Source of the DNA: an uncultured Chthonomonas sp.
GTDB taxonomy: Bacteria > Armatimonadota > Chthonomonadetes > Chthonomonadales > CAJBBX01
DNA length: 56,727 bases
NCBI GenBank assembly: GCA_903951425.1
Contig: CAJBBX010000073.1
Location: 1-56,727 of the forward strand
Direction of reading: 5' to 3'
Under the pieces are notes generated by a model. It made no database searches and was not told where the DNA came from. It was given only the letters and a program-made list of their open reading frames with translations. The position numbers were made by a program, and so were the translations under genes. Shown here piece by piece: positions 1-56,727 of the stretch (positions are counted from its first letter, which is position 1; each line of letters begins with the position of its first letter).

Positions 1-58
1 ACAGGCACTCGACCGACGGCGTGGGGCTTACGGCCACGCATCCGCCGGCCCGCCTTAC

Positions 59-194
59 GCCGTCGTCCTGAACGCAGTGAAGGACCCCGACTCAATCGGT
101 AAGGTGGCTTGACTGGGGGGCTTTGGGCGCGTGCGGACCGAGGGCGCAGCGGACCCGCGTGGGGGGTCCTTCCGCTGCGCGTCAGGATGACGGC
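59..194. repeat. Intergenic REP-like element, copy 1 (inverted arms)
   Basis: About 136 bp built from two inverted arms (59-88 and 160-194) carrying the word CGTC(A/G)TCCTGA..GAAGGACCCC, separated by a GC-rich loop. A second copy lies at 1778-1910 in the same orientation, and 57 bp (146-202 against 1862-1918) are identical between them. A diverged copy in another arrangement is at 28468-28660. Paired REP-like words facing each other resemble REPIN-type intergenic elements, which are non-coding. Translated pieces of this word give spurious peptides, so I do not call the short reading frames here. Bases 1-58 hold nothing else I can name. Confidence 0.75.
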
Positions 195-323
195 TGGGGC
201 GGCTCGTATTGCTCCTTATTGTGTCGGGTCCAGGGACGCAACGCGGCGACGTTGGACCCGTACTACCGGTAGGGCGCTTGGCGCTACGTCAGGCATCGCT
301 GGACGCTCAGAGGGAGGACTGCC

Positions 324-1643
324 ATGTGCTTGCACTCGGCCGGCTGCGGACTGGGGGTGGCTCTGCTCCTTGCCGCACCGATGGCCTGTGTGGCCGGACC
401 TGGCCTGGCGCCTCCGGGCACGCTGAAGCAGGAGATAGCCGCCGCCCGGCGCGCGGGGCTCCCTCTCACTCCCGGCGAACTGGCCCGTCGCCCGCCCGTT
501 CGCGCCGCCGACAACGCCGCGCCGCTCTACCGCAAGCTCGATGCCCTGCTGATGGCCAGACCGATCACCCAGGAAGAGGCCGACATCGTGGAGGGCCGCG
601 CTCTCAAACCGGACGCCTCTGTCGCAGACATCGCAGCCGCGGCTGCCTTCTTCGCCAGGCGCAAGGACCTCATGGACCTGATCCATCGGGCCGCCGCCAG
701 GCCGGACTGCGACTTCCAACGCGACTGGAGCCTGGGCCCGTCGCTGCTCTTCCCCGAGTTCTCTCGGCTACGCAAGGCCGGCCGACTGCTCTCCTGCGAG
801 GCCAACGTACAGGCGTGCCGTGGCGATGTCGCGGGGGCGATGCGCACCTGCGCAGCCATCGGCAAGGTGGCTCGTCATGCCTCATCGGACCCCTACCTGA
901 TCGCGCACCTCGTCGACTACGCCATCGAGTCGCTGGGCATGAGCCGCATCGAGGCGGTCCTCCGCGCTCATCCCACAGAGGCAATGGCTCGCGCTGCATC
1001 GGCCGCCATCGCCTGCTACCGAACGCGGCCCGTCGGGGAGGCCATACGCGGGGAGGCCGTGATGGCCATGGTCTGCGTCGAGATGCTCAGGAAGGACCCG
1101 GCGTCACTAGCCGATCTGACCGGTGACACCGGGAGCCGCGCCAACGGCGCCCCAGCCAGGCCGAGGCTATCGCCGGCAATGGTGGACGCCAACGCGGCCT
1201 ACCTCGTCTGGTACTTCCACATGATGGCGGGGGCGCTCCGGCAGCCGTACCCGGTTGGCAGGCGAACGGTTTCGGCGGTGCAGGCCGAAGTGGATGCGCG
1301 GACCGCCCGGCGCGACATGACCACCCTGCTCGGGGCCTTTCTACTGCCGGTCTTCACCCAGGCAGGTGATCAGGCCGCCCGGGCGGCGGCTCAGCAGGGC
1401 GCACTACGGGCCATGGCCGCCGCCCTGGAGTTCCGCGCCCGGCATACGGCGCTACCGTCGACACTGGCGAGTTGCATGAAGGCCGTCCCGACGGACCCGT
1501 TCGATGGCAAGCCGATGCGGTACCGGGTCGAGGGCAAGAGCTTCGTCATCTACAGCGTCGGCCCCACCGGCAAGTACGCGGGCGCACCGAAGCAGCCGGG
1601 CCAGCCATTCCGCGAAGTGGTTCTGCGTTGGCCGGGCGCCTAG
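324..1643 (+). CDS. Secreted hypothetical protein with pseudopilin-like C-terminal motif
   Basis: A 439-residue protein that I do not recognise as a named family. The start has a good ribosome binding site (AGAGGGAGG, about 7 bases upstream). Residues 1-25 look like a signal peptide. The body is Ala/Arg-rich and helical. Residues 391-420 (DPFDGKPMRYRV, then YSVGPTGKYAG) closely resemble the C-terminal tail of type II secretion major pseudopilins and of long hypothetical proteins common in Planctomycetota and Armatimonadota, where it binds calcium in true pseudopilins. There is no N-terminal prepilin methylation motif, so it is not itself a pilin. It stands alone, flanked on both sides by direct repeats (59-194 and 1778-1910). 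Function is unknown; an envelope location is inferred from the signal peptide. Confidence 0.75.
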   Translation: MCLHSAGCGLGVALLLAAPMACVAGPGLAPPGTLKQEIAAARRAGLPLTPGELARRPPVRAADNAAPLYRKLDALLMARPITQEEADIVEGRALKPDASVADIAAAAAFFARRKDLMDLIHRAAARPDCDFQRDWSLGPSLLFPEFSRLRKAGRLLSCEANVQACRGDVAGAMRTCAAIGKVARHASSDPYLIAHLVDYAIESLGMSRIEAVLRAHPTEAMARAASAAIACYRTRPVGEAIRGEAVMAMVCVEMLRKDPASLADLTGDTGSRANGAPARPRLSPAMVDANAAYLVWYFHMMAGALRQPYPVGRRTVSAVQAEVDARTARRDMTTLLGAFLLPVFTQAGDQAARAAAQQGALRAMAAALEFRARHTALPSTLASCMKAVPTDPFDGKPMRYRVEGKSFVIYSVGPTGKYAGAPKQPGQPFREVVLRWPGA

Positions 1644-1714
1644 CCGAGGGACAGGTTGGCCGGTGCGTCGGCTCCGCCCATCCAGCCGAAGGGTGTGGTT
1701 GGCAGACCTGAGAT

Positions 1715-1749
1715 CCTGCAACTTGACATCTGAAGTGTCAACTTGCAGG
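1715..1749. terminator. Palindromic hairpin after the first gene
   Basis: An inverted repeat of two 15-base arms, CCTGCAACTTGACAT and GTGTCAACTTGCAGG, with a 5-base loop; two positions do not pair. It is less GC-rich than its surroundings and begins 71 bases after the stop codon at 1643. No T-run follows, so it could be a factor-independent terminator of weak type or a protein-binding palindrome. Confidence 0.4.
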
Positions 1750-1777
1750 CAGTGAGACTGTCCGCCAGCCCGCCGTT

Positions 1778-1910
1778 GCCGTCGTCCTGAGTGACACGAA
1801 GGACCCCGACTCAGTCGGCAAGGCGGCTTGTTCGGGCCCTTGGGCCGTGCGGACCGAGGGTGCAGCGGACCCGCGTGGGGGGTCCTTCCGCTGCGCGTCA
1901 GGATGACGGC
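1778..1910. repeat. Intergenic REP-like element, copy 2
   Basis: The second copy of the element at 59-194, in the same orientation, with arms 1778-1807 and 1877-1910. It includes the 57 bp run identical to copy 1 (1862-1918). It lies between the convergent ends of the first gene and the DUF1080 gene; its outer end is 20 bases from the latter's stop codon. With the hairpin at 1715-1749 it accounts for most of the 286-base non-coding gap. Confidence 0.75.
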
Positions 1911-1929
1911 TGGGGCGGTTCCTGCCGCC

Positions 1930-2763
1930 CTACCTCCGCTCGCGGACCCAGATGTTGCGGAAGGCCACCTGGCTTCCATGTGCTTGAAGCAGGAGCGGGC
2001 CCTGGGTGGGCGTGTTGGGTGCGTAGGCGGCCAGGGCGCCGTGCTGCGTGGGGCCCAGGATGCGGACGCGGTCCTGGACCAGGACGCCGTTGTGCCGCAG
2101 CGTGATGACGGCCGGTTCGACCACGCTCCCTTCGCGCACTCGCGGGGCCGTGAACCGGATGTCGAAGCACTGCCACTCGCCTGGAGCGCGGCAGACATCG
2201 ACGCGGGGCGGCGCCTGGCCGTAGACGGCTCCGGCCTGGCCGTCGGCGTACAGATAGTCAGGGCCGTAGGAGTCGAAGACCTGAACCTCGAAGAGGCCCA
2301 TGACGTAGACGCCGCTGTTGCCGCGGTTCATGGAGCGCTCCTCGCCGGGCACGCGGGGCGGGAGCTGCCACTCCACGTGGATGTCGCAGTCGCCGAACTG
2401 CCGCCGGCTGGCGATGTCGCCGCCGTTGGGTGCGCCGTGCGGCGGGATGCGCATGGCGTCGCCCTCAAGCAGCCAGCCCGGCTCCTTGCCGTCTAGCGTG
2501 CGCCAGGCGTCGAAGCCTTTGCCGTCGAACAGCACGACGGCCCCTGCCGGCGCGGGCTTCGGCTTCGCGCCGGGAACGCCCGGTTGCGGCTTGCCGGCGG
2601 GCGGGTCCGGCCGGGCCGGGTCGTGGACGTGCCACTGGCCGCCGGGCAGCATAGGCGTGTCGGTGTACCCCGCGCGACCCTGTGCCGCGGCGCCACCCGG
2701 CATCGCGGCCCAAAGGCTAAGCGCCGCTCCGAGCAGATGTGCAGCCTGTGTGCATTTGCGCAT
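1930..2763 (-). CDS. DUF1080 (3-keto-disaccharide hydrolase-type) secreted protein
   Basis: A 277-residue protein. The start at 2763 is chosen because GGGAGGGGGAT lies just upstream and a signal peptide follows (residues 1-27, ending GGAAAQ). After a Pro-rich linker (about 30-65) comes the DUF1080 concanavalin-like beta-sandwich. It begins with VVLFDGKGFDAWR and contains the usual RRQFGDCDIHVEW strand, GNSGVYVMGLFEVQVFDSYG, and the closing FRNIWVRE. Some members of the family hydrolyse 3-keto-glycosides; many are attached to secreted carbohydrate-active proteins. It is the last gene of a three-gene minus-strand unit, 20 bases after the glycosidase-like gene, so a role in processing oxidised glycosides outside the cytoplasm is a reasonable inference. 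Confidence 0.88.
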   Translation of the reverse strand: MRKCTQAAHLLGAALSLWAAMPGGAAAQGRAGYTDTPMLPGGQWHVHDPARPDPPAGKPQPGVPGAKPKPAPAGAVVLFDGKGFDAWRTLDGKEPGWLLEGDAMRIPPHGAPNGGDIASRRQFGDCDIHVEWQLPPRVPGEERSMNRGNSGVYVMGLFEVQVFDSYGPDYLYADGQAGAVYGQAPPRVDVCRAPGEWQCFDIRFTAPRVREGSVVEPAVITLRHNGVLVQDRVRILGPTQHGALAAYAPNTPTQGPLLLQAHGSQVAFRNIWVRERR

Positions 2764-2783
2764 GGTGCGGATCCCCCTCCCGG

Positions 2784-4943
2784 CTATTGCCGGGCGCGGT
2801 AGACGTGGACGGCGTAGGGCTCGAACGTGTCCGTGATGCGCCCGGCGGCGGCCTTCACTTCCCTGCCCTCGAAGAGCACGGCGGCGCGGCTGAACTCGCC
2901 CGCGCCGAACGCGGCCCTGACCCTGGTTCCGGTCTTGTTGACGGCTATGGCCACCGCACCTGTCGGCGTGCGGCGCATGGTGACGTCCAGCGATGCGGGC
3001 GCGGCAACCGCCACGACCGGGGCCACGATGGCATCGCGCAGGAGCAGCATCTCGCGGTTCAGCTCGCGGGTGAAGCTCCAGAGGATAGGGTCGGCCTCCA
3101 GGCATAAGGGGTATCCCTTCCCCTCGGAGTAGGAGTAGACCGCGAAGGCGGTGGCGCCGTGGTTGATGGAGAGGTAGGCCATGCAGCGCAGCTCCTGCGG
3201 CGTGGGCATGCGGCCCTTTACGTCGCCGTAGCCTTGCAGCGCGATCTGCATGGGCTTCCGGCCCGCAGTCGCCCGAAGCTTGTCCAGTGTCTCCGGCACC
3301 AGCGTGAGCGGGGCGTGGGGCACCGGGTAGGTATCGACCGAGACGATGTCGCACGGCCCGGAGTACTCGGCGAACTTCGCCGGGAAGCAGAAGTTGAGAA
3401 GCACCGGGTGGTTGGGGTCGAGCTTGCGCACGAGCCGGCACGCCGCCTCCAGCTCCGCCACCGGCACCCCGGCATCCGGCTCGTCGTAGAGCTCCCAGAG
3501 CAGTAGCGCGGGGTGGCCCTTGAGCTTCTCCACGCCGCGCTCGAGCGCCGCCAGGTCGAAGCCTTTGCCGATGCCCTTGTAGAAGTAGGGGTGGAAGAGG
3601 ATGCCGTAGCCGTAGACGTTGTTGCGCCACGCCTCGTCCAGCATGGCCTGCACGCCCTCCAGCGTGTCGCCGCCCCAGCAGTCGACGCTGTTGTAGCCCT
3701 GGGCCTTCACGGCGGCCGTCCCCGCTGCGTGGTAGAGCTTGCGCGGCACGAAGGGCTTGCCGTTCACCAGCAGCCCGGCGGGCGTTGCCTCCACCTTGCG
3801 GATAGGTTCCAGCCGGTCGCGGATCGCCGGGATCACCGAGAAGCCTGCCGAGAGCGACGCGCCTGCCAGCCCAGCCGTGAGCGTGTACCGGCCGGGCGGC
3901 AGCTTGCCCACAGGCAGCGCGACCTGCACCGAGCCGCCCTTGGAGCGGGCCTCGGCCGTGAGAAGCGTCCGGGCGCCTGACGAGACGCGCAGGCGCAGGA
4001 CGGGACGGGCGGCGGCCGCGTCGGGGTCGTTGATCTCCGCGACGGCGCGGGCCTGCTCGCCGGGCGAGAAGCAGACGCCGCTGAGCCGGAGCGTGACCGG
4101 CTCAGTCACCCGCGCCGAGGCCGTGCGCATGAAGAGCAGGAGGCCCTTCGGCCCGTGGACCTCGGTCAGCACCGAGTAGCGCTTGCCGCGGAGGAGCTTC
4201 AGCGGCGCGGCCAGGGCGTTGGGACCCGGGGCCAGGCGGAACTCGCGGGCCGCGGTGACCCTGGCCTTCGAGCCCTCCTCGCGGGCCGTGACGCACAGCG
4301 AGACCCGTACGGGCTGCGCGGCGGTGGCGGCGAGATGCACGGCGGCCTTACCCGCGATGGCGTTCAGGCGGAACGCCCCGAACTCCACACCCGAGGCCCC
4401 GACCCGCACGGTGGCGCTCCGGTAGTCCTGGTCGGTGTTGTCCGGTGCGGCGTCGGGGTCGTTGGTCACCAGCAGCACGTCCAGGTAAGGCGCCTGGCTG
4501 CTGCCTGCGGCGGGCCGGATCGTCAGCGTGGAGGAGGGCCCGGCGGCGAAGGGCCCCAGCCGTCGGCTCCACGCGAGCATGGTGCCGGGCCTGTCGAACT
4601 CGGTGATGCCGACCGGGCGGCCGTCCACCGTAGCCTCGACGCTGGCCTGCGGGGCCGGGAAGGCGAGCTGGCGCACAAAGAGGTAGAGCGGGGCCGCGGG
4701 CAGGCCGTCCAGCGCGTAGGTCACCGACGGGTTGGGCGAGGCGTCGAAGATGGCGGTGCGCCCGCCGGATGGATGGCCCATCCACGACGTGAAGCCCTCG
4801 TCGCGAAACGCCATGCCGGAGGAGGCCGCCGGCGCCTCGGCCTCCACGTACCGGTAGACCTGATCCCGTGGCTGAGCAGATGCCCGCGCCGTGAGCAGAT
4901 GCGCACCCAGCGCGGCGGCAATGAGGCCCGGAGGCAGCTTCAC
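2784..4943 (-). CDS. Secreted TIM-barrel glycosidase-like protein with N-terminal beta-sandwich domains
   Basis: A 719-residue protein. The GTG start at 4943 is chosen because it overlaps the upstream stop as GTGA and is followed by a signal peptide (residues 1-24, ending ARASAQ). Residues about 30-160 look like a carbohydrate-binding beta-sandwich, 170-370 like further sandwich domains, and from about 385 (GLLVNGKPFVPR) a GH-A-type TIM barrel begins. The motif WELYDEPD (about 482-489) matches the strand-4 acid/base of clan GH-A. At the expected strand-7 nucleophile I see QIALQGYGD (about 566-574), with Gln where a Glu would be needed, so either catalysis is unusual or I have misaligned the strand. 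Substrate is not predictable. It is translationally coupled to the decarboxylase gene upstream. Confidence 0.78.
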   Translation of the reverse strand: MKLPPGLIAAALGAHLLTARASAQPRDQVYRYVEAEAPAASSGMAFRDEGFTSWMGHPSGGRTAIFDASPNPSVTYALDGLPAAPLYLFVRQLAFPAPQASVEATVDGRPVGITEFDRPGTMLAWSRRLGPFAAGPSSTLTIRPAAGSSQAPYLDVLLVTNDPDAAPDNTDQDYRSATVRVGASGVEFGAFRLNAIAGKAAVHLAATAAQPVRVSLCVTAREEGSKARVTAAREFRLAPGPNALAAPLKLLRGKRYSVLTEVHGPKGLLLFMRTASARVTEPVTLRLSGVCFSPGEQARAVAEINDPDAAAARPVLRLRVSSGARTLLTAEARSKGGSVQVALPVGKLPPGRYTLTAGLAGASLSAGFSVIPAIRDRLEPIRKVEATPAGLLVNGKPFVPRKLYHAAGTAAVKAQGYNSVDCWGGDTLEGVQAMLDEAWRNNVYGYGILFHPYFYKGIGKGFDLAALERGVEKLKGHPALLLWELYDEPDAGVPVAELEAACRLVRKLDPNHPVLLNFCFPAKFAEYSGPCDIVSVDTYPVPHAPLTLVPETLDKLRATAGRKPMQIALQGYGDVKGRMPTPQELRCMAYLSINHGATAFAVYSYSEGKGYPLCLEADPILWSFTRELNREMLLLRDAIVAPVVAVAAPASLDVTMRRTPTGAVAIAVNKTGTRVRAAFGAGEFSRAAVLFEGREVKAAAGRITDTFEPYAVHVYRARQ

Positions 4944-6358
4944 GCCTGCACGCTCCCGGCCACGGCGCGGATGATCTCCCAGGCCTTGCGGACGTGGTCG
5001 AGGGTGACGGTGGTCTGGGCGATCACGAGGCGCAGGGCGTAGCGGCCGCGGAGCTTGGTGTGGGTGATGTAGAGGTCGCCGGTGCGGTTCACGCGGTCGA
5101 GGATCTCGGCGTTGAGGCGGTTGAGCGCCTCGTCGTCGAGGACGGGGCGCACGTGGCGGAAGCAGACGAGGCCGAAGGGCGACGGGGCCATCACCTCGAA
5201 CGCCGGGGCCGCCTCGACCCACGACCGGAACTCCCGCGCCCACTCGATGTGGCTTCGAACCATGGCCTGCAGCCCCTCGACGCCATAGCTGCGGATGACG
5301 AACCAGAGCTTGAGGGCACGGAAGCGGCGGCCCAGCGGCACGCCCCAGTCGCGGTAGTTGTTGACCACCGCCTGGTGCTTGGTCTTGAGGTACTCGGGCA
5401 GGATCTCGAAGGTGCGGATGAGGGCCTCGCGGTCGCGGACGAAGTAGGCCGAGCAGTCGAAGTTGGTGAAGAGCCACTTGTGCGGGTTGAAGACCAGGCT
5501 ATCGGCCTGCTCCAGCCCGTCCGCCAGGGGGCGCACCTCGGGGAGGATGAGCGCCGAGCCGGCGTAGGCCGCATCCACATGGAGCCAGAGCCCGTGCCGC
5601 CGGGCCACCTCGGCGACGGCTGACAGGGGATCCACGGCCGTAGAGCTGGTGGTGCCGAAGGTGGCGACCACGGCCAGCGGGCGCAACCCGGCGGCGAGGT
5701 CCGAGCGGATCGCCTCGTCGAGGGCTTCGGGGAGCATGGCCAGGTTCGCGTCGGTGGCGACACGGCGCAGGTTGTCGGAGCCGAAGCCCGCGATGCGGAC
5801 CGCCTTATCGATGGAGGAGTGGCCCTCGGTGGAGGTGTAGACGGTGAACGGCGCCTCGCCGCCCAGGCCAGTGAGGTTGGCGCCGTAGCCTGTGGCCCTC
5901 TCGCGGGCGGAGAGGAGCGCGGCCAGCGTAGAGGTGGAGGCCGTATCCTGGATCACGCCCTCGAAGGCGTCGGGCAAGCCGACCATCCCGCGGAGCCACT
6001 CCATGCAGCGCTGCTCCAGCTCGGTGGCGGCGGGCGAGGTCTCCCAGAGCATACACTGGGCGCCCAGCGTGGCCATGAGCATCTCGGCCAGCACCGAGGG
6101 CGGCGAGGAGTTGGCCGGGAAGTAGGCGCAGAAGAGCGGGTGCTGCCAGTGCGTCATGCCGGGCATGATGGCGCAGCGGAAGTCCGAGAAGATGGCCTCG
6201 AACCGCTCGCCCCGAGCAGGCGGACCGGGGGGGAGCTTGGCGAGGACCTCGCCGGGGGCCACCTGCGCCTTGGCCGGGTAGGCCTCGACGTTCTCCAGGT
6301 AGTCGGCCATCCAGTCCACGAGGTGGTGTGCGTGCGAGCGGAACTCGTCGGGGGTCAT
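4940..6358 (-). CDS. Group II pyridoxal-dependent amino acid decarboxylase (aromatic-L-amino-acid type)
   Basis: A 472-residue protein, the usual length for the family. The start at 6358 follows an AGAGAGG ribosome site. The PLP lysine is in NPHKWLF (about K295), with the ring-stacking histidine in STEGHSS (about H180) and the pyridine-binding aspartate in LHVDAAY (about D262). THWQHPLFCAYFP near residue 70 matches the substrate-pocket segment of aromatic-amino-acid decarboxylases. It should convert an aromatic amino acid (Trp, Tyr, Phe or DOPA) to the amine plus CO2 in the cytoplasm. Exact substrate is not resolved; glutamate seems unlikely given the aromatic-type motifs. Its stop overlaps the GTG of the next gene, an odd partnership with secreted carbohydrate proteins. 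Confidence 0.93.
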   Translation of the reverse strand: MTPDEFRSHAHHLVDWMADYLENVEAYPAKAQVAPGEVLAKLPPGPPARGERFEAIFSDFRCAIMPGMTHWQHPLFCAYFPANSSPPSVLAEMLMATLGAQCMLWETSPAATELEQRCMEWLRGMVGLPDAFEGVIQDTASTSTLAALLSARERATGYGANLTGLGGEAPFTVYTSTEGHSSIDKAVRIAGFGSDNLRRVATDANLAMLPEALDEAIRSDLAAGLRPLAVVATFGTTSSTAVDPLSAVAEVARRHGLWLHVDAAYAGSALILPEVRPLADGLEQADSLVFNPHKWLFTNFDCSAYFVRDREALIRTFEILPEYLKTKHQAVVNNYRDWGVPLGRRFRALKLWFVIRSYGVEGLQAMVRSHIEWAREFRSWVEAAPAFEVMAPSPFGLVCFRHVRPVLDDEALNRLNAEILDRVNRTGDLYITHTKLRGRYALRLVIAQTTVTLDHVRKAWEIIRAVAGSVQA

Positions 6359-6386
6359 GGCGCCTCTCTTGCGGCCTGGTGCGGGT

Positions 6387-7040
6387 TTACGGGGTGAGCA
6401 GGGCGGACAGCGCCGCCAGGTTCTCGGCGTCGGCAAAGATGGCGCGAACCGGGATGGTGAAGCCGGCCACGGCGTCGCACGTCACGCTACCGTCGTGGAG
6501 CTTGAGGGCGAGGCGGTACTCGCCGTCGATCGCGGTGTACTTCTCCACCGTCTCATCGTCGGGGTCGACGATCCAGTACTCGCCGACGCGGTGGGCGGCG
6601 TAGTCGACGAACTTCACGCCCCGGTCGCGATCCTCGGTGGAGTGGGAGAGGATCTCCACGATGAAGTCCGGCGCGGGGAAGCGCCGCTGGTCGGGGGCGA
6701 AGCCGGCAGCCCGCTCGGACGAGAAGAAGCAGAGGTCGGGCTCGTAGTCGTTGCGCGTCAGCGAGACCATCAGCTTCTCGAGGCCGACACTGCCCAGCCC
6801 GTGACGGCGAACATGCGCGGAGAGCAGCATACTGAGACGGGTCAGGATGTTGTTGTGCGCCAGCGATACCGGTGAATGCACGATCTCACTCCCGTTGATG
6901 AACTCCACTTTGCGGTCCGCAGGCGCGTCGTCCACGAACCGGGCGCGCCGAAGCTGCTCGTTGTCGCGCAGGCGGACGAGCCGGCTGATGTAGTCATCCA
7001 GTAGCGGCGAATCCACGATGGGCTGAAGGACCGCATTCAT
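6387..7040 (-). CDS. Uma2 family (DUF820) PD-(D/E)xK endonuclease-like protein
   Basis: A 217-residue cytoplasmic protein with a strong AGGGGAGG ribosome site before the start at 7040. The core has the family pattern: EPDLCFFSSER, then PDFIVEILSHST with the PD and E of the nuclease fold, then DRGVKFVDYAAHRVGEYWIVDP and a short C-terminal strand. Uma2 proteins form large paralogous sets in cyanobacteria, Chloroflexota, Planctomycetota and similar bacteria. They are predicted restriction-like nucleases and no cellular role is settled. It sits 28 bases upstream of the decarboxylase gene and may be cotranscribed by read-through. The 71 bases upstream (7041-7111) contain an AT-rich TATCGTATATCC on the minus strand that could be a -10 region. 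Confidence 0.9.
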   Translation of the reverse strand: MNAVLQPIVDSPLLDDYISRLVRLRDNEQLRRARFVDDAPADRKVEFINGSEIVHSPVSLAHNNILTRLSMLLSAHVRRHGLGSVGLEKLMVSLTRNDYEPDLCFFSSERAAGFAPDQRRFPAPDFIVEILSHSTEDRDRGVKFVDYAAHRVGEYWIVDPDDETVEKYTAIDGEYRLALKLHDGSVTCDAVAGFTIPVRAIFADAENLAALSALLTP

Positions 7041-7111
7041 CGTGAGCCTCCCCTCAGGGCCGGGTCGGTCTGCCCTGAATGGATATACGATACCGCAGGC
7101 CGGGAGCGGCT

Positions 7112-7924
7112 CTATATGTATGCGCGCCGAAGCATCTCGGCCGCGCCGGCGTCGAGCTCCTCCATGCGGCGGACCTCGTCGAACCGTGCCAGCAGGTCGT
7201 TCGCTCGCAGGTTCCGCTTCTCGGCGCCCTGCACGTCGTGGATGATCCGCCCGCCGTGCATCATGATGAGCCGATCGCCCAGGTGGACCGCCTGCTGCAT
7301 GGAGTGCGTGACCATGAGCGTCGTCAGGTTGTCGCGGCCGACGACCCGCTGGGTCAGGCGGATCACGTTGTCGGCGCTACGCGGGTCCAGCGCCGCCGTG
7401 TGCTCGTCGAGCAACAGCAGTTCCGGGCGGCGCCATGTGGCCATGAGCAGCGTGAGGGCCTGCCGCTGTCCGCCGGAGAGGGAGCCGATCTCGGTGTCGA
7501 GGCGTCCCTCCAGCCCCATGCGGAGGTCGCCCACGCGCTCCTGGAACTCGCGGCAGAGCGAACGCGGCAGGGCCCAGCCCAGGCCCCGGCGTGTGCCGCG
7601 CTGGGTGGCCATGGCGAGGTTCTCCTCGATGCTGATACCCGGCGCCGTGCCGCTGAAGGGGTTCTGGAAGACCCGGCCGATGAGCCTGGCGCGGCGATGC
7701 TCGGGCCAGCGCGTGATGTCGTGGCCGGCCAGCGAGATGCGCCCCGTGTCGGGCAGGAACGTGCCCGCCACGGCGTTGAGCAGCGTGGACTTGCCCGACC
7801 CGTTGGTGCCGATCACGATGACGAAGGAGCCGGCCTCGACATTCAGTTGCACCTCCTGCAGCGGACGCACCTCGTTGCGCGTGCCGGCGTGGAAGGTCTT
7901 GCTCAGGTGCGTGATCTCAAGCAT
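7112..7924 (-). CDS. ABC transporter ATP-binding protein
   Basis: A 270-residue ABC ATPase. Walker A is GTNGSGKST (about 39-47), the signature is LSGGQRQ (about 150), Walker B is LLLLDEHTAALDP, and the switch histidine is in MVTHSM. It energises the importer encoded by the three genes upstream. The start ATG at 7924 overlaps the permease gene by 8 bases, so translation is coupled. The gene is the last of the operon. Together with a PF04392-type binding protein and a BPD_transp_2-type permease, this matches the arrangement of the tryptophan importer TrpXYZ of Gram-positives, but substrate cannot be assigned here. Confidence 0.93.
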   Translation of the reverse strand: MLEITHLSKTFHAGTRNEVRPLQEVQLNVEAGSFVIVIGTNGSGKSTLLNAVAGTFLPDTGRISLAGHDITRWPEHRRARLIGRVFQNPFSGTAPGISIEENLAMATQRGTRRGLGWALPRSLCREFQERVGDLRMGLEGRLDTEIGSLSGGQRQALTLLMATWRRPELLLLDEHTAALDPRSADNVIRLTQRVVGRDNLTTLMVTHSMQQAVHLGDRLIMMHGGRIIHDVQGAEKRNLRANDLLARFDEVRRMEELDAGAAEMLRRAYI

Positions 7925-8855
7925 GGGGCGCCTCGCGCTTGGGGGTGCGGATCCTGGCCAGCATGCCTGGGAGGATGAGCGCTCCCAGCACGAAGGCCGC
8001 CGTGATCAGCTTCAGGTCGTTGGGGTCCAGACCAAGCCGGAGGGCGATGGCCACGAGAAGCCGGAAGAGCAGCGAGCCCATGACGGCCCCGGTGATGGCC
8101 AGGCCCAGCCGTCGGGTCCGTACCAGCGTCTCACCGATGATGACGCTTGCCAGGCCCCACACCAGCATGCCGAGGCCCATCTGCACATCCGCGAAGCCCT
8201 GGTACTGGGCCAGGAGGGCGCCCGCCAGTCCGGACAGGAAGTTGGAGAGGGCCAGCGTGATGATGACCATCAGGCCCGTGTCGACGCCCAGCGCCCGGGC
8301 CATCTGCGGGTTGTCGCCCGTGCAGCGCATGGCCGTTCCCAGACTGGTGCGGAAGAAGAGATAGAGCATCCCCGAGACGATCACCACCAGTCCCAGCGCA
8401 CTGAGCAGGATGGCTGCGTCGCGGGTGGCGACGTCCCAGCCCATGACGTTCAGCGGCCGGCCCGAGGGCGTCAGTCGGCTCGCCAGGGCGTCGGCGTAGT
8501 CCGTAGCGTTGCGCACGGAGAGGAGCGCGATGTTGCTCCGGCCCATGACGCGCAGGTTCACGGAGTACAACGCCGTCATGACGAGGATGCCGGAGAGCAG
8601 GCCGTGGATGCTGAAGCGCGTGTGCAGGATGCCGGTGACGGCCCCGGCCACGGAGCCCGCGACGGCCCCGGCCAGCGTGGCCCAGATCGGCGGGACGCCG
8701 GCTACGAGCAGCGTCGCCGCCACGGCCGCGCCCAGGGTGAGCGAGCCCTCCACGGTGATGTCCGCGAAGTCGGCAATACGGAACGAGATGTAGACCCCGA
8801 TGGCGAGCAGGGCCAGGATCAGCCCGATGGTCAGCGCTCCGATCAGCAGGTTCAC
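7917..8855 (-). CDS. ABC transporter permease (BPD_transp_2 type)
   Basis: A 312-residue integral membrane protein with roughly eight to ten hydrophobic segments, starting at the first residues (LLIGALTIGLILALLAIGVY). Its conserved core includes ADITVEGSLTLGAAVAA and the AMRCTGDNPQMARALGVDT loop, which resembles the ATPase-coupling loop of LivH/RbsC-like permeases. The GTG start at 8855 is chosen because AAGGAGGGA precedes it and it overlaps the upstream stop as GTGA. It would form the inner-membrane channel of the importer with the ATPase downstream. A homodimer is likely because only one permease gene is present. Confidence 0.92.
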   Translation of the reverse strand: MNLLIGALTIGLILALLAIGVYISFRIADFADITVEGSLTLGAAVAATLLVAGVPPIWATLAGAVAGSVAGAVTGILHTRFSIHGLLSGILVMTALYSVNLRVMGRSNIALLSVRNATDYADALASRLTPSGRPLNVMGWDVATRDAAILLSALGLVVIVSGMLYLFFRTSLGTAMRCTGDNPQMARALGVDTGLMVIITLALSNFLSGLAGALLAQYQGFADVQMGLGMLVWGLASVIIGETLVRTRRLGLAITGAVMGSLLFRLLVAIALRLGLDPNDLKLITAAFVLGALILPGMLARIRTPKREAPHA

Positions 8856-10132
8856 GCGGGTCCCTCCTTGCCCGGCGCCTCGGTCTCGCACGCGGTGATG
8901 GGGGCGATCCATGCGGCGCCGCGGACGAAGCGGCTGTCGCCGGCGCCCGCCGAACCCCGGTCGTCCCGCAGCAGGTGCAGGGCGCCGTCGGGCCCGCCGA
9001 CATCGAACAGCCTGCCCACGGCGGTTTCCGCGGCGCTGAGCGTCACCGGCATGGCGCGGTATGCGAATGCGGCGGCATGGTAGTGCGCGTGCAGGTCGGC
9101 GCAGTCATCGCCAATGGGCCGCAGGAAGGCATCTAACGCGCCGTCGGGCTTCCGAGCCGCCACGCCCACCACGAGGGCCAGCGACCGGGGCCAGATCACG
9201 TCCGGCGTGAAGCTGACGCGGCGGCGGATGCCCGGGAAGTCGAAGAAGGCGCCGTCGCCGGGCTCGGTGGGAGACTGCTTCATCGATGCGCCGACCAGGC
9301 CGGCCGACTCGGCGATGATCAGGACGGCGACGGCGTCGGCGCCGACGGCCGACAGCGCGGCGGCTGTGAGGCCCGCCAGCGAGAGGGTGGCCTCCGGGTC
9401 CGCACGCTCGAAGGTGAGAGCGTGGCTGAAGGCGCCGCGGCAGGCCAGCGCGTAGAGCGCCTGCACCTGCGGCACGAAGGCGCCGGCGGCGAGCAGGTAG
9501 TCCGGGGCCGACGCCTTGCCGGAGGGTTGATGGATGGCCGCTCCGCCCGCCGCCAGGATCTCGCCGCATCGTGCGCCGGCTCCCCTGGGGTCGTCGCCCA
9601 GCGCACCGATGCCCACGACCAGATCCTCGACGCCCGCGGGCAGCGTGGTCAACGCGTCGGCGGAGAGGCGGCCCTCGGCCAGGTCGCCGGGCCTCCCGAC
9701 GAGGCGGCAACGGAAGCCGCCTGAACCGGGTAGCGGCGTGACGATGACCTTGCAGCCCTCGGCCTCCAGCGTGACCGCCTCGGGCGCGGCCGCCTCTTCA
9801 GGAGCCGATGAGGGTTCGTCGGACGAGGAGGCCCGCACGTTCAGGGCGTCGAGCAGGCCGGAGAGCTCCAGTACGCGGTAGACGGCGTCGGACGGGTTGA
9901 CGATCTCCAGCAGGCCACCGATTGCCTTCAGGTCCTTGCCGGACTTGATGAGGATGCGGATGCCCGCCGAGCTGAGGAAGTCCACGCCGGATGCGTCGAG
10001 CTGCACGCGCCTGGCGCCGGCGCGGACCACGTCGGCCAGTTCGCGGTCCAGCGCGTCGGCCGTGGAGGCGTCCAGACGGCCCGTGACGCCGACGATCCAG
10101 GCGCCCGGGGTCTGCTGCTTGGTGATCTCCAT
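8852..10132 (-). CDS. STAS-domain protein with a large uncharacterised C-terminal domain, inside an ABC operon
   Basis: A 426-residue protein. Residues 1-105 form a STAS domain of the anti-sigma-factor-antagonist/SpoIIAA type: GRLDASTADALDRELA, then VQLDASGVDFLSSAGIRIL, with a serine at the usual phosphorylation position (SSAG). An acidic linker (106-120) leads to about 300 residues that I do not recognise, rich in alternating strands and helices and ending near ITACETEAPG. No membrane segment is seen. It lies between the binding-protein gene (3-base gap) and the permease gene (GTGA overlap), so it is stoichiometrically tied to the transporter. By analogy with STAS domains on SulP carriers or in stressosome partners, it may gate the transporter or signal substrate status. 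That is inference. Confidence 0.85.
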   Translation of the reverse strand: MEITKQQTPGAWIVGVTGRLDASTADALDRELADVVRAGARRVQLDASGVDFLSSAGIRILIKSGKDLKAIGGLLEIVNPSDAVYRVLELSGLLDALNVRASSSDEPSSAPEEAAAPEAVTLEAEGCKVIVTPLPGSGGFRCRLVGRPGDLAEGRLSADALTTLPAGVEDLVVGIGALGDDPRGAGARCGEILAAGGAAIHQPSGKASAPDYLLAAGAFVPQVQALYALACRGAFSHALTFERADPEATLSLAGLTAAALSAVGADAVAVLIIAESAGLVGASMKQSPTEPGDGAFFDFPGIRRRVSFTPDVIWPRSLALVVGVAARKPDGALDAFLRPIGDDCADLHAHYHAAAFAYRAMPVTLSAAETAVGRLFDVGGPDGALHLLRDDRGSAGAGDSRFVRGAAWIAPITACETEAPGKEGPA

Positions 10133-10135
10133 GGG

Positions 10136-12100
10136 CTAGTCCACCACCTTTCCGGCTCGCTTGATCACCGGGTCCGGGATCCGCATGCCCAGCGCGGCCG
10201 CGTTGCGGCGGCTGACGACGATGCGCGAGGTCTTAAGCGGCTCAAAGGGCATACCGGCGGGGCTCTCGCCCCGGATGACGCGGGCCATCATCGCGGCGCA
10301 CTGGCGTCCTGCGTCCTCGTAGTCGCGCGCAAGCGCCACCGCCGCGCCTCCCTCGGTCACCGTGCCCGTGGCGAAGCCGAGCAGCGGGACGCGGGCCTTG
10401 CGGGCCGCCGTGGAGATCGCCGAGAACGAAGTCAGGCAGACGTTGTCCGAGAGTTGGCAGATGGCCTCGACGTTGCCGGCCAGAGCATCGGCGCCGTCGG
10501 GCACCTCGGAGGTGCCCGAGACGGGAACGGTGACGAGCTCCAGCCCGGCCTGCCTGGCCGCCGCCGCCATCAGGTCGCGGTAGAGCACGGAGTTGATCTC
10601 CGACGGCACAAAGAGCGTCCCGATCCGCCGAACGTGGGGCAGGCACTCCTTCAGGAGGGCCATCATGCCCACGAAGTCGCTGGCCACCGTCACGCCCGTC
10701 ACGTTGGGCATGTGGTCGGTGTCGGACTTGCCGGCGCCTGCCGCGACCCCGCTGCCCACGCTGGTGAAGACGATCGGCGTATCCTTGACCTTGCCGATGG
10801 CGACCTGCAGAGCGGGCGTTGCTGTGGGAACGATCATGTCGGCCTGCGCCGTGCGGGCGGCATCGATGAGGCCGCTGAGCGTGGCTGTATCGCCCTGCGC
10901 GCAACCCCGGTGGATCTCGTAGTCGCGCCCCTTCACCAGTCCCTGCTGCTGTAGGCCTTCGAACAGGCCCTTCCGGGTCTCTTCCATGGTGAGGGAGTCG
11001 ACGTACTCAATGACGTGGATGCGCCACTTGCGGGCCGGGGGAGGCGCGGCTGTGGTCTGCGCGGCGCCCTGGGATCGCTTGGTCTTCTTGCCGCCGGCAT
11101 CGATGACGATGGCTGCGCGGCTGAGGACGGCGGGAGGGATGGTCCACCGCTCTTCCAGGCCCTTGAGCGCTGAGAGGTTTACGGCGAGTTGCTGCGGCAC
11201 GACGTTCTTGACGGGGATGTCGGCCATCTTCTTGCCGCGCAGGACGTCGGCGGCCATCTTGCCGGCGGCGCGGCCGACCTCGAGGTAGTCGGCGCCCAAG
11301 CAGGCGAAGGCGCCGTCGTCGATGTGTGTCGGGCCGTTGGTGATGACCGGGATTCGGGCGTCGCGGGCGGCCTTGACCACGGCCGCCATGCAGGCTTCCA
11401 CCGTGTTGTCGCCGCCCACCCAGAGGGCCTGGACATCCTTGGCAGCCACAGCGGCCGCAGCCTCGGCCACGCCTGTGGGACTGTCCACGGTCACCTCGAC
11501 CAGCCGGATGCCCAGCTTGGAGCACTCATCACGAGCCTCCCGCAGGCACGCCTCGGAGCAGGCCTCGGCGGGGTTCCAGACGACGCCCACGGACTTGAGG
11601 GACGGCAGCAGTTCGCGGGCCAGGCGGAAGGTCTCGCGGACGGGCTGGAACGTGCCGATCCCGGCCAAGTGCGCGGGATGCCCGGTCCGGGTGATGCCCA
11701 CTCCCGCGCCGAAGGGATCGGTCACGGTGCAGAAGACGTGCTGCATCTTGCCCTTGGTGTTGGCGGCGGCCATCACCTGCAACGAGGGGGTGCTGGCAGT
11801 GACCACTAACCGGAAGCCGCCCTCGAGGATCTGCTTGGCGATGCTGTTGGCCGTGGCCAGGTCGCAGGCGGCGCTGAACTTCTGGATGCGGAGGTCGCGG
11901 CCCAGCTGGAAGCCGGCCTCCTCGAGGCCCATCTGCACGCCGGCGATGGTCTCATCGAGTGCGGGCCGCTCGGTGATCTGGAACAACGCGATCGTCTCGG
12001 CCTTCGGCGCCCTGCGGCGAGAGCCGTCCATGACCAGAAGGATCGCCGAGGCGATGATGATCATCACCAGGCCCGGCAGGAGCCGAGTCAGCGTTCGCAT
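10136..12100 (-). CDS. Membrane-anchored ABC substrate-binding protein with two tandem PF04392-type domains
   Basis: A 654-residue protein. The start at 12100 follows AAGGGAGG. Residues 8-24 are one hydrophobic segment followed by RRR, so an uncleaved anchor is more likely than a cleaved signal. Two binding-protein units follow, about 37-330 and 355-640. They share the same landmarks: an EGLQQQG/MGLEEAG helix, then VVTASTPSLQV against IVPTATPALQV, then HVFCTVTDPFGAG against IVFTSVGSGVAAG, then a VGVVWNP/IGTLFVPSE strand. Members of this family (for example TrpX) normally have one unit of about 320 residues, so this is a doubled form. It is the first gene of the importer operon. Confidence 0.88.
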   Translation of the reverse strand: MRTLTRLLPGLVMIIIASAILLVMDGSRRRAPKAETIALFQITERPALDETIAGVQMGLEEAGFQLGRDLRIQKFSAACDLATANSIAKQILEGGFRLVVTASTPSLQVMAAANTKGKMQHVFCTVTDPFGAGVGITRTGHPAHLAGIGTFQPVRETFRLARELLPSLKSVGVVWNPAEACSEACLREARDECSKLGIRLVEVTVDSPTGVAEAAAAVAAKDVQALWVGGDNTVEACMAAVVKAARDARIPVITNGPTHIDDGAFACLGADYLEVGRAAGKMAADVLRGKKMADIPVKNVVPQQLAVNLSALKGLEERWTIPPAVLSRAAIVIDAGGKKTKRSQGAAQTTAAPPPARKWRIHVIEYVDSLTMEETRKGLFEGLQQQGLVKGRDYEIHRGCAQGDTATLSGLIDAARTAQADMIVPTATPALQVAIGKVKDTPIVFTSVGSGVAAGAGKSDTDHMPNVTGVTVASDFVGMMALLKECLPHVRRIGTLFVPSEINSVLYRDLMAAAARQAGLELVTVPVSGTSEVPDGADALAGNVEAICQLSDNVCLTSFSAISTAARKARVPLLGFATGTVTEGGAAVALARDYEDAGRQCAAMMARVIRGESPAGMPFEPLKTSRIVVSRRNAAALGMRIPDPVIKRAGKVVD

Positions 12101-12339
12101 AGAGCCTCCCTTGCTTCAGCTGCAGATGGAGCGACGTGTCATGAGTGGGATCAGGGAGCGCGCCCGGCCCGCGGCCCAAGGGGATCCGAAAGCCTGCGCG
12201 CAGATGGTTGTCAGATCAGTATATCGCGCAGAGACGGCTTCGTGTGCGGCCCAGCGGGCAGGACGAACCGTGCGCCCCGGTGAAACTACGGGGCATCGGC
12301 GGCAGGCGCCGCCATTCCGAACCGAAAGGCACCCGTACC
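12101..12339. promoter_or_regulatory. Divergent intergenic region between importer operon and oxidoreductase pair
   Basis: These 239 bases separate two outward-reading transcription units, so both promoters should lie here. The only AT-rich island is around 12208-12225 (TTGTCAGATCAGTATATCG). TATACT read on the minus strand could be a -10 for the importer operon, but I see no convincing -35 at the right spacing. No operator palindrome stands out. Confidence 0.3.
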
Positions 12340-13329
12340 ATGACTGAGAAGATTCGTTGGGGCATTATCGGCCCCGGAGGCATCGCCAACAACCTCGTGA
12401 AGGGGGTGCAGGCCCTGCCCGACGCCGAGGTGCTGGCCGTGGCCTCGCGTGACGGCGCCCGGGCCGAGGCGTTCGGCGAGAAGTGGGGCATCCCGCGCCG
12501 CTACACAGGTTACGAGGCGCTGGTGGCCGACCCCGACGTGGACATCGTCTACGTCTCCACGCCGCACCCATACCACGCGCCCTGCTCGCTGTTGGCGCTC
12601 CAGGCCGGCAAGCCGGTGATGTGCGAGAAGCCCTTCACCGTGAACGCCGGCGAGGCGCGCAGCGTCGTCGAGGCCGCGCGGGCCGGGGGCCTCTTCCTTA
12701 TGGAGGCCATGTGGTCGCGCTTCTTCCCGCTCATGGCCACGGTCCGCGAGGTCGCCTCTTCGGGTCGCATCGGCGAGCCGCTGCTGCTGCACGCCGACTT
12801 CGGCTTCCGCGCCGGCTTCAACCCGGAGAGCCGCCTCTTCAGCCCGGCGCTGGCCGGCGGCGGTCTGCTGGATGTGGGCGTGTACCCGATCTCGCTGGCA
12901 TCCTTGCTCTTCGGCAAGCCCGACCGCGTTACCGGCCTGGCGAATCTGGGTCAGACCAACGTGGACGAAGCCGCCGTCATTTCGCTGGCCTACCCCAGCG
13001 GAGCCATGGCCGCGCTGTCGACCGGCGTCCGCGTCAACACGCCGCAGGTGGCCTACATCATGGGCTCCGACGGCAGCATGGAGATCCCCTCGCCCTGGTG
13101 GGTGCCCGAGCGGCTCATCATCAAGAGCGGCGGCCAGACCGAGGAGCTGGGCGTGCCCAAGATGTCCAGCGGCTTTGAGTACCAGGCCGCCGAGGCCGGG
13201 CGTTGCCTGCGCGAGGGGCTGACCGAGAGCCCGGTCCTGCCGCTGGACGAGACGATCGACGTCATGGAGACGATGGACGCCCTGCGCGCCCAGTGGGGCG
13301 TGCGCTACCCGATGGAGGAGCAGCAGTGA
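12340..13329 (+). CDS. Gfo/Idh/MocA family NAD(P)-dependent oxidoreductase
   Basis: A 329-residue protein. The nucleotide-binding start IRWGIIGPGGIANN (residues 5-18) and the CEKPFTVN motif (about 98-105, with the catalytic-lysine EKP) define the family. GGGLLDVGVYPI (about 172-183) resembles the dihydrodiol/xylose dehydrogenase branch. The true start is the ATG at 12340, immediately before the Rossmann strand; the reading frame extends upstream without family similarity. Such enzymes oxidise or reduce sugars and inositols in the cytoplasm. Its stop overlaps the GTG of the aldo/keto reductase gene, so the two are cotranslated and probably act on the same carbohydrate intermediate. The exact substrate is unknown. 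Confidence 0.92.
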   Translation: MTEKIRWGIIGPGGIANNLVKGVQALPDAEVLAVASRDGARAEAFGEKWGIPRRYTGYEALVADPDVDIVYVSTPHPYHAPCSLLALQAGKPVMCEKPFTVNAGEARSVVEAARAGGLFLMEAMWSRFFPLMATVREVASSGRIGEPLLLHADFGFRAGFNPESRLFSPALAGGGLLDVGVYPISLASLLFGKPDRVTGLANLGQTNVDEAAVISLAYPSGAMAALSTGVRVNTPQVAYIMGSDGSMEIPSPWWVPERLIIKSGGQTEELGVPKMSSGFEYQAAEAGRCLREGLTESPVLPLDETIDVMETMDALRAQWGVRYPMEEQQ

Positions 13330-14291
13330 AGTACGGACAGATCGCCGGTATCGAGAAGCCGGTCTCGCGGCTCATCCAGGGCGCGCTGGTTGCGGCGGGC
13401 ATGGGCGAGGAGCAGGGCTTCGCGCTGCTCGACGCCGTTTACGAGCAGGGCTGCACCGCATTCGACACCGCGCACGTCTACGGCCCCACCGACAAGTTCC
13501 TGGCCGACTGGATTCGCAGCCGCGGCATCCGCGACAAGGTGGTCATCCTGGCCAAGGGCGCACACCACAACGCCGAGCGGCGCCGTGTGACGGCCGCCGA
13601 CATCAAGGCCGACATGGATGAGACCATGCGGCGCATGGGCTACGACCACCTGGACCTCTACGTGCTCCACCGCGACGATCCCACCGTGCCCGCGGGCCCC
13701 ATCGTGGAGGCGCTGAACGAGCACGTGAAGGCCGGCCGCATCTCGGCCTTCGGCGGCTCCAACTGGTCCGGCGCCCGCATCCGCGAGGCCAACGAGTACG
13801 CCGCGGCCAATGGGCTCATCCCCTTCGCCGTTACGAACCCGCAGTACAGCCTGGCGCCGCAGCGGCAGGAGCCCTGGGATGAGTGCATCAGCCTCGGCGG
13901 CCCTGGCCACGAGGAGGAGCGCGAGTACTACGCCCAGTGCGGCATTTCGGTGCTGTCGTGGTCCAGCCTCGGGGCGGGCTTCTTCTCCGGGCGCATCACC
14001 CGTGAGAACGCCGCCGACTGGAAGGAGGGCTACGAAGAGCAGGCCGTCCGTTGCTACGGCTCTCCGGAGAGCTTCGACCGCCTGGACCGCGTCTGCGAGC
14101 TGGCCGCCGCCAAGGGCGTCGAAGTGCCGCAGCTCGGCATGGCGTTCATCATGAACCAGCCCATGCGCGTCTTCGCCCTGGTCGGCCCCAAGAACGGCGC
14201 CGAGTTCGCCTCCAGCGCCGGAGGCCTCGACATCACGCTAACGCAGCGAGAGCTCGACTACCTGGACCTGAAGGCCGACTCGCCGGCGTAG
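13326..14291 (+). CDS. Aldo/keto reductase family protein
   Basis: A 321-residue (alpha/beta)8-barrel reductase. The GTG at 13326 overlaps the preceding stop (GTGA), and the family N-terminus follows at once. Catalytic tetrad candidates are D in AFDTAHVYG, Y in the same motif, K in VVILAKGAHH, and H in DLYVLHRDD. NADPH-site features are visible: SNWSG, and QYSLAPQRQEPWDE in the middle. The C-terminal third covers the cofactor loop ALVGPKNGAEF. It should interconvert a sugar-derived carbonyl and alcohol. The coupling with a Gfo/Idh enzyme suggests an oxidation-reduction (epimerisation or keto-sugar) step, which is inference. Confidence 0.92.
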   Translation: MKYGQIAGIEKPVSRLIQGALVAAGMGEEQGFALLDAVYEQGCTAFDTAHVYGPTDKFLADWIRSRGIRDKVVILAKGAHHNAERRRVTAADIKADMDETMRRMGYDHLDLYVLHRDDPTVPAGPIVEALNEHVKAGRISAFGGSNWSGARIREANEYAAANGLIPFAVTNPQYSLAPQRQEPWDECISLGGPGHEEEREYYAQCGISVLSWSSLGAGFFSGRITRENAADWKEGYEEQAVRCYGSPESFDRLDRVCELAAAKGVEVPQLGMAFIMNQPMRVFALVGPKNGAEFASSAGGLDITLTQRELDYLDLKADSPA

Positions 14292-14315
14292 TACTAACCA
14301 TATGACCTGTGCGCC

Positions 14316-14359
14316 AACGGCGGCGCCCCCGGAGCCTTCGTGGCCGGGGCGCCGCTGTT
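14316..14359 (+). terminator. GC-rich hairpin between reductase and aminopeptidase genes
   Basis: Arms AACGGCGGCGCCCCCGG (14316-14332) and CCGGGGCGCCGCTGTT (14344-14359) pair almost perfectly around an 11-base loop. It begins 25 bases after the reductase stop and is followed by TTCGCG rather than a T-run. It probably ends or attenuates the oxidoreductase transcript just before the aminopeptidase ribosome site at 14366-14372. Confidence 0.55.
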
Positions 14360-14379
14360 CGCGTCTGAGAGGCTTCATG

Positions 14380-16881
14380 ATGTCCTTCCGCAAGCTCACT
14401 CCCGCTCTGTTGCTCGCGCTGTCTGTCGGGGCCCAGGCCCAGATGGGCGGGCGCGGCAGCAACCCGTTCCTGCCGCCGGCGGCGCGCATCCAGTATGCGC
14501 CGGACCGGACCTACGACCTGCGCCACGTGGCCGTCACCCTCACGGTGGACCCGAAGGCGGAGGCCTTCGGCGGCTCGGTCGTCAACACGCTGGCCCCCCT
14601 GGGCGCCGGCCTGCGCGAGGTGCTACTCCATTGCGGCGAAGCGCTGGACGTGGGCGCCTGCACCGTAGACGGCCGCCCGGCGGAATTCGCCCGCAAGGGC
14701 AACACCCTCACCGTGGCGCTGGCGGCCCCGGCAGCGCAGGGCAAGCCGATCAACATCGCGATCAGCTACGCCAGCGGCAAGCTGCGGCAGGGCGGCGGGT
14801 TCATGGGCGGCGGCGGCTGGCACTGGATACGCGCCACGGCGGCCGACCCCAACCATGTGGGCTTCTGGACGCAGGGCGAGGAGAACAACAACCACCTCTG
14901 GGCGCCCACGTGGGACTACCCCAACGACTTCGCCACCTCCGAGACCACGACCACCGTGCCCATGGATTGGTTCGTCGTAGGCAACGGCACGCTGGTTTCC
15001 GATCGGGCAAGCAAGGCCACCGGCACGCGCACCTTCCGCTGGCGCATGACGCAGCCCCACGCCACCTATCTGCTCTCGCTGGCCGCCGGGCCCATGGACA
15101 TCGCCTGGTCGTCGTGGCAGGGCGTCAAGCTGCTCTACGCGGTTCCGAAGGGCAGCGGCGAGATGATCGAGGGCTCGTTTAGCGACACGCCGGACATGCT
15201 CTCGTTCTTCTCCAAAATCACGGGAGTGAAGTACCCGTGGCCCAAGTACGCCCAAAGCGCCATGTACGACTTCGGCGGCGGCATGGAGAACGTCAGCGCC
15301 ACCACGCTGGCCAGCGGGGCGCTGACTAACAACAGCGACGGCACGCGGCCCATGGCCTCCCTCAACAGCCACGAACTGGCGCACCAGTGGTTCGGCGACC
15401 TCGTCACCTGCGAGGACTGGGGGCAGGTCTGGCTCAACGAGAGCTTCGCCACCTTCTTCGAGGCGCTCTACATGGAGCATAGCCGGGGCAAGGACGGCTA
15501 CGACCAGGACATCGAGGCCAAGAGCCAGGGCTACTTCGGCGAGTCTCGCCGCTATGTCCGGCCGCTGGCCACGAAGCTGTACGCCAACGCCGACGACCTG
15601 TTCGACCAGCACGCCTACCCCAAGGGCGGCGTGATCCTCCATTCCATGCGCCGGCTACTGGGCGACGACGCCTTCTTCGCCGGAGTGAAGCTCTACCTGG
15701 AGCAGAACCGCCACAAGCCCGTGGTCACGCTGGACTTCTCGCGCGCTCTGACGCAGGTTTCCGGCGTGAACATGGAGCCCTTCTTCGACCAGTGGATCAC
15801 CAAGCCCGGCCATCCGGTCTTTGACTACTCCTGGACCTGGGACGCCGCCGCCGGCCAGGCCGTTCTCACCGTGAAGCAGACGCAGGACACCACGCCGGGC
15901 ACCCCGATCTACGACCTGCCGCTCACCGTCGGGCTGATCGCGGACGGGAAGATGACGCGCAGGAAGGTGCGCGTCTCCACCGCCGAGGCCGAGTTGCGCA
16001 TCGCGGCGCCGGCCAAGCCGGACGCGCTGCTGCTTGACCCGGACCACGACTACCTCCGGGAGATGCGGACGCACTGGGCGCCAAGCGAGCTACCGCAGAT
16101 CGTAAAGCTCGCTCCGAACAGCGTGGACCGGCAGGCCGCAGCCTACCGCCTGCTCGCCGACAGCCCGTCTCCTGAGGCCGTGAAGGTCTGTATGGAGGCC
16201 GTCGCCGCCGATACCGGCCGCTTCCCGGCCTTCACGTCGCTGGGCAACCTGGTTGAGGCAGCCTCAGGCCCAGAGCATCGCGCCTTCTACCGCTCCCTGC
16301 TCGACCACAAGTCCTCCGCGCATCGCACGACGGCGCTCCGGGCGCTGGCCGCCATGCCCGCCGACCCGGCCGACCAGGATCGCATCACGGCGCTCATCGA
16401 CGGCAAGGAGCCGAGCCCCATCGTCGAGGCCGCCATCGCGGCGATCAAGGAGTCGACGGCCCCCGGCAAGGACGCCGCGCTGCTACGGGCCGCGCGCATG
16501 AAGACGCTGCGTGCTTCGGCACGGGTGGACGCCGCATCGGCGCTGGCCACCGCCGGCTCCCGCGAGGGGCTGAAGTGCCTGGCCGAGGGCGCGGCAGCCT
16601 CGTCGCCGAGGGAACTGCGTCTGGCAGCCCTGAGCGCGTTGGCGAAGGTGGAGACCGCCGACCCGGCCGTGACCGCAGCGCTGCGTGCAGCGCTGAAGGC
16701 AGGCGACGTCATGCTGGCCATGCGCGCCGTGCAGGCGGCCGCGGCCCGCAAGGAGCGCGACCTGCTGCCGGAGATCCACGCCCTGGCCACCAAGCCGCCC
16801 ACCGGCGGCAACGAGCTGATGCGTGAGTTCCTGGCGGATGCCGTCAAGGAGGCGCTGGCCGCGCTGGAACCGGCCAAGTAG
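14380..16881 (+). CDS. Secreted M1 family zinc aminopeptidase with C-terminal HEAT-like repeats
   Basis: An 833-residue protein. There are two adjacent ATGs (14377 and 14380); the second has better spacing from GAGAGG. Signal peptide 1-20 ends GAQAQM. The M1 N-terminal beta-domain (about 40-220) precedes the exopeptidase motif GGMEN (E303) and the zinc site HELAHQ (H331, E332, H335) with third ligand E354 in WLNESFA. KGGVILHSMR follows. After a beta-sandwich (about 490-560), residues about 570-830 are Ala-rich helical pairs (ALRALAAMPAD, AIAAIKEST, ALSALAKVE), which look like HEAT/ARM repeats. It should trim N-terminal residues from peptides in the periplasm or outside, and uses its own ribosome site. 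Confidence 0.95.
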   Translation: MSFRKLTPALLLALSVGAQAQMGGRGSNPFLPPAARIQYAPDRTYDLRHVAVTLTVDPKAEAFGGSVVNTLAPLGAGLREVLLHCGEALDVGACTVDGRPAEFARKGNTLTVALAAPAAQGKPINIAISYASGKLRQGGGFMGGGGWHWIRATAADPNHVGFWTQGEENNNHLWAPTWDYPNDFATSETTTTVPMDWFVVGNGTLVSDRASKATGTRTFRWRMTQPHATYLLSLAAGPMDIAWSSWQGVKLLYAVPKGSGEMIEGSFSDTPDMLSFFSKITGVKYPWPKYAQSAMYDFGGGMENVSATTLASGALTNNSDGTRPMASLNSHELAHQWFGDLVTCEDWGQVWLNESFATFFEALYMEHSRGKDGYDQDIEAKSQGYFGESRRYVRPLATKLYANADDLFDQHAYPKGGVILHSMRRLLGDDAFFAGVKLYLEQNRHKPVVTLDFSRALTQVSGVNMEPFFDQWITKPGHPVFDYSWTWDAAAGQAVLTVKQTQDTTPGTPIYDLPLTVGLIADGKMTRRKVRVSTAEAELRIAAPAKPDALLLDPDHDYLREMRTHWAPSELPQIVKLAPNSVDRQAAAYRLLADSPSPEAVKVCMEAVAADTGRFPAFTSLGNLVEAASGPEHRAFYRSLLDHKSSAHRTTALRALAAMPADPADQDRITALIDGKEPSPIVEAAIAAIKESTAPGKDAALLRAARMKTLRASARVDAASALATAGSREGLKCLAEGAAASSPRELRLAALSALAKVETADPAVTAALRAALKAGDVMLAMRAVQAAAARKERDLLPEIHALATKPPTGGNELMREFLADAVKEALAALEPAK

Positions 16882-16889
16882 CCGATGAT

Positions 16890-16920
16890 CGTAGGGGCGG
16901 CCCCCGTGGCCGCCCCTACG
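16890..16920. terminator. Perfect 13-bp-stem hairpin of the GTAGGGGCGGCC type between convergent genes
   Basis: CGTAGGGGCGGCC (16890-16902), a 5-base loop CCCGT, and GGCCGCCCCTACG (16908-16920) form a perfect stem. It sits 8 bases after the aminopeptidase stop and 26 bases before the end of the convergent VOC gene, so it can serve both strands as a terminator. A degenerate copy lies at 37806-37834, also between convergent genes. The word is of a kind seen as a dispersed intergenic repeat in many bacteria. Confidence 0.7.
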
Positions 16921-16946
16921 GGCCGGGCACTGCCGCCGCAGGCGTG

Positions 16947-17420
16947 TCAGCCCTCGGCGCGGGCCTCGCGCTTCTGCTCCAGCAGCTCCAGCGTCACGCC
17001 CAAGCGCTCCTGGCCGTCGAAGTAGCCGTACTGGCCCGGACCCATGTCGCCCCGCTGGCACATGGGGATGCCGCGCTCCTTCAGGAAGTCCACCGACTTC
17101 TGCATCCCCTCCACCCAGAACGCCAGGTGCTGCACATGCTCGCCCTTCTGGTCCAGCGCCTCCTGCCAGACGCTCTCGCCGCCCATGGGCTCGATCAGCT
17201 CCAGTTGCACCGGCCCCAGGCTGAAGAAGGCGAGCTTCGCCTGCGCGTTGGAGGGCGCGCCGCGGAAGGTCATCGCGACCTGGTCGCCCGGATCGGTGAT
17301 GATAATGTTGGGGATCGGCTGGCCCAGCAGGTCGGACCAGCGGCGGCAGGCCTCCTCGATGTCGTGCACGACGAGGGCCACCTGGGCCAGAGTGGTGTTG
17401 CCGAAGGTCTCAGAGCTCAT
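16947..17420 (-). CDS. VOC (glyoxalase/epimerase-like) family protein
   Basis: A 157-residue protein with two beta-alpha-beta-beta-beta halves. VQLELIEPMGG (about 68-78), HVQHLAFWVEG (about 93-103) and LGVTLELLEQ (about 140-149) match the Gln/His/Glu metal positions of methylmalonyl-CoA-epimerase-like VOC proteins. At the first metal position (usually DHIGIAV) the sequence reads LAQVALVV, so the N-terminal His appears replaced by Gln. It is about the size of a single VOC fold. Its ATG overlaps the upstream stop as ATGA, so it is cotranslated with a secreted protein although it has no signal peptide itself. Reaction unknown. Confidence 0.87.
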   Translation of the reverse strand: MSSETFGNTTLAQVALVVHDIEEACRRWSDLLGQPIPNIIITDPGDQVAMTFRGAPSNAQAKLAFFSLGPVQLELIEPMGGESVWQEALDQKGEHVQHLAFWVEGMQKSVDFLKERGIPMCQRGDMGPGQYGYFDGQERLGVTLELLEQKREARAEG

Positions 17421-19621
17421 GGTCGGCCCTTTCCCGGCGCATGGCCGGCGGTCTCTTGGCGGTAGAGGCGGTCCAACGCGCCCGGGCTGACCGAGACGTA
17501 GTCGGCCGGCAACCGCCGGTTCAGGTCCACCAGCCATGCCGGGAAGTAGCACCAGCTGATGGCCAGCGTGCTCATGAAGCCCGGCCGGGCCTTCGGCGCG
17601 TTGGTGGTGATCTCGCCAACGAGCCACGGGTTCTCGTCCTCCATCTTCTTGTTGGCGACCTCTTCGGAGGTGGTCCAGACCCGGAAGTTGGTCAGCGTGC
17701 GGAAGATGGAGACGCCGTCCAGCGTGGTGTTGGCGTTGGCGGCGTTCACGTCGGTGTGCCGGCCCAGGTCGGCCAGGATGTAACGGAGGCCGGGCATTCC
17801 CTTGGTGAAGCGCCGGAGCATGGCCGTGGGGGCCGTGGGTCCGGACGAACCGCCATTGTACAGCTCCAGGCCATCCATGCCCAGCTTGCGCCGGTAGAGG
17901 TCGAAGAGGGCCACGTACTGCGACCAGATGCGGTCGCGGTCGGCGGCGCGGAAGCGCGAGCCGTAGACCGGGGCGTTCATGTAGAGCAGGCCGAAGAAGC
18001 TGTCGTTGGGGGTCCGCTTCTCGAAGTACCACTGGAGCACCAGCGGCAGCGTGTCCAGCGTGGTCATGTTCATTGCGTAGCCTATGGGCACGGAGCCGCG
18101 CGCCGGGTCGGCCCAGATGCGCCGCTGGTGGAACTGCCAGTACCAGTGCGCGTCGCCGCTGTCCATGATGTTGGTGGTGACGTAGACCCGGTCGGCCCGG
18201 AGCGGCGGTGTCGGCGGCTCGGGCGCCTTGCGGGTGAAGATCGCCGGGCTGGGCCGGATGGCGCTGTGGACGCTGACGTTGGAGTTGTATCCCGTTCCTG
18301 GCACCCACTTGCCGTACTCGGAGAGGAGCCGGACGGCGCTGTACTCCTCCACGCCCTTGTCGTTGAACATGGGCCAGCCCATGACGGGCACGTTGCCGGG
18401 CGTCCGAGCCAGCATCTCCTCAACGAACTCCATCTCGGCCTGCGGGTCGGCGCCCTTCTCGCGGTCGGTGTGCGCCGAGACCCAGAAGAGGAAGACCCGG
18501 TGCTGCACCATGACGTCGCGGCTACTGAGCGCGTTGGTGAGCGGGTACTCCCAGGCGAGCAGGTGGTGCGACATACGGCTCCAATAGCGCTCGTAGACCC
18601 ACCGGTAGGCATCCACGTTGCGCTTCCAGCGTCCGCGCAGGTCCTCCACCACGGGCAGGCCCAGCAGCTTGGCCGAGTCCGGCGAAGCGGGCAGGGCGTC
18701 CATGACCCCGGCGAGCATCCATGCCACGTTGATGGTGCCGGGCATCTCGGGGTCCCAGACCACCACGCCGCGCACATCCGTGCGGAAGAGCTTCAGGGCC
18801 TCCAGCGGCTGCTTCAGGCGTCGCTCGGTCCCCGTGTAGCCCTTCTCCTTCATATAGGCGAGCCAGAGGTCGTCGTAGCGCTGCGGGTTGGTCTGGTTGA
18901 TCAGGTAGAGGCGCGGCCTTGTGCGGTTGGCCAGGCCCTGGAGAGCCACCAGCGCCGCCTGCAGGTCCGTAGTCTCCTTGGAGATGTCGGCCACAACCAG
19001 CTGCTTCGGCATGGGACCGGGCGTGCGCGGGAACCAGTCGGGGTAGGGCCGCGGCTCCTGGACCTCGGCGACATTGGCCAGCTGCACCGGGCAGCGCTCC
19101 ACGGTGATATCATCCACCCAGACGCCGTCGCTGACGCCGTCGGCGATGAAGCGGAGCGACCAGCGCTGGTTCGTCTCCGGAGTGGTGAAGCGGAAGGTGA
19201 GGGGCCGCCACTCGTAGTCGCCCACGGGCAGCGGCTGGCGCTGCTCTCCGGCCTTCTCGAACGTGGCTCCCACGAAGCACTTGCCCACGTTGCGGCCTCG
19301 CGCCCAGAAGCGCACCGTGTAGGTGGTCTGTGGCTCGGCGGGTAGCCAGTCGGTGTTGGCGAGGGCGTACTTGTAGGCCTCGGTGGGCGTGGCGTCCGTG
19401 ATGCGCAGCGACCGCGAGCCCGAGCGAGCCACCGACGCATCCACGGCGATCGTAGCCTTCGCGCCGCCGCCAATGCCCCGGATCCAGCCCGACGCCCAGC
19501 CGTCGGGACCGGCCTCCTCGAAGCCCGGATTGGGCACTGCGGGCGGAGGCGCGGCGAGGGCGCCAACGCAGAGGCCGAACAGGGCCGGGAGTGCGGCGAG
19601 GTATCGGGCGGTGCGCATCAT
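17417..19621 (-). CDS. Secreted GxGYxYxP-like putative glycoside hydrolase with N-terminal CBM-like domain
   Basis: A 734-residue protein with a signal peptide (1-23, ending GALAA). Residues 28-178 look like a CBM4/9-type beta-sandwich, opening NPGFEEAGPDGWASGW and ending GVWVDDITVERC. From about 205 the segment AALVALQGLANRTRPRLYL is typical of the N-terminal domain of GxGYxYxP proteins. GTGYNSNVSVH (about 442-452) and FFGLLYMNAPVYG (about 543-555) follow, but the namesake motif is degenerate if it is the latter. Enzymatic activity is unproven for the family. The start could also be the next codon (ATG at 19618). It lies 31 bases after prfC and is coupled to the VOC gene. Confidence 0.7.
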   Translation of the reverse strand: MMRTARYLAALPALFGLCVGALAAPPPAVPNPGFEEAGPDGWASGWIRGIGGGAKATIAVDASVARSGSRSLRITDATPTEAYKYALANTDWLPAEPQTTYTVRFWARGRNVGKCFVGATFEKAGEQRQPLPVGDYEWRPLTFRFTTPETNQRWSLRFIADGVSDGVWVDDITVERCPVQLANVAEVQEPRPYPDWFPRTPGPMPKQLVVADISKETTDLQAALVALQGLANRTRPRLYLINQTNPQRYDDLWLAYMKEKGYTGTERRLKQPLEALKLFRTDVRGVVVWDPEMPGTINVAWMLAGVMDALPASPDSAKLLGLPVVEDLRGRWKRNVDAYRWVYERYWSRMSHHLLAWEYPLTNALSSRDVMVQHRVFLFWVSAHTDREKGADPQAEMEFVEEMLARTPGNVPVMGWPMFNDKGVEEYSAVRLLSEYGKWVPGTGYNSNVSVHSAIRPSPAIFTRKAPEPPTPPLRADRVYVTTNIMDSGDAHWYWQFHQRRIWADPARGSVPIGYAMNMTTLDTLPLVLQWYFEKRTPNDSFFGLLYMNAPVYGSRFRAADRDRIWSQYVALFDLYRRKLGMDGLELYNGGSSGPTAPTAMLRRFTKGMPGLRYILADLGRHTDVNAANANTTLDGVSIFRTLTNFRVWTTSEEVANKKMEDENPWLVGEITTNAPKARPGFMSTLAISWCYFPAWLVDLNRRLPADYVSVSPGALDRLYRQETAGHAPGKGRP

Positions 19622-19652
19622 GGCGGCGCTCCTATCGTTGGGTCTGGGCCGA

Positions 19653-21260
19653 TCAGGCGGCGGCGGACGGCGGCGGCGACTCCAGGAACTCGATGTTCGG
19701 GTGGAGCTCCTTTACGTAGCGTATGGACCACTCGCCCTCGAAGAGCACCACGCGGGAGCCGTCGCAGTCCACCACGGAGCGCATGCTCGCCAGCCACTTC
19801 TCCGGCAGGACGCCGTCGGGACCGGGGGCCACCCAGCGCGCGGCGTTGTGGGGTAGCTCCTCCATGGTGGTCTCGACGCCGTACTCGCTCTGCAGTCGGT
19901 ACTGCACCACTTCGAGCTGCAGGCGCCCCACGCCGCCCAGGATCGGCTCGCGGCGGGCGGCCTCGGGCTCGTAGAAGGTCTGCACCACGCCCTCTTCGGT
20001 GAGCTGGTCAATGCCCTTCTGGAACTGCTTGTACTTGTCGGTTCGCGTGTTGCGCAGGATGGCGAAGCGCTCGGGCGGGAAGCGCGGGATCTCGTGGAAC
20101 GAGACGGCCGGGCCGGTATAGAGCGTGTCGCCCAGCGTGAAGGCGCCGGGGTTGGTGAGGCCCACGATGTCGCCGGGGTAGGCCTCCTCCATGAGCAGGC
20201 GCTCGTTGCCGAAGAGCTTCATGGGGCGCGACAGGCGGACCGGCTTGCCCGTGCGGCTGTTGGTCACCACCATGTCGCGCTCGAACTTGCCGCTGACCAC
20301 GCGCATGAAGCCGATGCGGTCGCGGTGCTGCGGGTCCATGTTGGCCTGAATCTTGAAGATGAAGCCCCGGAAGTCCGGCTCGAAGGGGCTCACCTCGCCC
20401 TCCTCGGCGTTGCGGTGCGTCGGGAAGGGGGCCATGGACAGGAAGGTGTTGAGGAAGGGCTCCACGCCGAAGTTGGTGACCGCCGAGCCGAAGAAGAGGG
20501 GCGTCAGCTCGCCTCGGAGCACGCGGTCCATGTCCAGCTCTTCGCCGGCCTCGTCTTGCAGCTCGATGTCCTGCCGCAGCGTCTCGGCGGCCTGCGGACC
20601 GATCAGCTTCTCCAGCGACGGGTCGGCCAGCGACGAGACCTGCACGGGGGCGCGGTAGGCGCCGTGCTGGGTCCGCTCGAAGAGGAGCACCTGCCGGGTC
20701 ATGCGGTCGAAGACGCCGCGGAAGGCCGTGCCGTCGCCGATGGGCCAGTTCATCGCCACCGAGCGGATGCCCAGCACCTCCTCCAGTTCCTCCATGAGGG
20801 CCAGCGGCTCCAGGCCGGCGCGGTCCATCTTGTTAATGAAGGTGAAGATGGGGATCGAGCGGCGGCGGCAGACGTGGAAGAGCTTCTTGGTCTGCGGCTC
20901 CACGCCCTTGGCGTTGTCCAGCAGCATGACGGCGCTGTCGGCGGCCATCAGGGTGCGGTAGGTGTCCTCGCTGAAATCCTGGTGGCCGGGCGTGTCCAGC
21001 AGGTTGAGCATGCAGCCGCCATACTCGAACTGCAGCGCCGTGGAGGAGATGGAGATGCCGCGCTGCTTCTCCAGCTCCATCCAGTCCGAGGTGGCCTTGC
21101 GCTGGTTCTGCCGCGCGGTGACGGAGCCCGCGAGCTGGATGGCGCCTCCGTAGAGGAGCAGCTTCTCGGTGAGGGTCGTCTTGCCCGCGTCGGGGTGCGA
21201 GATGACGGCGAAGGTGCGGCGGCGGCGGATTTCAGCGTGGTCGGTTTCTGAGATGGACAA
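19653..21260 (-). CDS. prfC: Peptide chain release factor 3 (RF3)
   Basis: A 535-residue translational GTPase close to the family length of about 530. The G motifs are SHPDAGKTTLTEK (G1), the switch segment KQRGISISS, DTPGHQDF (G3) and FINKMDRAG (G4), followed by the RF3-type domain 2/3 with TPLFFGSAVTNFGV. RF3 recycles RF1/RF2 from ribosomes after termination, in the cytoplasm. I choose the TTG at 21260 because AGGAG lies about 6 bases upstream and the family N-terminus (SISETDHAEIRRRRTFAVIS) starts exactly there; an ATG at 21311 would add 17 residues with no similarity. An ordinary housekeeping gene among accessory genes. Confidence 0.96.
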   Translation of the reverse strand: MSISETDHAEIRRRRTFAVISHPDAGKTTLTEKLLLYGGAIQLAGSVTARQNQRKATSDWMELEKQRGISISSTALQFEYGGCMLNLLDTPGHQDFSEDTYRTLMAADSAVMLLDNAKGVEPQTKKLFHVCRRRSIPIFTFINKMDRAGLEPLALMEELEEVLGIRSVAMNWPIGDGTAFRGVFDRMTRQVLLFERTQHGAYRAPVQVSSLADPSLEKLIGPQAAETLRQDIELQDEAGEELDMDRVLRGELTPLFFGSAVTNFGVEPFLNTFLSMAPFPTHRNAEEGEVSPFEPDFRGFIFKIQANMDPQHRDRIGFMRVVSGKFERDMVVTNSRTGKPVRLSRPMKLFGNERLLMEEAYPGDIVGLTNPGAFTLGDTLYTGPAVSFHEIPRFPPERFAILRNTRTDKYKQFQKGIDQLTEEGVVQTFYEPEAARREPILGGVGRLQLEVVQYRLQSEYGVETTMEELPHNAARWVAPGPDGVLPEKWLASMRSVVDCDGSRVVLFEGEWSIRYVKELHPNIEFLESPPPSAAA

Positions 21261-21383
21261 AGGGACTCCTGGAGCCGGGCGACTGAATGGCCGCGGCCGG
21301 GCTACGCGCAAACGCGGCGGGCCGCCGGGCGACCCCTTACATTATGGCGCGTGGGGTAGGCTGTCTCCAAAGGAGCCGCCACC

Positions 21384-22427
21384 ATGATGAGCCGCCGCGA
21401 GAACATGCTGCGCGCCGTGCGCTTCGAGAAGCCCGAGCGCATCCCGATGACGTTCGCCATCAACGGAGCCTGCGCCGCCCACTACCCGGCCGCGGCGCTG
21501 GAGGACCTGCAGGCCGGCCACCCGCTCCTCTTCCCCGGCTACCGGCGCCCGGCGCAGCCCGCGACCGTGCCGGAGACGTCGCCTGTCTCGTACGTCGATG
21601 AGTGGGGCGTCACCATGGGAGCGCCGGAGCCCGGCATCGCGCCCGTGGCAGTGAGCCACCCCCTGGCGGACTGGGATGCCATGGAGCGCTGGTCGCCGCC
21701 AGCGCCGCCGTCGCTTACGCCCGAGGAGCTGGCCACGCCCGACCTGGCCGCCGCCAACCGCCGGCGCGCCGAGGAGGCCGGAGAGCTGATCTACGGCGGC
21801 CTGCCCCACGGCCACACCTTCCTGCTCGCCTGCAATCTGCGCGGCTACGAGGCCGTGATCTGCGGCATGGCCGACGGCGACCCGCACCTGTTCCGCCTGC
21901 TGGAGACGCTGGAGGAGTACAACGCCGCCATCGTCCGGTGTGCGCTGGCCCGGGGCGCCGAGCTGATGGGCTACCCCGAGGACCTGGGCATGCAGGTCGG
22001 TCCCATGCTCTCGCCCGCGCACCTGCGCCGATACATCAAGCCCGGCTACCAGCGGCTCATGCAGCCCGCCCGCGATGCCGGCTGCATCATCCACATGCAC
22101 TCCGACGGCGACATCCGTACGCTGGTGGACGACCTCGTGGACAGCGGCGTGGAGGTGGTCAACCTGCAGGACCTGGTGAACGGGATCGACTGGATCCGCG
22201 ACCGCTTCAAGGGCCGCGCCTGTATCGACCTGGACATCGACCGCCAGGATGTCACACGCTTCGGAACGCCTGCCGAGGTAGACGCGCTGATCCGTCGCGA
22301 GGTAGAGGCCCTGGGGAGCCCCGAAGGCGGCCTCATGATGGTCTACGGCATGTACCCCGGCACGCCAGTCGAGAACGCCTGGGCCCTTGCCGACGCCATG
22401 GAGAAATATGCCGGTCACTTCGCGTAG
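21384..22427 (+). CDS. Uroporphyrinogen decarboxylase-superfamily protein (probably not HemE)
   Basis: A 347-residue protein. The start has AAAGGAG 8-10 bases upstream; ATG at 21387 is also possible. MSRRENMLRAVRFEKPERIPM and HMHSDGDIRTLVDDLVDSG (about 234-252) mark the URO-D superfamily of (alpha/beta)8 barrels, with VNLQDLVNGIDW after it. The RQAGR substrate motif of true uroporphyrinogen decarboxylase is not seen. Such paralogues are numerous in Armatimonadota, Planctomycetota and clostridia; some are corrinoid methyltransferases, most are unassigned. A small divergent region (21261-21383) carries TACATTAT at about 21337, a possible -10 with no clear -35. The next gene starts 37 bases after it and may be cotranscribed. 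Confidence 0.88.
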   Translation: MMSRRENMLRAVRFEKPERIPMTFAINGACAAHYPAAALEDLQAGHPLLFPGYRRPAQPATVPETSPVSYVDEWGVTMGAPEPGIAPVAVSHPLADWDAMERWSPPAPPSLTPEELATPDLAAANRRRAEEAGELIYGGLPHGHTFLLACNLRGYEAVICGMADGDPHLFRLLETLEEYNAAIVRCALARGAELMGYPEDLGMQVGPMLSPAHLRRYIKPGYQRLMQPARDAGCIIHMHSDGDIRTLVDDLVDSGVEVVNLQDLVNGIDWIRDRFKGRACIDLDIDRQDVTRFGTPAEVDALIRREVEALGSPEGGLMMVYGMYPGTPVENAWALADAMEKYAGHFA

Positions 22428-22464
22428 CCCGATCCGTCGGTCCGCCACGGCCTGAGGAGGTCCC

Positions 22465-24531
22465 ATGCTGACTGCCCTTGCCATGCCCGCCCTGCTCTGC
22501 TGGGCCTTCGCGCAAGCACCTTCGGCCACGCCGCGGTGGGAGCCCGGCCTGATCCGCGAGCCTGCGGCCTGGTCGCGCGCGGGCTCGGGCACGCTCGCGG
22601 TGACCGACGCCGGCCTTCGCCTGGTGGTCGACCAGGGCTGGTGCGCCGGCGTGGTGGAGCCCGTCATCCTGCCGCGCGACGCGGGCAAGGTGCGCCTGAG
22701 CATCCGGCTGGGCGGCGGCGGACGGCTCATCATGCAAGTCGCCGGCGACCTCCACACCGACGGCAAGCAGCGCATGTTCTCGCCGGCGTGGGGCTCGGCG
22801 ATGGAGGGGACCTACGAGCGTCCGCTGGACCCTCGCGCCGTGAAGCCCGCCGGCGGCAAGCCGCTGAAGGTCGTCGTCTCCATCGAGGGCCCCAAGGGCG
22901 CCTGGGGCGAGGTCTCGGCGCTGGACTTCCTGCCGATGCCCCGGCCCGCGCCGACGCGCATCGCGGGGCAGAAGTCCATCTTCGCCGTCGACCTGATGCC
23001 GAACCTGCCGAAGCCCTACAGGATGCTCGACTGGAAGCGCGTCTGCCGCGACTTCGACGCCCTCACCTTCGACACCCGCGCCACGGGACCGAACCTGCCC
23101 CTCTGCCGCGTGGGCGCCGACGCGCAGGGGCCCTTCTTCGCGCAGACGACCTACATCGGCGACGACCGGGCCGAGACCGGCGCCGGCGAGAGCATCAACT
23201 CCATGTGGGCCGTCATCGGCGCGGCCTACAGCGGCATCGACAAGCGCAAGCAGGGCGGCCAGGACTGGGTGAAGCTCTGCGACGCCTGGTTCTGCACCGA
23301 CAAGGGGCTGAACCTGCTGACCGACTACCGCCCCGGCCCCACGCCGCTCAACTACTGGTATGACCTGCAGCCCTCCACCGCCTACGCCGTGCTGCTGGAC
23401 CTCTACCCCGGCCGTCCCGAGGCCGAGCGCATCTGGCGCACGAGCGTCGACACGCTGGCGCGGGTCCACGACGGCCTGAAGGGCTCCGACGGCGTGCCGG
23501 ACTACGACTTCAGTGGCTACGACTACGCCGCGCGACGGCCTGCCGCCACGGGCAGCAAGGAGCCCGACAACGCCGGCCACGCGGCGTGGCTCTTCTACGC
23601 GGCGTACAAGCGCACCGGAGAGAGGGCCTACCTGAACCGCGCACTGGAGTGCTTCCGGTTCTGGGATCGGTATGGCGACGTGCCCATCATCGAGACGGGA
23701 GTGGCGTGGGGCGCCGCCGCAGCCGTGCGGATGAACGCCGAGTTGGGCCTCCGCCTCCCCGCAGACCGCTATGTGCAGCGCGCCTTCGCCTTCAGCCACG
23801 AGGGGATCGACCACAACGGGGTGGGCGTGGACCGCTGGGGCGGCATCGATGTCTGCGGCCTCTGGCACGACCCGGCGTCCAAGGCCTATATGGTGGAGTC
23901 GGCGCAGTGGTCGATCCTCGCCGGCGTCGCCCGGTACGACCCCGCCTACGCCCGCGCCATGGGCAAGTGGGTCCTCAACCTTGCCAACTCCCTGCGCCTC
24001 TTCTACCCGTCCGAGGTGCCGCCGGAGAGCCAGTCCTGCTGGGACTGGAAGGGCGACCCCAAGCGCTGCATCCCGTATGAGCGCATAAACTGGGGCCGCC
24101 GCGGCAAGTGGCTCACCGCCGGTAGCGACGCGCCGGACTACAACTGGCCCGTGAAGGACCTGAGCCTCTACAGCGGCGCGTCGGCGGCCTTCATGGCGGG
24201 CCTCGTCGACACCACGAACGTGCCGGGCATCTTACGGCTTGACCTGCGGATGATGGACGTCTTCGCTGGCCGCACCTATCCCACCTACCTGCTCTACAAC
24301 CCGCACCCCGACTCGCGCACGGTCACCGTGGCGGTGGGTCCCAAGCCCGTGGACCTCTACGACACCGTCACCAAGCGCTTCGTGGCCCGCCGCTGCAAGG
24401 GGCAGGCGAGGGTCGCATTGCCGGCCGACCGAGCCGCTGTCCTGGTCCTCACCCCGGCCGGGGGCAAGCTCCAGCGTCAGGGACACAGGCTCTCAGTGGG
24501 CGACGCGGTGGTGGACTTCGCGGCTAGGTAG
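22465..24531 (+). CDS. Secreted (alpha/alpha)-barrel-like protein of unknown function
   Basis: A 688-residue protein; GAGGAGG lies before the ATG. Signal peptide 1-17 (ending AFAQA). Residues 25-155 are beta-rich and sandwich-like. From about 170 to 600 helical pairs alternate with Trp/Gly-rich turns: NSMWAVIGAAYSG, GHAAWLFYAAYKRTG, VAWGAAAAVRMNAE, SAQWSILAGVARYD. This resembles six-hairpin toroid glycosidases or lyases, but I find no diagnostic catalytic motif, so no family is named. A short beta domain closes the protein (TVTVAVGPKPVDLYD). The 3' end overlaps the convergent gene by 39 bases. It probably acts on polysaccharide outside the cytoplasm together with neighbouring enzymes. Confidence 0.7.
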   Translation: MLTALAMPALLCWAFAQAPSATPRWEPGLIREPAAWSRAGSGTLAVTDAGLRLVVDQGWCAGVVEPVILPRDAGKVRLSIRLGGGGRLIMQVAGDLHTDGKQRMFSPAWGSAMEGTYERPLDPRAVKPAGGKPLKVVVSIEGPKGAWGEVSALDFLPMPRPAPTRIAGQKSIFAVDLMPNLPKPYRMLDWKRVCRDFDALTFDTRATGPNLPLCRVGADAQGPFFAQTTYIGDDRAETGAGESINSMWAVIGAAYSGIDKRKQGGQDWVKLCDAWFCTDKGLNLLTDYRPGPTPLNYWYDLQPSTAYAVLLDLYPGRPEAERIWRTSVDTLARVHDGLKGSDGVPDYDFSGYDYAARRPAATGSKEPDNAGHAAWLFYAAYKRTGERAYLNRALECFRFWDRYGDVPIIETGVAWGAAAAVRMNAELGLRLPADRYVQRAFAFSHEGIDHNGVGVDRWGGIDVCGLWHDPASKAYMVESAQWSILAGVARYDPAYARAMGKWVLNLANSLRLFYPSEVPPESQSCWDWKGDPKRCIPYERINWGRRGKWLTAGSDAPDYNWPVKDLSLYSGASAAFMAGLVDTTNVPGILRLDLRMMDVFAGRTYPTYLLYNPHPDSRTVTVAVGPKPVDLYDTVTKRFVARRCKGQARVALPADRAAVLVLTPAGGKLQRQGHRLSVGDAVVDFAAR

Positions 24532-26892
24532 GGCGGCCCGCCCGGTTCGGCCGACCGTGAACCGGCCCGCCGCAAGCGCGGTCTCGAAGAGAAGGCCGTC
24601 CGAGGACCGGCTCATCGCGCCCTGCACCGGCTTGCCGTCGAGCAGCACGGCCGCGTCGGCGGGGTGCTTGCCGGCGAAGCGGAGGCGCAGGCGGCCGGCC
24701 GACGGGCATGCCATGCTGGAGGCCGAGAGGTCGATGGCGCCCTTCGACGCGCGCACCTGCAGCCGGTTGCCGCGGTAGACGGCGTCGCGCACCCCGATGC
24801 TGCTCAGGCCGGGCGGCAGCGTCGGCGCGATCTGCAGGATGCCGGGCGCCGGGGCGCTAAGGCCCAGCCAAACCGTCGCCCAGGCGGTGGGTGTGAGGAG
24901 GCTCTCGACGAACTCCTCGTCCAGGCCGAGGGCGCCTTGCGGTCCGCCGCCCTGCAGCGTGCCGCGCTCCGGATGCCCCTCGTAGTAGTCGCGGTAGAAG
25001 CGCTTCCCCTTACCGCCGCCGGCCAGCACTGCGGCATGGTGCGCCAGCATGCCTTGCCAGACCCGCCAGGCGCCCGGCGCGTCGCCGTAGCGCAGCCGCG
25101 CCTTGACGTCGAAGTGTGTGGTGAAGAGCGTCGCCCCGCCGTCCTGCACCTGTCCGCCGAAGGGGATGCCGATGCTGGCCACCGTCTGGCCGAACTCGTC
25201 CGCAGCCTCGCCGGGCAGCGTAGCGCGGCCGTAGACCCAGCCGTAGTCGAGCAGGTTCCTTCGGGTGGTCAGCCGTGCGGCGAACTGCCATCGGTAGATG
25301 TCGGCGCCCGTGGATGTGTCGCCCGCAACCGACCGGGCGCCGTCGAGCCAGCTCAGGATCAGGCGGGCCGACGGCGCATCGGGTATGCCGGCCGCCAGCG
25401 CCTCGAGGTTCAGATGCGTGTACCCGTAGTCATGGAGCGGTCCATCGGCGCTGCGCCAGCCGGCGTACCGGGCCGTGGCCGGGTTCCACAGGGCCCGGTG
25501 GATGGCCTTGCGCGCAGGCTCCAGCAGCGCTCGCAGCGTCCCCGCGGTCTCGCGGTACGTGAGCTTGCCAGTCCCGTCCGGCGCGCTGACGGTGGGGCGC
25601 GGCGAGTTGGCGGCCGGGTGCGCGGCGACGTAGGCCTCGATCTTGGCCATCTCCTGCAGCGCCAGGTAGTAGCCGGTCGCGCTCTGGAGGTCTTGCGGAC
25701 CCATGGGCGTGACGTCGAAGTAGTTGGTGCCGATCCCCTGTCCCAGGCGGCGCTCAGTCGCCGACTTCCAGCCCATGCCGTCGTGCCCGACGAGGAAGGT
25801 CTGGTCCGGCAGGCCCAGCCGTCGGGCGCGAAGGTGGGTGAGCATGAACTCCGTCGCCCGCCTCATGCGCGGTAGCTCGGCTCGCAGCCACTTCTCGTCG
25901 CCGTCCCACATGAACTTGCGGCAGCATGCCCGGACGTAGATCGGGTTGTTTATGGCATGCCGCGTGTCGTAGTCGAGCCGGATCGAGTTGAGCCGCAGCG
26001 ACACCTCGCGGGGCTGGTCGCCGCCGTCCAGCGGCTGGATGCGGACCCGCGTGATGACCTGCCCCCGCCAGCCGGGGTGGAGGTACATGGGCAGCCAGAC
26101 GCGCCGCGCAAAGCCGGGTTTGAGGTCATCCACGGGCACAACCGGCCACGTGTCCGATCTCACGCTCCGCTCCGGGGCGAAGTCGGGCTTGCCCTCGGTG
26201 GTCCATGAGAGCACGAAGGCCCGCTCCCGCTGCGACGCTGCCGCATCGATCCCGTCGTAAGCCACATCGACCATCACGAACGGAGCGTGGAGCCACTCGG
26301 CGTGGAACGGAGGCGACGTCAGCTCGGCATGCGCCTGGCCGCTCTTGACCTTCCACACGCCGCCGCCCACGGCCTGCTCGTCCACGCGCGACGTGGTCCA
26401 GCCCTGCGTGTCGGCGCCGTTCCACTCCCATCCCGCCGCCCGGCTGCCCAGCGCATGGGGATACTCGGGGAACGGCCAGCCCATGCCGAACAGCACGAGC
26501 GGCCCCATCATGGGAGGCTCGGGGCTGTCGTGCGCGGTGAACACATAGCCGAACCGGTCAACAGGGATGCTCGATAGGAGCCACGCCAGGCCCGCCGCCC
26601 GATCCTCGGAGGGGAAGGTCTTCGAGGAGGCGTCGAACCAGAGCAGCTCGTCCACTTCCCAGTCGCGCCACAGGGTGCAGGTCCCGTACGTGGGAACAAC
26701 GGCTCCAGGCCCCTGCTTGAGACTGGTATCAGAGACGTCGATCCGCAGGTGGCGCCGGAACAGGTCATTCAGGAGGCGGTCATGGTTGGCGTCCGACGAC
26801 TCGAAGGTCGGAACCTGGGCAACCGAACCCATGGCCGGCAGCACCAGGGCGCCGACAACGGCCAGCAGCCGGCCTATTGCGTCGTGGAACAT
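24493..26892 (-). CDS. Secreted toroid-type glycoside hydrolase-like protein
   Basis: A 799-residue protein. The start at 26892 follows GGGAG and gives a signal peptide (1-24, ending GSVAQ). After a beta domain (about 170-300) comes an (alpha/alpha) toroid at about 320-690, with RRATEFMLTHLRAR, GHDGMGWKSATERRLGQG, DYGYTHLNLEALA, GGATLFTTHFDVKARLRYG and EEFVESLLTPTAWATVWLG. A beta-sandwich closes it, with APTLPPGLSSIGV of the kind that ends GH65/GH78-like enzymes. Family number and substrate are not assigned. It converges on the 22465-24531 gene with a 39-base overlap, so their transcripts are mutually antisense at the 3' ends. The 151 bases upstream hold only a 9-bp tandem repeat. Confidence 0.72.
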   Translation of the reverse strand: MFHDAIGRLLAVVGALVLPAMGSVAQVPTFESSDANHDRLLNDLFRRHLRIDVSDTSLKQGPGAVVPTYGTCTLWRDWEVDELLWFDASSKTFPSEDRAAGLAWLLSSIPVDRFGYVFTAHDSPEPPMMGPLVLFGMGWPFPEYPHALGSRAAGWEWNGADTQGWTTSRVDEQAVGGGVWKVKSGQAHAELTSPPFHAEWLHAPFVMVDVAYDGIDAAASQRERAFVLSWTTEGKPDFAPERSVRSDTWPVVPVDDLKPGFARRVWLPMYLHPGWRGQVITRVRIQPLDGGDQPREVSLRLNSIRLDYDTRHAINNPIYVRACCRKFMWDGDEKWLRAELPRMRRATEFMLTHLRARRLGLPDQTFLVGHDGMGWKSATERRLGQGIGTNYFDVTPMGPQDLQSATGYYLALQEMAKIEAYVAAHPAANSPRPTVSAPDGTGKLTYRETAGTLRALLEPARKAIHRALWNPATARYAGWRSADGPLHDYGYTHLNLEALAAGIPDAPSARLILSWLDGARSVAGDTSTGADIYRWQFAARLTTRRNLLDYGWVYGRATLPGEAADEFGQTVASIGIPFGGQVQDGGATLFTTHFDVKARLRYGDAPGAWRVWQGMLAHHAAVLAGGGKGKRFYRDYYEGHPERGTLQGGGPQGALGLDEEFVESLLTPTAWATVWLGLSAPAPGILQIAPTLPPGLSSIGVRDAVYRGNRLQVRASKGAIDLSASSMACPSAGRLRLRFAGKHPADAAVLLDGKPVQGAMSRSSDGLLFETALAAGRFTVGRTGRAALPSREVHHRVAH

Positions 26893-26986
26893 GGGGAGAC
26901 TCCCTCGCACCGAGCCGTGTTCGGCTACCCATCCCATTGGACGGCGAGGGGGAGGGTTCCTGCTATGGCGCCCGGCGCAAGCAGAC

Positions 26987-27013
26987 AAGTCCGACAGGTC
27001 CGACCCGTCTGAC
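26987..27013. repeat. Three-unit 9-bp tandem repeat (GTCCGAC core)
   Basis: Units AAGTCCGAC, AGGTCCGAC and CCGTCTGAC follow one another in the 151-base gap between two minus-strand genes. Similar 9-bp arrays are at 49092-49118 and, weaker, 28391-28435, all intergenic. No function is visible. Confidence 0.65.
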
Positions 27014-27043
27014 AGCCGGTGCTTCCCCCCCGGCCCGCCCCGC

Positions 27044-28258
27044 CTACTCCCGGGCCCCGGCCGCCTTGAGCATCCTCGCGACCGCCGAGTGTCCGCCGTC
27101 GCGGGCGCAGCGCAGGGCAGAGCGGCGGTCGCGCTCCTTCCAGCCTGCCGGCAGGGCGTTCACGTCGGCGCCCGCTGCGATCAGGGCGCGCACCACCGGC
27201 GCGTGGCCGTTCATGGCCGCCAGGGCAAGCGGCGTCTGGCCGTAGCCGTTCCGGCTGTTGGGATCGGCCCCGCACCGGAGCAGCGCAACAGCCGCTTCGG
27301 TCATGCCGGCATCGGCCGCAATCTTCAGCGGGGTAGCACCCTCGACGTTGGCGGCATTTGGGTCGGCGCCCAGCCGGACCATGCGAACCATCAGGTCAGT
27401 GCACCCGCCAAGGAGCGCATGGGTGACCACGGTGTTGTTGCCGATATCCATCAGGTCCACCCGGGCGCCGCGCGCCAGCAGGAGATCCGCTGCCGCGACC
27501 CTGTGCAGGCGGCACGCCGCCATCAGCGCGCGTACGCCCTGCTTGTCACACGAGTCGGGGCTATCACCGGCGTCAAGGCGCCGCCGCAACGCCTCGACGT
27601 CGCCCGCCAGCGCGGCCCGGACCACTTCGGCGGAGCTGGCCCGGTCGCCGGGGACCACCCTTGCGCCGCGCGCGAGCAGCAGCTCAACCATGGCCACGTC
27701 GCCGCCTCCGAGCGCCATGGTCAGCGGCGTCCTGCCCCAGTCGTCAGAGATATCGGCGCGGGCGCCGTGCTTGAGCAGGAAGACAGCGATGCCGCGCTCG
27801 CCGAGCCAGACGGCGTCCATCAGCGGCGGCCGGCGGTGCCGCCGGTTCAGGGTGTTGACGTCGGCCCCTGCGCCCACCAGGTAGCGCACCATGGCCTCCT
27901 GCCCCATGAAGGTCGCCATCCAGAGCGGCGTACTTCCCTCGAAGTCCGGCAGGTCCAGTTTCGCGCCTCGCGCCACGAGCATCCTGGCGATGGGCACGCT
28001 GCCCTTCCAAGCGGCGCCCACGAGGGGGCTCCAGCCCGCGTCGTTGACCCGGTTCGGGTCGGCCCCGTCGCGAAGCAGCAGCCGGACCTTCACCACGTCG
28101 CCCGCCTGAACCGTCGCCACCAACGGCGACCGCTCCAGCATCGGCGCCGAACGCGGGCGCGTGCGGTAGCCGGAGACAAGCCCGACCGCCATCACCCCGG
28201 CGACTGCCAGCGCAGCCGCAAGGCGAGCAAGGCTGGAGTGCCTATCCGTCCATCGCAT
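27044..28258 (-). CDS. Ankyrin-repeat protein with N-terminal membrane segment
   Basis: A 404-residue protein. Residues 10-30 (LARLAAALAVAGVMAVGLVSGY) form a signal peptide or anchor. From about 43 to 400 there are about nine to ten ankyrin repeats, many with the consensus TPL..A...G......LL..GAD.N (for example GADPNRVNDAGWSPLVGAA, GADVNTLNRRHRRPPLM, GADPNSRNGYGQTPL). The start at 28258 has GAGGT upstream. Ankyrin repeats bind proteins and carry no catalysis; an extracytoplasmic interaction role is inferred from the leader. No partner gene is evident: neighbours are a glycosidase-like gene and the secretin operon, each separated by repeat-bearing gaps. Confidence 0.92.
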   Translation of the reverse strand: MRWTDRHSSLARLAAALAVAGVMAVGLVSGYRTRPRSAPMLERSPLVATVQAGDVVKVRLLLRDGADPNRVNDAGWSPLVGAAWKGSVPIARMLVARGAKLDLPDFEGSTPLWMATFMGQEAMVRYLVGAGADVNTLNRRHRRPPLMDAVWLGERGIAVFLLKHGARADISDDWGRTPLTMALGGGDVAMVELLLARGARVVPGDRASSAEVVRAALAGDVEALRRRLDAGDSPDSCDKQGVRALMAACRLHRVAAADLLLARGARVDLMDIGNNTVVTHALLGGCTDLMVRMVRLGADPNAANVEGATPLKIAADAGMTEAAVALLRCGADPNSRNGYGQTPLALAAMNGHAPVVRALIAAGADVNALPAGWKERDRRSALRCARDGGHSAVARMLKAAGARE

Positions 28259-28710
28259 GGTTGGACCTCATCGGGGCAGGCCGCAGCGCGCGCCGGTCCG
28301 TCTCAAGTATCGTACCCGGCATCCGGAGAGCAGGGTCGGGCCGAGCGCCGCGCCGGGAAGTGTCAACAGCACGCGCCGCACCGCCGTCCCATCATCAGTC
28401 CTGTCGGTACCGTCAACACGGTCCCGCCGTCGACGACCCCCAAGCAAGCCACCGTAGCGCTGAAGCCGGGGCCCTTCACTTCGTTCAGGGCGACGTCAAG
28501 GGCAGGCGGCGCCATCCCGGTGAGCACGGTCAAGCCCTTGACGTCATCCTGACGCGAAGCGGAAGGACCCCCCGGCGTGAGCCGCCGCACCGGCGGACTC
28601 CGGCACGGAGGCCCGAGCCACCAGGCAGGCCCCTGGGCAAGCCGCCGCACCGCCGGCGCCGCGCAGCGCCTGCCCTTCGCCAGGTCGCTCAGGCCTCCCC
28701 AACCGCTCCT
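28259..28710. other. Repeat-rich 452-base intergenic spacer
   Basis: No gene is supported here. From left to right it holds GC-rich sequence, a period-9 array with GTC cores (28391-28435), an inverted pair of REP-like arms (28468-28504 and 28535-28572), and a GC-rich tail with GCCGCCGCACCG twice. Read in reverse, this tail resembles the loop of the elements at 59-194 and 1778-1910. Confidence 0.6.
28468..28572. repeat. Inverted pair of REP-like arms, tail-to-tail arrangement
   Basis: The arm at 28468-28504 is the reverse complement type (GGGCCCTTCACTTCGTTCAG..GACGTC) and the arm at 28535-28572 reads GACGTCATCCTGACGCGAAG then CGGAAGGACCCC. Both carry the word found at 59-194 and 1778-1910, but here the GACGTC ends face inward, opposite to those copies. 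The AAGGG/CCCTT bases beyond GACGTC also pair, lengthening the stem. Confidence 0.65.
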
Positions 28711-30375
28711 CTACTTAAGCAACCGCCGTACCTTCGCCTCTTCGGCTTCGTCCTTCAGGCGGCCGCGGTCGGTCAGGACGCGTGGGGTTACGAAGATGAC
28801 CAGTTCGGAGTCGACGGTGCTGGTCTTCTTGCTGCGGAAGGGGATGCCGAGGATCGGGATGTCGCCCAGGATCGGCACCTTCGTGCGGGTCTGGTACTCC
28901 TGCTTCTGCACCAGGCCGCCGATCATGATGGTCTCGCCGTCCTTCACGCGGACCGTGGTCTCGGCTCGGCGGGTGGAGAGGACCGGCAGGCCGGTCTCGC
29001 GCTCCTGCTCGCTGATGTTGCTCACCTCGGGCTTGAGCGTCACGGTGATCTCGCCGTTGCCGCCCGTCCAGGGCCGCACCTCCAGCTTCACGCCCACGTC
29101 AACGCCCTGGATGCGCTCCTGCTTGCCGCCGTACGAGGTGACCTCCACCTTGATGAACTTGGTCTGGCCGATGAAGATGTCGGCGGCCTGGCCGTTCACC
29201 GCAGCCATGCGCGGGTTGGCGCGTACCTTCGCCTTGCCCTCGGACACGAGCGCCTTGAGGGCCGCCTGGAAGTCGGTGGGGAGCGTGCCGATGGTGCTGT
29301 AGGTGATGTCGCCCGTAGCCGAGTTGGTCCCGGCGGTCATGCGGTCGTTCTGGAATGCAGTGGCCAGCGAGGCGGTCAGGTCGCTGGTGGAGGCCACCTC
29401 CACGGCCAGCGCCTCGATCATGATCTGCGGCGGGGCCACGTCGACCTTGCCGAAGTCGGAGCGGATCTTGTCCAGCATCTGCCCCGGCGCGGTGACCACC
29501 ACGGCGTTCTGCGCCTCGTTGACGTGCAGGAAGCTGTAGAGGAACGTCGGCAGCAGGCCGGACGCGGTCTGGGCCTTGATGTACTTCATGCGGTAGGACT
29601 CGGTGCCGGAGAGGCGATAGGTGGCCAGGTCGACCGGTGTTCCGTCGCAGATGGTCCAAATGCCGTCCTTCTTGGAGGCTGCCAGCCCGCACGAGGCGGC
29701 GATCCCGGTGACGGCGTCGTCCACCGCCATGCCATCCAGCGACATGGAAACATCGCGGTCCTTCACGGAGTCGTCGATCACCATGTCGGCCCTGGCGGTC
29801 TGCGAGACGGCGGCCAGCAGGGCCAGGAGCTTCGCCTTGGTGGCGTCGATGCTCAGGAGCCCGCCCTTCATCTGCACGTCCATGCCCCCCGCGGCCGCCG
29901 TGCCTCCGCCGGCGCTCCCCGTGGCCGTCCGCGTGGCGGTATTGCGCTCGCTGTTCACGGTGATGATGACGCTCTGCTGGTCGGTGCTCTTGGCGAAGCG
30001 GATGGAGGCGGGCTCATACATGGCCACGACCAGGTTCACGCCGACGCCCTCCTTGGCGCTCTGCGGGACCGCGAGCTGGAGGTAGCTGACCGGGTACTTG
30101 CTGATGTCGATGAAGGTCTTGCCGACCTGCGACTTGGCGTTGGTGAAGACGATGCTCACCTTCTGGCGCGCCCCGCCACCGTAGATCATGCCCCAATCGT
30201 TGTTCTCGGGCATCCAGTCGAGGACGCCGTCGGCCTTGATGCTGATCTGCACCCCGTTGCTCAGCTGCTGGGCGTCGATGCTCTGGATGTTGCAGAACGC
30301 CGCCGTCTGGGCGTGGCAAGCCGAGGCCAGGGCCGTCATGGCGGCGATCAGCGCAAGCGCCGGATGGGTTCGCAT
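28711..30375 (-). CDS. Secretin (type II/III secretion or PilQ-like) with N-terminal AMIN-like domain, third of three
   Basis: A 554-residue protein with signal peptide 1-22. AFCNIQSIDA..VQISIKADG (about 27-48) resembles an AMIN domain, which in PilQ binds peptidoglycan. Further on are an STN/N0-like unit (about 190-245), an N1-like unit (about 255-305) and the secretin gate (about 310-540), with the signature VPILGDIPILG (500-510) and LVIFVTPRVL. It would form an outer-membrane ring channel. The start ATG at 30375 is served by AGGAG that overlaps the TAG stop of the gene upstream. It is the last gene of a three-secretin operon. No pilotin, ATPase or pseudopilin gene is adjacent. Confidence 0.9.
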   Translation of the reverse strand: MRTHPALALIAAMTALASACHAQTAAFCNIQSIDAQQLSNGVQISIKADGVLDWMPENNDWGMIYGGGARQKVSIVFTNAKSQVGKTFIDISKYPVSYLQLAVPQSAKEGVGVNLVVAMYEPASIRFAKSTDQQSVIITVNSERNTATRTATGSAGGGTAAAGGMDVQMKGGLLSIDATKAKLLALLAAVSQTARADMVIDDSVKDRDVSMSLDGMAVDDAVTGIAASCGLAASKKDGIWTICDGTPVDLATYRLSGTESYRMKYIKAQTASGLLPTFLYSFLHVNEAQNAVVVTAPGQMLDKIRSDFGKVDVAPPQIMIEALAVEVASTSDLTASLATAFQNDRMTAGTNSATGDITYSTIGTLPTDFQAALKALVSEGKAKVRANPRMAAVNGQAADIFIGQTKFIKVEVTSYGGKQERIQGVDVGVKLEVRPWTGGNGEITVTLKPEVSNISEQERETGLPVLSTRRAETTVRVKDGETIMIGGLVQKQEYQTRTKVPILGDIPILGIPFRSKKTSTVDSELVIFVTPRVLTDRGRLKDEAEEAKVRRLLK

Positions 30376-30384
30376 GGGGTTCTC

Positions 30385-32082
30385 CTAGGTGGTGCCCGGA
30401 AGCGTGCGGGCCGTTACGAAGACGCCCAGCCGGGTCTCCGCGCGGCGCGCGCCGTGGCGATTGAAAAGCCGGCCGATCAGCGGAAGATCGCCCAGCACGG
30501 GGATCCGAGTGTGCGCCGGCTCGTCCTGGACGATGTCGAGGCCGCCGATGAAGAGCGTCTCGCCGCTCTGGATGCGCATGAGCGCACCGGCCGTGCGCGT
30601 GGAGACGGTGGGTGCGCCGGTGGCCGCGTCGAGTTCAACGATGTTGCTCACCTGCGGGATCACGCCCAGCAGGATCGAGCCGCCGCCGCCCGCCGTAGCC
30701 GATACCGTGAGGCGGGCGCCCACCTCCACGGGCATCAGGACGGTGTCGTAGGCATTGACAAACGTGTTGTAGGTGATCGCCTTGATGTACTTCTGCTGCC
30801 CGGCGAAGAGCGACGCGGCCCTCCCGCTGAGGACGACCGCCTTCGGCTCCGACTTGATGCGCACTCGGCCCTGGCTGCTCAAGGCGCGCAGCCGGGCCCC
30901 GAAGTCGGCCTCGAGCGCGCCGACGCTGGTGTACCGTATGCCGGAGCTGTCGGGCGATGCCACCGCGTCGCCGAAGGCACCCCGGCCGCGCAGCTCGGGT
31001 AGCGCCTCCAGGTCGTCGGACCGGTTGTACTCCACGGTGGTGGCCGTCACCTCGATCTGCGCCACCGGCTTGTCCAGGCGGCCGATGTCTTCGCGGAGCC
31101 GCCGCACCAGGCCGGCCGGGCCGAAGACGCTGAGCGCGTTCTCGCCGGGGTTGGCGTGGATGTAGCGGAGCAGGAACTCCGGCAGGCTGTTGCGGATGGC
31201 GACGGCAGACCCGTATCGTACGCGCACGGTCTCCAGCGCCTCCACGTCGTAGGCGGCCATGCCCGCGGAGTCGCCGTCGGCCACGCGCACGGTCCCGTCC
31301 CGCCGCTCCAGCGCCAGTCCGTAGGTCTGGGCGATGGCGTCCAGGGCGTCATCCAGGGGAGCTTCGTCCAGCCGCATGCTCGCCTGCCGGTCGAGACCGG
31401 GGTCCACCAGCACCGTCGTGCCCGACACGGTCCCGACGCGGGCCAGCAGTTCGCGCAGGTCGCCGTTCAGGGCATTCACCGAGACCCGCCCCGCCCGGCC
31501 CGTCACTTCCAGCTCGCGGGGGTCTGCGGGCGCGGCCTTGCGGCGCACGGCCGGCGGCTGGGTGCGCCGGTCGCTGGTCACGAGGATCACGATGGAGCGC
31601 TGGTCCTGGCTCACCTCGAGGGAGATCTTGGGCACCGGCATCTCGTTGCCGCCGGTCTCCCAGTTCTCGTTGCCCGACTTGAAGAGCGAGACGACGCCCG
31701 GCGTCAGCAGGTTGACCCGAAGCGCCAGCCCAATGCCGTCCTGCGCCCCGACGGGGACGGACGCCTCCACATGGCTCACCGGGTAGACGCCCACGTTGGC
31801 GAAGCTGCCCACCTGCGAACGGGCGTTGGTGACCCAGATCGGCACCGTGTCGATGAGCCGGTGGAGTTTGTCCCACTGCCCCTTCTGCGCCGCCTCCAGG
31901 TCGAAGAAGATGCCCGGGTCGGCCACCACGCGCATGATGCCGTCGGCCCGGATCGTCACCTGCACGGCGTTACCGCGCCGCACCGATTCGATGGACGTGA
32001 TGTTGCAGTAGACGCGCTGGGCGTGCGAAGGCGCGCAGGCGAGGAGCAGCAGGGCCGCCGGTAGGAACCGCCTCCAGGTCAC
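30385..32082 (-). CDS. Secretin with N-terminal AMIN-like domain, second of three
   Basis: A 565-residue protein. The GTG start at 32082 lies just 1 base after the stop of the preceding secretin gene, and a signal peptide (1-21) follows. Its N-terminus parallels that of the next secretin: VYCNITSIESV..VQVTIRADG and WVTNARSQVGSFANVGVYPVS match CNIQSIDA and FTNAKSQVGKTFIDISKYPVS, so the two look like tandem duplicates. The secretin signature is IPVLGDLPLIG (527-537), then LGVFVTARTL. The middle is more diverged than in the other two (for example RKAAPADPRELEVTG). There is no clear ribosome site, so translation probably depends on coupling to the upstream gene. Confidence 0.88.
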   Translation of the reverse strand: MTWRRFLPAALLLLACAPSHAQRVYCNITSIESVRRGNAVQVTIRADGIMRVVADPGIFFDLEAAQKGQWDKLHRLIDTVPIWVTNARSQVGSFANVGVYPVSHVEASVPVGAQDGIGLALRVNLLTPGVVSLFKSGNENWETGGNEMPVPKISLEVSQDQRSIVILVTSDRRTQPPAVRRKAAPADPRELEVTGRAGRVSVNALNGDLRELLARVGTVSGTTVLVDPGLDRQASMRLDEAPLDDALDAIAQTYGLALERRDGTVRVADGDSAGMAAYDVEALETVRVRYGSAVAIRNSLPEFLLRYIHANPGENALSVFGPAGLVRRLREDIGRLDKPVAQIEVTATTVEYNRSDDLEALPELRGRGAFGDAVASPDSSGIRYTSVGALEADFGARLRALSSQGRVRIKSEPKAVVLSGRAASLFAGQQKYIKAITYNTFVNAYDTVLMPVEVGARLTVSATAGGGGSILLGVIPQVSNIVELDAATGAPTVSTRTAGALMRIQSGETLFIGGLDIVQDEPAHTRIPVLGDLPLIGRLFNRHGARRAETRLGVFVTARTLPGTT

Positions 32083-32083
32083 G

Positions 32084-33418
32084 CTACGGCGCCTTGCCCT
32101 TGGGAGCGTCGGCCTGCAGGAAGCGCTCGCGCAGCTTCTTCTCGTCCTCGGCGGGCAGGTGGCCCGTGGTGGAGAGGATGCGCGGCGTGATGAAGATGGC
32201 CATCTCGGTGCTGGACTCTTTCGAGTCGGTGGTGCGGAAGAGCGGCCCGAGGATCGGCAGGTCGCCCAGGATCGGCATGCGGGTCCGGGTGCTGATGGTC
32301 TCCTGCTGCGTCAGGCCGCCCAGGATCACCGTCTCGCCGTCGCGGACGCGGACCGTGGTGTTGGCCCGGCGCGTGCTCCGGTCGGGCAGGCCCGTCTTGG
32401 GGTCCAGGGCGCTGAGGACGCTGATCTCCGGGTGGATATCAACGATAATCTCGCCCTCGCCGCCGGTGAAGGGCGTCATGTCCAGCCGTACTCCGGCGTC
32501 GATGGAGTTGGTCTGGATCATTCCCCCGTCGGAGCTACCCGTGATCGCGACAGGCGTGCTCAGGTAGCGCTGCTTGCCGATGAAGATGCTGGCTTTCTGC
32601 CCGCTCACCGTGGCGATGCGCGGGTTGGCCTTCACACGGGCCTTGCCCTGGGTCACCAGCGACTTGAGGCCGGCGCTGAAGGCGTCGGGCAGCGTCACCA
32701 GCGTCCGGTAGAAGAGGCTGCCCGCCGGCGTGTCCACGGCGACCTGCCGCGTGGCGTTGGTCCAGTCCCACTTCAGCGAGAACTCGCGGGCGCCGCTATC
32801 GGTGAACTCCACCATGAGCACGTCGATCATGATCTGGGAGGCCGGGATGTCGAACTGGCGGATGTCCTCGCGGAACTTGCGCAGCACGTCCGGCGGGGCC
32901 GAGAGGATGACCGAGTTCTGCTCTGGGTTCGTCTTCACATGGTCCTGCAGGAATACGGGCAGGAGCGACTTGGCGTTGGGCGCCAGGACGTACTGCGTGC
33001 TGATCGAGTCGATGTCGCTGAGCAGGTACGACGAGGGTGTCTTCGGGATGCCCTCGCTCACCATGAAGATGCCCTTCACCTGGCGGCAGGCGAGGCCGTA
33101 GGCGCTGACCACGGTATCGAGGATATCGGTGGCCTTGCGGCGGGTCAGGTTCACCGTGATGGTGCGTTTGACCGTGTCGTCGATCATGATCTGCAGGCCG
33201 GTCTTGCGGGCATACCGGTTGAAGAACTCATGGGCATCCACGCCCGCCGCGGCGACCGAGACGCCGTCGGCGCCCACGTCGACGATCACCCGCTCGGGGG
33301 CGGGCTGGGCCGCGGGGGCCGCGGGCGGAGGGGCGGGAGGGTTCTGGGCCATCGCCGCGGGACCGGCTGCGAGACACAGACAGGCCGCAGCCAAGATGCA
33401 GAGGACCGGCAAGCGCAT
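32084..33418 (-). CDS. Secretin, first of three, lacking the AMIN-like domain
   Basis: A 444-residue protein. The start at 33418 follows GGGAGAG; signal peptide 1-24 (ending AAMAQ) precedes a Pro/Ala linker. An STN/N0 domain (about 65-127: FFNRYARKTGLQIMIDD) and an N1 unit lead to the secretin domain, with QIMIDVLMVEF, the signature MPILGDLPILG (381-391) and MAIFITPRIL. It is about 110-120 residues shorter than its two downstream paralogues because it has no AMIN-like N-terminus. The operon start is probably in 33419-33524, but I see no clear promoter. Heteromeric or alternative outer-membrane channels are both possible. Confidence 0.9.
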   Translation of the reverse strand: MRLPVLCILAAACLCLAAGPAAMAQNPPAPPPAAPAAQPAPERVIVDVGADGVSVAAAGVDAHEFFNRYARKTGLQIMIDDTVKRTITVNLTRRKATDILDTVVSAYGLACRQVKGIFMVSEGIPKTPSSYLLSDIDSISTQYVLAPNAKSLLPVFLQDHVKTNPEQNSVILSAPPDVLRKFREDIRQFDIPASQIMIDVLMVEFTDSGAREFSLKWDWTNATRQVAVDTPAGSLFYRTLVTLPDAFSAGLKSLVTQGKARVKANPRIATVSGQKASIFIGKQRYLSTPVAITGSSDGGMIQTNSIDAGVRLDMTPFTGGEGEIIVDIHPEISVLSALDPKTGLPDRSTRRANTTVRVRDGETVILGGLTQQETISTRTRMPILGDLPILGPLFRTTDSKESSTEMAIFITPRILSTTGHLPAEDEKKLRERFLQADAPKGKAP

Positions 33419-33499
33419 ATCACTCTCCCTGCCGGGTCTCTTCGACGATGACGAGCCCGACCCTTGCACCGCGTGGAACGCGGACGTACGCAACTAGTA

Positions 33500-33519
33500 C
33501 CCCGGTCGGGCCGTCCGGG
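33500..33519 (-). terminator. Weak hairpin after the TetR gene
   Basis: On the minus strand CCCGG-(9 bases)-CCGGG forms a short stem just past the TetR stop at 33525. No T-run follows it on this strand. It may separate the TetR operon from the secretin operon. Confidence 0.3.
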
Positions 33520-33524
33520 TTTCG

Positions 33525-34151
33525 TTAATCGTCGCGGCGCGTGGCTCGATCGAAGAGGGCGACCAGTTCGGCGGCGTAGGCGTCCAGGTCGAAGTCGTCC
33601 TGCGTGGCGATCTGGAAGGCCACCTCGTCGATAGCCTTTCGGATGACCAGAGCCATCACGCGCGCATCGAACCGGCGGAACGCGCCCTGCTCCTGACCAT
33701 AGGCCAGGAGCCCTTCCAGGTGGGTCAGGCCCGTCTGGTGGAGCGCCGCAAGGGGTGACGACCCGCCGTCCCTGGGGCGGAAGTTGGCCCAGATGTCGAT
33801 GAGCGCCAGCATATGCGTCCTGTGCGAACGCATAAACCGGAGGTTCGACTCGATATAGGCCCGCAGCATCCCTGCAACCGTAGGCTCTACTTCGACGCGG
33901 GGCGCCATGAAGGAACCCGCGGCGGTGTAGACCGCGACGACCACCTGCTCGATCAGCTCCGCCTTCCCGGCGAAGTGGTACGAGATGACGCCCTTGCTGA
34001 TGCCGGCGCGTTCGGCGATCTGCGCCAACGACGCCCGGGCGCAACCGACAGAAGCGATCGTCTCGATGGCGCAGTCGACGATCTGGGCGCGCCGGGCCTT
34101 CTCGATGAACGAGTGCTCACCCTCGTCGTGTGGCTTTGTGGCTGGTGGCAT
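33525..34151 (-). CDS. TetR family transcriptional regulator
   Basis: A 208-residue protein. Residues 20-66 hold the TetR helix-turn-helix: IVDCAIETIASVGCARASLAQIAERAGISKG then VISYHFAGKAEL. The C-terminal ligand domain (about 85-200) is helical and unassigned. It is the last gene of the Tat-protein operon, 26 bases after the aldo/keto reductase gene, so it most likely autoregulates that operon, with an operator near 36223-36300. TAGAAT stands 6 bases before the ATG with no Shine-Dalgarno sequence, so a separate leaderless transcript is possible. The inducer is unknown; a sugar-like or aromatic compound would fit the neighbours. Confidence 0.93.
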   Translation of the reverse strand: MPPATKPHDEGEHSFIEKARRAQIVDCAIETIASVGCARASLAQIAERAGISKGVISYHFAGKAELIEQVVVAVYTAAGSFMAPRVEVEPTVAGMLRAYIESNLRFMRSHRTHMLALIDIWANFRPRDGGSSPLAALHQTGLTHLEGLLAYGQEQGAFRRFDARVMALVIRKAIDEVAFQIATQDDFDLDAYAAELVALFDRATRRDD

Positions 34152-34177
34152 GGCCGGATTCTAGCATGGTAGCCGCG

Positions 34178-35236
34178 TCAATCCTCGATCCTCATGGCCT
34201 TCACGGCGTCGCTCCGGTACAGCCTCTCGGCGAAGTCGGAGAGAAGCCGCCGATCGTCGTCCGTATAGGCGTGCTTGCCTGTGATGGTCTGGATGTTGGC
34301 GTCGACCTCCTCCTTCAGGCGCATGCCGATGTTCAGTAGATCGATCCGCCGGTCCTGGAGCGCCCAACGTATGGCCGCGGCGGGCAGCTTCGCCAGGCGC
34401 TGCGGGTCGTAGCCAGGGACGACGGCTTGCGACCAGGCGCCCAGCATTCCGGCTCCGATCACCTTCATCGCGACGATGCCCATCCCCTTCTGTTCGGCTT
34501 TGGCGATGCAGGCGTCGCGCAGCCGGGTCATCCGCTCGGACCAGATCTGGTCGTAGCCTCGCGGAACATACCCGTATGAGAGCATGCACTGGTCGAACCC
34601 GCCGGTGTCAATGAGGGCCAGCGCCTTGTCGAAGTAACCGTGGGCCGACATCCCGATGAACCGCGTGACCTTCTCATCGCGAAGCCTCACCATCTCGTCG
34701 TGGACCTTCATGGCCTGCCGCACGCTCATCTGCTCGATGCCAGGCGTCCCGTGCATCACCAGGATATCCAGGTGGTCCGTCTGAAGCTCCTTCAGCGACC
34801 GCTCAACGGACCGGCGCACCTCGCCGGGATCGGTACACTCCACCTTGGTGACGAGGCAGACCTGCTTGCGCCGGTCCTTCAACGCCTCTCCGATGATCGG
34901 CTGGCTCTCCATGTAGTTGCCGGCGGTGTCGAAGTACCGGATGCCCTGGTCGTAGGCATAGCGCACCAGTTCGACGCGAGCCTCGATGGAGAGGGTGTTT
35001 CCCCAAGCGCTGGGCAACGCCGCGCCGCCATACCCGAGGATGGGGAGCCTCAGCCCAGTTCTGCCCAGCTTGCACATGGGGATCGCAGGCGGCGGCTTGC
35101 CGCTGTCGCGTTTCCCATCGCCACAGCCTGCCGCCACCACCCCGCTGCAGGCGACGGCGGCGCCCACGGCGCCTGCCAGTAGTTCCCGACGACCCAATGC
35201 CGCGCTAACGCCCTCCCTGGCTTCAGCGATCAGCAC
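34178..35236 (-). CDS. Tat-exported lipoprotein aldo/keto reductase
   Basis: A 352-residue protein. The GTG at 35236 overlaps the upstream gene by 7 bases; before it the frame has no similarity. The N-terminus carries a twin-arginine signal (GRRELLAGAVGAAVA) ending in a lipobox-like VVAAGC, so it is probably a folded, lipid-anchored enzyme. The barrel starts at CKLGRTGLRLPILGYGG (about 50). Tetrad candidates are D and Y in RYFDTAGNYMES, K in CLVTKVEC and H in ILVMHGTP. Aldo/keto reductases are usually cytoplasmic NADPH enzymes; Tat export of a cofactor-loaded form is a known pattern in some phyla. It lies between a Tat propeller-like protein and a TetR regulator. Confidence 0.87.
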   Translation of the reverse strand: MLIAEAREGVSAALGRRELLAGAVGAAVACSGVVAAGCGDGKRDSGKPPPAIPMCKLGRTGLRLPILGYGGAALPSAWGNTLSIEARVELVRYAYDQGIRYFDTAGNYMESQPIIGEALKDRRKQVCLVTKVECTDPGEVRRSVERSLKELQTDHLDILVMHGTPGIEQMSVRQAMKVHDEMVRLRDEKVTRFIGMSAHGYFDKALALIDTGGFDQCMLSYGYVPRGYDQIWSERMTRLRDACIAKAEQKGMGIVAMKVIGAGMLGAWSQAVVPGYDPQRLAKLPAAAIRWALQDRRIDLLNIGMRLKEEVDANIQTITGKHAYTDDDRRLLSDFAERLYRSDAVKAMRIED

Positions 35237-36222
35237 GGCGCGGCCTCCCCGTGCGGGTACCTGTAGTCCGAGCCCGGCACGGTGGAGACCTGTCTGGTCG
35301 AGCCGTCGCGCAGGCTGTAGGCGTGGAGGCGGCCGATGCCCGTCTCGTGCGAGTGGTAGACGATCGACGTGCCGCCGTCGATCCAGCGCGGGTAGGCGAT
35401 CCAGTAGGGCTTGCCCGCCTCGTTGGCGATGGGCCGAGGGTCCGTGATAGCCCGCTTGGCGGCGTCGAAGCCCGCGACGTAGAGCGTACGGCCCGGGTCC
35501 TTGTACTCGAAGCCCTTCTGGAACTCGAAGCAGACCTGCGTCTCGTCCGGCGACACGCTGACCCGGTCGAGGAGGCCCTTTCCGGCCAGGTCGCACTCGA
35601 TGGGCTCGTAGCTGTGCGCCCCGCCAGGTTTGCGTCCCATCAGGAAGTAGCGGTACCCGTGCGTTGGGTGGTCGCACGAGACCAGGATGCGGCCGTCCTT
35701 GAGGCTGGAGTAGACCCAGGCATGGCGGCGCTCGTCGGTGAGGGCGACCTCCTCGCCGGGCTTGCCGCCCAGGGCGCCCTGCATGATGTGGTAGGCGCCC
35801 GTCACCGGGTTCCTCCGGTTCCAGACAGGCGTGTTACGTCCGTCGCGCGTCCAAGTGGGGTTGAAGTCCGTGTGCGTGCCGTCCGTCAGCGTGTGGAGCC
35901 CGTCCCCGTTGGCGCCGATGACGCAGACCTGGGTGATCCACTTGGCCACGTCGGGGTCGTCCTTCAGCCTGCGGAAGAAGATCAACCGGTCGCCGGTCTT
36001 CGACCAGGAGGGCTTGAAGTCCCAGTGCCCGGTCGTGATGGGCGTGCCCTCGGGCTTGCCGACCTCGGTCACATGAAGCCGGCCGTCCTTGTAGTAGGAG
36101 ATGCGCGGTCCCCTGGGAGCCGCCGCCGCGTCGAGCCCGAGTACCGGAGCCGCGGCCAGCATCGCCGATGCCCTGGCTGCCCTACCGAGGAACTCACGCC
36201 GATCCAACGCCACGCTTCCCAT
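35230..36222 (-). CDS. Tat-exported TolB/PD40-like beta-propeller protein
   Basis: A 330-residue protein. The start at 36222 has GGAGGG about 8 bases upstream and gives a twin-arginine signal (LDRREFLGRAARAS, cleaved near LDAAAA). The rest is made of repeated WD40-like strands of the PD40 type: FKPSWSKTGDRLIFFRR, FNPTWTRDGRNTPVW, RVSVSPDETQVCFEF and YPRWIDGGTSIVYHSHE. This is the fold of TolB and of oligogalacturonate lyase, whose His-rich segments (DHPTHGYRY, HSHE) it partly resembles. Oligogalacturonate lyase activity is therefore a possible alternative, unproven. First gene of the Tat/Tat/TetR operon; its promoter candidate is at 36265-36294. Confidence 0.8.
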   Translation of the reverse strand: MGSVALDRREFLGRAARASAMLAAAPVLGLDAAAAPRGPRISYYKDGRLHVTEVGKPEGTPITTGHWDFKPSWSKTGDRLIFFRRLKDDPDVAKWITQVCVIGANGDGLHTLTDGTHTDFNPTWTRDGRNTPVWNRRNPVTGAYHIMQGALGGKPGEEVALTDERRHAWVYSSLKDGRILVSCDHPTHGYRYFLMGRKPGGAHSYEPIECDLAGKGLLDRVSVSPDETQVCFEFQKGFEYKDPGRTLYVAGFDAAKRAITDPRPIANEAGKPYWIAYPRWIDGGTSIVYHSHETGIGRLHAYSLRDGSTRQVSTVPGSDYRYPHGEAAPC

Positions 36223-36426
36223 GCCGTATGCCCTCCATGACGACAGATCTGACCGACCGACCAAAGAATAGCCCGATCGATCAGTGAAGATCAATGGGGT
36301 CTGCTCTCGGCGTCGCGCAATCTCACCTTGCGATCCGTCCCCTCCGGCAGGAGACCGGCATACCGTCGCCTAACTAGTGCCCAAAGGCGGTCGCTTCCCG
36401 ACCGCACCCGAAGGAAGGCAACATCC
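36223..36426. promoter_or_regulatory. Divergent promoter region with candidate sigma-70 promoter and palindromes
   Basis: For the minus strand, TTGATC (36289-36294) and TATTCT (36265-36270) are spaced by 18 bases, a reasonable sigma-70-like promoter for the Tat operon. The perfect 8-bp palindrome GATCGATC (36274-36281) lies between the two boxes, and GACCGACCGACC (36251-36262) just downstream; either could be the TetR operator. For the plus strand I see only the AAGGAAGG ribosome site before 36427. Confidence 0.4.
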
Positions 36427-37803
36427 ATGCTCATCGCCTCGTTGGCCGCGTTGGCGGCCGCGTCGGCCTCCGGTCCCATCGCCCAGCACCCGACCAATCC
36501 GCGAATCTTCGCCTACAAGGGTAAGCCCACGGTGCTGGTCACCTCGGCCGAGCACTACGGCGGCGTGCTGAACCTGGGCATGGACGCCCGCAGGTACCTC
36601 GCCGCGCTGAAGGTCGACGGGCTCAACTACACGCGCGTCTTCTCCGGAGCCTACTGCGAGAGCCCCGCGGACTTCGGCATCCGCCACAACACACTGGCCC
36701 CGGAGGCCGGCAAGCTCATCTGCCCCTGGGCACGGTCAACTACCGACGGCTACGCCAACGGCGGCTCGAAGTTCGACCTCACGCGGTGGGACCAGGCCTA
36801 CTTCGCGCGGCTGCACGCCTTCGTCGGCGAGGCCCGCAAGCAGGGCATCATCGTGGAGATGGCCCTCTTTTGCCCGTTCTACGGCGACACCATGTGGAAC
36901 CTGAGCCCCATGAAAGCCGCCAACAACGTGAACGGAGTGGGGACCTGCGGCCGCGAGGAGGTCTACGCGCTGAAGGAGGAGGCCCTGACCCGCGTGCAGG
37001 AAGCCCTCACCCGGAAACTGACGCGCGAGATGAACCGCCACGACAACCTCTTCTTCGAGATCTGCAACGAGCCCTACTTCGGCGGTGTCACGCTGGAGTG
37101 GCAGCGGCGCATATCGGCCGCCATCGCCGACGAGGAGAGCCGCCTGCCCAAGAAGCATCTCATCGCCCAGAACATCGCCAACGGCTCGGCCCGCGTGACC
37201 GATCCGGATGCCAACGTGCGGGTCCTGAACTTCCACTACACCTCGCCGCCAGTGGCCGTGGCCGAGAACGCCGATCTGAAGCGCATCGTGACATGCGACG
37301 AGACGGGCTTCCAGGGCACCGCCGACGAGCCTTACCGCCGGCAGGGATGGGCCTTCATGCTCAGCGGCGGCGGCATGTACAACAACCTGGACTATTCCTT
37401 CACCGTGGCGCACCCCGACGGCACTGCCACGGTGGAGGATCCCACGCCGGGCGGCGGCGGGCCGGGCTTCCGCAAGCAGATGGCGACCCTCCTCCGCTTC
37501 ATGAACGCGCTGGACCTGGCCGCCGTGGCGCCGGACGGTTCGTGGCTCAAGCCCGTGGACGCCGCCGCGCAGGCCTACGCGCTCGCCAGGCCCGGCGCCC
37601 AGTACGCGGCGTATGTCTGCGGCGGGAACGGCGGCGGCCTCACCGTTACGCTGCCCGAGGGCAAGTACCGCGTCCGCTGGACGCAGCCGCTGACGGGTGT
37701 CGTCACCGACCGCGCCTGCACCTCCACGGGCGCCGCGCTCCAGATCACCCCGCCGGACTACCCCGGCGAGGCGGCCGTCCTGGTGACGCCGAAGCGGGGG
37801 TAG
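36427..37803 (+). CDS. Secreted GH-A clan (cellulase-like) glycoside hydrolase
   Basis: A 458-residue protein. The ATG at 36427 follows AAGGAAGG and gives a short signal peptide (1-16, ending ASASG). The TIM barrel covers about 30-390. FFEICNEPYFGG (about 209-220) holds the acid/base E215 and VTCDETGF (about 288-295) holds the probable nucleophile E292, in the order expected for clan GH-A (GH5-like). A C-terminal beta domain (about 395-458, GKYRVRWTQPLTG) closes it. Substrate is not predictable; a plant or microbial polysaccharide is likely. It ends 27 bases from the convergent alpha-galactosidase gene, with a hairpin in the gap. Confidence 0.83.
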   Translation: MLIASLAALAAASASGPIAQHPTNPRIFAYKGKPTVLVTSAEHYGGVLNLGMDARRYLAALKVDGLNYTRVFSGAYCESPADFGIRHNTLAPEAGKLICPWARSTTDGYANGGSKFDLTRWDQAYFARLHAFVGEARKQGIIVEMALFCPFYGDTMWNLSPMKAANNVNGVGTCGREEVYALKEEALTRVQEALTRKLTREMNRHDNLFFEICNEPYFGGVTLEWQRRISAAIADEESRLPKKHLIAQNIANGSARVTDPDANVRVLNFHYTSPPVAVAENADLKRIVTCDETGFQGTADEPYRRQGWAFMLSGGGMYNNLDYSFTVAHPDGTATVEDPTPGGGGPGFRKQMATLLRFMNALDLAAVAPDGSWLKPVDAAAQAYALARPGAQYAAYVCGGNGGGLTVTLPEGKYRVRWTQPLTGVVTDRACTSTGAALQITPPDYPGEAAVLVTPKRG

Positions 37804-37805
37804 CG

Positions 37806-37834
37806 CTAGGAGGGGCGCACCCCGTTGCCCCTAC
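37806..37834. terminator. Degenerate GTAGGGGC-type hairpin between convergent genes
   Basis: CTAGGAGGGGCGCACCCCGT then TGCCCCTAC: arms AGGGGC and GCCCCT pair, and outer TAG/CTA also pair with a 2-base bulge. It resembles the perfect hairpin at 16890-16920. The right arm contains the stop codon (37831-37833) of the minus-strand gene. Confidence 0.5.
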
Positions 37835-40338
37835 TTCAGCCTGGCGTATTCCACCACCACCGAACCAGGCTTGGAGGGGACGGTGACCTGCAGCTTGGCC
37901 AACTGGGCGCCGGTCATCGTCTCCGCCTTGCCGCGGGTGTAGCCAGCCGAGCGGCGGACGGAGTACGTCGCCTTGGGGTCGATGCCCCGCAGGTCGCAGT
38001 CGAACGCGCAGAACGGCGACAGGTGCCGCCTGAACGCGACCACCATGCCGTCGCCCTGCTGCGGGCGGTCGTACTGCCGGACCGACCAGTTCCTCGGGTC
38101 GTGATCGGTCGCTGTCAGGACGTGGAGGTCGCCGGAGTAGTAGCCTCGGAGCCGTTTGGCCTCGGCGATGGCTCGCTTCAGCTCCGCCTTCGGGTATTGG
38201 GCGGGGCGGACGTCCTCCGCGAAGGCGATCCCCGCGTTGGATCCGCTGCGGAACAGGTAGGGGCTGGAGCCCATCATGCCGCTGACGCTGTAGGGCACGT
38301 AGGGGCTCAGGCCGTCGGTCATGATCTGGTTGCGGATGGCCGCCTCGTTGAAATCCAGGTCGAAGAGCGGGCCGATCGTGTCGTCCGTGCGCCAGAGCGG
38401 GATGGACCGAGAGCAGGTCTCCAGGTCGATGCGAGTGCCGCCGCTGGCGCAGTTGTCGATGGCCAGGTGCGGGTACTCGCGGCGCAGGTCGTCCCACAGC
38501 CGGTAGAGGCACTCGACGTAGCGTATCTCCGTGAGGCCGGCGCGGTCGGGGTTGGCGCGGTCGCCGTGCTGCCAGTAGGGCAGCGGATTGATGTTAAAGT
38601 CGATGCGGAGCCAGCTCAGGTCGTACTCACGGATCGCCTCCGTCAGGTACCGCGTGATGTGCTCGCGAGCCGCCGGATTGCCCAGGTCCAGGAGGCCGCT
38701 ACCGTCGCCCGCCGGCGACAGGACCCACTCCGGGTGCTGCTTGGCGATGATGGTTCCGGAGGCCACGCGCTCCGGCTCGAACCACATCAGAAACTTCATG
38801 CCGGCCTGCCGGACCGCCCGGCCCATGGGCTTCAGGCCATGCGGGAACCGGTCCGGCGGCTCGGCGCTGCTCAGGGGCAGGGCGTAGTTGCCCATCCCGT
38901 CCGGGAAGCCGCCCCGCGTCCAGTAGGCGTCCAGCCAGAAGACCTCGAAGCCGAGGCCCTCCACGGAGCGCAGGTGCGCCGTCAGGTTCTGCTCGGTGGT
39001 GGCGTTCATCTCGTAGAACGAAGTGCTCAGGTGGATGATGGGCGGCGTGACCGCCTTGCCGTCGATCCTCGGCAGCACGTGGGCCAGCATGGTGCGCCGA
39101 AGGGCGTTGTGCGCCGTCTCCATGTCGGCTTCGGCGTAGTGGACCTGGAGGATGCGCGGCGAACGGATCGACTCGCCGGGCTTGAGCCGGAGATGGACGC
39201 CCTGCATGCCGGCCGAGATCCGCATGTCGCCGCCCGTGGGGCGCTCGATGGCCGCCTGCCACTGGCCGGACCATCCCACAGCGGTAGCCACGCCGCCTGT
39301 GCCCCAATCGACGGTGAAGAAGGGCCCGACCTCGGCTGCGGTGCGGCCGTCGGCGCTCACGAGCCGGGCCGTCGCTCCCGCAGCGACCTGCTCGTCGATC
39401 GGCTGCCAGCTCACCGGGCCATGGGCGCTGCCGCGTAGCCGGTGCAGCGCGACCTTGGCGCCCAGGCCCAGCCGCACCGAGGCATCGACGGCCCGGACAT
39501 CCTCCAGAAGCGGCGTCTCCGCCGTGCCTGTGTTGCGGAAGTGGAGCGTCCAGTCGGCGCCGGCCGTGTCCAGGTAGACGGTAGCCTCGGCTGTCACCTC
39601 CAGGCCGGTCTCGGGATCGGTCAGGACGACCGTCCGCTTCTCGGCGGTCGGTAAGGCGACGACGTGGACCTCGCGCCTCCAGTTGCTGACCAACTCCGAC
39701 GATGGCCGACCGCCGTAGGTGAACGAGAACGGCAGACCCGGCTTCAGCGTCGCCTGACCGGCAAGGCTGTCGAGCCAGAGCGTTCGGCCGTCTTCCAGCG
39801 TGACGCGGGCATCGGCCCAGTCGCCCTGATCCCATCCGCGCCCGTCGCCGCCGTCGTCCACGATGAGATCAAATGATCGGGCGCCGTGCATTTGCACAGC
39901 GATCGGCACAGGCGTCGCCCCGGCCCGCATAACGGGCGTGGAGAAGAGCTCCGTCCCGCCCGCCTGGACATGGAAGCGGACCGAAGCCGCCGTGTTGTCG
40001 ACGTTGCGGTCCAGCCCGATGAGCGCCGTGAACATGCGTGCCGGCGCGTCCAGCTCCACGCGCAGGACGCTGTGCGAGTTCACGCCGATCCCGTGAGCGA
40101 AGGTCCGCTCACCCAGCCGCATGGGCCCGCCGCCCGCGCCCCTGCGCAGGTGCGTGTCGCCGGCCACATCCTCATGGACCACGACGAGCCGCGAGGGCGG
40201 GGCGCCCGCGTCCTTCGCCTCGGCGAACGCCGACCGGGCCCACTGCCGCGTGGTCGACGCGATGGAGGCGAACGAATCCGAAGCGGGCAGGGACATGGGC
40301 ATACACTCCAGTGCCGCAAGCAGGGCCAGGCTGAGCAT
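37831..40338 (-). CDS. GH36-type alpha-galactosidase with N-terminal NPCBM domain
   Basis: An 835-residue protein. The start at 40338 has GAGGT upstream; signal peptide 1-19. Residues about 30-185 are an NPCBM-type carbohydrate-binding domain (FAHGIGVNSHSVLRVEL, GLDRNVDN, WADARVTLEDG). After a large beta-sandwich (190-430), the clan GH-D barrel (about 430-760) has LGFEVFWLDAYW, MKFLMWFEPERV, WLRIDFN (nucleophile candidate D579), DNCASGGTRID (628-638) and LWRTDD (acid/base candidate about D652). All these are classic GH27/GH36 landmarks. It should release terminal alpha-galactose outside the cytoplasm. A related alpha-N-acetylgalactosaminidase specificity cannot be excluded. Divergent from the next gene. 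Confidence 0.93.
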   Translation of the reverse strand: MLSLALLAALECMPMSLPASDSFASIASTTRQWARSAFAEAKDAGAPPSRLVVVHEDVAGDTHLRRGAGGGPMRLGERTFAHGIGVNSHSVLRVELDAPARMFTALIGLDRNVDNTAASVRFHVQAGGTELFSTPVMRAGATPVPIAVQMHGARSFDLIVDDGGDGRGWDQGDWADARVTLEDGRTLWLDSLAGQATLKPGLPFSFTYGGRPSSELVSNWRREVHVVALPTAEKRTVVLTDPETGLEVTAEATVYLDTAGADWTLHFRNTGTAETPLLEDVRAVDASVRLGLGAKVALHRLRGSAHGPVSWQPIDEQVAAGATARLVSADGRTAAEVGPFFTVDWGTGGVATAVGWSGQWQAAIERPTGGDMRISAGMQGVHLRLKPGESIRSPRILQVHYAEADMETAHNALRRTMLAHVLPRIDGKAVTPPIIHLSTSFYEMNATTEQNLTAHLRSVEGLGFEVFWLDAYWTRGGFPDGMGNYALPLSSAEPPDRFPHGLKPMGRAVRQAGMKFLMWFEPERVASGTIIAKQHPEWVLSPAGDGSGLLDLGNPAAREHITRYLTEAIREYDLSWLRIDFNINPLPYWQHGDRANPDRAGLTEIRYVECLYRLWDDLRREYPHLAIDNCASGGTRIDLETCSRSIPLWRTDDTIGPLFDLDFNEAAIRNQIMTDGLSPYVPYSVSGMMGSSPYLFRSGSNAGIAFAEDVRPAQYPKAELKRAIAEAKRLRGYYSGDLHVLTATDHDPRNWSVRQYDRPQQGDGMVVAFRRHLSPFCAFDCDLRGIDPKATYSVRRSAGYTRGKAETMTGAQLAKLQVTVPSKPGSVVVEYARLK

Positions 40339-40559
40339 GGTTGGTACCTCATGGCCCGTCCACTGCGATGGGTCAGGCTCGGGCCATGGATGAGTTCGGC
40401 GGCGGCGGCGCAATGCCCTGCCTCGCCCTGCCAAACCGTAGGCCGGCCTCCCAAAGCAGGAAGCTGCGGCCTCTCCGGCGTAGTTGGGTCGCACACCACC
40501 GAGGACGCGGAGGAGGGCGCGCACCCGCCACCGTGCCCTGTTCCCGCCGGAGGCCGACC
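40339..40559. promoter_or_regulatory. Divergent intergenic region
   Basis: These 221 GC-rich bases separate the alpha-galactosidase gene from the plus-strand glycosidase-like gene, so promoters for both should lie here. I see no convincing -35/-10 pair or operator. The ribosome site for 40560 is at about 40547-40553. Confidence 0.25.
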
Positions 40560-43142
40560 ATGTCTCGTCCCGTTCGCTCGCTCATGACAAAGGTGATGCT
40601 CATGGCCATCGCGATCTGCCCCAAGCACCACGCCCTGGCGTCCGGACACCCCCACTCCGGGTCCATGACGCACGACAACGTCCTGCTGGGCATCCACTTC
40701 CTGCATGAGCGCGCCGACTGCAACACCAAGGGCGCCGGCATCCTGAATGTGGCGCCCAGCTTCTGGGACTACACGGAGAGGATGCCCGAGGACCTGATGC
40801 ACATCTCCTATGCCGACTTCTGGCACTGGTGGTATGAGTTCGAGCGCTACAAGGGCGACGAGAAGGGCATGGCGGATATGGACGCCATTGTGGACGAGTG
40901 CCTCCGCCGCGGCATGAGGGTCAAGATCGACCTCTCATGGTCCACCCCCTACACCAACAACAAGGATTGGCCCAAGGACAACGGCCTCGTTATGGGCCCC
41001 GTCGATGCCGACGACTGGATGCACCTCTGCGACCTGCTGGGCCGCCGCTACCGGGGCCGTGTGGCGCTCTGGCTACTGCAGGGCGAGGCCAACACGCGCG
41101 ACTACTGGCCCGGCATGGACATAAAGCACGTGCAGGAGATCTATCGCACGGGATACGATGTCTTCAAGCGGGCCGATCCAGGCACGTTCATCAGCATCAG
41201 CGGAGCCACCCCCGGCGTCGGAGGTATGAACGTCTACGGCGCGCTGAATAACCGCGAGCAAATGGACCGCTGGACCCTCGACAACCTGACGGCCTGCAAG
41301 GGGAAGTACGACGACATCCCCATGAACTACTTCGCCGACGTCTTTGGCGCGGACCCGTACGCGGGCCTGAAGGACTACTTCACCTCCATCCGCTCGGCGC
41401 TGGACGAACTGGGCCAACACAAAGTGGAGGTCGGATCGGGCGAAAGCTCGTTCCAATGGGCTCTTGACAGCCACCAGGTGAAGGCGCCGCCGCCTCCGTG
41501 GAAGCCCGATCCCGCACCGCATCCCCAACCGCCCCTCTCCGAGGAGGGGCAGGCGTGGCGCTTCAACCGGTCCATGGCCGAGTTCTTCGGCCTCGGCGGC
41601 TCCAAGTTCATGTTCTGGGCCTCAGAGTTCGCGCCCGGCGGCGGATGGGTATGGCGCTGGGGCCTCCGCAAGTACCAGGACTGGTGGGACATCTGGCCCG
41701 CCAAGCACAAGGTTCCCGGCACCAACATCGTCTTCGGCAGCGAGACTGAGGACGGGCGGACCGTGGACCTCCGGCCCGGCTGGACCTCGCCTCAGGCCGA
41801 CCCGTACCACCCGATCTGGGCGGTCTACCGCTTCTGGGCTCAAGCCACGCCGCCCGGAGCTGAGGCCGTGCGGCTACCCGCCCGCTTCGCCAAGGCGCCT
41901 GCCGCCGGGACACCCGGACTGCTTGCCACGTACCTCCGGTGCCGCGACGAGGCCGTGGTACTGGTGCAGTTGGACAAGCCCGGCCCTACGACGATCCTGC
42001 TGGACCTCGCCGCGTGCGGCTGGTACGCGGGAACGCCCCTCGAGGTGCGCACGCAGGGCACCTCCATCGACTACCGAACCGGCGCCGAGACGCCGGGCGC
42101 AGTCAGCCGGGTCCCGGTCGTTGCGGCTCCTTCACTGCGGCTACCGGTCAGCTCCGGAACCCCCTTCACCACCGTCCGCATCGTACGCTCACATCCTGCC
42201 ATCAACGGGACCATCGCGTTGCCGGATGGGCCGGCCGAGTGCGGCGTCGGTGAGAACGCCTCCGTCACCGCTACGGTGACGAACACGGGCACGGCGGCCT
42301 GGCTGGCCGGCTACGTGATCATCCGCATCGGCGGGCGCACGCTCTGGACGCTCCGCGACGACCTGGTCCCCGGGGCATCGACGGCGGCCCTGCTGCGCGT
42401 GCCACGCGCCGCTTGCGCCGGGCAGACAGCGCACCTGCTGCGGCTCGGCCACGCCAAGGGACGCCCGTTCGGGCCCGCGACGATCGCCGTGGTGCGTGCC
42501 GTGGAGCGCCAGGCGCCGCGGAAGCTGGTGGCTCACCGCGAGGTGGGGCGCGTCCGCGTCCAGTGGTTCGCGCCGGAAGGCGGCGCGGTCGACCAGTACG
42601 TGCTCATGCGCGCGGACGCCTTCGACGGCAAGGCCGTCGCCGTCGCCACCACCCGCGCGACGGTGTTCCTGGATACGCCGCCGCTGCGCGACCACGCCTA
42701 CTGGTACCACGTGGTGGCGCTGGACGCGCGCGGCCGGGCGAGCCGCCCCTCCAACGAGGACAACGCCAAGGCGATCTCCAGCCCCCGGCTCTGGGACGCG
42801 GAGGTGACGGCGTCGGCGCCCGCCCGGATGAGGCTCGGAGGGCAGGCCGAACTCGAGATCACGGTGCGCAACACCGGCAGCAAGGAGTGGGACACGGCGA
42901 CGCAGGCCTACCGGCTCTACCTGGCACTCACGCGGCAGTGGGACGCAGCCAAGGAGACCCGCATCGACCTGCCCGCCGGCCCTCCCATTTCGCCCGGCGG
43001 CAGCGTGACGCTCCGGCTGCCCTACGCCGCCCACCGGCCGGGCCGGTTCGAGAACCACTGGGTGCTGGCCATGGAGGTGCCGGGGCAGGCCGTCGTCCAC
43101 CTGGGCACCCCCTTGCTGGCCGAGACGGTGGTTACGGAGTAG
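40560..43142 (+). CDS. GH-A-like TIM-barrel protein with FnIII and CARDB-like domains
   Basis: An 860-residue protein. The ATG at 40560 follows GGAGG and starts a weak signal (MTKVMLMAIAICP). Residues 40-440 form a TIM-barrel-like region. WLLQGEANTRDYW (E176) looks like a strand-4 acid/base and VEVGSGESSFQW (about 298-309) like the strand-7 nucleophile segment; MFWASEFAPGGGW follows. The barrel is followed by CARDB-like domains (CGVGENASVTATVTNTG, about 560; LGGQAELEITVRNTGSKEW, about 760) around an FnIII unit (VRVQWFAPEGGAVDQYVLMR, about 670). Family and substrate are not assigned. Its last 11 bases overlap the convergent beta-helix gene. Confidence 0.72.
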   Translation: MSRPVRSLMTKVMLMAIAICPKHHALASGHPHSGSMTHDNVLLGIHFLHERADCNTKGAGILNVAPSFWDYTERMPEDLMHISYADFWHWWYEFERYKGDEKGMADMDAIVDECLRRGMRVKIDLSWSTPYTNNKDWPKDNGLVMGPVDADDWMHLCDLLGRRYRGRVALWLLQGEANTRDYWPGMDIKHVQEIYRTGYDVFKRADPGTFISISGATPGVGGMNVYGALNNREQMDRWTLDNLTACKGKYDDIPMNYFADVFGADPYAGLKDYFTSIRSALDELGQHKVEVGSGESSFQWALDSHQVKAPPPPWKPDPAPHPQPPLSEEGQAWRFNRSMAEFFGLGGSKFMFWASEFAPGGGWVWRWGLRKYQDWWDIWPAKHKVPGTNIVFGSETEDGRTVDLRPGWTSPQADPYHPIWAVYRFWAQATPPGAEAVRLPARFAKAPAAGTPGLLATYLRCRDEAVVLVQLDKPGPTTILLDLAACGWYAGTPLEVRTQGTSIDYRTGAETPGAVSRVPVVAAPSLRLPVSSGTPFTTVRIVRSHPAINGTIALPDGPAECGVGENASVTATVTNTGTAAWLAGYVIIRIGGRTLWTLRDDLVPGASTAALLRVPRAACAGQTAHLLRLGHAKGRPFGPATIAVVRAVERQAPRKLVAHREVGRVRVQWFAPEGGAVDQYVLMRADAFDGKAVAVATTRATVFLDTPPLRDHAYWYHVVALDARGRASRPSNEDNAKAISSPRLWDAEVTASAPARMRLGGQAELEITVRNTGSKEWDTATQAYRLYLALTRQWDAAKETRIDLPAGPPISPGGSVTLRLPYAAHRPGRFENHWVLAMEVPGQAVVHLGTPLLAETVVTE

Positions 43143-45231
43143 CGGCCTTGCCGGGCTTCCGGGGCCCGACGCCACGGAGGTCGATGGGCCGGAAGCCCAG
43201 TCTGAGCGCCGGCGAACCGGGCTTCAGCCTGTAGTCGCCCTTCTCCGGCGCCACGAAGAGCGGGTCGGCGACCAGCGAGTCGCGGTCCAGCCCTTTGGCC
43301 TTCCACTCGTCGAAGCTGTAGCGCATAAAGCGCACGGGCTCGCCGTCAGTCCGCCAGTAGAGGTTGCAGTTCCAGAGCGTGGCGAAGGACCACCAGTCCT
43401 TCTCGTTGAAGAGCGGGCCGTCGCGCCACACCACGATGTTCCGGGCGAAGACCTCGCCGTTGGGCGGCGGCGGCCCGTCCGGAGCGTCGCCGTAGCGCGT
43501 CAGCTGGTACCGGCGCCCATTGACGAAGATGTTATTCTGAATTACATTTCCATAACAGTTGAAGTTGCAGCCCCAGCCGCCGGAGACGGCATCCACGACC
43601 ACGTTGTCCTCGACCAGGATGCCGGAGCAGCCGTTGTCGAGGATGATCCCCTCGCCTGCGCCCCAAGCCTCGGTGGCGTGGACCCGCTGCATCAGGTTGC
43701 CTCGCAGCACAGTGCCCGGCGAGATGCCGAGGCAGTAGAGCGCCCCGTGCGTTCCCAGCGTGCCGGTGCCGAGGTCGTGGATCAGGTTGCGCTCCACGAT
43801 GTTGTCGCGTGATCGGTTCAGCGGGAAGTAGGCCCAGTTCCACCCCAGCGATACCGCCCACATGAACTGGCCTGTGATCTCGTTGTGGCAGATCCGGTTG
43901 CGCCCGCTTTGGCCCACCCAGACGGCCGGCGCGCCCAGGTAGACCCGGCACCCATCCGCCAGGCGGTTGTCGGCGATCAGCGTGCCGCAGGCCTCCGCGG
44001 CGTCGAGCTTGGGGTCGGCGGCCTCGCCCACCTTCACGCAGCCGGCGCCCACGTCGCCGATGTCGCAGCCCACGATGCTGTTGTCGCGGCATCCCCGGCC
44101 CAGGTCGATGGCCCAGCCGCCCAGATGCTGCGCCTTGCACCGTTCGAACCGGCACCGCTCGGCACCCACGGCGGTCACGGCTGAAGGGGCCCCGAGCTCG
44201 GCCTGCGTGAAGGCATATCCCTCCGCGGGCAAAGTCCAGCCGGTGTGGCTCAGCGTGATGCCCCGGAAGGTGATATCGTGGACCCGCTTGGGCCCGTTCG
44301 GTCGGCCTTCGATCCGCACCAGCTCTTCGGTCAGCGGCGCGATAACGTCCACGGCGTCCGGCGCTTCGCCCGGCATGGGGCGGTAGAGCACCGTTCGCGT
44401 GGCCGCGTCCCAGCGCCAGGCTCCGGGAGTGGCGAGGCCCTCCGGCGCGTTGTCGACGTAGTAGCCGAACGACCAGGTGAGCGGCCTCCAGCTTCCGCCG
44501 GTGAACAGCACGGTGGATGAGGCCTCGTCCACTGCCTGGATACGCAGGCGCGCCGCCATCCAGAACTGGAGGACGACCACCTCCACGTTGTCGGCGCCGG
44601 CCCAGTCGGCGCGGATGTCGCCCGGCCGGAACCGGAACGAGCGCCGGGCAGCCTCGTCGTCCGGCCGCCCACCCAGCGACGCTGCCCAGTTGGTGGTCTT
44701 GTGGTCGGCCGCCCCGGCCACGGTGAACCAGCCCTTGGCGGGCCACCGTGCGCGCTCCCGGCGCGCGCGGTTGACGAACAGCTGCCGGACGCCGCCCCTG
44801 GCCAACGCCGCCGGCACTGGAGCGCTCCAGAGCCCGTCCGCCGTGCGCCGCCACCCGGTGATCGGCACGCCGCCGCTGAGAACGGGCTCCTCGCTGCCGA
44901 AGTTGGCGTAGGTTACGGGCGAGCGCTCCGTGCCGGAGTCGTCCGGACGCAGCACAAAGGGCCGAGCCATGCGGTAGACGCCGCCGCGAAGAAGGACGGT
45001 GGTCGGGACCGCCGAGCCCTGCGCCCGGGCCTGGCGTATGGCGTCCCGGGCGCGCTCAAGCGCGGCGAATGGGCCGTCGGTCCGGGTGCGGTTGGCGGCA
45101 GGCAGTGTGCCCGACCAGCTATCGCGCCCGGCAGTTGAGACGTAGAGCGTGCGAGGAGGAGACGCGGCTCCGGCCTCCGCGAGCAGAAGCCCCGCGGCCA
45201 TCAGGGCCAGACATGACGTGAAGAGCCACAT
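43132..45231 (-). CDS. Secreted right-handed parallel beta-helix protein (GH141-like)
   Basis: A 699-residue protein. The ATG at 45231 is preferred over a GTG at 45240 because AAGGAG then sits 8 bases upstream rather than overlapping the start. Signal peptide about 1-22. RTLYVSTAGRDSWSGTLPA (about 27-45) is the DUF1565-type opening of such helices. GPFAALERARDAI and PVTYANFGSEEPVLSGG follow. The helix spans about 300-600 with coils such as ITFRGITLSHTGW, CDIGDVGAGCVKVG, NRLADGCRVYLG and NNIFVNGRR. The layout fits GH141 and related polysaccharide enzymes, one of which is an alpha-fucosidase/xylanase, which would suit the two fucosidases nearby. Assignment is tentative. Confidence 0.85.
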   Translation of the reverse strand: MWLFTSCLALMAAGLLLAEAGAASPPRTLYVSTAGRDSWSGTLPAANRTRTDGPFAALERARDAIRQARAQGSAVPTTVLLRGGVYRMARPFVLRPDDSGTERSPVTYANFGSEEPVLSGGVPITGWRRTADGLWSAPVPAALARGGVRQLFVNRARRERARWPAKGWFTVAGAADHKTTNWAASLGGRPDDEAARRSFRFRPGDIRADWAGADNVEVVVLQFWMAARLRIQAVDEASSTVLFTGGSWRPLTWSFGYYVDNAPEGLATPGAWRWDAATRTVLYRPMPGEAPDAVDVIAPLTEELVRIEGRPNGPKRVHDITFRGITLSHTGWTLPAEGYAFTQAELGAPSAVTAVGAERCRFERCKAQHLGGWAIDLGRGCRDNSIVGCDIGDVGAGCVKVGEAADPKLDAAEACGTLIADNRLADGCRVYLGAPAVWVGQSGRNRICHNEITGQFMWAVSLGWNWAYFPLNRSRDNIVERNLIHDLGTGTLGTHGALYCLGISPGTVLRGNLMQRVHATEAWGAGEGIILDNGCSGILVEDNVVVDAVSGGWGCNFNCYGNVIQNNIFVNGRRYQLTRYGDAPDGPPPPNGEVFARNIVVWRDGPLFNEKDWWSFATLWNCNLYWRTDGEPVRFMRYSFDEWKAKGLDRDSLVADPLFVAPEKGDYRLKPGSPALRLGFRPIDLRGVGPRKPGKAATP

Positions 45232-45292
45232 CGTCGGCACTCCTTCCAGACCAGGGCGCAGGCCGCGGCAACTGCGGCCCGAGGTGTGGCAG

Positions 45293-45547
45293 CTAGCAGG
45301 CGCTCATCACTTCGTACTCGTTGGGCGTATGGGCAAAGATCAATGAGACGTACTGCACCTCGGGGCCGAGGTCTTTTCGGAGACCACCCATGACGAGTTT
45401 CTGGCGCGTTATGAACTTCTTGCGCTCGAAGCCGGACCAGAGCAGATAGCCGGACACGGCGTCCAGCGCGGGATTCCAGTTGACGTGAATCTCAGCGCCG
45501 GGAAATCGGCGCGCGAGGCTGTCGCGAACTTGCTGTTCTACTTCCAT
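45293..45547 (-). CDS. Small hypothetical protein paired with a HEPN-like protein
   Basis: An 84-residue protein with no family that I recognise. It is mixed alpha/beta, with a helix (VRDSLARRFPG), strands (AEIHVNWNPA, VSGYLLWSGF) and VQYVSLIFAHTPNEYEVM near the end. No signal, membrane segment or nucleotidyltransferase GS motif is seen. Its ATG at 45547 overlaps the HEPN-like gene by 10 bases, so the two are cotranslated. The size and overlap fit an antitoxin-like or accessory partner, which is inference. Confidence 0.6.
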   Translation of the reverse strand: MEVEQQVRDSLARRFPGAEIHVNWNPALDAVSGYLLWSGFERKKFITRQKLVMGGLRKDLGPEVQYVSLIFAHTPNEYEVMSAC

Positions 45548-45984
45548 CTCGCGTCCCCGGCCGCGACGATCGCCGCGGCCAACTCAAGGAGGCGACCGGC
45601 ACTGTACTTCAGGCGGTTGCCCTTGATGCTCCGATCCAAGCCAGCCTCGTACAGGTACCGGACGAGTGTCGCTTCGGGTAGGTACCGGTGGTTTGCCCGC
45701 CATCGGGCCTCCACCTCATTGAGCATACCCGCCAGTTGATCACCGGCAGGTCGTCGGCCCGTGTGCAGCAGTCCTGCTTGCTTCGCCCAGAACAGGACAC
45801 TATGGTTGCTTGAGATGGGCTCGCCGCGCCTCAGTGCGTGGGCGCGCCGCATTGACTCAACCGCGATGCCTGCGAAGTAGTGCGCGGCGCCGTACTCGTG
45901 GGCTGCCAGCAACCTCGTGGCCAAGCTCAGTCGCTCAAAACCCGCACGATAGTATGTCTGCGCCGTGAATGGGGTATCTGCCAT
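45538..45984 (-). CDS. HEPN-like small helical protein
   Basis: A 148-residue, mostly helical protein. YYRAGFERLSLATRLLAAHE and YGAAHYFAGIAVESMRRAH (about 28-48) closely resemble the first helices of HEPN domains, whose typical consensus includes a YFAG/AVE core; SNHSVLFWAKQAGL (about 59-72) follows. The catalytic R(x4-6)H of RNase-type HEPNs is not clearly present near the C-terminus, so RNase activity is doubtful. AGGA lies before the ATG at 45984. HEPN proteins often pair with a minimal nucleotidyltransferase, but the partner here is not one. The stretch is less GC-rich than its glycosidase neighbours, so this may be a transferred module. Confidence 0.65.
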   Translation of the reverse strand: MADTPFTAQTYYRAGFERLSLATRLLAAHEYGAAHYFAGIAVESMRRAHALRRGEPISSNHSVLFWAKQAGLLHTGRRPAGDQLAGMLNEVEARWRANHRYLPEATLVRYLYEAGLDRSIKGNRLKYSAGRLLELAAAIVAAGDARWK

Positions 45985-46038
45985 ATCGAATCCTATTGTC
46001 TCAAGGATCGCGCGGTGGCGTCCCGCTGCCGGGCCGCC

Positions 46039-47352
46039 CTACCGTTCCATCCGCAACTCCACGATGGTATCGACGGCGTGTCGGTCCTTGGGCCCGAGCG
46101 TGACCACCGTGCCGTCGGCGGTCTGCGTTACGGTGGCCTGGCCGCCCGTCAGCGTCTTCACGGAGGCCACCTTGCCGGGCAGCGCGGGAAGCGTCAGGCT
46201 CTCGCCCTGCCAGGGGAAGAGGTGCAGCCAGACCCGGTCGCCCTTGCGGGTGGCGCCTCCCCAGGCTCCGTTGGGGATCGGCCCGCCGCGCGTCCCATAG
46301 AGCGTGCCGCCGTACTGCTTCATCCACGCGCCCATCTCGGCCAGATGCTCCACCTGGTCGGGCATGATCTCACCCGTGGGCATGGGCCCCACATTGAGCA
46401 GCAGGTTGCCGTCGCCGGTGACGGTGCTGACGAGGATCTTGATGCACTCGGCGGCGTCGCGCGTCCGGCCGTCGGGACGGTAGGACCAGCCGCCGCCGTC
46501 CTTGCACTCGGTCATTGTCATGCAAGATTCCCACGCCCGGTCGATGTGGTAGGCGCCGATCTGCTGCTCGGGGGTCTCGTAGTCGCCGTTCACGAAGTCG
46601 AGGAGCCCCGCCTCGGGCTGGTCCTTGGTGGGGAAGACGAACCGGGCGGCCCGGTTGTTGACCAGGATGTGCGGCTGAAGGCGGTAGATCATGCTGAACA
46701 GGTCGCGGAAGCGGTAGTCACCCCAGTTGCCGCAGACGTGGTCGAACCAGAGGATGTCCACCTTGCCGTAGTTGGTGAGCAGCTCCTCGATCTGCGCGTG
46801 GTAATAGTCGTTGTAGCGGCTGTTGTCGCCCTGCAGGTAGTCGGGATGGGTCCAGTCGCGCGTCGAGTAGTACCAGCCCAGCTTCAGGCCATGCTTGTGG
46901 GCCGCGTCGGCGATCTGGCGGCAGATGTCGCGTTTGTAGGGCGTGTTGGTGATGTTGTAGTCGGTCTGCTTGGTTGGCCAGAGGCAGAAGCCGTCGTGGT
47001 GCTTGGTGATGAAGACTACATACTTGCACCCCGCCTGCTTGGCCATCCGCATCCACTTGTCGGCGTCCAGCTTCTCCGGGTCGAACCGCTTGTAGAGCTG
47101 GTCGTACTCGCCGGCGGGCACCGTCTCATGACCGTGGTGGTCGAAGGGGTGTCCGATCCGCGCCCAGCTGATCTCCACGCCCCGCACGCTGGCCGGACCC
47201 CAATGGATGAATAGCCCCAGCTTGGCGTCGCGCCACCACTGCATCTCCCCGGCGGAGGCCGGACGGGGCGAAGCCGACCGATCGTCAGCCACGCAACAGG
47301 CCGAAGCGGCCAACAGCATCATCGCCACCGCCACCCAAACCATCTGCATCAT
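46039..47352 (-). CDS. GH29 alpha-L-fucosidase
   Basis: A 437-residue secreted protein. The first of three nearby ATGs (47352) is used, following GGGGAGGG; residues 1-22 are a signal peptide. The family core is clear: WWRDAKLGLFIHWGPASVRG (about 39-58), YVVFITKHHDGFCLWPTKQT (about 111-130), LKLGWYYSTRDW, and KVDILWFDHVCGNWG with nucleophile candidate D204. LLLNVGPMPTGEI and a small C-terminal beta domain close it. It removes terminal alpha-L-fucose with retention of configuration. The start lies 60 bases after the stop of the preceding minus-strand gene (47412-48998), so cotranscription is likely. Complements the GH95-type fucosidase at 51324. Confidence 0.95.
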   Translation of the reverse strand: MMQMVWVAVAMMLLAASACCVADDRSASPRPASAGEMQWWRDAKLGLFIHWGPASVRGVEISWARIGHPFDHHGHETVPAGEYDQLYKRFDPEKLDADKWMRMAKQAGCKYVVFITKHHDGFCLWPTKQTDYNITNTPYKRDICRQIADAAHKHGLKLGWYYSTRDWTHPDYLQGDNSRYNDYYHAQIEELLTNYGKVDILWFDHVCGNWGDYRFRDLFSMIYRLQPHILVNNRAARFVFPTKDQPEAGLLDFVNGDYETPEQQIGAYHIDRAWESCMTMTECKDGGGWSYRPDGRTRDAAECIKILVSTVTGDGNLLLNVGPMPTGEIMPDQVEHLAEMGAWMKQYGGTLYGTRGGPIPNGAWGGATRKGDRVWLHLFPWQGESLTLPALPGKVASVKTLTGGQATVTQTADGTVVTLGPKDRHAVDTIVELRMER

Positions 47353-47411
47353 CCTCACCCTCCCCGCGCCTGCACGCGCCGCCGTCCCTCGCGACTTGTC
47401 ACTTTCAGCTT

Positions 47412-48998
47412 TCAACTGACCGATATCTCCGCCCACACGATGCGCCCCGCGTCCGTGGCATGCACCTCCACGAGGTTGTGGCCCCGCTGCAGCGCCTCGG
47501 GCGGCACGCGCCATCCATGCATTGGCGCCGCCGGGCCGGGCTTGCGGGCGGCCAGTTCGCCGGAATGCTCCAGACGCGCGCCGTTGAGCCGCACCTGCCA
47601 CTCCGCCGCCTTCTGGCCGCCGGTTCCCTCGATGCCCAGCGCCGCCTCCGCGGCTTGCCCCAGCGGCTTCGGTCCCGTCTGGATGCGGATGGCCGACCAG
47701 CGTCCCGGACCCACGTCCATCGGCAGGGCGCTGCCGTGCGGCTCGCCGGGCGCCCAGGTGTCGGCGTAGGTCACCACATGCCGTCGGGGCTTGCCGGCCA
47801 GCGTGGCCAGGTCGCCACACTCGCGAAGCAGCGCCGGGTAGTTGGCCAGGTCGTCCATGGCGGTCTGCGAGTCCATGTAGTTGAAGAGGTAGATCCGGTC
47901 GGCGCCCCGGTCCAGCAGCGAGGCCGCCGCGCCGCGCACGGTCTCCAGCGAGTTGGTCTGGTTCACGCCATACCCGGGATAGGGGCGCAGCAGGATCTCC
48001 AGCCCGGCGGCAAGCGTCACCCGCGTTCCGCGCAGCAGGGTGCGCCAGGTCTCCACCGGCATGTCGGTCTCGCAGCTCGCCCAGAAGGGGGTGATGACCA
48101 GCATGTCCACCAGCCCGCGCCGGGCCCACTCGGCGGCGTCGAGGCCCAGGTTCCGCGCCGTCTCCGGCCGCGACGGCACGCGCGCGCCCAGCCGGATGCG
48201 CCGGCCCGTGCGCCGGCCCTTGGCGTCGAGCCACTTGCGGACCGTGGCGGTGAACTCGGTGAGGAGCGGCGCGTCCTCCAACTCGCGGCCCGGCCGCAGG
48301 TGGAAGCCGAAGCGCATCCAGTCCAGCTCCAGGCCGTCGAAGTCGTACCGGTAGATCAGCTCGCGCACCAGCGCCAGATGGTAGTCGCGGACCTCCTTGT
48401 GCCCGTGGTCGAAGGCCCGGTCGACCCACTCGGCGAAGCGGTAGGGCGTGCGGCGAAGCTCGGGCCGGCTGCGCCAGAACTCGCTGTGGATGTAGCTTCG
48501 CTCGTCGTCCACGCAGTGGACGTCGTTCATCCGCATGGTGATCCACGGCGCCATCCCCCGCTTGCGCGCCCGCGCGATCCAGAGCGCGTAGGGGTCGATG
48601 CCGGCCTGGTGGAGCTGCAACGCGGTGTGGATCCAATCCCGTGCGCCCTTGCGGCCGTCGGCAGGCGTGCTGGCCAGGAGCGGCTGGTCGTCGGGGCCGG
48701 CGGGGTCATACCCGCGCCAGATGGGGTCCCACACCTTGCTGTCGTAGCTCGTCCGCATGCAGTTGGGGCAGAGCATCAGCTCGCGCACCTGCGTGCCTGC
48801 GTACTGGTCGACCCAGGAGGCCACGGTCTCGGCGTCCAGCTTCTGCCCGGCCCGCGTGCCGAAGTAGTGGCTGTCGTCCTCGTTCAGGCAGAGGCCGCCG
48901 GGCGCGGGCTTCGCAGCCGCCTCGGCCTCCGGCTCGTCCATCAGCGCCACAGCCGCGGCGGCGGCCGCCGCCTTCGCAAGATCGCGTCGTGCCATCAT
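47412..48998 (-). CDS. Putative TIM-barrel glycoside hydrolase (hypothetical glycosidase/GHL type)
   Basis: A 528-residue protein. The start has GGAGGAG upstream (48998, or 48995). The N-terminus MARRDLAKAAAAAAAVAL resembles a Tat signal with an MARRD motif. The barrel region about 35-380 has GIDPYALWIARARKRGM, YRYDFDGLELDWMRFGF with an ELD that could supply catalytic carboxylates, and VDMLVITPFW. A C-terminal beta-sandwich follows (about 420-528, HNLVEVHATDAGRIVWAEI). It resembles hypothetical-glycosidase families that act on bacterial or plant polysaccharides, not assigned further. It is the first gene of a two-gene unit with the GH29 fucosidase. Confidence 0.72.
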   Translation of the reverse strand: MMARRDLAKAAAAAAAVALMDEPEAEAAAKPAPGGLCLNEDDSHYFGTRAGQKLDAETVASWVDQYAGTQVRELMLCPNCMRTSYDSKVWDPIWRGYDPAGPDDQPLLASTPADGRKGARDWIHTALQLHQAGIDPYALWIARARKRGMAPWITMRMNDVHCVDDERSYIHSEFWRSRPELRRTPYRFAEWVDRAFDHGHKEVRDYHLALVRELIYRYDFDGLELDWMRFGFHLRPGRELEDAPLLTEFTATVRKWLDAKGRRTGRRIRLGARVPSRPETARNLGLDAAEWARRGLVDMLVITPFWASCETDMPVETWRTLLRGTRVTLAAGLEILLRPYPGYGVNQTNSLETVRGAAASLLDRGADRIYLFNYMDSQTAMDDLANYPALLRECGDLATLAGKPRRHVVTYADTWAPGEPHGSALPMDVGPGRWSAIRIQTGPKPLGQAAEAALGIEGTGGQKAAEWQVRLNGARLEHSGELAARKPGPAAPMHGWRVPPEALQRGHNLVEVHATDAGRIVWAEISVS

Positions 48999-49091
48999 GG
49001 TGGGCTCCTCCGGCGGTAGGTTCGGGCTGAAGGCGGTGGTTCCCTGCTTGATGGCCCGCCGCCGCCGTCAGCAACGTCAACACCCGACGTC

Positions 49092-49118
49092 GTTGACCGT
49101 GTTGACGGGGTTGTCGAT
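49092..49118. repeat. Three-unit 9-bp tandem repeat (GTTGAC core)
   Basis: Units GTTGACCGT, GTTGACGGG and GTTGTCGAT are adjacent, in the 203-base divergent gap 48999-49201. CGTCAACAC (49075-49083) just upstream is the reverse complement of GTGTTGACG (49099-49107), so a hairpin can form. It has the same period as 26987-27013. Confidence 0.6.
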
Positions 49119-49201
49119 GGAGGCCTGGGCCTGATGCGTCATGGCCCCCGGGCCGGTACTATGGCTCTGCGCGGGTGCATTCGCCGCGCCTGGAGGATCC
49201 C

Positions 49202-51253
49202 ATGCGCACCGCCTGCCTGCTCCTGATGCTCCTCGCCGCCCTGCCCGCCGCCGCTGCGCCGGGCCGCTGCTGCATGACCGACCCGCAGGGGTGGTACTTC
49301 CATCCGGCGGAGAAGATCGCCGCGCGGTTCCGGGCCTACCGCGAGATCGGCGTGGACACCCTCCGCGTGGAGATGGACTGGCGGCAGTTGGAGACCTCGC
49401 CCGGCGTCTGGGACCTGACGGCCTTCCGCACCTACCTGGGCCTCGTCCGCGAGCACGGCTTCCGCGTGAAGCTCATCGTCGGGGCGCTCATGGGCCCGCC
49501 GCAGTGGTTCGTGCAGCAGCATCCCGACGCCCTCATCACCGACGAGAACGGGCAGGTGAGCCTCAACACGCTCAGCTACTGGTACCCCGGCCTGCAGGCG
49601 CTGATGACCGACAAGGTCCGCGGCATCCGCCAGGCGCTGGCCGATACGGGCCTGGCCGACCGCGTGGACTTCGTGATCCCCGCCCTGGGGCCCGCCGGCG
49701 AGGCGATCTATCCCGTGCCCTGGACGCTGGGCGAGCACGTGAAGGCCCAGACCATCTGGTGCTACGACGTCCATGCGCGGGCCAGTTTCCGCGCCGCCAT
49801 GCGGGCGAAGTACACCGCCGTGGCCGACGCCAACCGCGCCTGGGGCGCCTCCTACGCCTCGTGGGATGAGGTGAGCCCGCCGCGGCCCGGCGAGCGGCCC
49901 GGCGCCATGTGGCACGACCTGCTCACCTGGTACCGCGACAGCAAACGGTCCTTCTGCGCCTGGCAGGTGGCGGACCTCCAGCGCCAGTTCCCACGTGCGC
50001 GGGCGCTCATCTACGTGTCGGGCACCGCCTACACGCCGGAGCATTGGCAGGAGGCCGTCCGCACGGGCCGGGGCGGCGATGCGATCCAGATGATGGCCGA
50101 CTCCTTCTTCCTCATGGACCTCGCCGCCCGCACCGGTAGCGACCTGCAGTACACCGGCTGCGAGAACGAGGCCGAGGTGCGCCGCCTCCGCACCTATCTG
50201 GATGCCCGAGGCGCCTCCGCGCCGCCCATGTGGGGCGAGAACGCCGGGTTCGCGGGCGCCGCCGGCAACCCGGGCCACCTGGCCGACGTGGTGCTTGGTT
50301 GTCGCCTGGCCGGGCTCGACTACACCCACGCGCACTTCGCCTTCGAGGCCGACACGGTCACGCCCAACGCCGTCATGCCGCTCCTCAAGCAGGCCTACGC
50401 CCGCGTCGCCGCCGCGCCGCCGTCGAAGCCCCGTCCCGGTTTCCGGGTGAGCGGGGTTCGCCCCGCCGGGCCCGAGCTTCCCGCGGGCGTCCAGCGCCTC
50501 GACTACGCCGGCGTCGACGGCACGCCCGACTGGGTGCTGCTCCTGCCTCCCACGCGCGGCGCCGACTGGATGGTGAACCTCCACGGCCACGGCTCCACCG
50601 GCGACCAGCTCTACACGCGGCCCGACATCCGCGACCTCTGGCTCCCCGCCTTCCGGGCGCGCGGCCTGGGCATCCTGACCCCCAACCTGCGCGGCAACCC
50701 CTGGATGTCGCCGGAAGCCGCCTCCGATCTCCACGCGCTGCTCCAGTGGATGCGCGAGAAGCGCGGCGCACGGCGCTTCCTCCTCGTGGGCGGGAGCATG
50801 GGCGGCTCCAGCGTGCTCGCGTACGCCGCCGTCCACCCCGAGGATGTGGCAGGCGTCATCGCCCTCTGCCCGGCCTCCGACATCGGCGCCTACGCCGCCT
50901 GGTGCGCCACGGCCGAGCCGCCCATCTGCCGCGAGATCGGTCAGGCCATCCGAGCCGCGTACGCCGGTGAGCCGGGCGAGATCCCGCAGGTCTACGCCGC
51001 CCGGTCGCCCATCCGCCAGGCCGCCCGGCTGCGCATGCCCCTCTATGTCTGCCATGGCGCGCTGGATGCCGTGATCCCCGTCACCTGGAGCCGCCTGCTG
51101 GCGAAGGCCATGGCGGGCCGCGCCGCGTTCCGCTACGACGAGCAACCCCAGGGCGACCACGAGACGCCGCTCCATGCCCTGCCGCAGGCGTTGGAGTGGG
51201 TTCTTGGCAGGATGGGGGCGGCTCCGGGCAAAGCGGCTCCCCGCGGCAGGTGA
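49202..51253 (+). CDS. Fusion of a GH14-like glycosidase domain and an alpha/beta-hydrolase esterase domain
   Basis: A 683-residue secreted protein. The ATG at 49202 follows GGAGGA; signal peptide 1-18 (ending AAAAPG). Residues 30-400 form a TIM-barrel-like domain with EIGVDTLRVEMDWRQLE, LIVGALMGPPQWFVQQHPD and the ALGPAGEAIYPVPW segment, whose GPAGE (E167) recalls beta-amylase-type GH14 and related galactosidase-like families. A linker near 405-430 leads to an esterase fold (about 440-665), with nucleophile S532 in GGSMGG, acid D622 in GALDAVIP and base H653 in QGDHETP. The combined protein may remove an ester decoration and cleave the glycan together. Substrate is not known. Confidence 0.83.
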   Translation: MRTACLLLMLLAALPAAAAPGRCCMTDPQGWYFHPAEKIAARFRAYREIGVDTLRVEMDWRQLETSPGVWDLTAFRTYLGLVREHGFRVKLIVGALMGPPQWFVQQHPDALITDENGQVSLNTLSYWYPGLQALMTDKVRGIRQALADTGLADRVDFVIPALGPAGEAIYPVPWTLGEHVKAQTIWCYDVHARASFRAAMRAKYTAVADANRAWGASYASWDEVSPPRPGERPGAMWHDLLTWYRDSKRSFCAWQVADLQRQFPRARALIYVSGTAYTPEHWQEAVRTGRGGDAIQMMADSFFLMDLAARTGSDLQYTGCENEAEVRRLRTYLDARGASAPPMWGENAGFAGAAGNPGHLADVVLGCRLAGLDYTHAHFAFEADTVTPNAVMPLLKQAYARVAAAPPSKPRPGFRVSGVRPAGPELPAGVQRLDYAGVDGTPDWVLLLPPTRGADWMVNLHGHGSTGDQLYTRPDIRDLWLPAFRARGLGILTPNLRGNPWMSPEAASDLHALLQWMREKRGARRFLLVGGSMGGSSVLAYAAVHPEDVAGVIALCPASDIGAYAAWCATAEPPICREIGQAIRAAYAGEPGEIPQVYAARSPIRQAARLRMPLYVCHGALDAVIPVTWSRLLAKAMAGRAAFRYDEQPQGDHETPLHALPQALEWVLGRMGAAPGKAAPRGR

Positions 51254-51323
51254 TCGGCGCCGCCCCGCCGAACCTGCAGGCATCGGCGCGGCTTCGCTAC
51301 GAGCTCGCGCATGGAGGTGACCC

Positions 51324-53642
51324 GTGAGGCTGCTTCTTCCTTTGGCGCTCCTGGCCTGCGCTTACCTGCTGCAGGCGCTGCCTGCCCTTGCGGCAGGGAG
51401 TACGCCGCCCGCCACTGACGACCTGACACTGCAGGCCCCCATCGACACCTGGGACGAGGCCGTGCCCATGGGCAACGGCCTGATGGGAGGCCTGCTCTGG
51501 GGCAACGGCGGCACGCTACGGCTCTCGCTGGACCGGGGCGACCTCTGGGACGAGCGGCCCGCCGGCGACCCGAACTGGTGGAAGAAGCAGACCTGGGCCG
51601 AGGGCAAGAAGCGCATCGAGGCCGGCGACGCGGGCACAGTGAACCAGTGGTGGGACGCCCCATACAACGGAGTGAGCCCCACCAAGCTTCCCGCCGGGCG
51701 CGTGGAGCTGGACCTGGGCGGCGGCGCACGGGTGGAGCGCTTCCGGCTCCATCTCGCCACCGCCGAGGCCTCGGCCGAGTTTTCCGGAGGCCGTCGCGTC
51801 TCGGCATTCGCCTCCGCCACGCAGCCGGTGATCCTCCTCCATGTGTCAGGTCCCGCGCCGGCCGTCGCCCTCTTCACGCCGCTCCAGGTGCTGCGCCGCG
51901 CCGCCGGGGCCGACGCCGGTCCCAGCAGCGGCGGCTCGGTGGATCGTCTGGGCTACCCCGAGGCCGTCACGGGAGCCGGTGCCGGCGCACAGTGGTACGT
52001 GCAGGAGGCCTCCCAGGGCCTGCGCTACTGCGTCTACGTCGAGACGAAGCCGGTGCAGGGCGGATCGCTCTTGGCCGTCACCGTGGCGGCCACCACGGAC
52101 GGCCCCGACCCGCTGGCCATCGCCCGCAAGCGTTGCGCCGACGCCTTCCGCCGAGGCCGCGCCGGACTGCTGCGGGCCCACGTCGATTGGTGGCAGCGCT
52201 TCTGGTCCGCCAGCGCGGTCGACGTGCCCGACGACGCCGTGCGCCGCCAGTACCTGCTCTCGCGCTACCTGCTCGGCGCCGGCTCCCGCCGAGGCGCGCC
52301 GCCCATCCCGCTGCAGGGCGTCTGGACCGCCGATACCGGTGGCCTGCCGCCCTGGAAGGGCGACTACCATAACGACCTGAACACGCAGATGACCTACATC
52401 TCGTACCAGGCCGCGGGCCACTTCGAGCAGGGGCTCTCCTATCTGGACCTGCTCTGGAAGCTCCGACCGACCTTCCGCGAGTTCGCCCGGAGCTTCTACG
52501 GGGTCGACGGGCTCGCCACGCCGGGCGTCATGTCGCTGGCCGGGCAGCCGCTGGGCGGGTGGGGCCAGTACAGCATGTCCCCCACCATGACCAGCTGGAA
52601 CGCCCACATCTTCTACCTCCATTGGCGCTACACGGGCAGCCCCGCCTTCCTCCGTGACCGGGCCTACCCCTGGTGCCTGGACGCCGCACGTTGCCTCCGG
52701 TCGCTGCTGAAGCCCGACGCCCAGGGCGTCCTCGCGCTGCCGCTCTCCTCGTCGCCGGAGATCCACGGCAACAGCGCCGAGGCCTGGGTGCGGCCCAACA
52801 GCAACTATGACCTGATGAGCCTGAAGATGCAGTTCCTCGCCGTGGCCGAGATGGCCGACGCGCTGGGCAAGACCGCCGAGGCCGCCGAGTGGCTCAAGGC
52901 TGCCGCCGCGCTGGGCGACTTCCACGCCGACGCCCGGGGCGAGTTGCTCATCGATCCGGTGCAGCCCCTGGCAGAGAGCCACCGGCATCTCTCCAACCTC
53001 ATCGGCCTCTACCCGTTCAACCTTCTCACCGTGGAGGGCGACGACACCGCCCGCCGCCGCATCGACGCCTCGCTGGCGCAGTGGGCGCGGCTCGGCACGT
53101 CGCAGTGGTGCGGCTACAGCTTCGGATGGATGAGCGCCCTCCAGGCCCGCGCCGGCCGCTCGGACGAGGCGCTCCGCCTGCTGCAGGTCTTCACCAAGGC
53201 CTTCGTCCTGCGCAACGGGTTCCACGCCAACGGCGACCAGACCCGGAGCGGCTACAGCAGCTTCACCTACCGACCCTTCACGCTCGAGGGCAACTTCGTG
53301 GCCATGCAGGCGCTGCAGGAGATGCTGCTCCAGAGTTGGAGCCCCACACCTGGCCAGCGCGGTACCGAGGTGATCCGCCTCTTCCCGGCCACGCCCGCCG
53401 CATGGCCCGACGCCTCGTTCAGCGACCTGCGCGCCGAGGGAGGCCACCGCGTCTCCGCCAGGCGCCGGGGAGGCAAGACCGTCTGGCTGAAGCTGGTAGC
53501 CGGCAGCACGGGCGTGGTGCGCATCCGCGACACCTTCGCGGGCCGGACCCCGCGCTGGAGCCGGCCCGGCGTCACCCGCGCCGGCGCCGACTACCTCGTG
53601 CGGTTGGCCAAGGGCGAGGCGCTGGAGGCGACGCTCGAGTAG
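51324..53642 (+). CDS. GH95-family alpha-L-fucosidase-like protein
   Basis: A 772-residue secreted protein. The GTG start at 51324 follows GGAGG; signal peptide 1-23. The N-terminal GH95 domain is marked by TWDEAVPMGNGLMGGLLWG and LSLDRGDLWDERP. The (alpha/alpha)6 barrel shows LPPWKGDYHNDLNTQM (D347-M355), LSSSPEIHGNS with acid candidate E479, SHRHLSNLIGLYPF and GYSFGWMSALQARAG. GH95 enzymes are inverting alpha-1,2-L-fucosidases or L-galactosidases. At the Asn-x-Asn pair that helps the base in the Bifidobacterium enzyme, this protein has D351-x-N353, so mechanism or specificity may differ. It follows the fusion gene by 70 bases and may be cotranscribed with it. Confidence 0.9.
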   Translation: MRLLLPLALLACAYLLQALPALAAGSTPPATDDLTLQAPIDTWDEAVPMGNGLMGGLLWGNGGTLRLSLDRGDLWDERPAGDPNWWKKQTWAEGKKRIEAGDAGTVNQWWDAPYNGVSPTKLPAGRVELDLGGGARVERFRLHLATAEASAEFSGGRRVSAFASATQPVILLHVSGPAPAVALFTPLQVLRRAAGADAGPSSGGSVDRLGYPEAVTGAGAGAQWYVQEASQGLRYCVYVETKPVQGGSLLAVTVAATTDGPDPLAIARKRCADAFRRGRAGLLRAHVDWWQRFWSASAVDVPDDAVRRQYLLSRYLLGAGSRRGAPPIPLQGVWTADTGGLPPWKGDYHNDLNTQMTYISYQAAGHFEQGLSYLDLLWKLRPTFREFARSFYGVDGLATPGVMSLAGQPLGGWGQYSMSPTMTSWNAHIFYLHWRYTGSPAFLRDRAYPWCLDAARCLRSLLKPDAQGVLALPLSSSPEIHGNSAEAWVRPNSNYDLMSLKMQFLAVAEMADALGKTAEAAEWLKAAAALGDFHADARGELLIDPVQPLAESHRHLSNLIGLYPFNLLTVEGDDTARRRIDASLAQWARLGTSQWCGYSFGWMSALQARAGRSDEALRLLQVFTKAFVLRNGFHANGDQTRSGYSSFTYRPFTLEGNFVAMQALQEMLLQSWSPTPGQRGTEVIRLFPATPAAWPDASFSDLRAEGGHRVSARRRGGKTVWLKLVAGSTGVVRIRDTFAGRTPRWSRPGVTRAGADYLVRLAKGEALEATLE

Positions 53643-53672
53643 CAACCGTCCGACCCGTCCTCCGGAAGCCAA

Positions 53673-53708
53673 AGCGCCCCCCGTTGGCCGAAGCCTCCGG
53701 GGGGCGCT
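53673..53708. terminator. Perfect 11-bp-stem terminator between convergent genes
   Basis: AGCGCCCCCCG (53673-53683) and CGGGGGGCGCT (53698-53708) pair perfectly around a 14-base loop, 30 bases after the fucosidase stop and 27 bases before the end of the convergent SBBP gene. No long T-run follows on either strand. Confidence 0.65.
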
Positions 53709-53735
53709 GGTACGTCCTGAGGTTATAGCGCCGGG

Positions 53736-56714
53736 TTACGGCGCGACGGTCAGGGTGCCGGCAGCGCTACCGGCGTTGTAGTCCGTGTCCGCCGCGAACG
53801 TCACGGTGAACGGGAACGCGCCGGCCGCGGCCGGGGTGACCGTGACGGTGGCCCTGCCCGATGCGTCGGTGGTGGCCGCGGTGTCGAGGCTCGTGCCGGC
53901 GCACAGGAACCTGAGGCTCTTGCCCGAGATCGGCGTCAGCGTTCCGTTCTTCTGGTACCAGTAGAAGAACGCCACCAGCTTGGTTGAGCCGCCGGCAGCA
54001 ACGGAGCGGTTCATCGTGTAGACGTAGACGTTCCGCTTGGCGGCCACGGTGAGCTTGGCCGTGCCGGACGAGGTCGCGTATGTGGCGTCGCCCATGAAGC
54101 GGGCGTTGATGGTGTAGTCGCCCGCCGTAGCCGGAGCCGTAACCGAGAGCGTCGCCTTGCCCGTGGCCTCGGTAAAGGCCGATGCCGGGGTCCATGCGCC
54201 GCCGTTGAACTGAAACTCGACCTGCTTGCCGGTGATGCCCGCTCCCGTGGAGGTGCCCGCCGGCGTGACCAGGTAGGCCAGCAGCTCCACCGTGTCGCCG
54301 GAGGCCGCCGTGCGGTCATACACCGCCGTGGCGGTAGCCTGCAGCGCGGTGGTGGTCAGGGCGCCGGATCCGCCGGCGGCCGGGTAGGCGCCGGCCGCCT
54401 CGAAGCGGCAGGCCACCGTGTGGGAGCCCGCGGCCGGCGCGATAAGGGTGAGTGTGGCATGCCCGGATGCCGCGGTCAGGATCTCCGAGTTCGTCCATGC
54501 GCCGGAGTCGACGCTGAACTGCAGGCGTTGCCCGGCGATGCCCGCGCCCGCTGCGTCCGTCAGGCGGCCCCGGAGCGTCACGCGCGCGCCCGCGGTGGCG
54601 CTGAGGCTATCGACGGCCAGGGCCGTCGACGCCGTGGTGAAGGTGAACTTGGCCACGAGGGCGTCGCTGCCGCCGGCATTGGTGGCCTGGTAGGCGCCGG
54701 GCGTGGTGACGATGCTCCACTTGGCCTCGCCGGTCACATACGCGGCGCCGCCCGCGAAGGCGATCAGCGGGCACTGCTCGTAGGAGCCCGCGCCCAGATA
54801 GGTGCTGTAGGTCAGGGCGGAGCCTGCGGGGTTCAGCGCCGTGACGGCCCAATCCGTATCGCCGCCGCCGTAGGCGCTCTGGTAGGCGTCCGGCGTAACG
54901 GGCCAACTGCCGGCTGTGTAGCTGGAGACATAGGCTGTTCCGTCGGGGCCGGCCGAGATGCCGTAGGCCGCATCCCACTGGGCGCCGCCGATGTAGGTGC
55001 AGTAGACGAGCTTGGAGCCGTCCGTGTCGACCTTTGCCACCCAGGCGTCCGTCGAGCCGCCGAAGGTAGTCTGGTACGCGCCCGGGGTAACCGGGAGGCC
55101 CGCCTCGGCCGTGCCGCAGACGTAGGCGTACCCGGCGGCGTCCACAGCCACCGAGTAGCTGGTGTCCTCGCCCGCCGCGCCGATGTAGGTGCTGTAGGCG
55201 AGCCCGGTCCCGTCGGCCTTGAGCTTCGTAAGGAAGGCGTCGCCGAAGTTGGACCCGCCGCCGATCGTGGTCTGAAAGGCCCCGGGGGTCACGGGGAAAT
55301 CGGAGCTGCAGGTGCAGCCCGTGACGTAGACGCAGCCCGCCGCGTCGACCCTCATGCTGTTGACGAGATCGCTGTCGGAGCCCAACAGGTAGGTGCTGTA
55401 GACCAGGTCGGACCCGGTGGCGTTGAGCTTGGTGACGAACCCTTCGCCCGAGGTGCCTCCGGTGGTCTGGAACGCGCCGGGCGTCACCGGGAAGTTGCCG
55501 CTGGTGTTGCCGGCCACGTAGGCGTTCCCGGCCGCATCGACGCCGATCCCCCAGGCGTCGTCGAAGCCGTCATTGCCGAGGAACGTACAGTATACGACCG
55601 TCGAACCGTTCGCGCTGAGCTTGACGACGTAGGCGTCGTTGCCGCCGCCGAACGCGGTGAACTTGGCGCCGGCGGTGGTCGGGAAGTCGGCGCTGTAGGT
55701 GGCGCCCGTCGCATAGGCGCAGCCCGAGGCGTCCACCGCGAGGCCGCAGGCGCGGTCGTCATCGAGGCCGCCAACGAAGGTGCAGTAGTCGAGCGCGGTG
55801 CCGGTTGCGTTGAACTTGGCGACGAAGGCGTCCGTGAAGCCGCTCGGAACCAGGCCCAGGGCGCCCGCGACGTAGCAGCAGCAGGCGGCGTCCACCGCGA
55901 TGCCGGCCGCGTAGTCGTCACCCGTGCTGCCGAGGTACGTGGCATAGGTGAGCGTCGGGTCAACGACCAGCGGCCGCGACGTGTCGTAGCGCGCCACCCG
56001 GAAGGCGACGGTGTCGCGCTCCAGCGTGAAGGAGCAGGCGACCTGCTTGCGGATGCCGCCCACGGTCTGGTAGGCATAGGGCCGGTTCAGCGTCACATCG
56101 CCGCAAGCGGTCGATGCGATGAGCCCGCCGCCCACGGCGCGGATCGACTTCGCGCCGGAGACCGCCATGCGAATTATCGACGGGTCCCCGCCGGGCTTCA
56201 CGACGAAGTCGTACTCCAGCGTGCGGCCCTTGCCCGCGCCGTAGTAGACCAGGTCGATGCCGGGGTAGACGCCGGCCAGCTTGACCCGCGAATAGGTCGG
56301 GATGTTGGTGCGCCACTTCGCCGGGTCCTTGCCCAGGAGGTAGTTGACAATACCAGGCTGCTTGTCGAGGCCCGAGGCCGCCGCGTTGGGGGCAGAGCCC
56401 TGCAGCTTCAGCCGAAGCGCCGAGGCCCGATCGCCCTTGCGGATCGAGACCACGGCCTCGCGCCGGGTCAGGAAGAGAGTGCCCTGGCCGGAGCGGGCGA
56501 CGAACTGCACGTCCTTCGGGTAGCGCCCCGTGTTCCTCTCAAACGTCAGGGGCAGGTTGGGCATTCGCACGCTGGGCGTGCCGGTTCCGGGCGCGGCAAC
56601 GGCTGTGCCTGCAAACAGAAGCAGGGCGACCGGCGCGGCCGGGCGCAGAAGGCCCGACAACGAGCGTGGCTTGGGCGGCATTGCCGCCGAACTGTGATAG
56701 CGCATACGCACCAT
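53736..56714 (-). CDS. Large secreted SBBP-repeat beta-propeller protein with Ig-like C-terminal domains
   Basis: A 992-residue protein; the start at 56714 has AAAGGAA upstream, with nearby in-frame alternatives. Signal segment about 24-41 (PAAPVALLLFAGTAVAAPG). Residues 45-260 form the N-terminal domain usual before SBBP propellers: LPLTFERNTGRYPKDVQFVA, VNYLLGKDPAKWRTNIPTYS, YPGIDLVYYG. From about 265 to 700 there are eight or nine SBBP repeats (YATYLGSTGDDYAAGIAVD, VAKFNATG, FPVTPGAFQTT, STYIGAAGEDTSYSVAVD). About 705-992 are three Ig-like/Big_1-type domains (AGAGIAGQRLQFSVDSGAW, ITGKQVEFQFNGGAW, ATVTVTPAAAGAFPFTVTF). Cysteine clusters occur in two repeats (DAACCCYV, TGCTCSSDF). Probably a cell-surface or extracellular binding protein. 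Confidence 0.92.
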   Translation of the reverse strand: MVRMRYHSSAAMPPKPRSLSGLLRPAAPVALLLFAGTAVAAPGTGTPSVRMPNLPLTFERNTGRYPKDVQFVARSGQGTLFLTRREAVVSIRKGDRASALRLKLQGSAPNAAASGLDKQPGIVNYLLGKDPAKWRTNIPTYSRVKLAGVYPGIDLVYYGAGKGRTLEYDFVVKPGGDPSIIRMAVSGAKSIRAVGGGLIASTACGDVTLNRPYAYQTVGGIRKQVACSFTLERDTVAFRVARYDTSRPLVVDPTLTYATYLGSTGDDYAAGIAVDAACCCYVAGALGLVPSGFTDAFVAKFNATGTALDYCTFVGGLDDDRACGLAVDASGCAYATGATYSADFPTTAGAKFTAFGGGNDAYVVKLSANGSTVVYCTFLGNDGFDDAWGIGVDAAGNAYVAGNTSGNFPVTPGAFQTTGGTSGEGFVTKLNATGSDLVYSTYLLGSDSDLVNSMRVDAAGCVYVTGCTCSSDFPVTPGAFQTTIGGGSNFGDAFLTKLKADGTGLAYSTYIGAAGEDTSYSVAVDAAGYAYVCGTAEAGLPVTPGAYQTTFGGSTDAWVAKVDTDGSKLVYCTYIGGAQWDAAYGISAGPDGTAYVSSYTAGSWPVTPDAYQSAYGGGDTDWAVTALNPAGSALTYSTYLGAGSYEQCPLIAFAGGAAYVTGEAKWSIVTTPGAYQATNAGGSDALVAKFTFTTASTALAVDSLSATAGARVTLRGRLTDAAGAGIAGQRLQFSVDSGAWTNSEILTAASGHATLTLIAPAAGSHTVACRFEAAGAYPAAGGSGALTTTALQATATAVYDRTAASGDTVELLAYLVTPAGTSTGAGITGKQVEFQFNGGAWTPASAFTEATGKATLSVTAPATAGDYTINARFMGDATYATSSGTAKLTVAAKRNVYVYTMNRSVAAGGSTKLVAFFYWYQKNGTLTPISGKSLRFLCAGTSLDTAATTDASGRATVTVTPAAAGAFPFTVTFAADTDYNAGSAAGTLTVAP

Positions 56715-56727
56715 GTTCCTTTCCGGG

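Follow-up and report, generated by a model that had tools for sequence, protein, structure and literature searches.

Armatimonadota are a little-studied bacterial phylum, and one of their ABC importers is encoded with a fourth gene that the usual form of this pump lacks. This gene joins a phosphorylation-switch domain of the STAS type to a large uncharacterised domain. Is it a lasting part of the importer, and what might it do there? Its composition points to a link between uptake and signalling in this system.

Genomic locus and importer class

The features of the locus are listed in Table 1; positions refer to the window, i.e. the whole stretch of 56,727 nt that was analysed. The four genes of the operon lie on the minus strand, with the STAS gene spanning positions 10132-8852. 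The junctions between the genes for substrate-binding protein (SBP) and STAS protein, STAS protein and permease, and permease and ATPase are a 3-base gap, a 4-base overlap (GTGA) and an 8-base overlap, respectively (ATGCTTGA), and are identical in two other genomes of the same genus. A preliminary description of the locus had reported four tightly packed genes with these junctions, and all coordinates and overlaps were reproduced. Its assignment of the products as binding protein, STAS protein, permease and ATPase agrees with the profile matches, but it overlooked the two PF04392 halves and the membrane anchor of the SBP. Similarly, it recognized the STAS domain but not the conserved second domain of ~300 residues that makes up most of the protein.

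Table 1 Features of the importer locus and its downstream neighbours
Feature	Position	Strand	Profile match and remarks
Substrate-binding protein, 654 aa	10136..12100	-	PF04392 (ABC_sub_bind) E=3.7e-102, two stretches corresponding to tandem halves; N-terminal membrane anchor
STAS domain (residues 1-103 of 426-aa protein)	9824..10132	-	PF01740 E=1.4e-17; TIGR00377 above cut-off
C-terminal domain of STAS protein (residues 117-426)	8852..9784	-	No known family
Permease	7917..8855	-	PF02653 (BPD_transp_2) E=4.4e-30; GTG start overlaps STAS stop codon
ABC ATPase, 270 aa	7112..7924	-	PF00005 E=9.8e-27
Uma2-type PD-(D/E)XK protein	6387..7040	-	PF05685 E=7.3e-33; downstream, same strand; association uncertain
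PLP-dependent decarboxylase (aromatic-amino-acid type)	4940..6358	-	PF00282 E=1.8e-107; downstream, same strand

The combination of a PF04392 SBP, a PF02653 permease and an ABC ATPase in one operon is that of the TrpXYZ/PF04392 importers, which include the systems of TrpX (Streptococcus), CD0873 (C. difficile) and VC_1101 (V. cholerae). Plasmid-borne TrpXYZ-type members have ATPases about 49-55% identical to the one described here, whose motifs, as read from the translation, are intact (Walker A GTNGSGKST, signature LSGGQRQ, Walker B LLLLDEH, H-loop THS). The best PDB sequence matches of the SBP are 3LKV, 6HNI and 3LFT, i.e. Phe-, Tyr- and Trp-binding proteins, and the TrpX model NF041285 matches it with a score below the equivalog cut-off. 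In a comparison of binding sites, E263 of CD0873 is replaced by G in the first and A in the second SBP half, while Y279 is a tyrosine in both; the Phe binder VC_1101 likewise combines a small residue with a Tyr. Judged from these distant homologues, the substrate of this TrpXYZ-type importer is probably an aromatic amino acid.

The operon departs from the three-gene TrpXYZ layout in two respects. The extra STAS gene is placed between the genes for binding protein and permease, and the SBP is duplicated (except in family f15) and held in the membrane by a transmembrane segment, its N-terminus being hydrophobic and without a lipobox. A membrane-anchored binding protein is present in every STAS-carrying system examined. 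A T-box is known upstream of a streptococcal trpX; an Rfam search of the window returned no T-box or other known riboswitch upstream of the operon. The PLP-dependent decarboxylase gene also adjoins the operon in the congeners G001 and G002 and is a conserved neighbour within the genus only.

Conservation of the four-gene operon

The order SBP-STAS-permease-ATPase is found in seven genomes from four families, all belonging to Armatimonadota. It is read directly in G000 and G001 (family f1), G260 (f43) and G069 (f15), and across contig breaks in G002 (f1) and G059 (f5); in G071 (f15) the operon is split over two contigs. A contig scan with two short patterns found three relatives only, again from Armatimonadota. 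In G260, an open frame of 1088 aa seemed to fuse SBP and STAS protein; this is an artefact of an N run, as the SBP has its own stop codon and the STAS gene lies in another frame.

The permeases of the STAS-carrying operons form one clade (support 97/98), and so do their ATPases (97/99). Outside this clade, the plain three-gene operon occurs in eight relatives, namely two from Armatimonadota (G102 and G109) and six plasmid records, in line with the earlier statement that PF04392-type importers normally have three parts. In the other genera of the source family the whole importer is missing, not the STAS gene alone. The preliminary description had proposed a search for the same gene order in other genomes and regarded absence of the STAS gene from close relatives as evidence against its reading; the two sequenced congeners carry the gene, and so do members of three other families.

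Between congeners, the STAS domain has a dN/dS (NG86) of about 0.24 and the C-terminal part one of about 0.16, and purifying selection acts on both. Because the order recurs in seven genomes of four families and because of these dN/dS values, it is not due to chance, and the results support the view that the STAS gene is a durable component of the importer operon. As the gene is found in only seven genomes of a single phylum, the association may go back to a single acquisition. This narrow distribution, together with the abundance of STAS genes in Armatimonadota, would also fit a bystander, a signalling gene without a connection to the importer that ended up in the operon of a single ancestor and has been kept for co-expression only. 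Such a history is very unlikely, however, given that the gene has retained its place and its coupling in four families whose permeases are only ~60% identical, that the STAS protein is under purifying selection, and that its C-terminal domain is confined to these operons in 291 genomes (E<=1e-3), bar two fragmentary threshold matches. A search of plasmids gave no match for the C-terminal domain. The locus brings to light an uncharacterised domain that has so far been seen in this setting only.

The two domains of the STAS protein

The STAS domain fills only residues 1-103 of the protein. Both folding jobs, for the full-length protein and for the C-terminal domain, used alignments of four sequences, and the full-length AF2 model is usable in the STAS part alone (pLDDT about 70-88). 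The closest folds are those of RsbV/SpoIIAA with Z about 16-18 (for RsbV 6m36, Z 17.6, 100 residues, 1.5 A), against about 11-13 for MlaB. A phospho-acceptor-type serine, S55 (motif LSSAGIR or ISSVGIR), is located at the position of RsbV S56, and SSxGIR is retained in every member for which this part of the protein is available. The fold comparison and the conserved serine support a domain of the RsbV/SpoIIAA type, and bear out the anti-sigma-antagonist kind named in the preliminary description. The fold and serine are those of the RsbU-RsbV-RsbW partner switch, but in contrast to the RsbV/SpoIIAA proteins, which consist of a single domain and act on an anti-sigma kinase, this STAS domain is encoded inside an importer operon with no sigma factor at the locus, and is part of a 426-aa protein with a fused second domain of 310 aa.

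The C-terminal domain is conserved in the seven genomes, with H350, H352, G383, H386 and W408 invariant. None of the seven members gave a Pfam match in this region up to E=5; FIST, PP2C and other known sensory domains were rejected for lack of Pfam or NCBIfam matches. A fold search was performed with the C-terminal model, which is of low confidence (pLDDT 51, pTM 0.59). All 13 entries at Z>=6 are acetolactate decarboxylases (ALDC) or PPC/DUF296-type proteins, the next entry having Z 3.5; the top match has Z 9.9 over 123 residues at 5.5 A, for a model with a pLDDT of only 51.

The C-terminal domain could accordingly be imagined to bind the imported compound or to act on it as an enzyme, with the STAS domain merely tethering it near the pore. 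In addition to the 13 fold matches, the invariant H-x-H (H350, H352) of the seven sequences and the decarboxylase gene found downstream within the genus would agree with this role. We consider it quite unlikely, since the model is of low confidence and Foldseek reached an E-value of 0.013 at best, the profiles PF03306 and PF03479 were unmatched in all seven members, and inspection by eye showed no conserved GGH to complete the motif HxH...GGH, which holds the three metal-binding histidines of ALDC. Comparison by hhalign with ALDC and PPC alignments gave a probability under 1%, so that the profile-profile approach lends no support to the relationship, which remains a lead from structure only.

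Signalling genes and a possible coupling to transport

Genes of signalling pathways adjoin the operon in some lineages. In G260, genes for a Xan_ur_permease, a STAS protein (RsbV), a HATPase_c_2 protein (RsbW type) and a PDC/HAMP-SpoIIE protein are located next to it in divergent orientation. Two extra STAS genes lie directly upstream of the operon in G069 and G071; in G069, the ATPase stop codon lies in an 8-base overlap with the gene for a Cache hybrid histidine kinase, and one for a response-regulator/SpoIIE protein comes next. As there are only 1-5 SpoIIE genes per genome, chance is an unlikely cause of their closeness to the operon in two lineages. The window has no RsbW or SpoIIE gene near the operon, the RsbV/RsbW/SpoIIE cluster of the source genome being on another contig, and the short contigs of G059 hold no partner-switching or phosphorelay neighbours.

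In our judgement the chances are about even that this TrpXYZ-type importer has a dedicated cytoplasmic STAS subunit which can be switched by phosphorylation and couples transport to a partner-switching pathway. The earlier suggestion of a transporter with a built-in signalling or gating subunit is thus supported in part. An RsbW-type kinase would phosphorylate the STAS domain, and a SpoIIE-type phosphatase would remove the phosphate. In one of its states the domain might dock on the cytoplasmic side of the transporter, in analogy to MlaB bound to MlaF, and this docking would link transport to the partner switch, while the C-terminal domain may serve as a ligand-sensing or docking module.

The signal could also run from transport to gene expression. 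The importer would then act as a sensor (transceptor), and passage or binding of the substrate would alter the STAS protein, which in turn releases or captures an RsbW-type kinase. The RsbV-like fold, the nearby RsbW, SpoIIE and histidine kinase genes, and the membrane anchor seen on the binding protein of each STAS-carrying system examined speak for such a relay. No sigma factor or output gene was found at the locus, however, and the sequence does not distinguish the direction of flow; we regard the relay as unlikely and slightly prefer signalling onto transport over transport onto signalling.

The Mla system offers a precedent for the proposed docking of a STAS subunit. The operon of this ABC transporter, MlaFEDB, likewise includes a cytoplasmic STAS protein of its own, which has Ser/Thr at the phospho-site position. 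MlaB binds the ATPase MlaF, less strongly so when the equivalent residue is replaced by a phosphomimetic, and association of MlaF with the MlaFEDB complex requires MlaB (PMC7367683). MlaB is a single minimal STAS domain, whereas the STAS domain described here is RsbV-like and fused to 310 residues; Mla combines an MlaE-type permease with an MCE protein, in contrast to the PF02653 permease and periplasmic binding protein of the present operon. No operon protein matched an MCE domain, and the MlaE/MlaD make-up of the Mla system is thus not found.

As in the case of MlaB, the STAS protein might be a constitutive subunit that stabilizes the ATPase on the permease, with no role for phosphorylation. 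Its gene is always within the operon with coupled overlaps, and a distinct C-terminal tail with Y-[ILV] at its end is common to the ATPases of the STAS clade. A special C-terminal extension of the ATPase as STAS docking site was nonetheless rejected, as plain relatives have similar tails and only the last ~15 residues differ. A purely structural role is not a likely explanation: the fold is nearer to RsbV/SpoIIAA than to MlaB, kinase and phosphatase genes adjoin the operon in two lineages, and plain TrpXYZ-type importers work without a STAS protein.

In the paper on the MlaFB structure, the authors came across no second pairing of a STAS protein with an ABC transporter among solved structures, and raised the question of whether regulation of this sort might be more common (PMC7367683). 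In our literature search, MlaB-MlaF was the only documented STAS-ABC pair found. The present operon is an independent, evolutionarily stable STAS-ABC case in a transporter quite unlike Mla, one that employs a periplasmic binding protein and whose binding site is known from homologues. Since two lineages supply candidate kinase and phosphatase genes beside this stable operon, phospho-regulation of ABC transporters by STAS proteins is now directly testable. Only tentatively, and with more doubt than confidence, do we propose the full reading: a first case of a nutrient-importing ABC system that has its own partner-switching subunit, in which an RsbV-type STAS domain controlled by RsbW/SpoIIE would directly couple amino-acid uptake to signalling and the C-terminal part would be a new sensory domain. 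A STAS domain is likewise tied to a transporter in SulP/SLC26 proteins; there it is the C-terminal part of the same polypeptide in a secondary transporter, whereas here it belongs to a separate subunit of an ABC system.

Four-gene importer operon in the window

The genes of the operon are listed in the table together with further features of the window and of its genome. Promoter-sized gaps are absent between the four operon genes, and the sequence bears out the junctions given in the preliminary description: the first two genes are 3 bases apart, the next pair overlaps by GTGA and the last pair by 8 bases. The Walker A, signature, Walker B and H-loop motifs are all retained in the ATPase sequence, so that the importer should be active. 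Two features had been overlooked: the binding protein is duplicated in tandem and carries a membrane anchor, but no lipobox, at its N-terminus, and the STAS domain makes up only the first quarter of the STAS protein. The remaining ~310 residues have no Pfam family match in any of the seven members known from Armatimonadota.

Features of the window and selected loci elsewhere in the same genome (E-values from Pfam)
Feature	Position	Strand	Remarks
Substrate-binding protein	12100-10136	minus	PF04392, two stretches, E=3.7e-102
STAS protein, 426 aa	10132-8852	minus	PF01740 STAS, residues 3-103, E=1.4e-17
Permease	8855-7917	minus	PF02653, E=4.4e-30
ATPase	7924-7112	minus	PF00005, E=9.8e-27
Uma2-type nuclease-fold gene	6387-7040	minus	directly downstream of importer
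PLP-dependent decarboxylase	4940-6358	minus	PF00282; two genes downstream of importer; neighbour conserved in genus only
Three consecutive secretin genes	28711-33493	minus	PF00263 in each of three neighbouring ORFs
Large surface-type protein	53736-56726	minus	DUF7948, SBBP beta-propeller repeats, bacterial Ig-like domains
Second PF04392 binding protein	L098:3723-4712		contig C76; lipoprotein (lipobox by eye)
NHLP-STAS fusion	L099:3486-4067		contig C66, about 75.5-76.1 kb

The window's binding protein matches the solved PF04392 proteins 3LKV, 6HNI and 3LFT, which bind Phe, Tyr and Trp, respectively, with the preference set by two positions (PMC6816091). In a by-eye alignment, one of these positions is Gly (first half) or Ala (second half) and the other is Tyr in both halves, the same arrangement as in the Phe binder. 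Based on the solved homologues, the preference positions and the downstream decarboxylase, an aromatic amino acid is the best guess for the imported substrate.

Of the ORFs listed near the gene for the second PF04392 binding protein of the genome, none encodes a permease or an ATPase; a response-regulator/PAS/GAF protein is encoded ~2.4 kb downstream. Elsewhere in the window, the secretin genes form an unusual tandem, and the large surface-type protein runs off the contig end.

Distribution of the STAS-carrying importer

The window belongs to an Armatimonadota genome, and the full STAS protein is encoded in 7 of the 291 genomes of this phylum searched: three of the window's genus (family f1, G002 among them), G059 (f5), G260 (f43), and G069 and G071 (both f15). 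The order binding protein, STAS protein, permease and ATPase is found in all seven; in G059, G002 and G071 the operon is split across two contigs and the order was deduced from both contig ends. Tight junctions are maintained across members, such as a GTGA overlap in G059 and ATGA in G069 and G260. The third f15 genome, G068, encodes permease, ATPase and a histidine kinase on a contig that starts inside the permease, for which reason a STAS gene is not visible. In the permease tree the STAS group is a single clade (ultrafast bootstrap 97, SH-aLRT 98), whose members from outside the genus share 59-66% identity with the window's permease, and the ATPase tree is concordant (97/99). Between congeners, the STAS domain has a dN/dS (NG86) of ~0.24 and the C-terminal part one of ~0.16; both are therefore real, selected coding sequence.

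The STAS gene is absent from relatives outside this clade. Two genomes (G102 and G109) encode binding protein, permease and ATPase with no gene in between, G065 has the permease directly after the binding protein and then an ATPase gene, and G161 has a permease-ATPase pair with the binding protein encoded elsewhere. Three genes are likewise present in each of six relatives carried on plasmids of Actinomycetota, Bacillota, Beta- and Gammaproteobacteria. Within the window's family, the remaining genera contain neither a close permease nor any PF04392 gene. Loss of the STAS gene from the operon of close relatives, which would have spoken against the preliminary description, is thus not observed: where these relatives have the importer, they also have the STAS gene. 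The operon represents a genuine and conserved variant of a known importer that has been little described.

Domains of the STAS protein

Residues 1-103 are well modelled in the predicted structure. The best fold match is RsbV (Z 17.6 over 100 residues, 1.5 A), followed by other anti-sigma antagonists and SpoIIAA (Z 14-17), all above the MlaB chains (Z 10.8-12.6). The model thus supports the proposed assignment to the anti-sigma-antagonist kind. S55 in the motif LSSAGIR aligns with the phosphorylated serine of RsbV and SpoIIAA (by-eye alignment with RsbV), and SSxGIR is retained in every member for which the STAS part is available.

The C-terminal domain, predicted alone from an alignment of four sequences, reached a pLDDT of 51 and a pTM of 0.59. 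All 13 entries with Z >=6 against this low-confidence model are acetolactate decarboxylases or PPC/DUF296-type proteins, which belong to one fold superfamily; the next row has a Z of 3.5. The Foldseek E-value is 0.013. The invariant H-x-H formed by H350 and H352 would fit a fold of this kind. The third histidine motif is absent by eye, and profile comparison of the domain with acetolactate decarboxylase/PPC yielded nothing. The predicted likeness is a lead and not an assignment.

Signalling genes and putative coupling

The operon adjoins signalling genes in several members. Next to the operon of G260, genes on the divergent strand encode a Xan_ur_permease, a separate STAS protein, an RsbW-type HATPase_c_2 protein and a PDC-HAMP-SpoIIE phosphatase. 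In G069 and G071, two small STAS genes immediately precede the binding-protein gene. The ATPase gene of G069 overlaps by its final 8 bases with the start of a hybrid histidine kinase of the Cache type, after which comes a response regulator that carries a SpoIIE phosphatase domain; G071 has the counterparts of both downstream on its other contig. These genomes contain only one to three SpoIIE genes, and the probability of one lying within ~5 kb by chance, roughly estimated, is near 1% per genome; it is seen in two lineages. The genome of the window has its RsbV/RsbW/SpoIIE cluster on a different contig, and a partner would therefore act in trans.

The documented precedent for a STAS protein bound to an ABC transporter is MlaB-MlaF, in which MlaF retention in the complex requires MlaB and the phosphomimetic Thr52Glu of MlaB weakens binding to MlaF; in the PDB, its authors came across no other STAS-ABC pair (PMC7367683). 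Earlier work already noted STAS genes in mce/Mla operons and DUF140 permeases fused to STAS (PMC1810536), and a review on STAS-only proteins leaves ABC transporters unmentioned (PMC8256260). A STAS protein paired with a PF04392 importer was not found in the open-access literature searched.

A STAS-coupled importer is plausible. Binding protein, permease and ATPase would import an amino acid, and the STAS protein would be made in step with the permease via the overlapping start. It may bind to one of these two, the permease or the ATPase, in the manner of MlaB and MlaF, or else hold a kinase. Phosphorylation of S55 by an RsbW-type kinase, reversed by a SpoIIE-type phosphatase, would serve as the switch. 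The analysis shows the genes, their conservation, the STAS fold, the serine and the neighbouring genes, whereas the interaction, the phosphorylation, the direction of coupling and the substrate are inferred.

In the window's genome, L099 encodes a protein that joins a RiPP leader-peptide domain of the NHLP (nitrile-hydratase-like) type to a STAS domain. Another NHLP leader-like ORF precedes this gene, a separate STAS gene and a gene resembling acetolactate synthase follow it, and RsbW-type and SpoIIE genes are located further along the contig.
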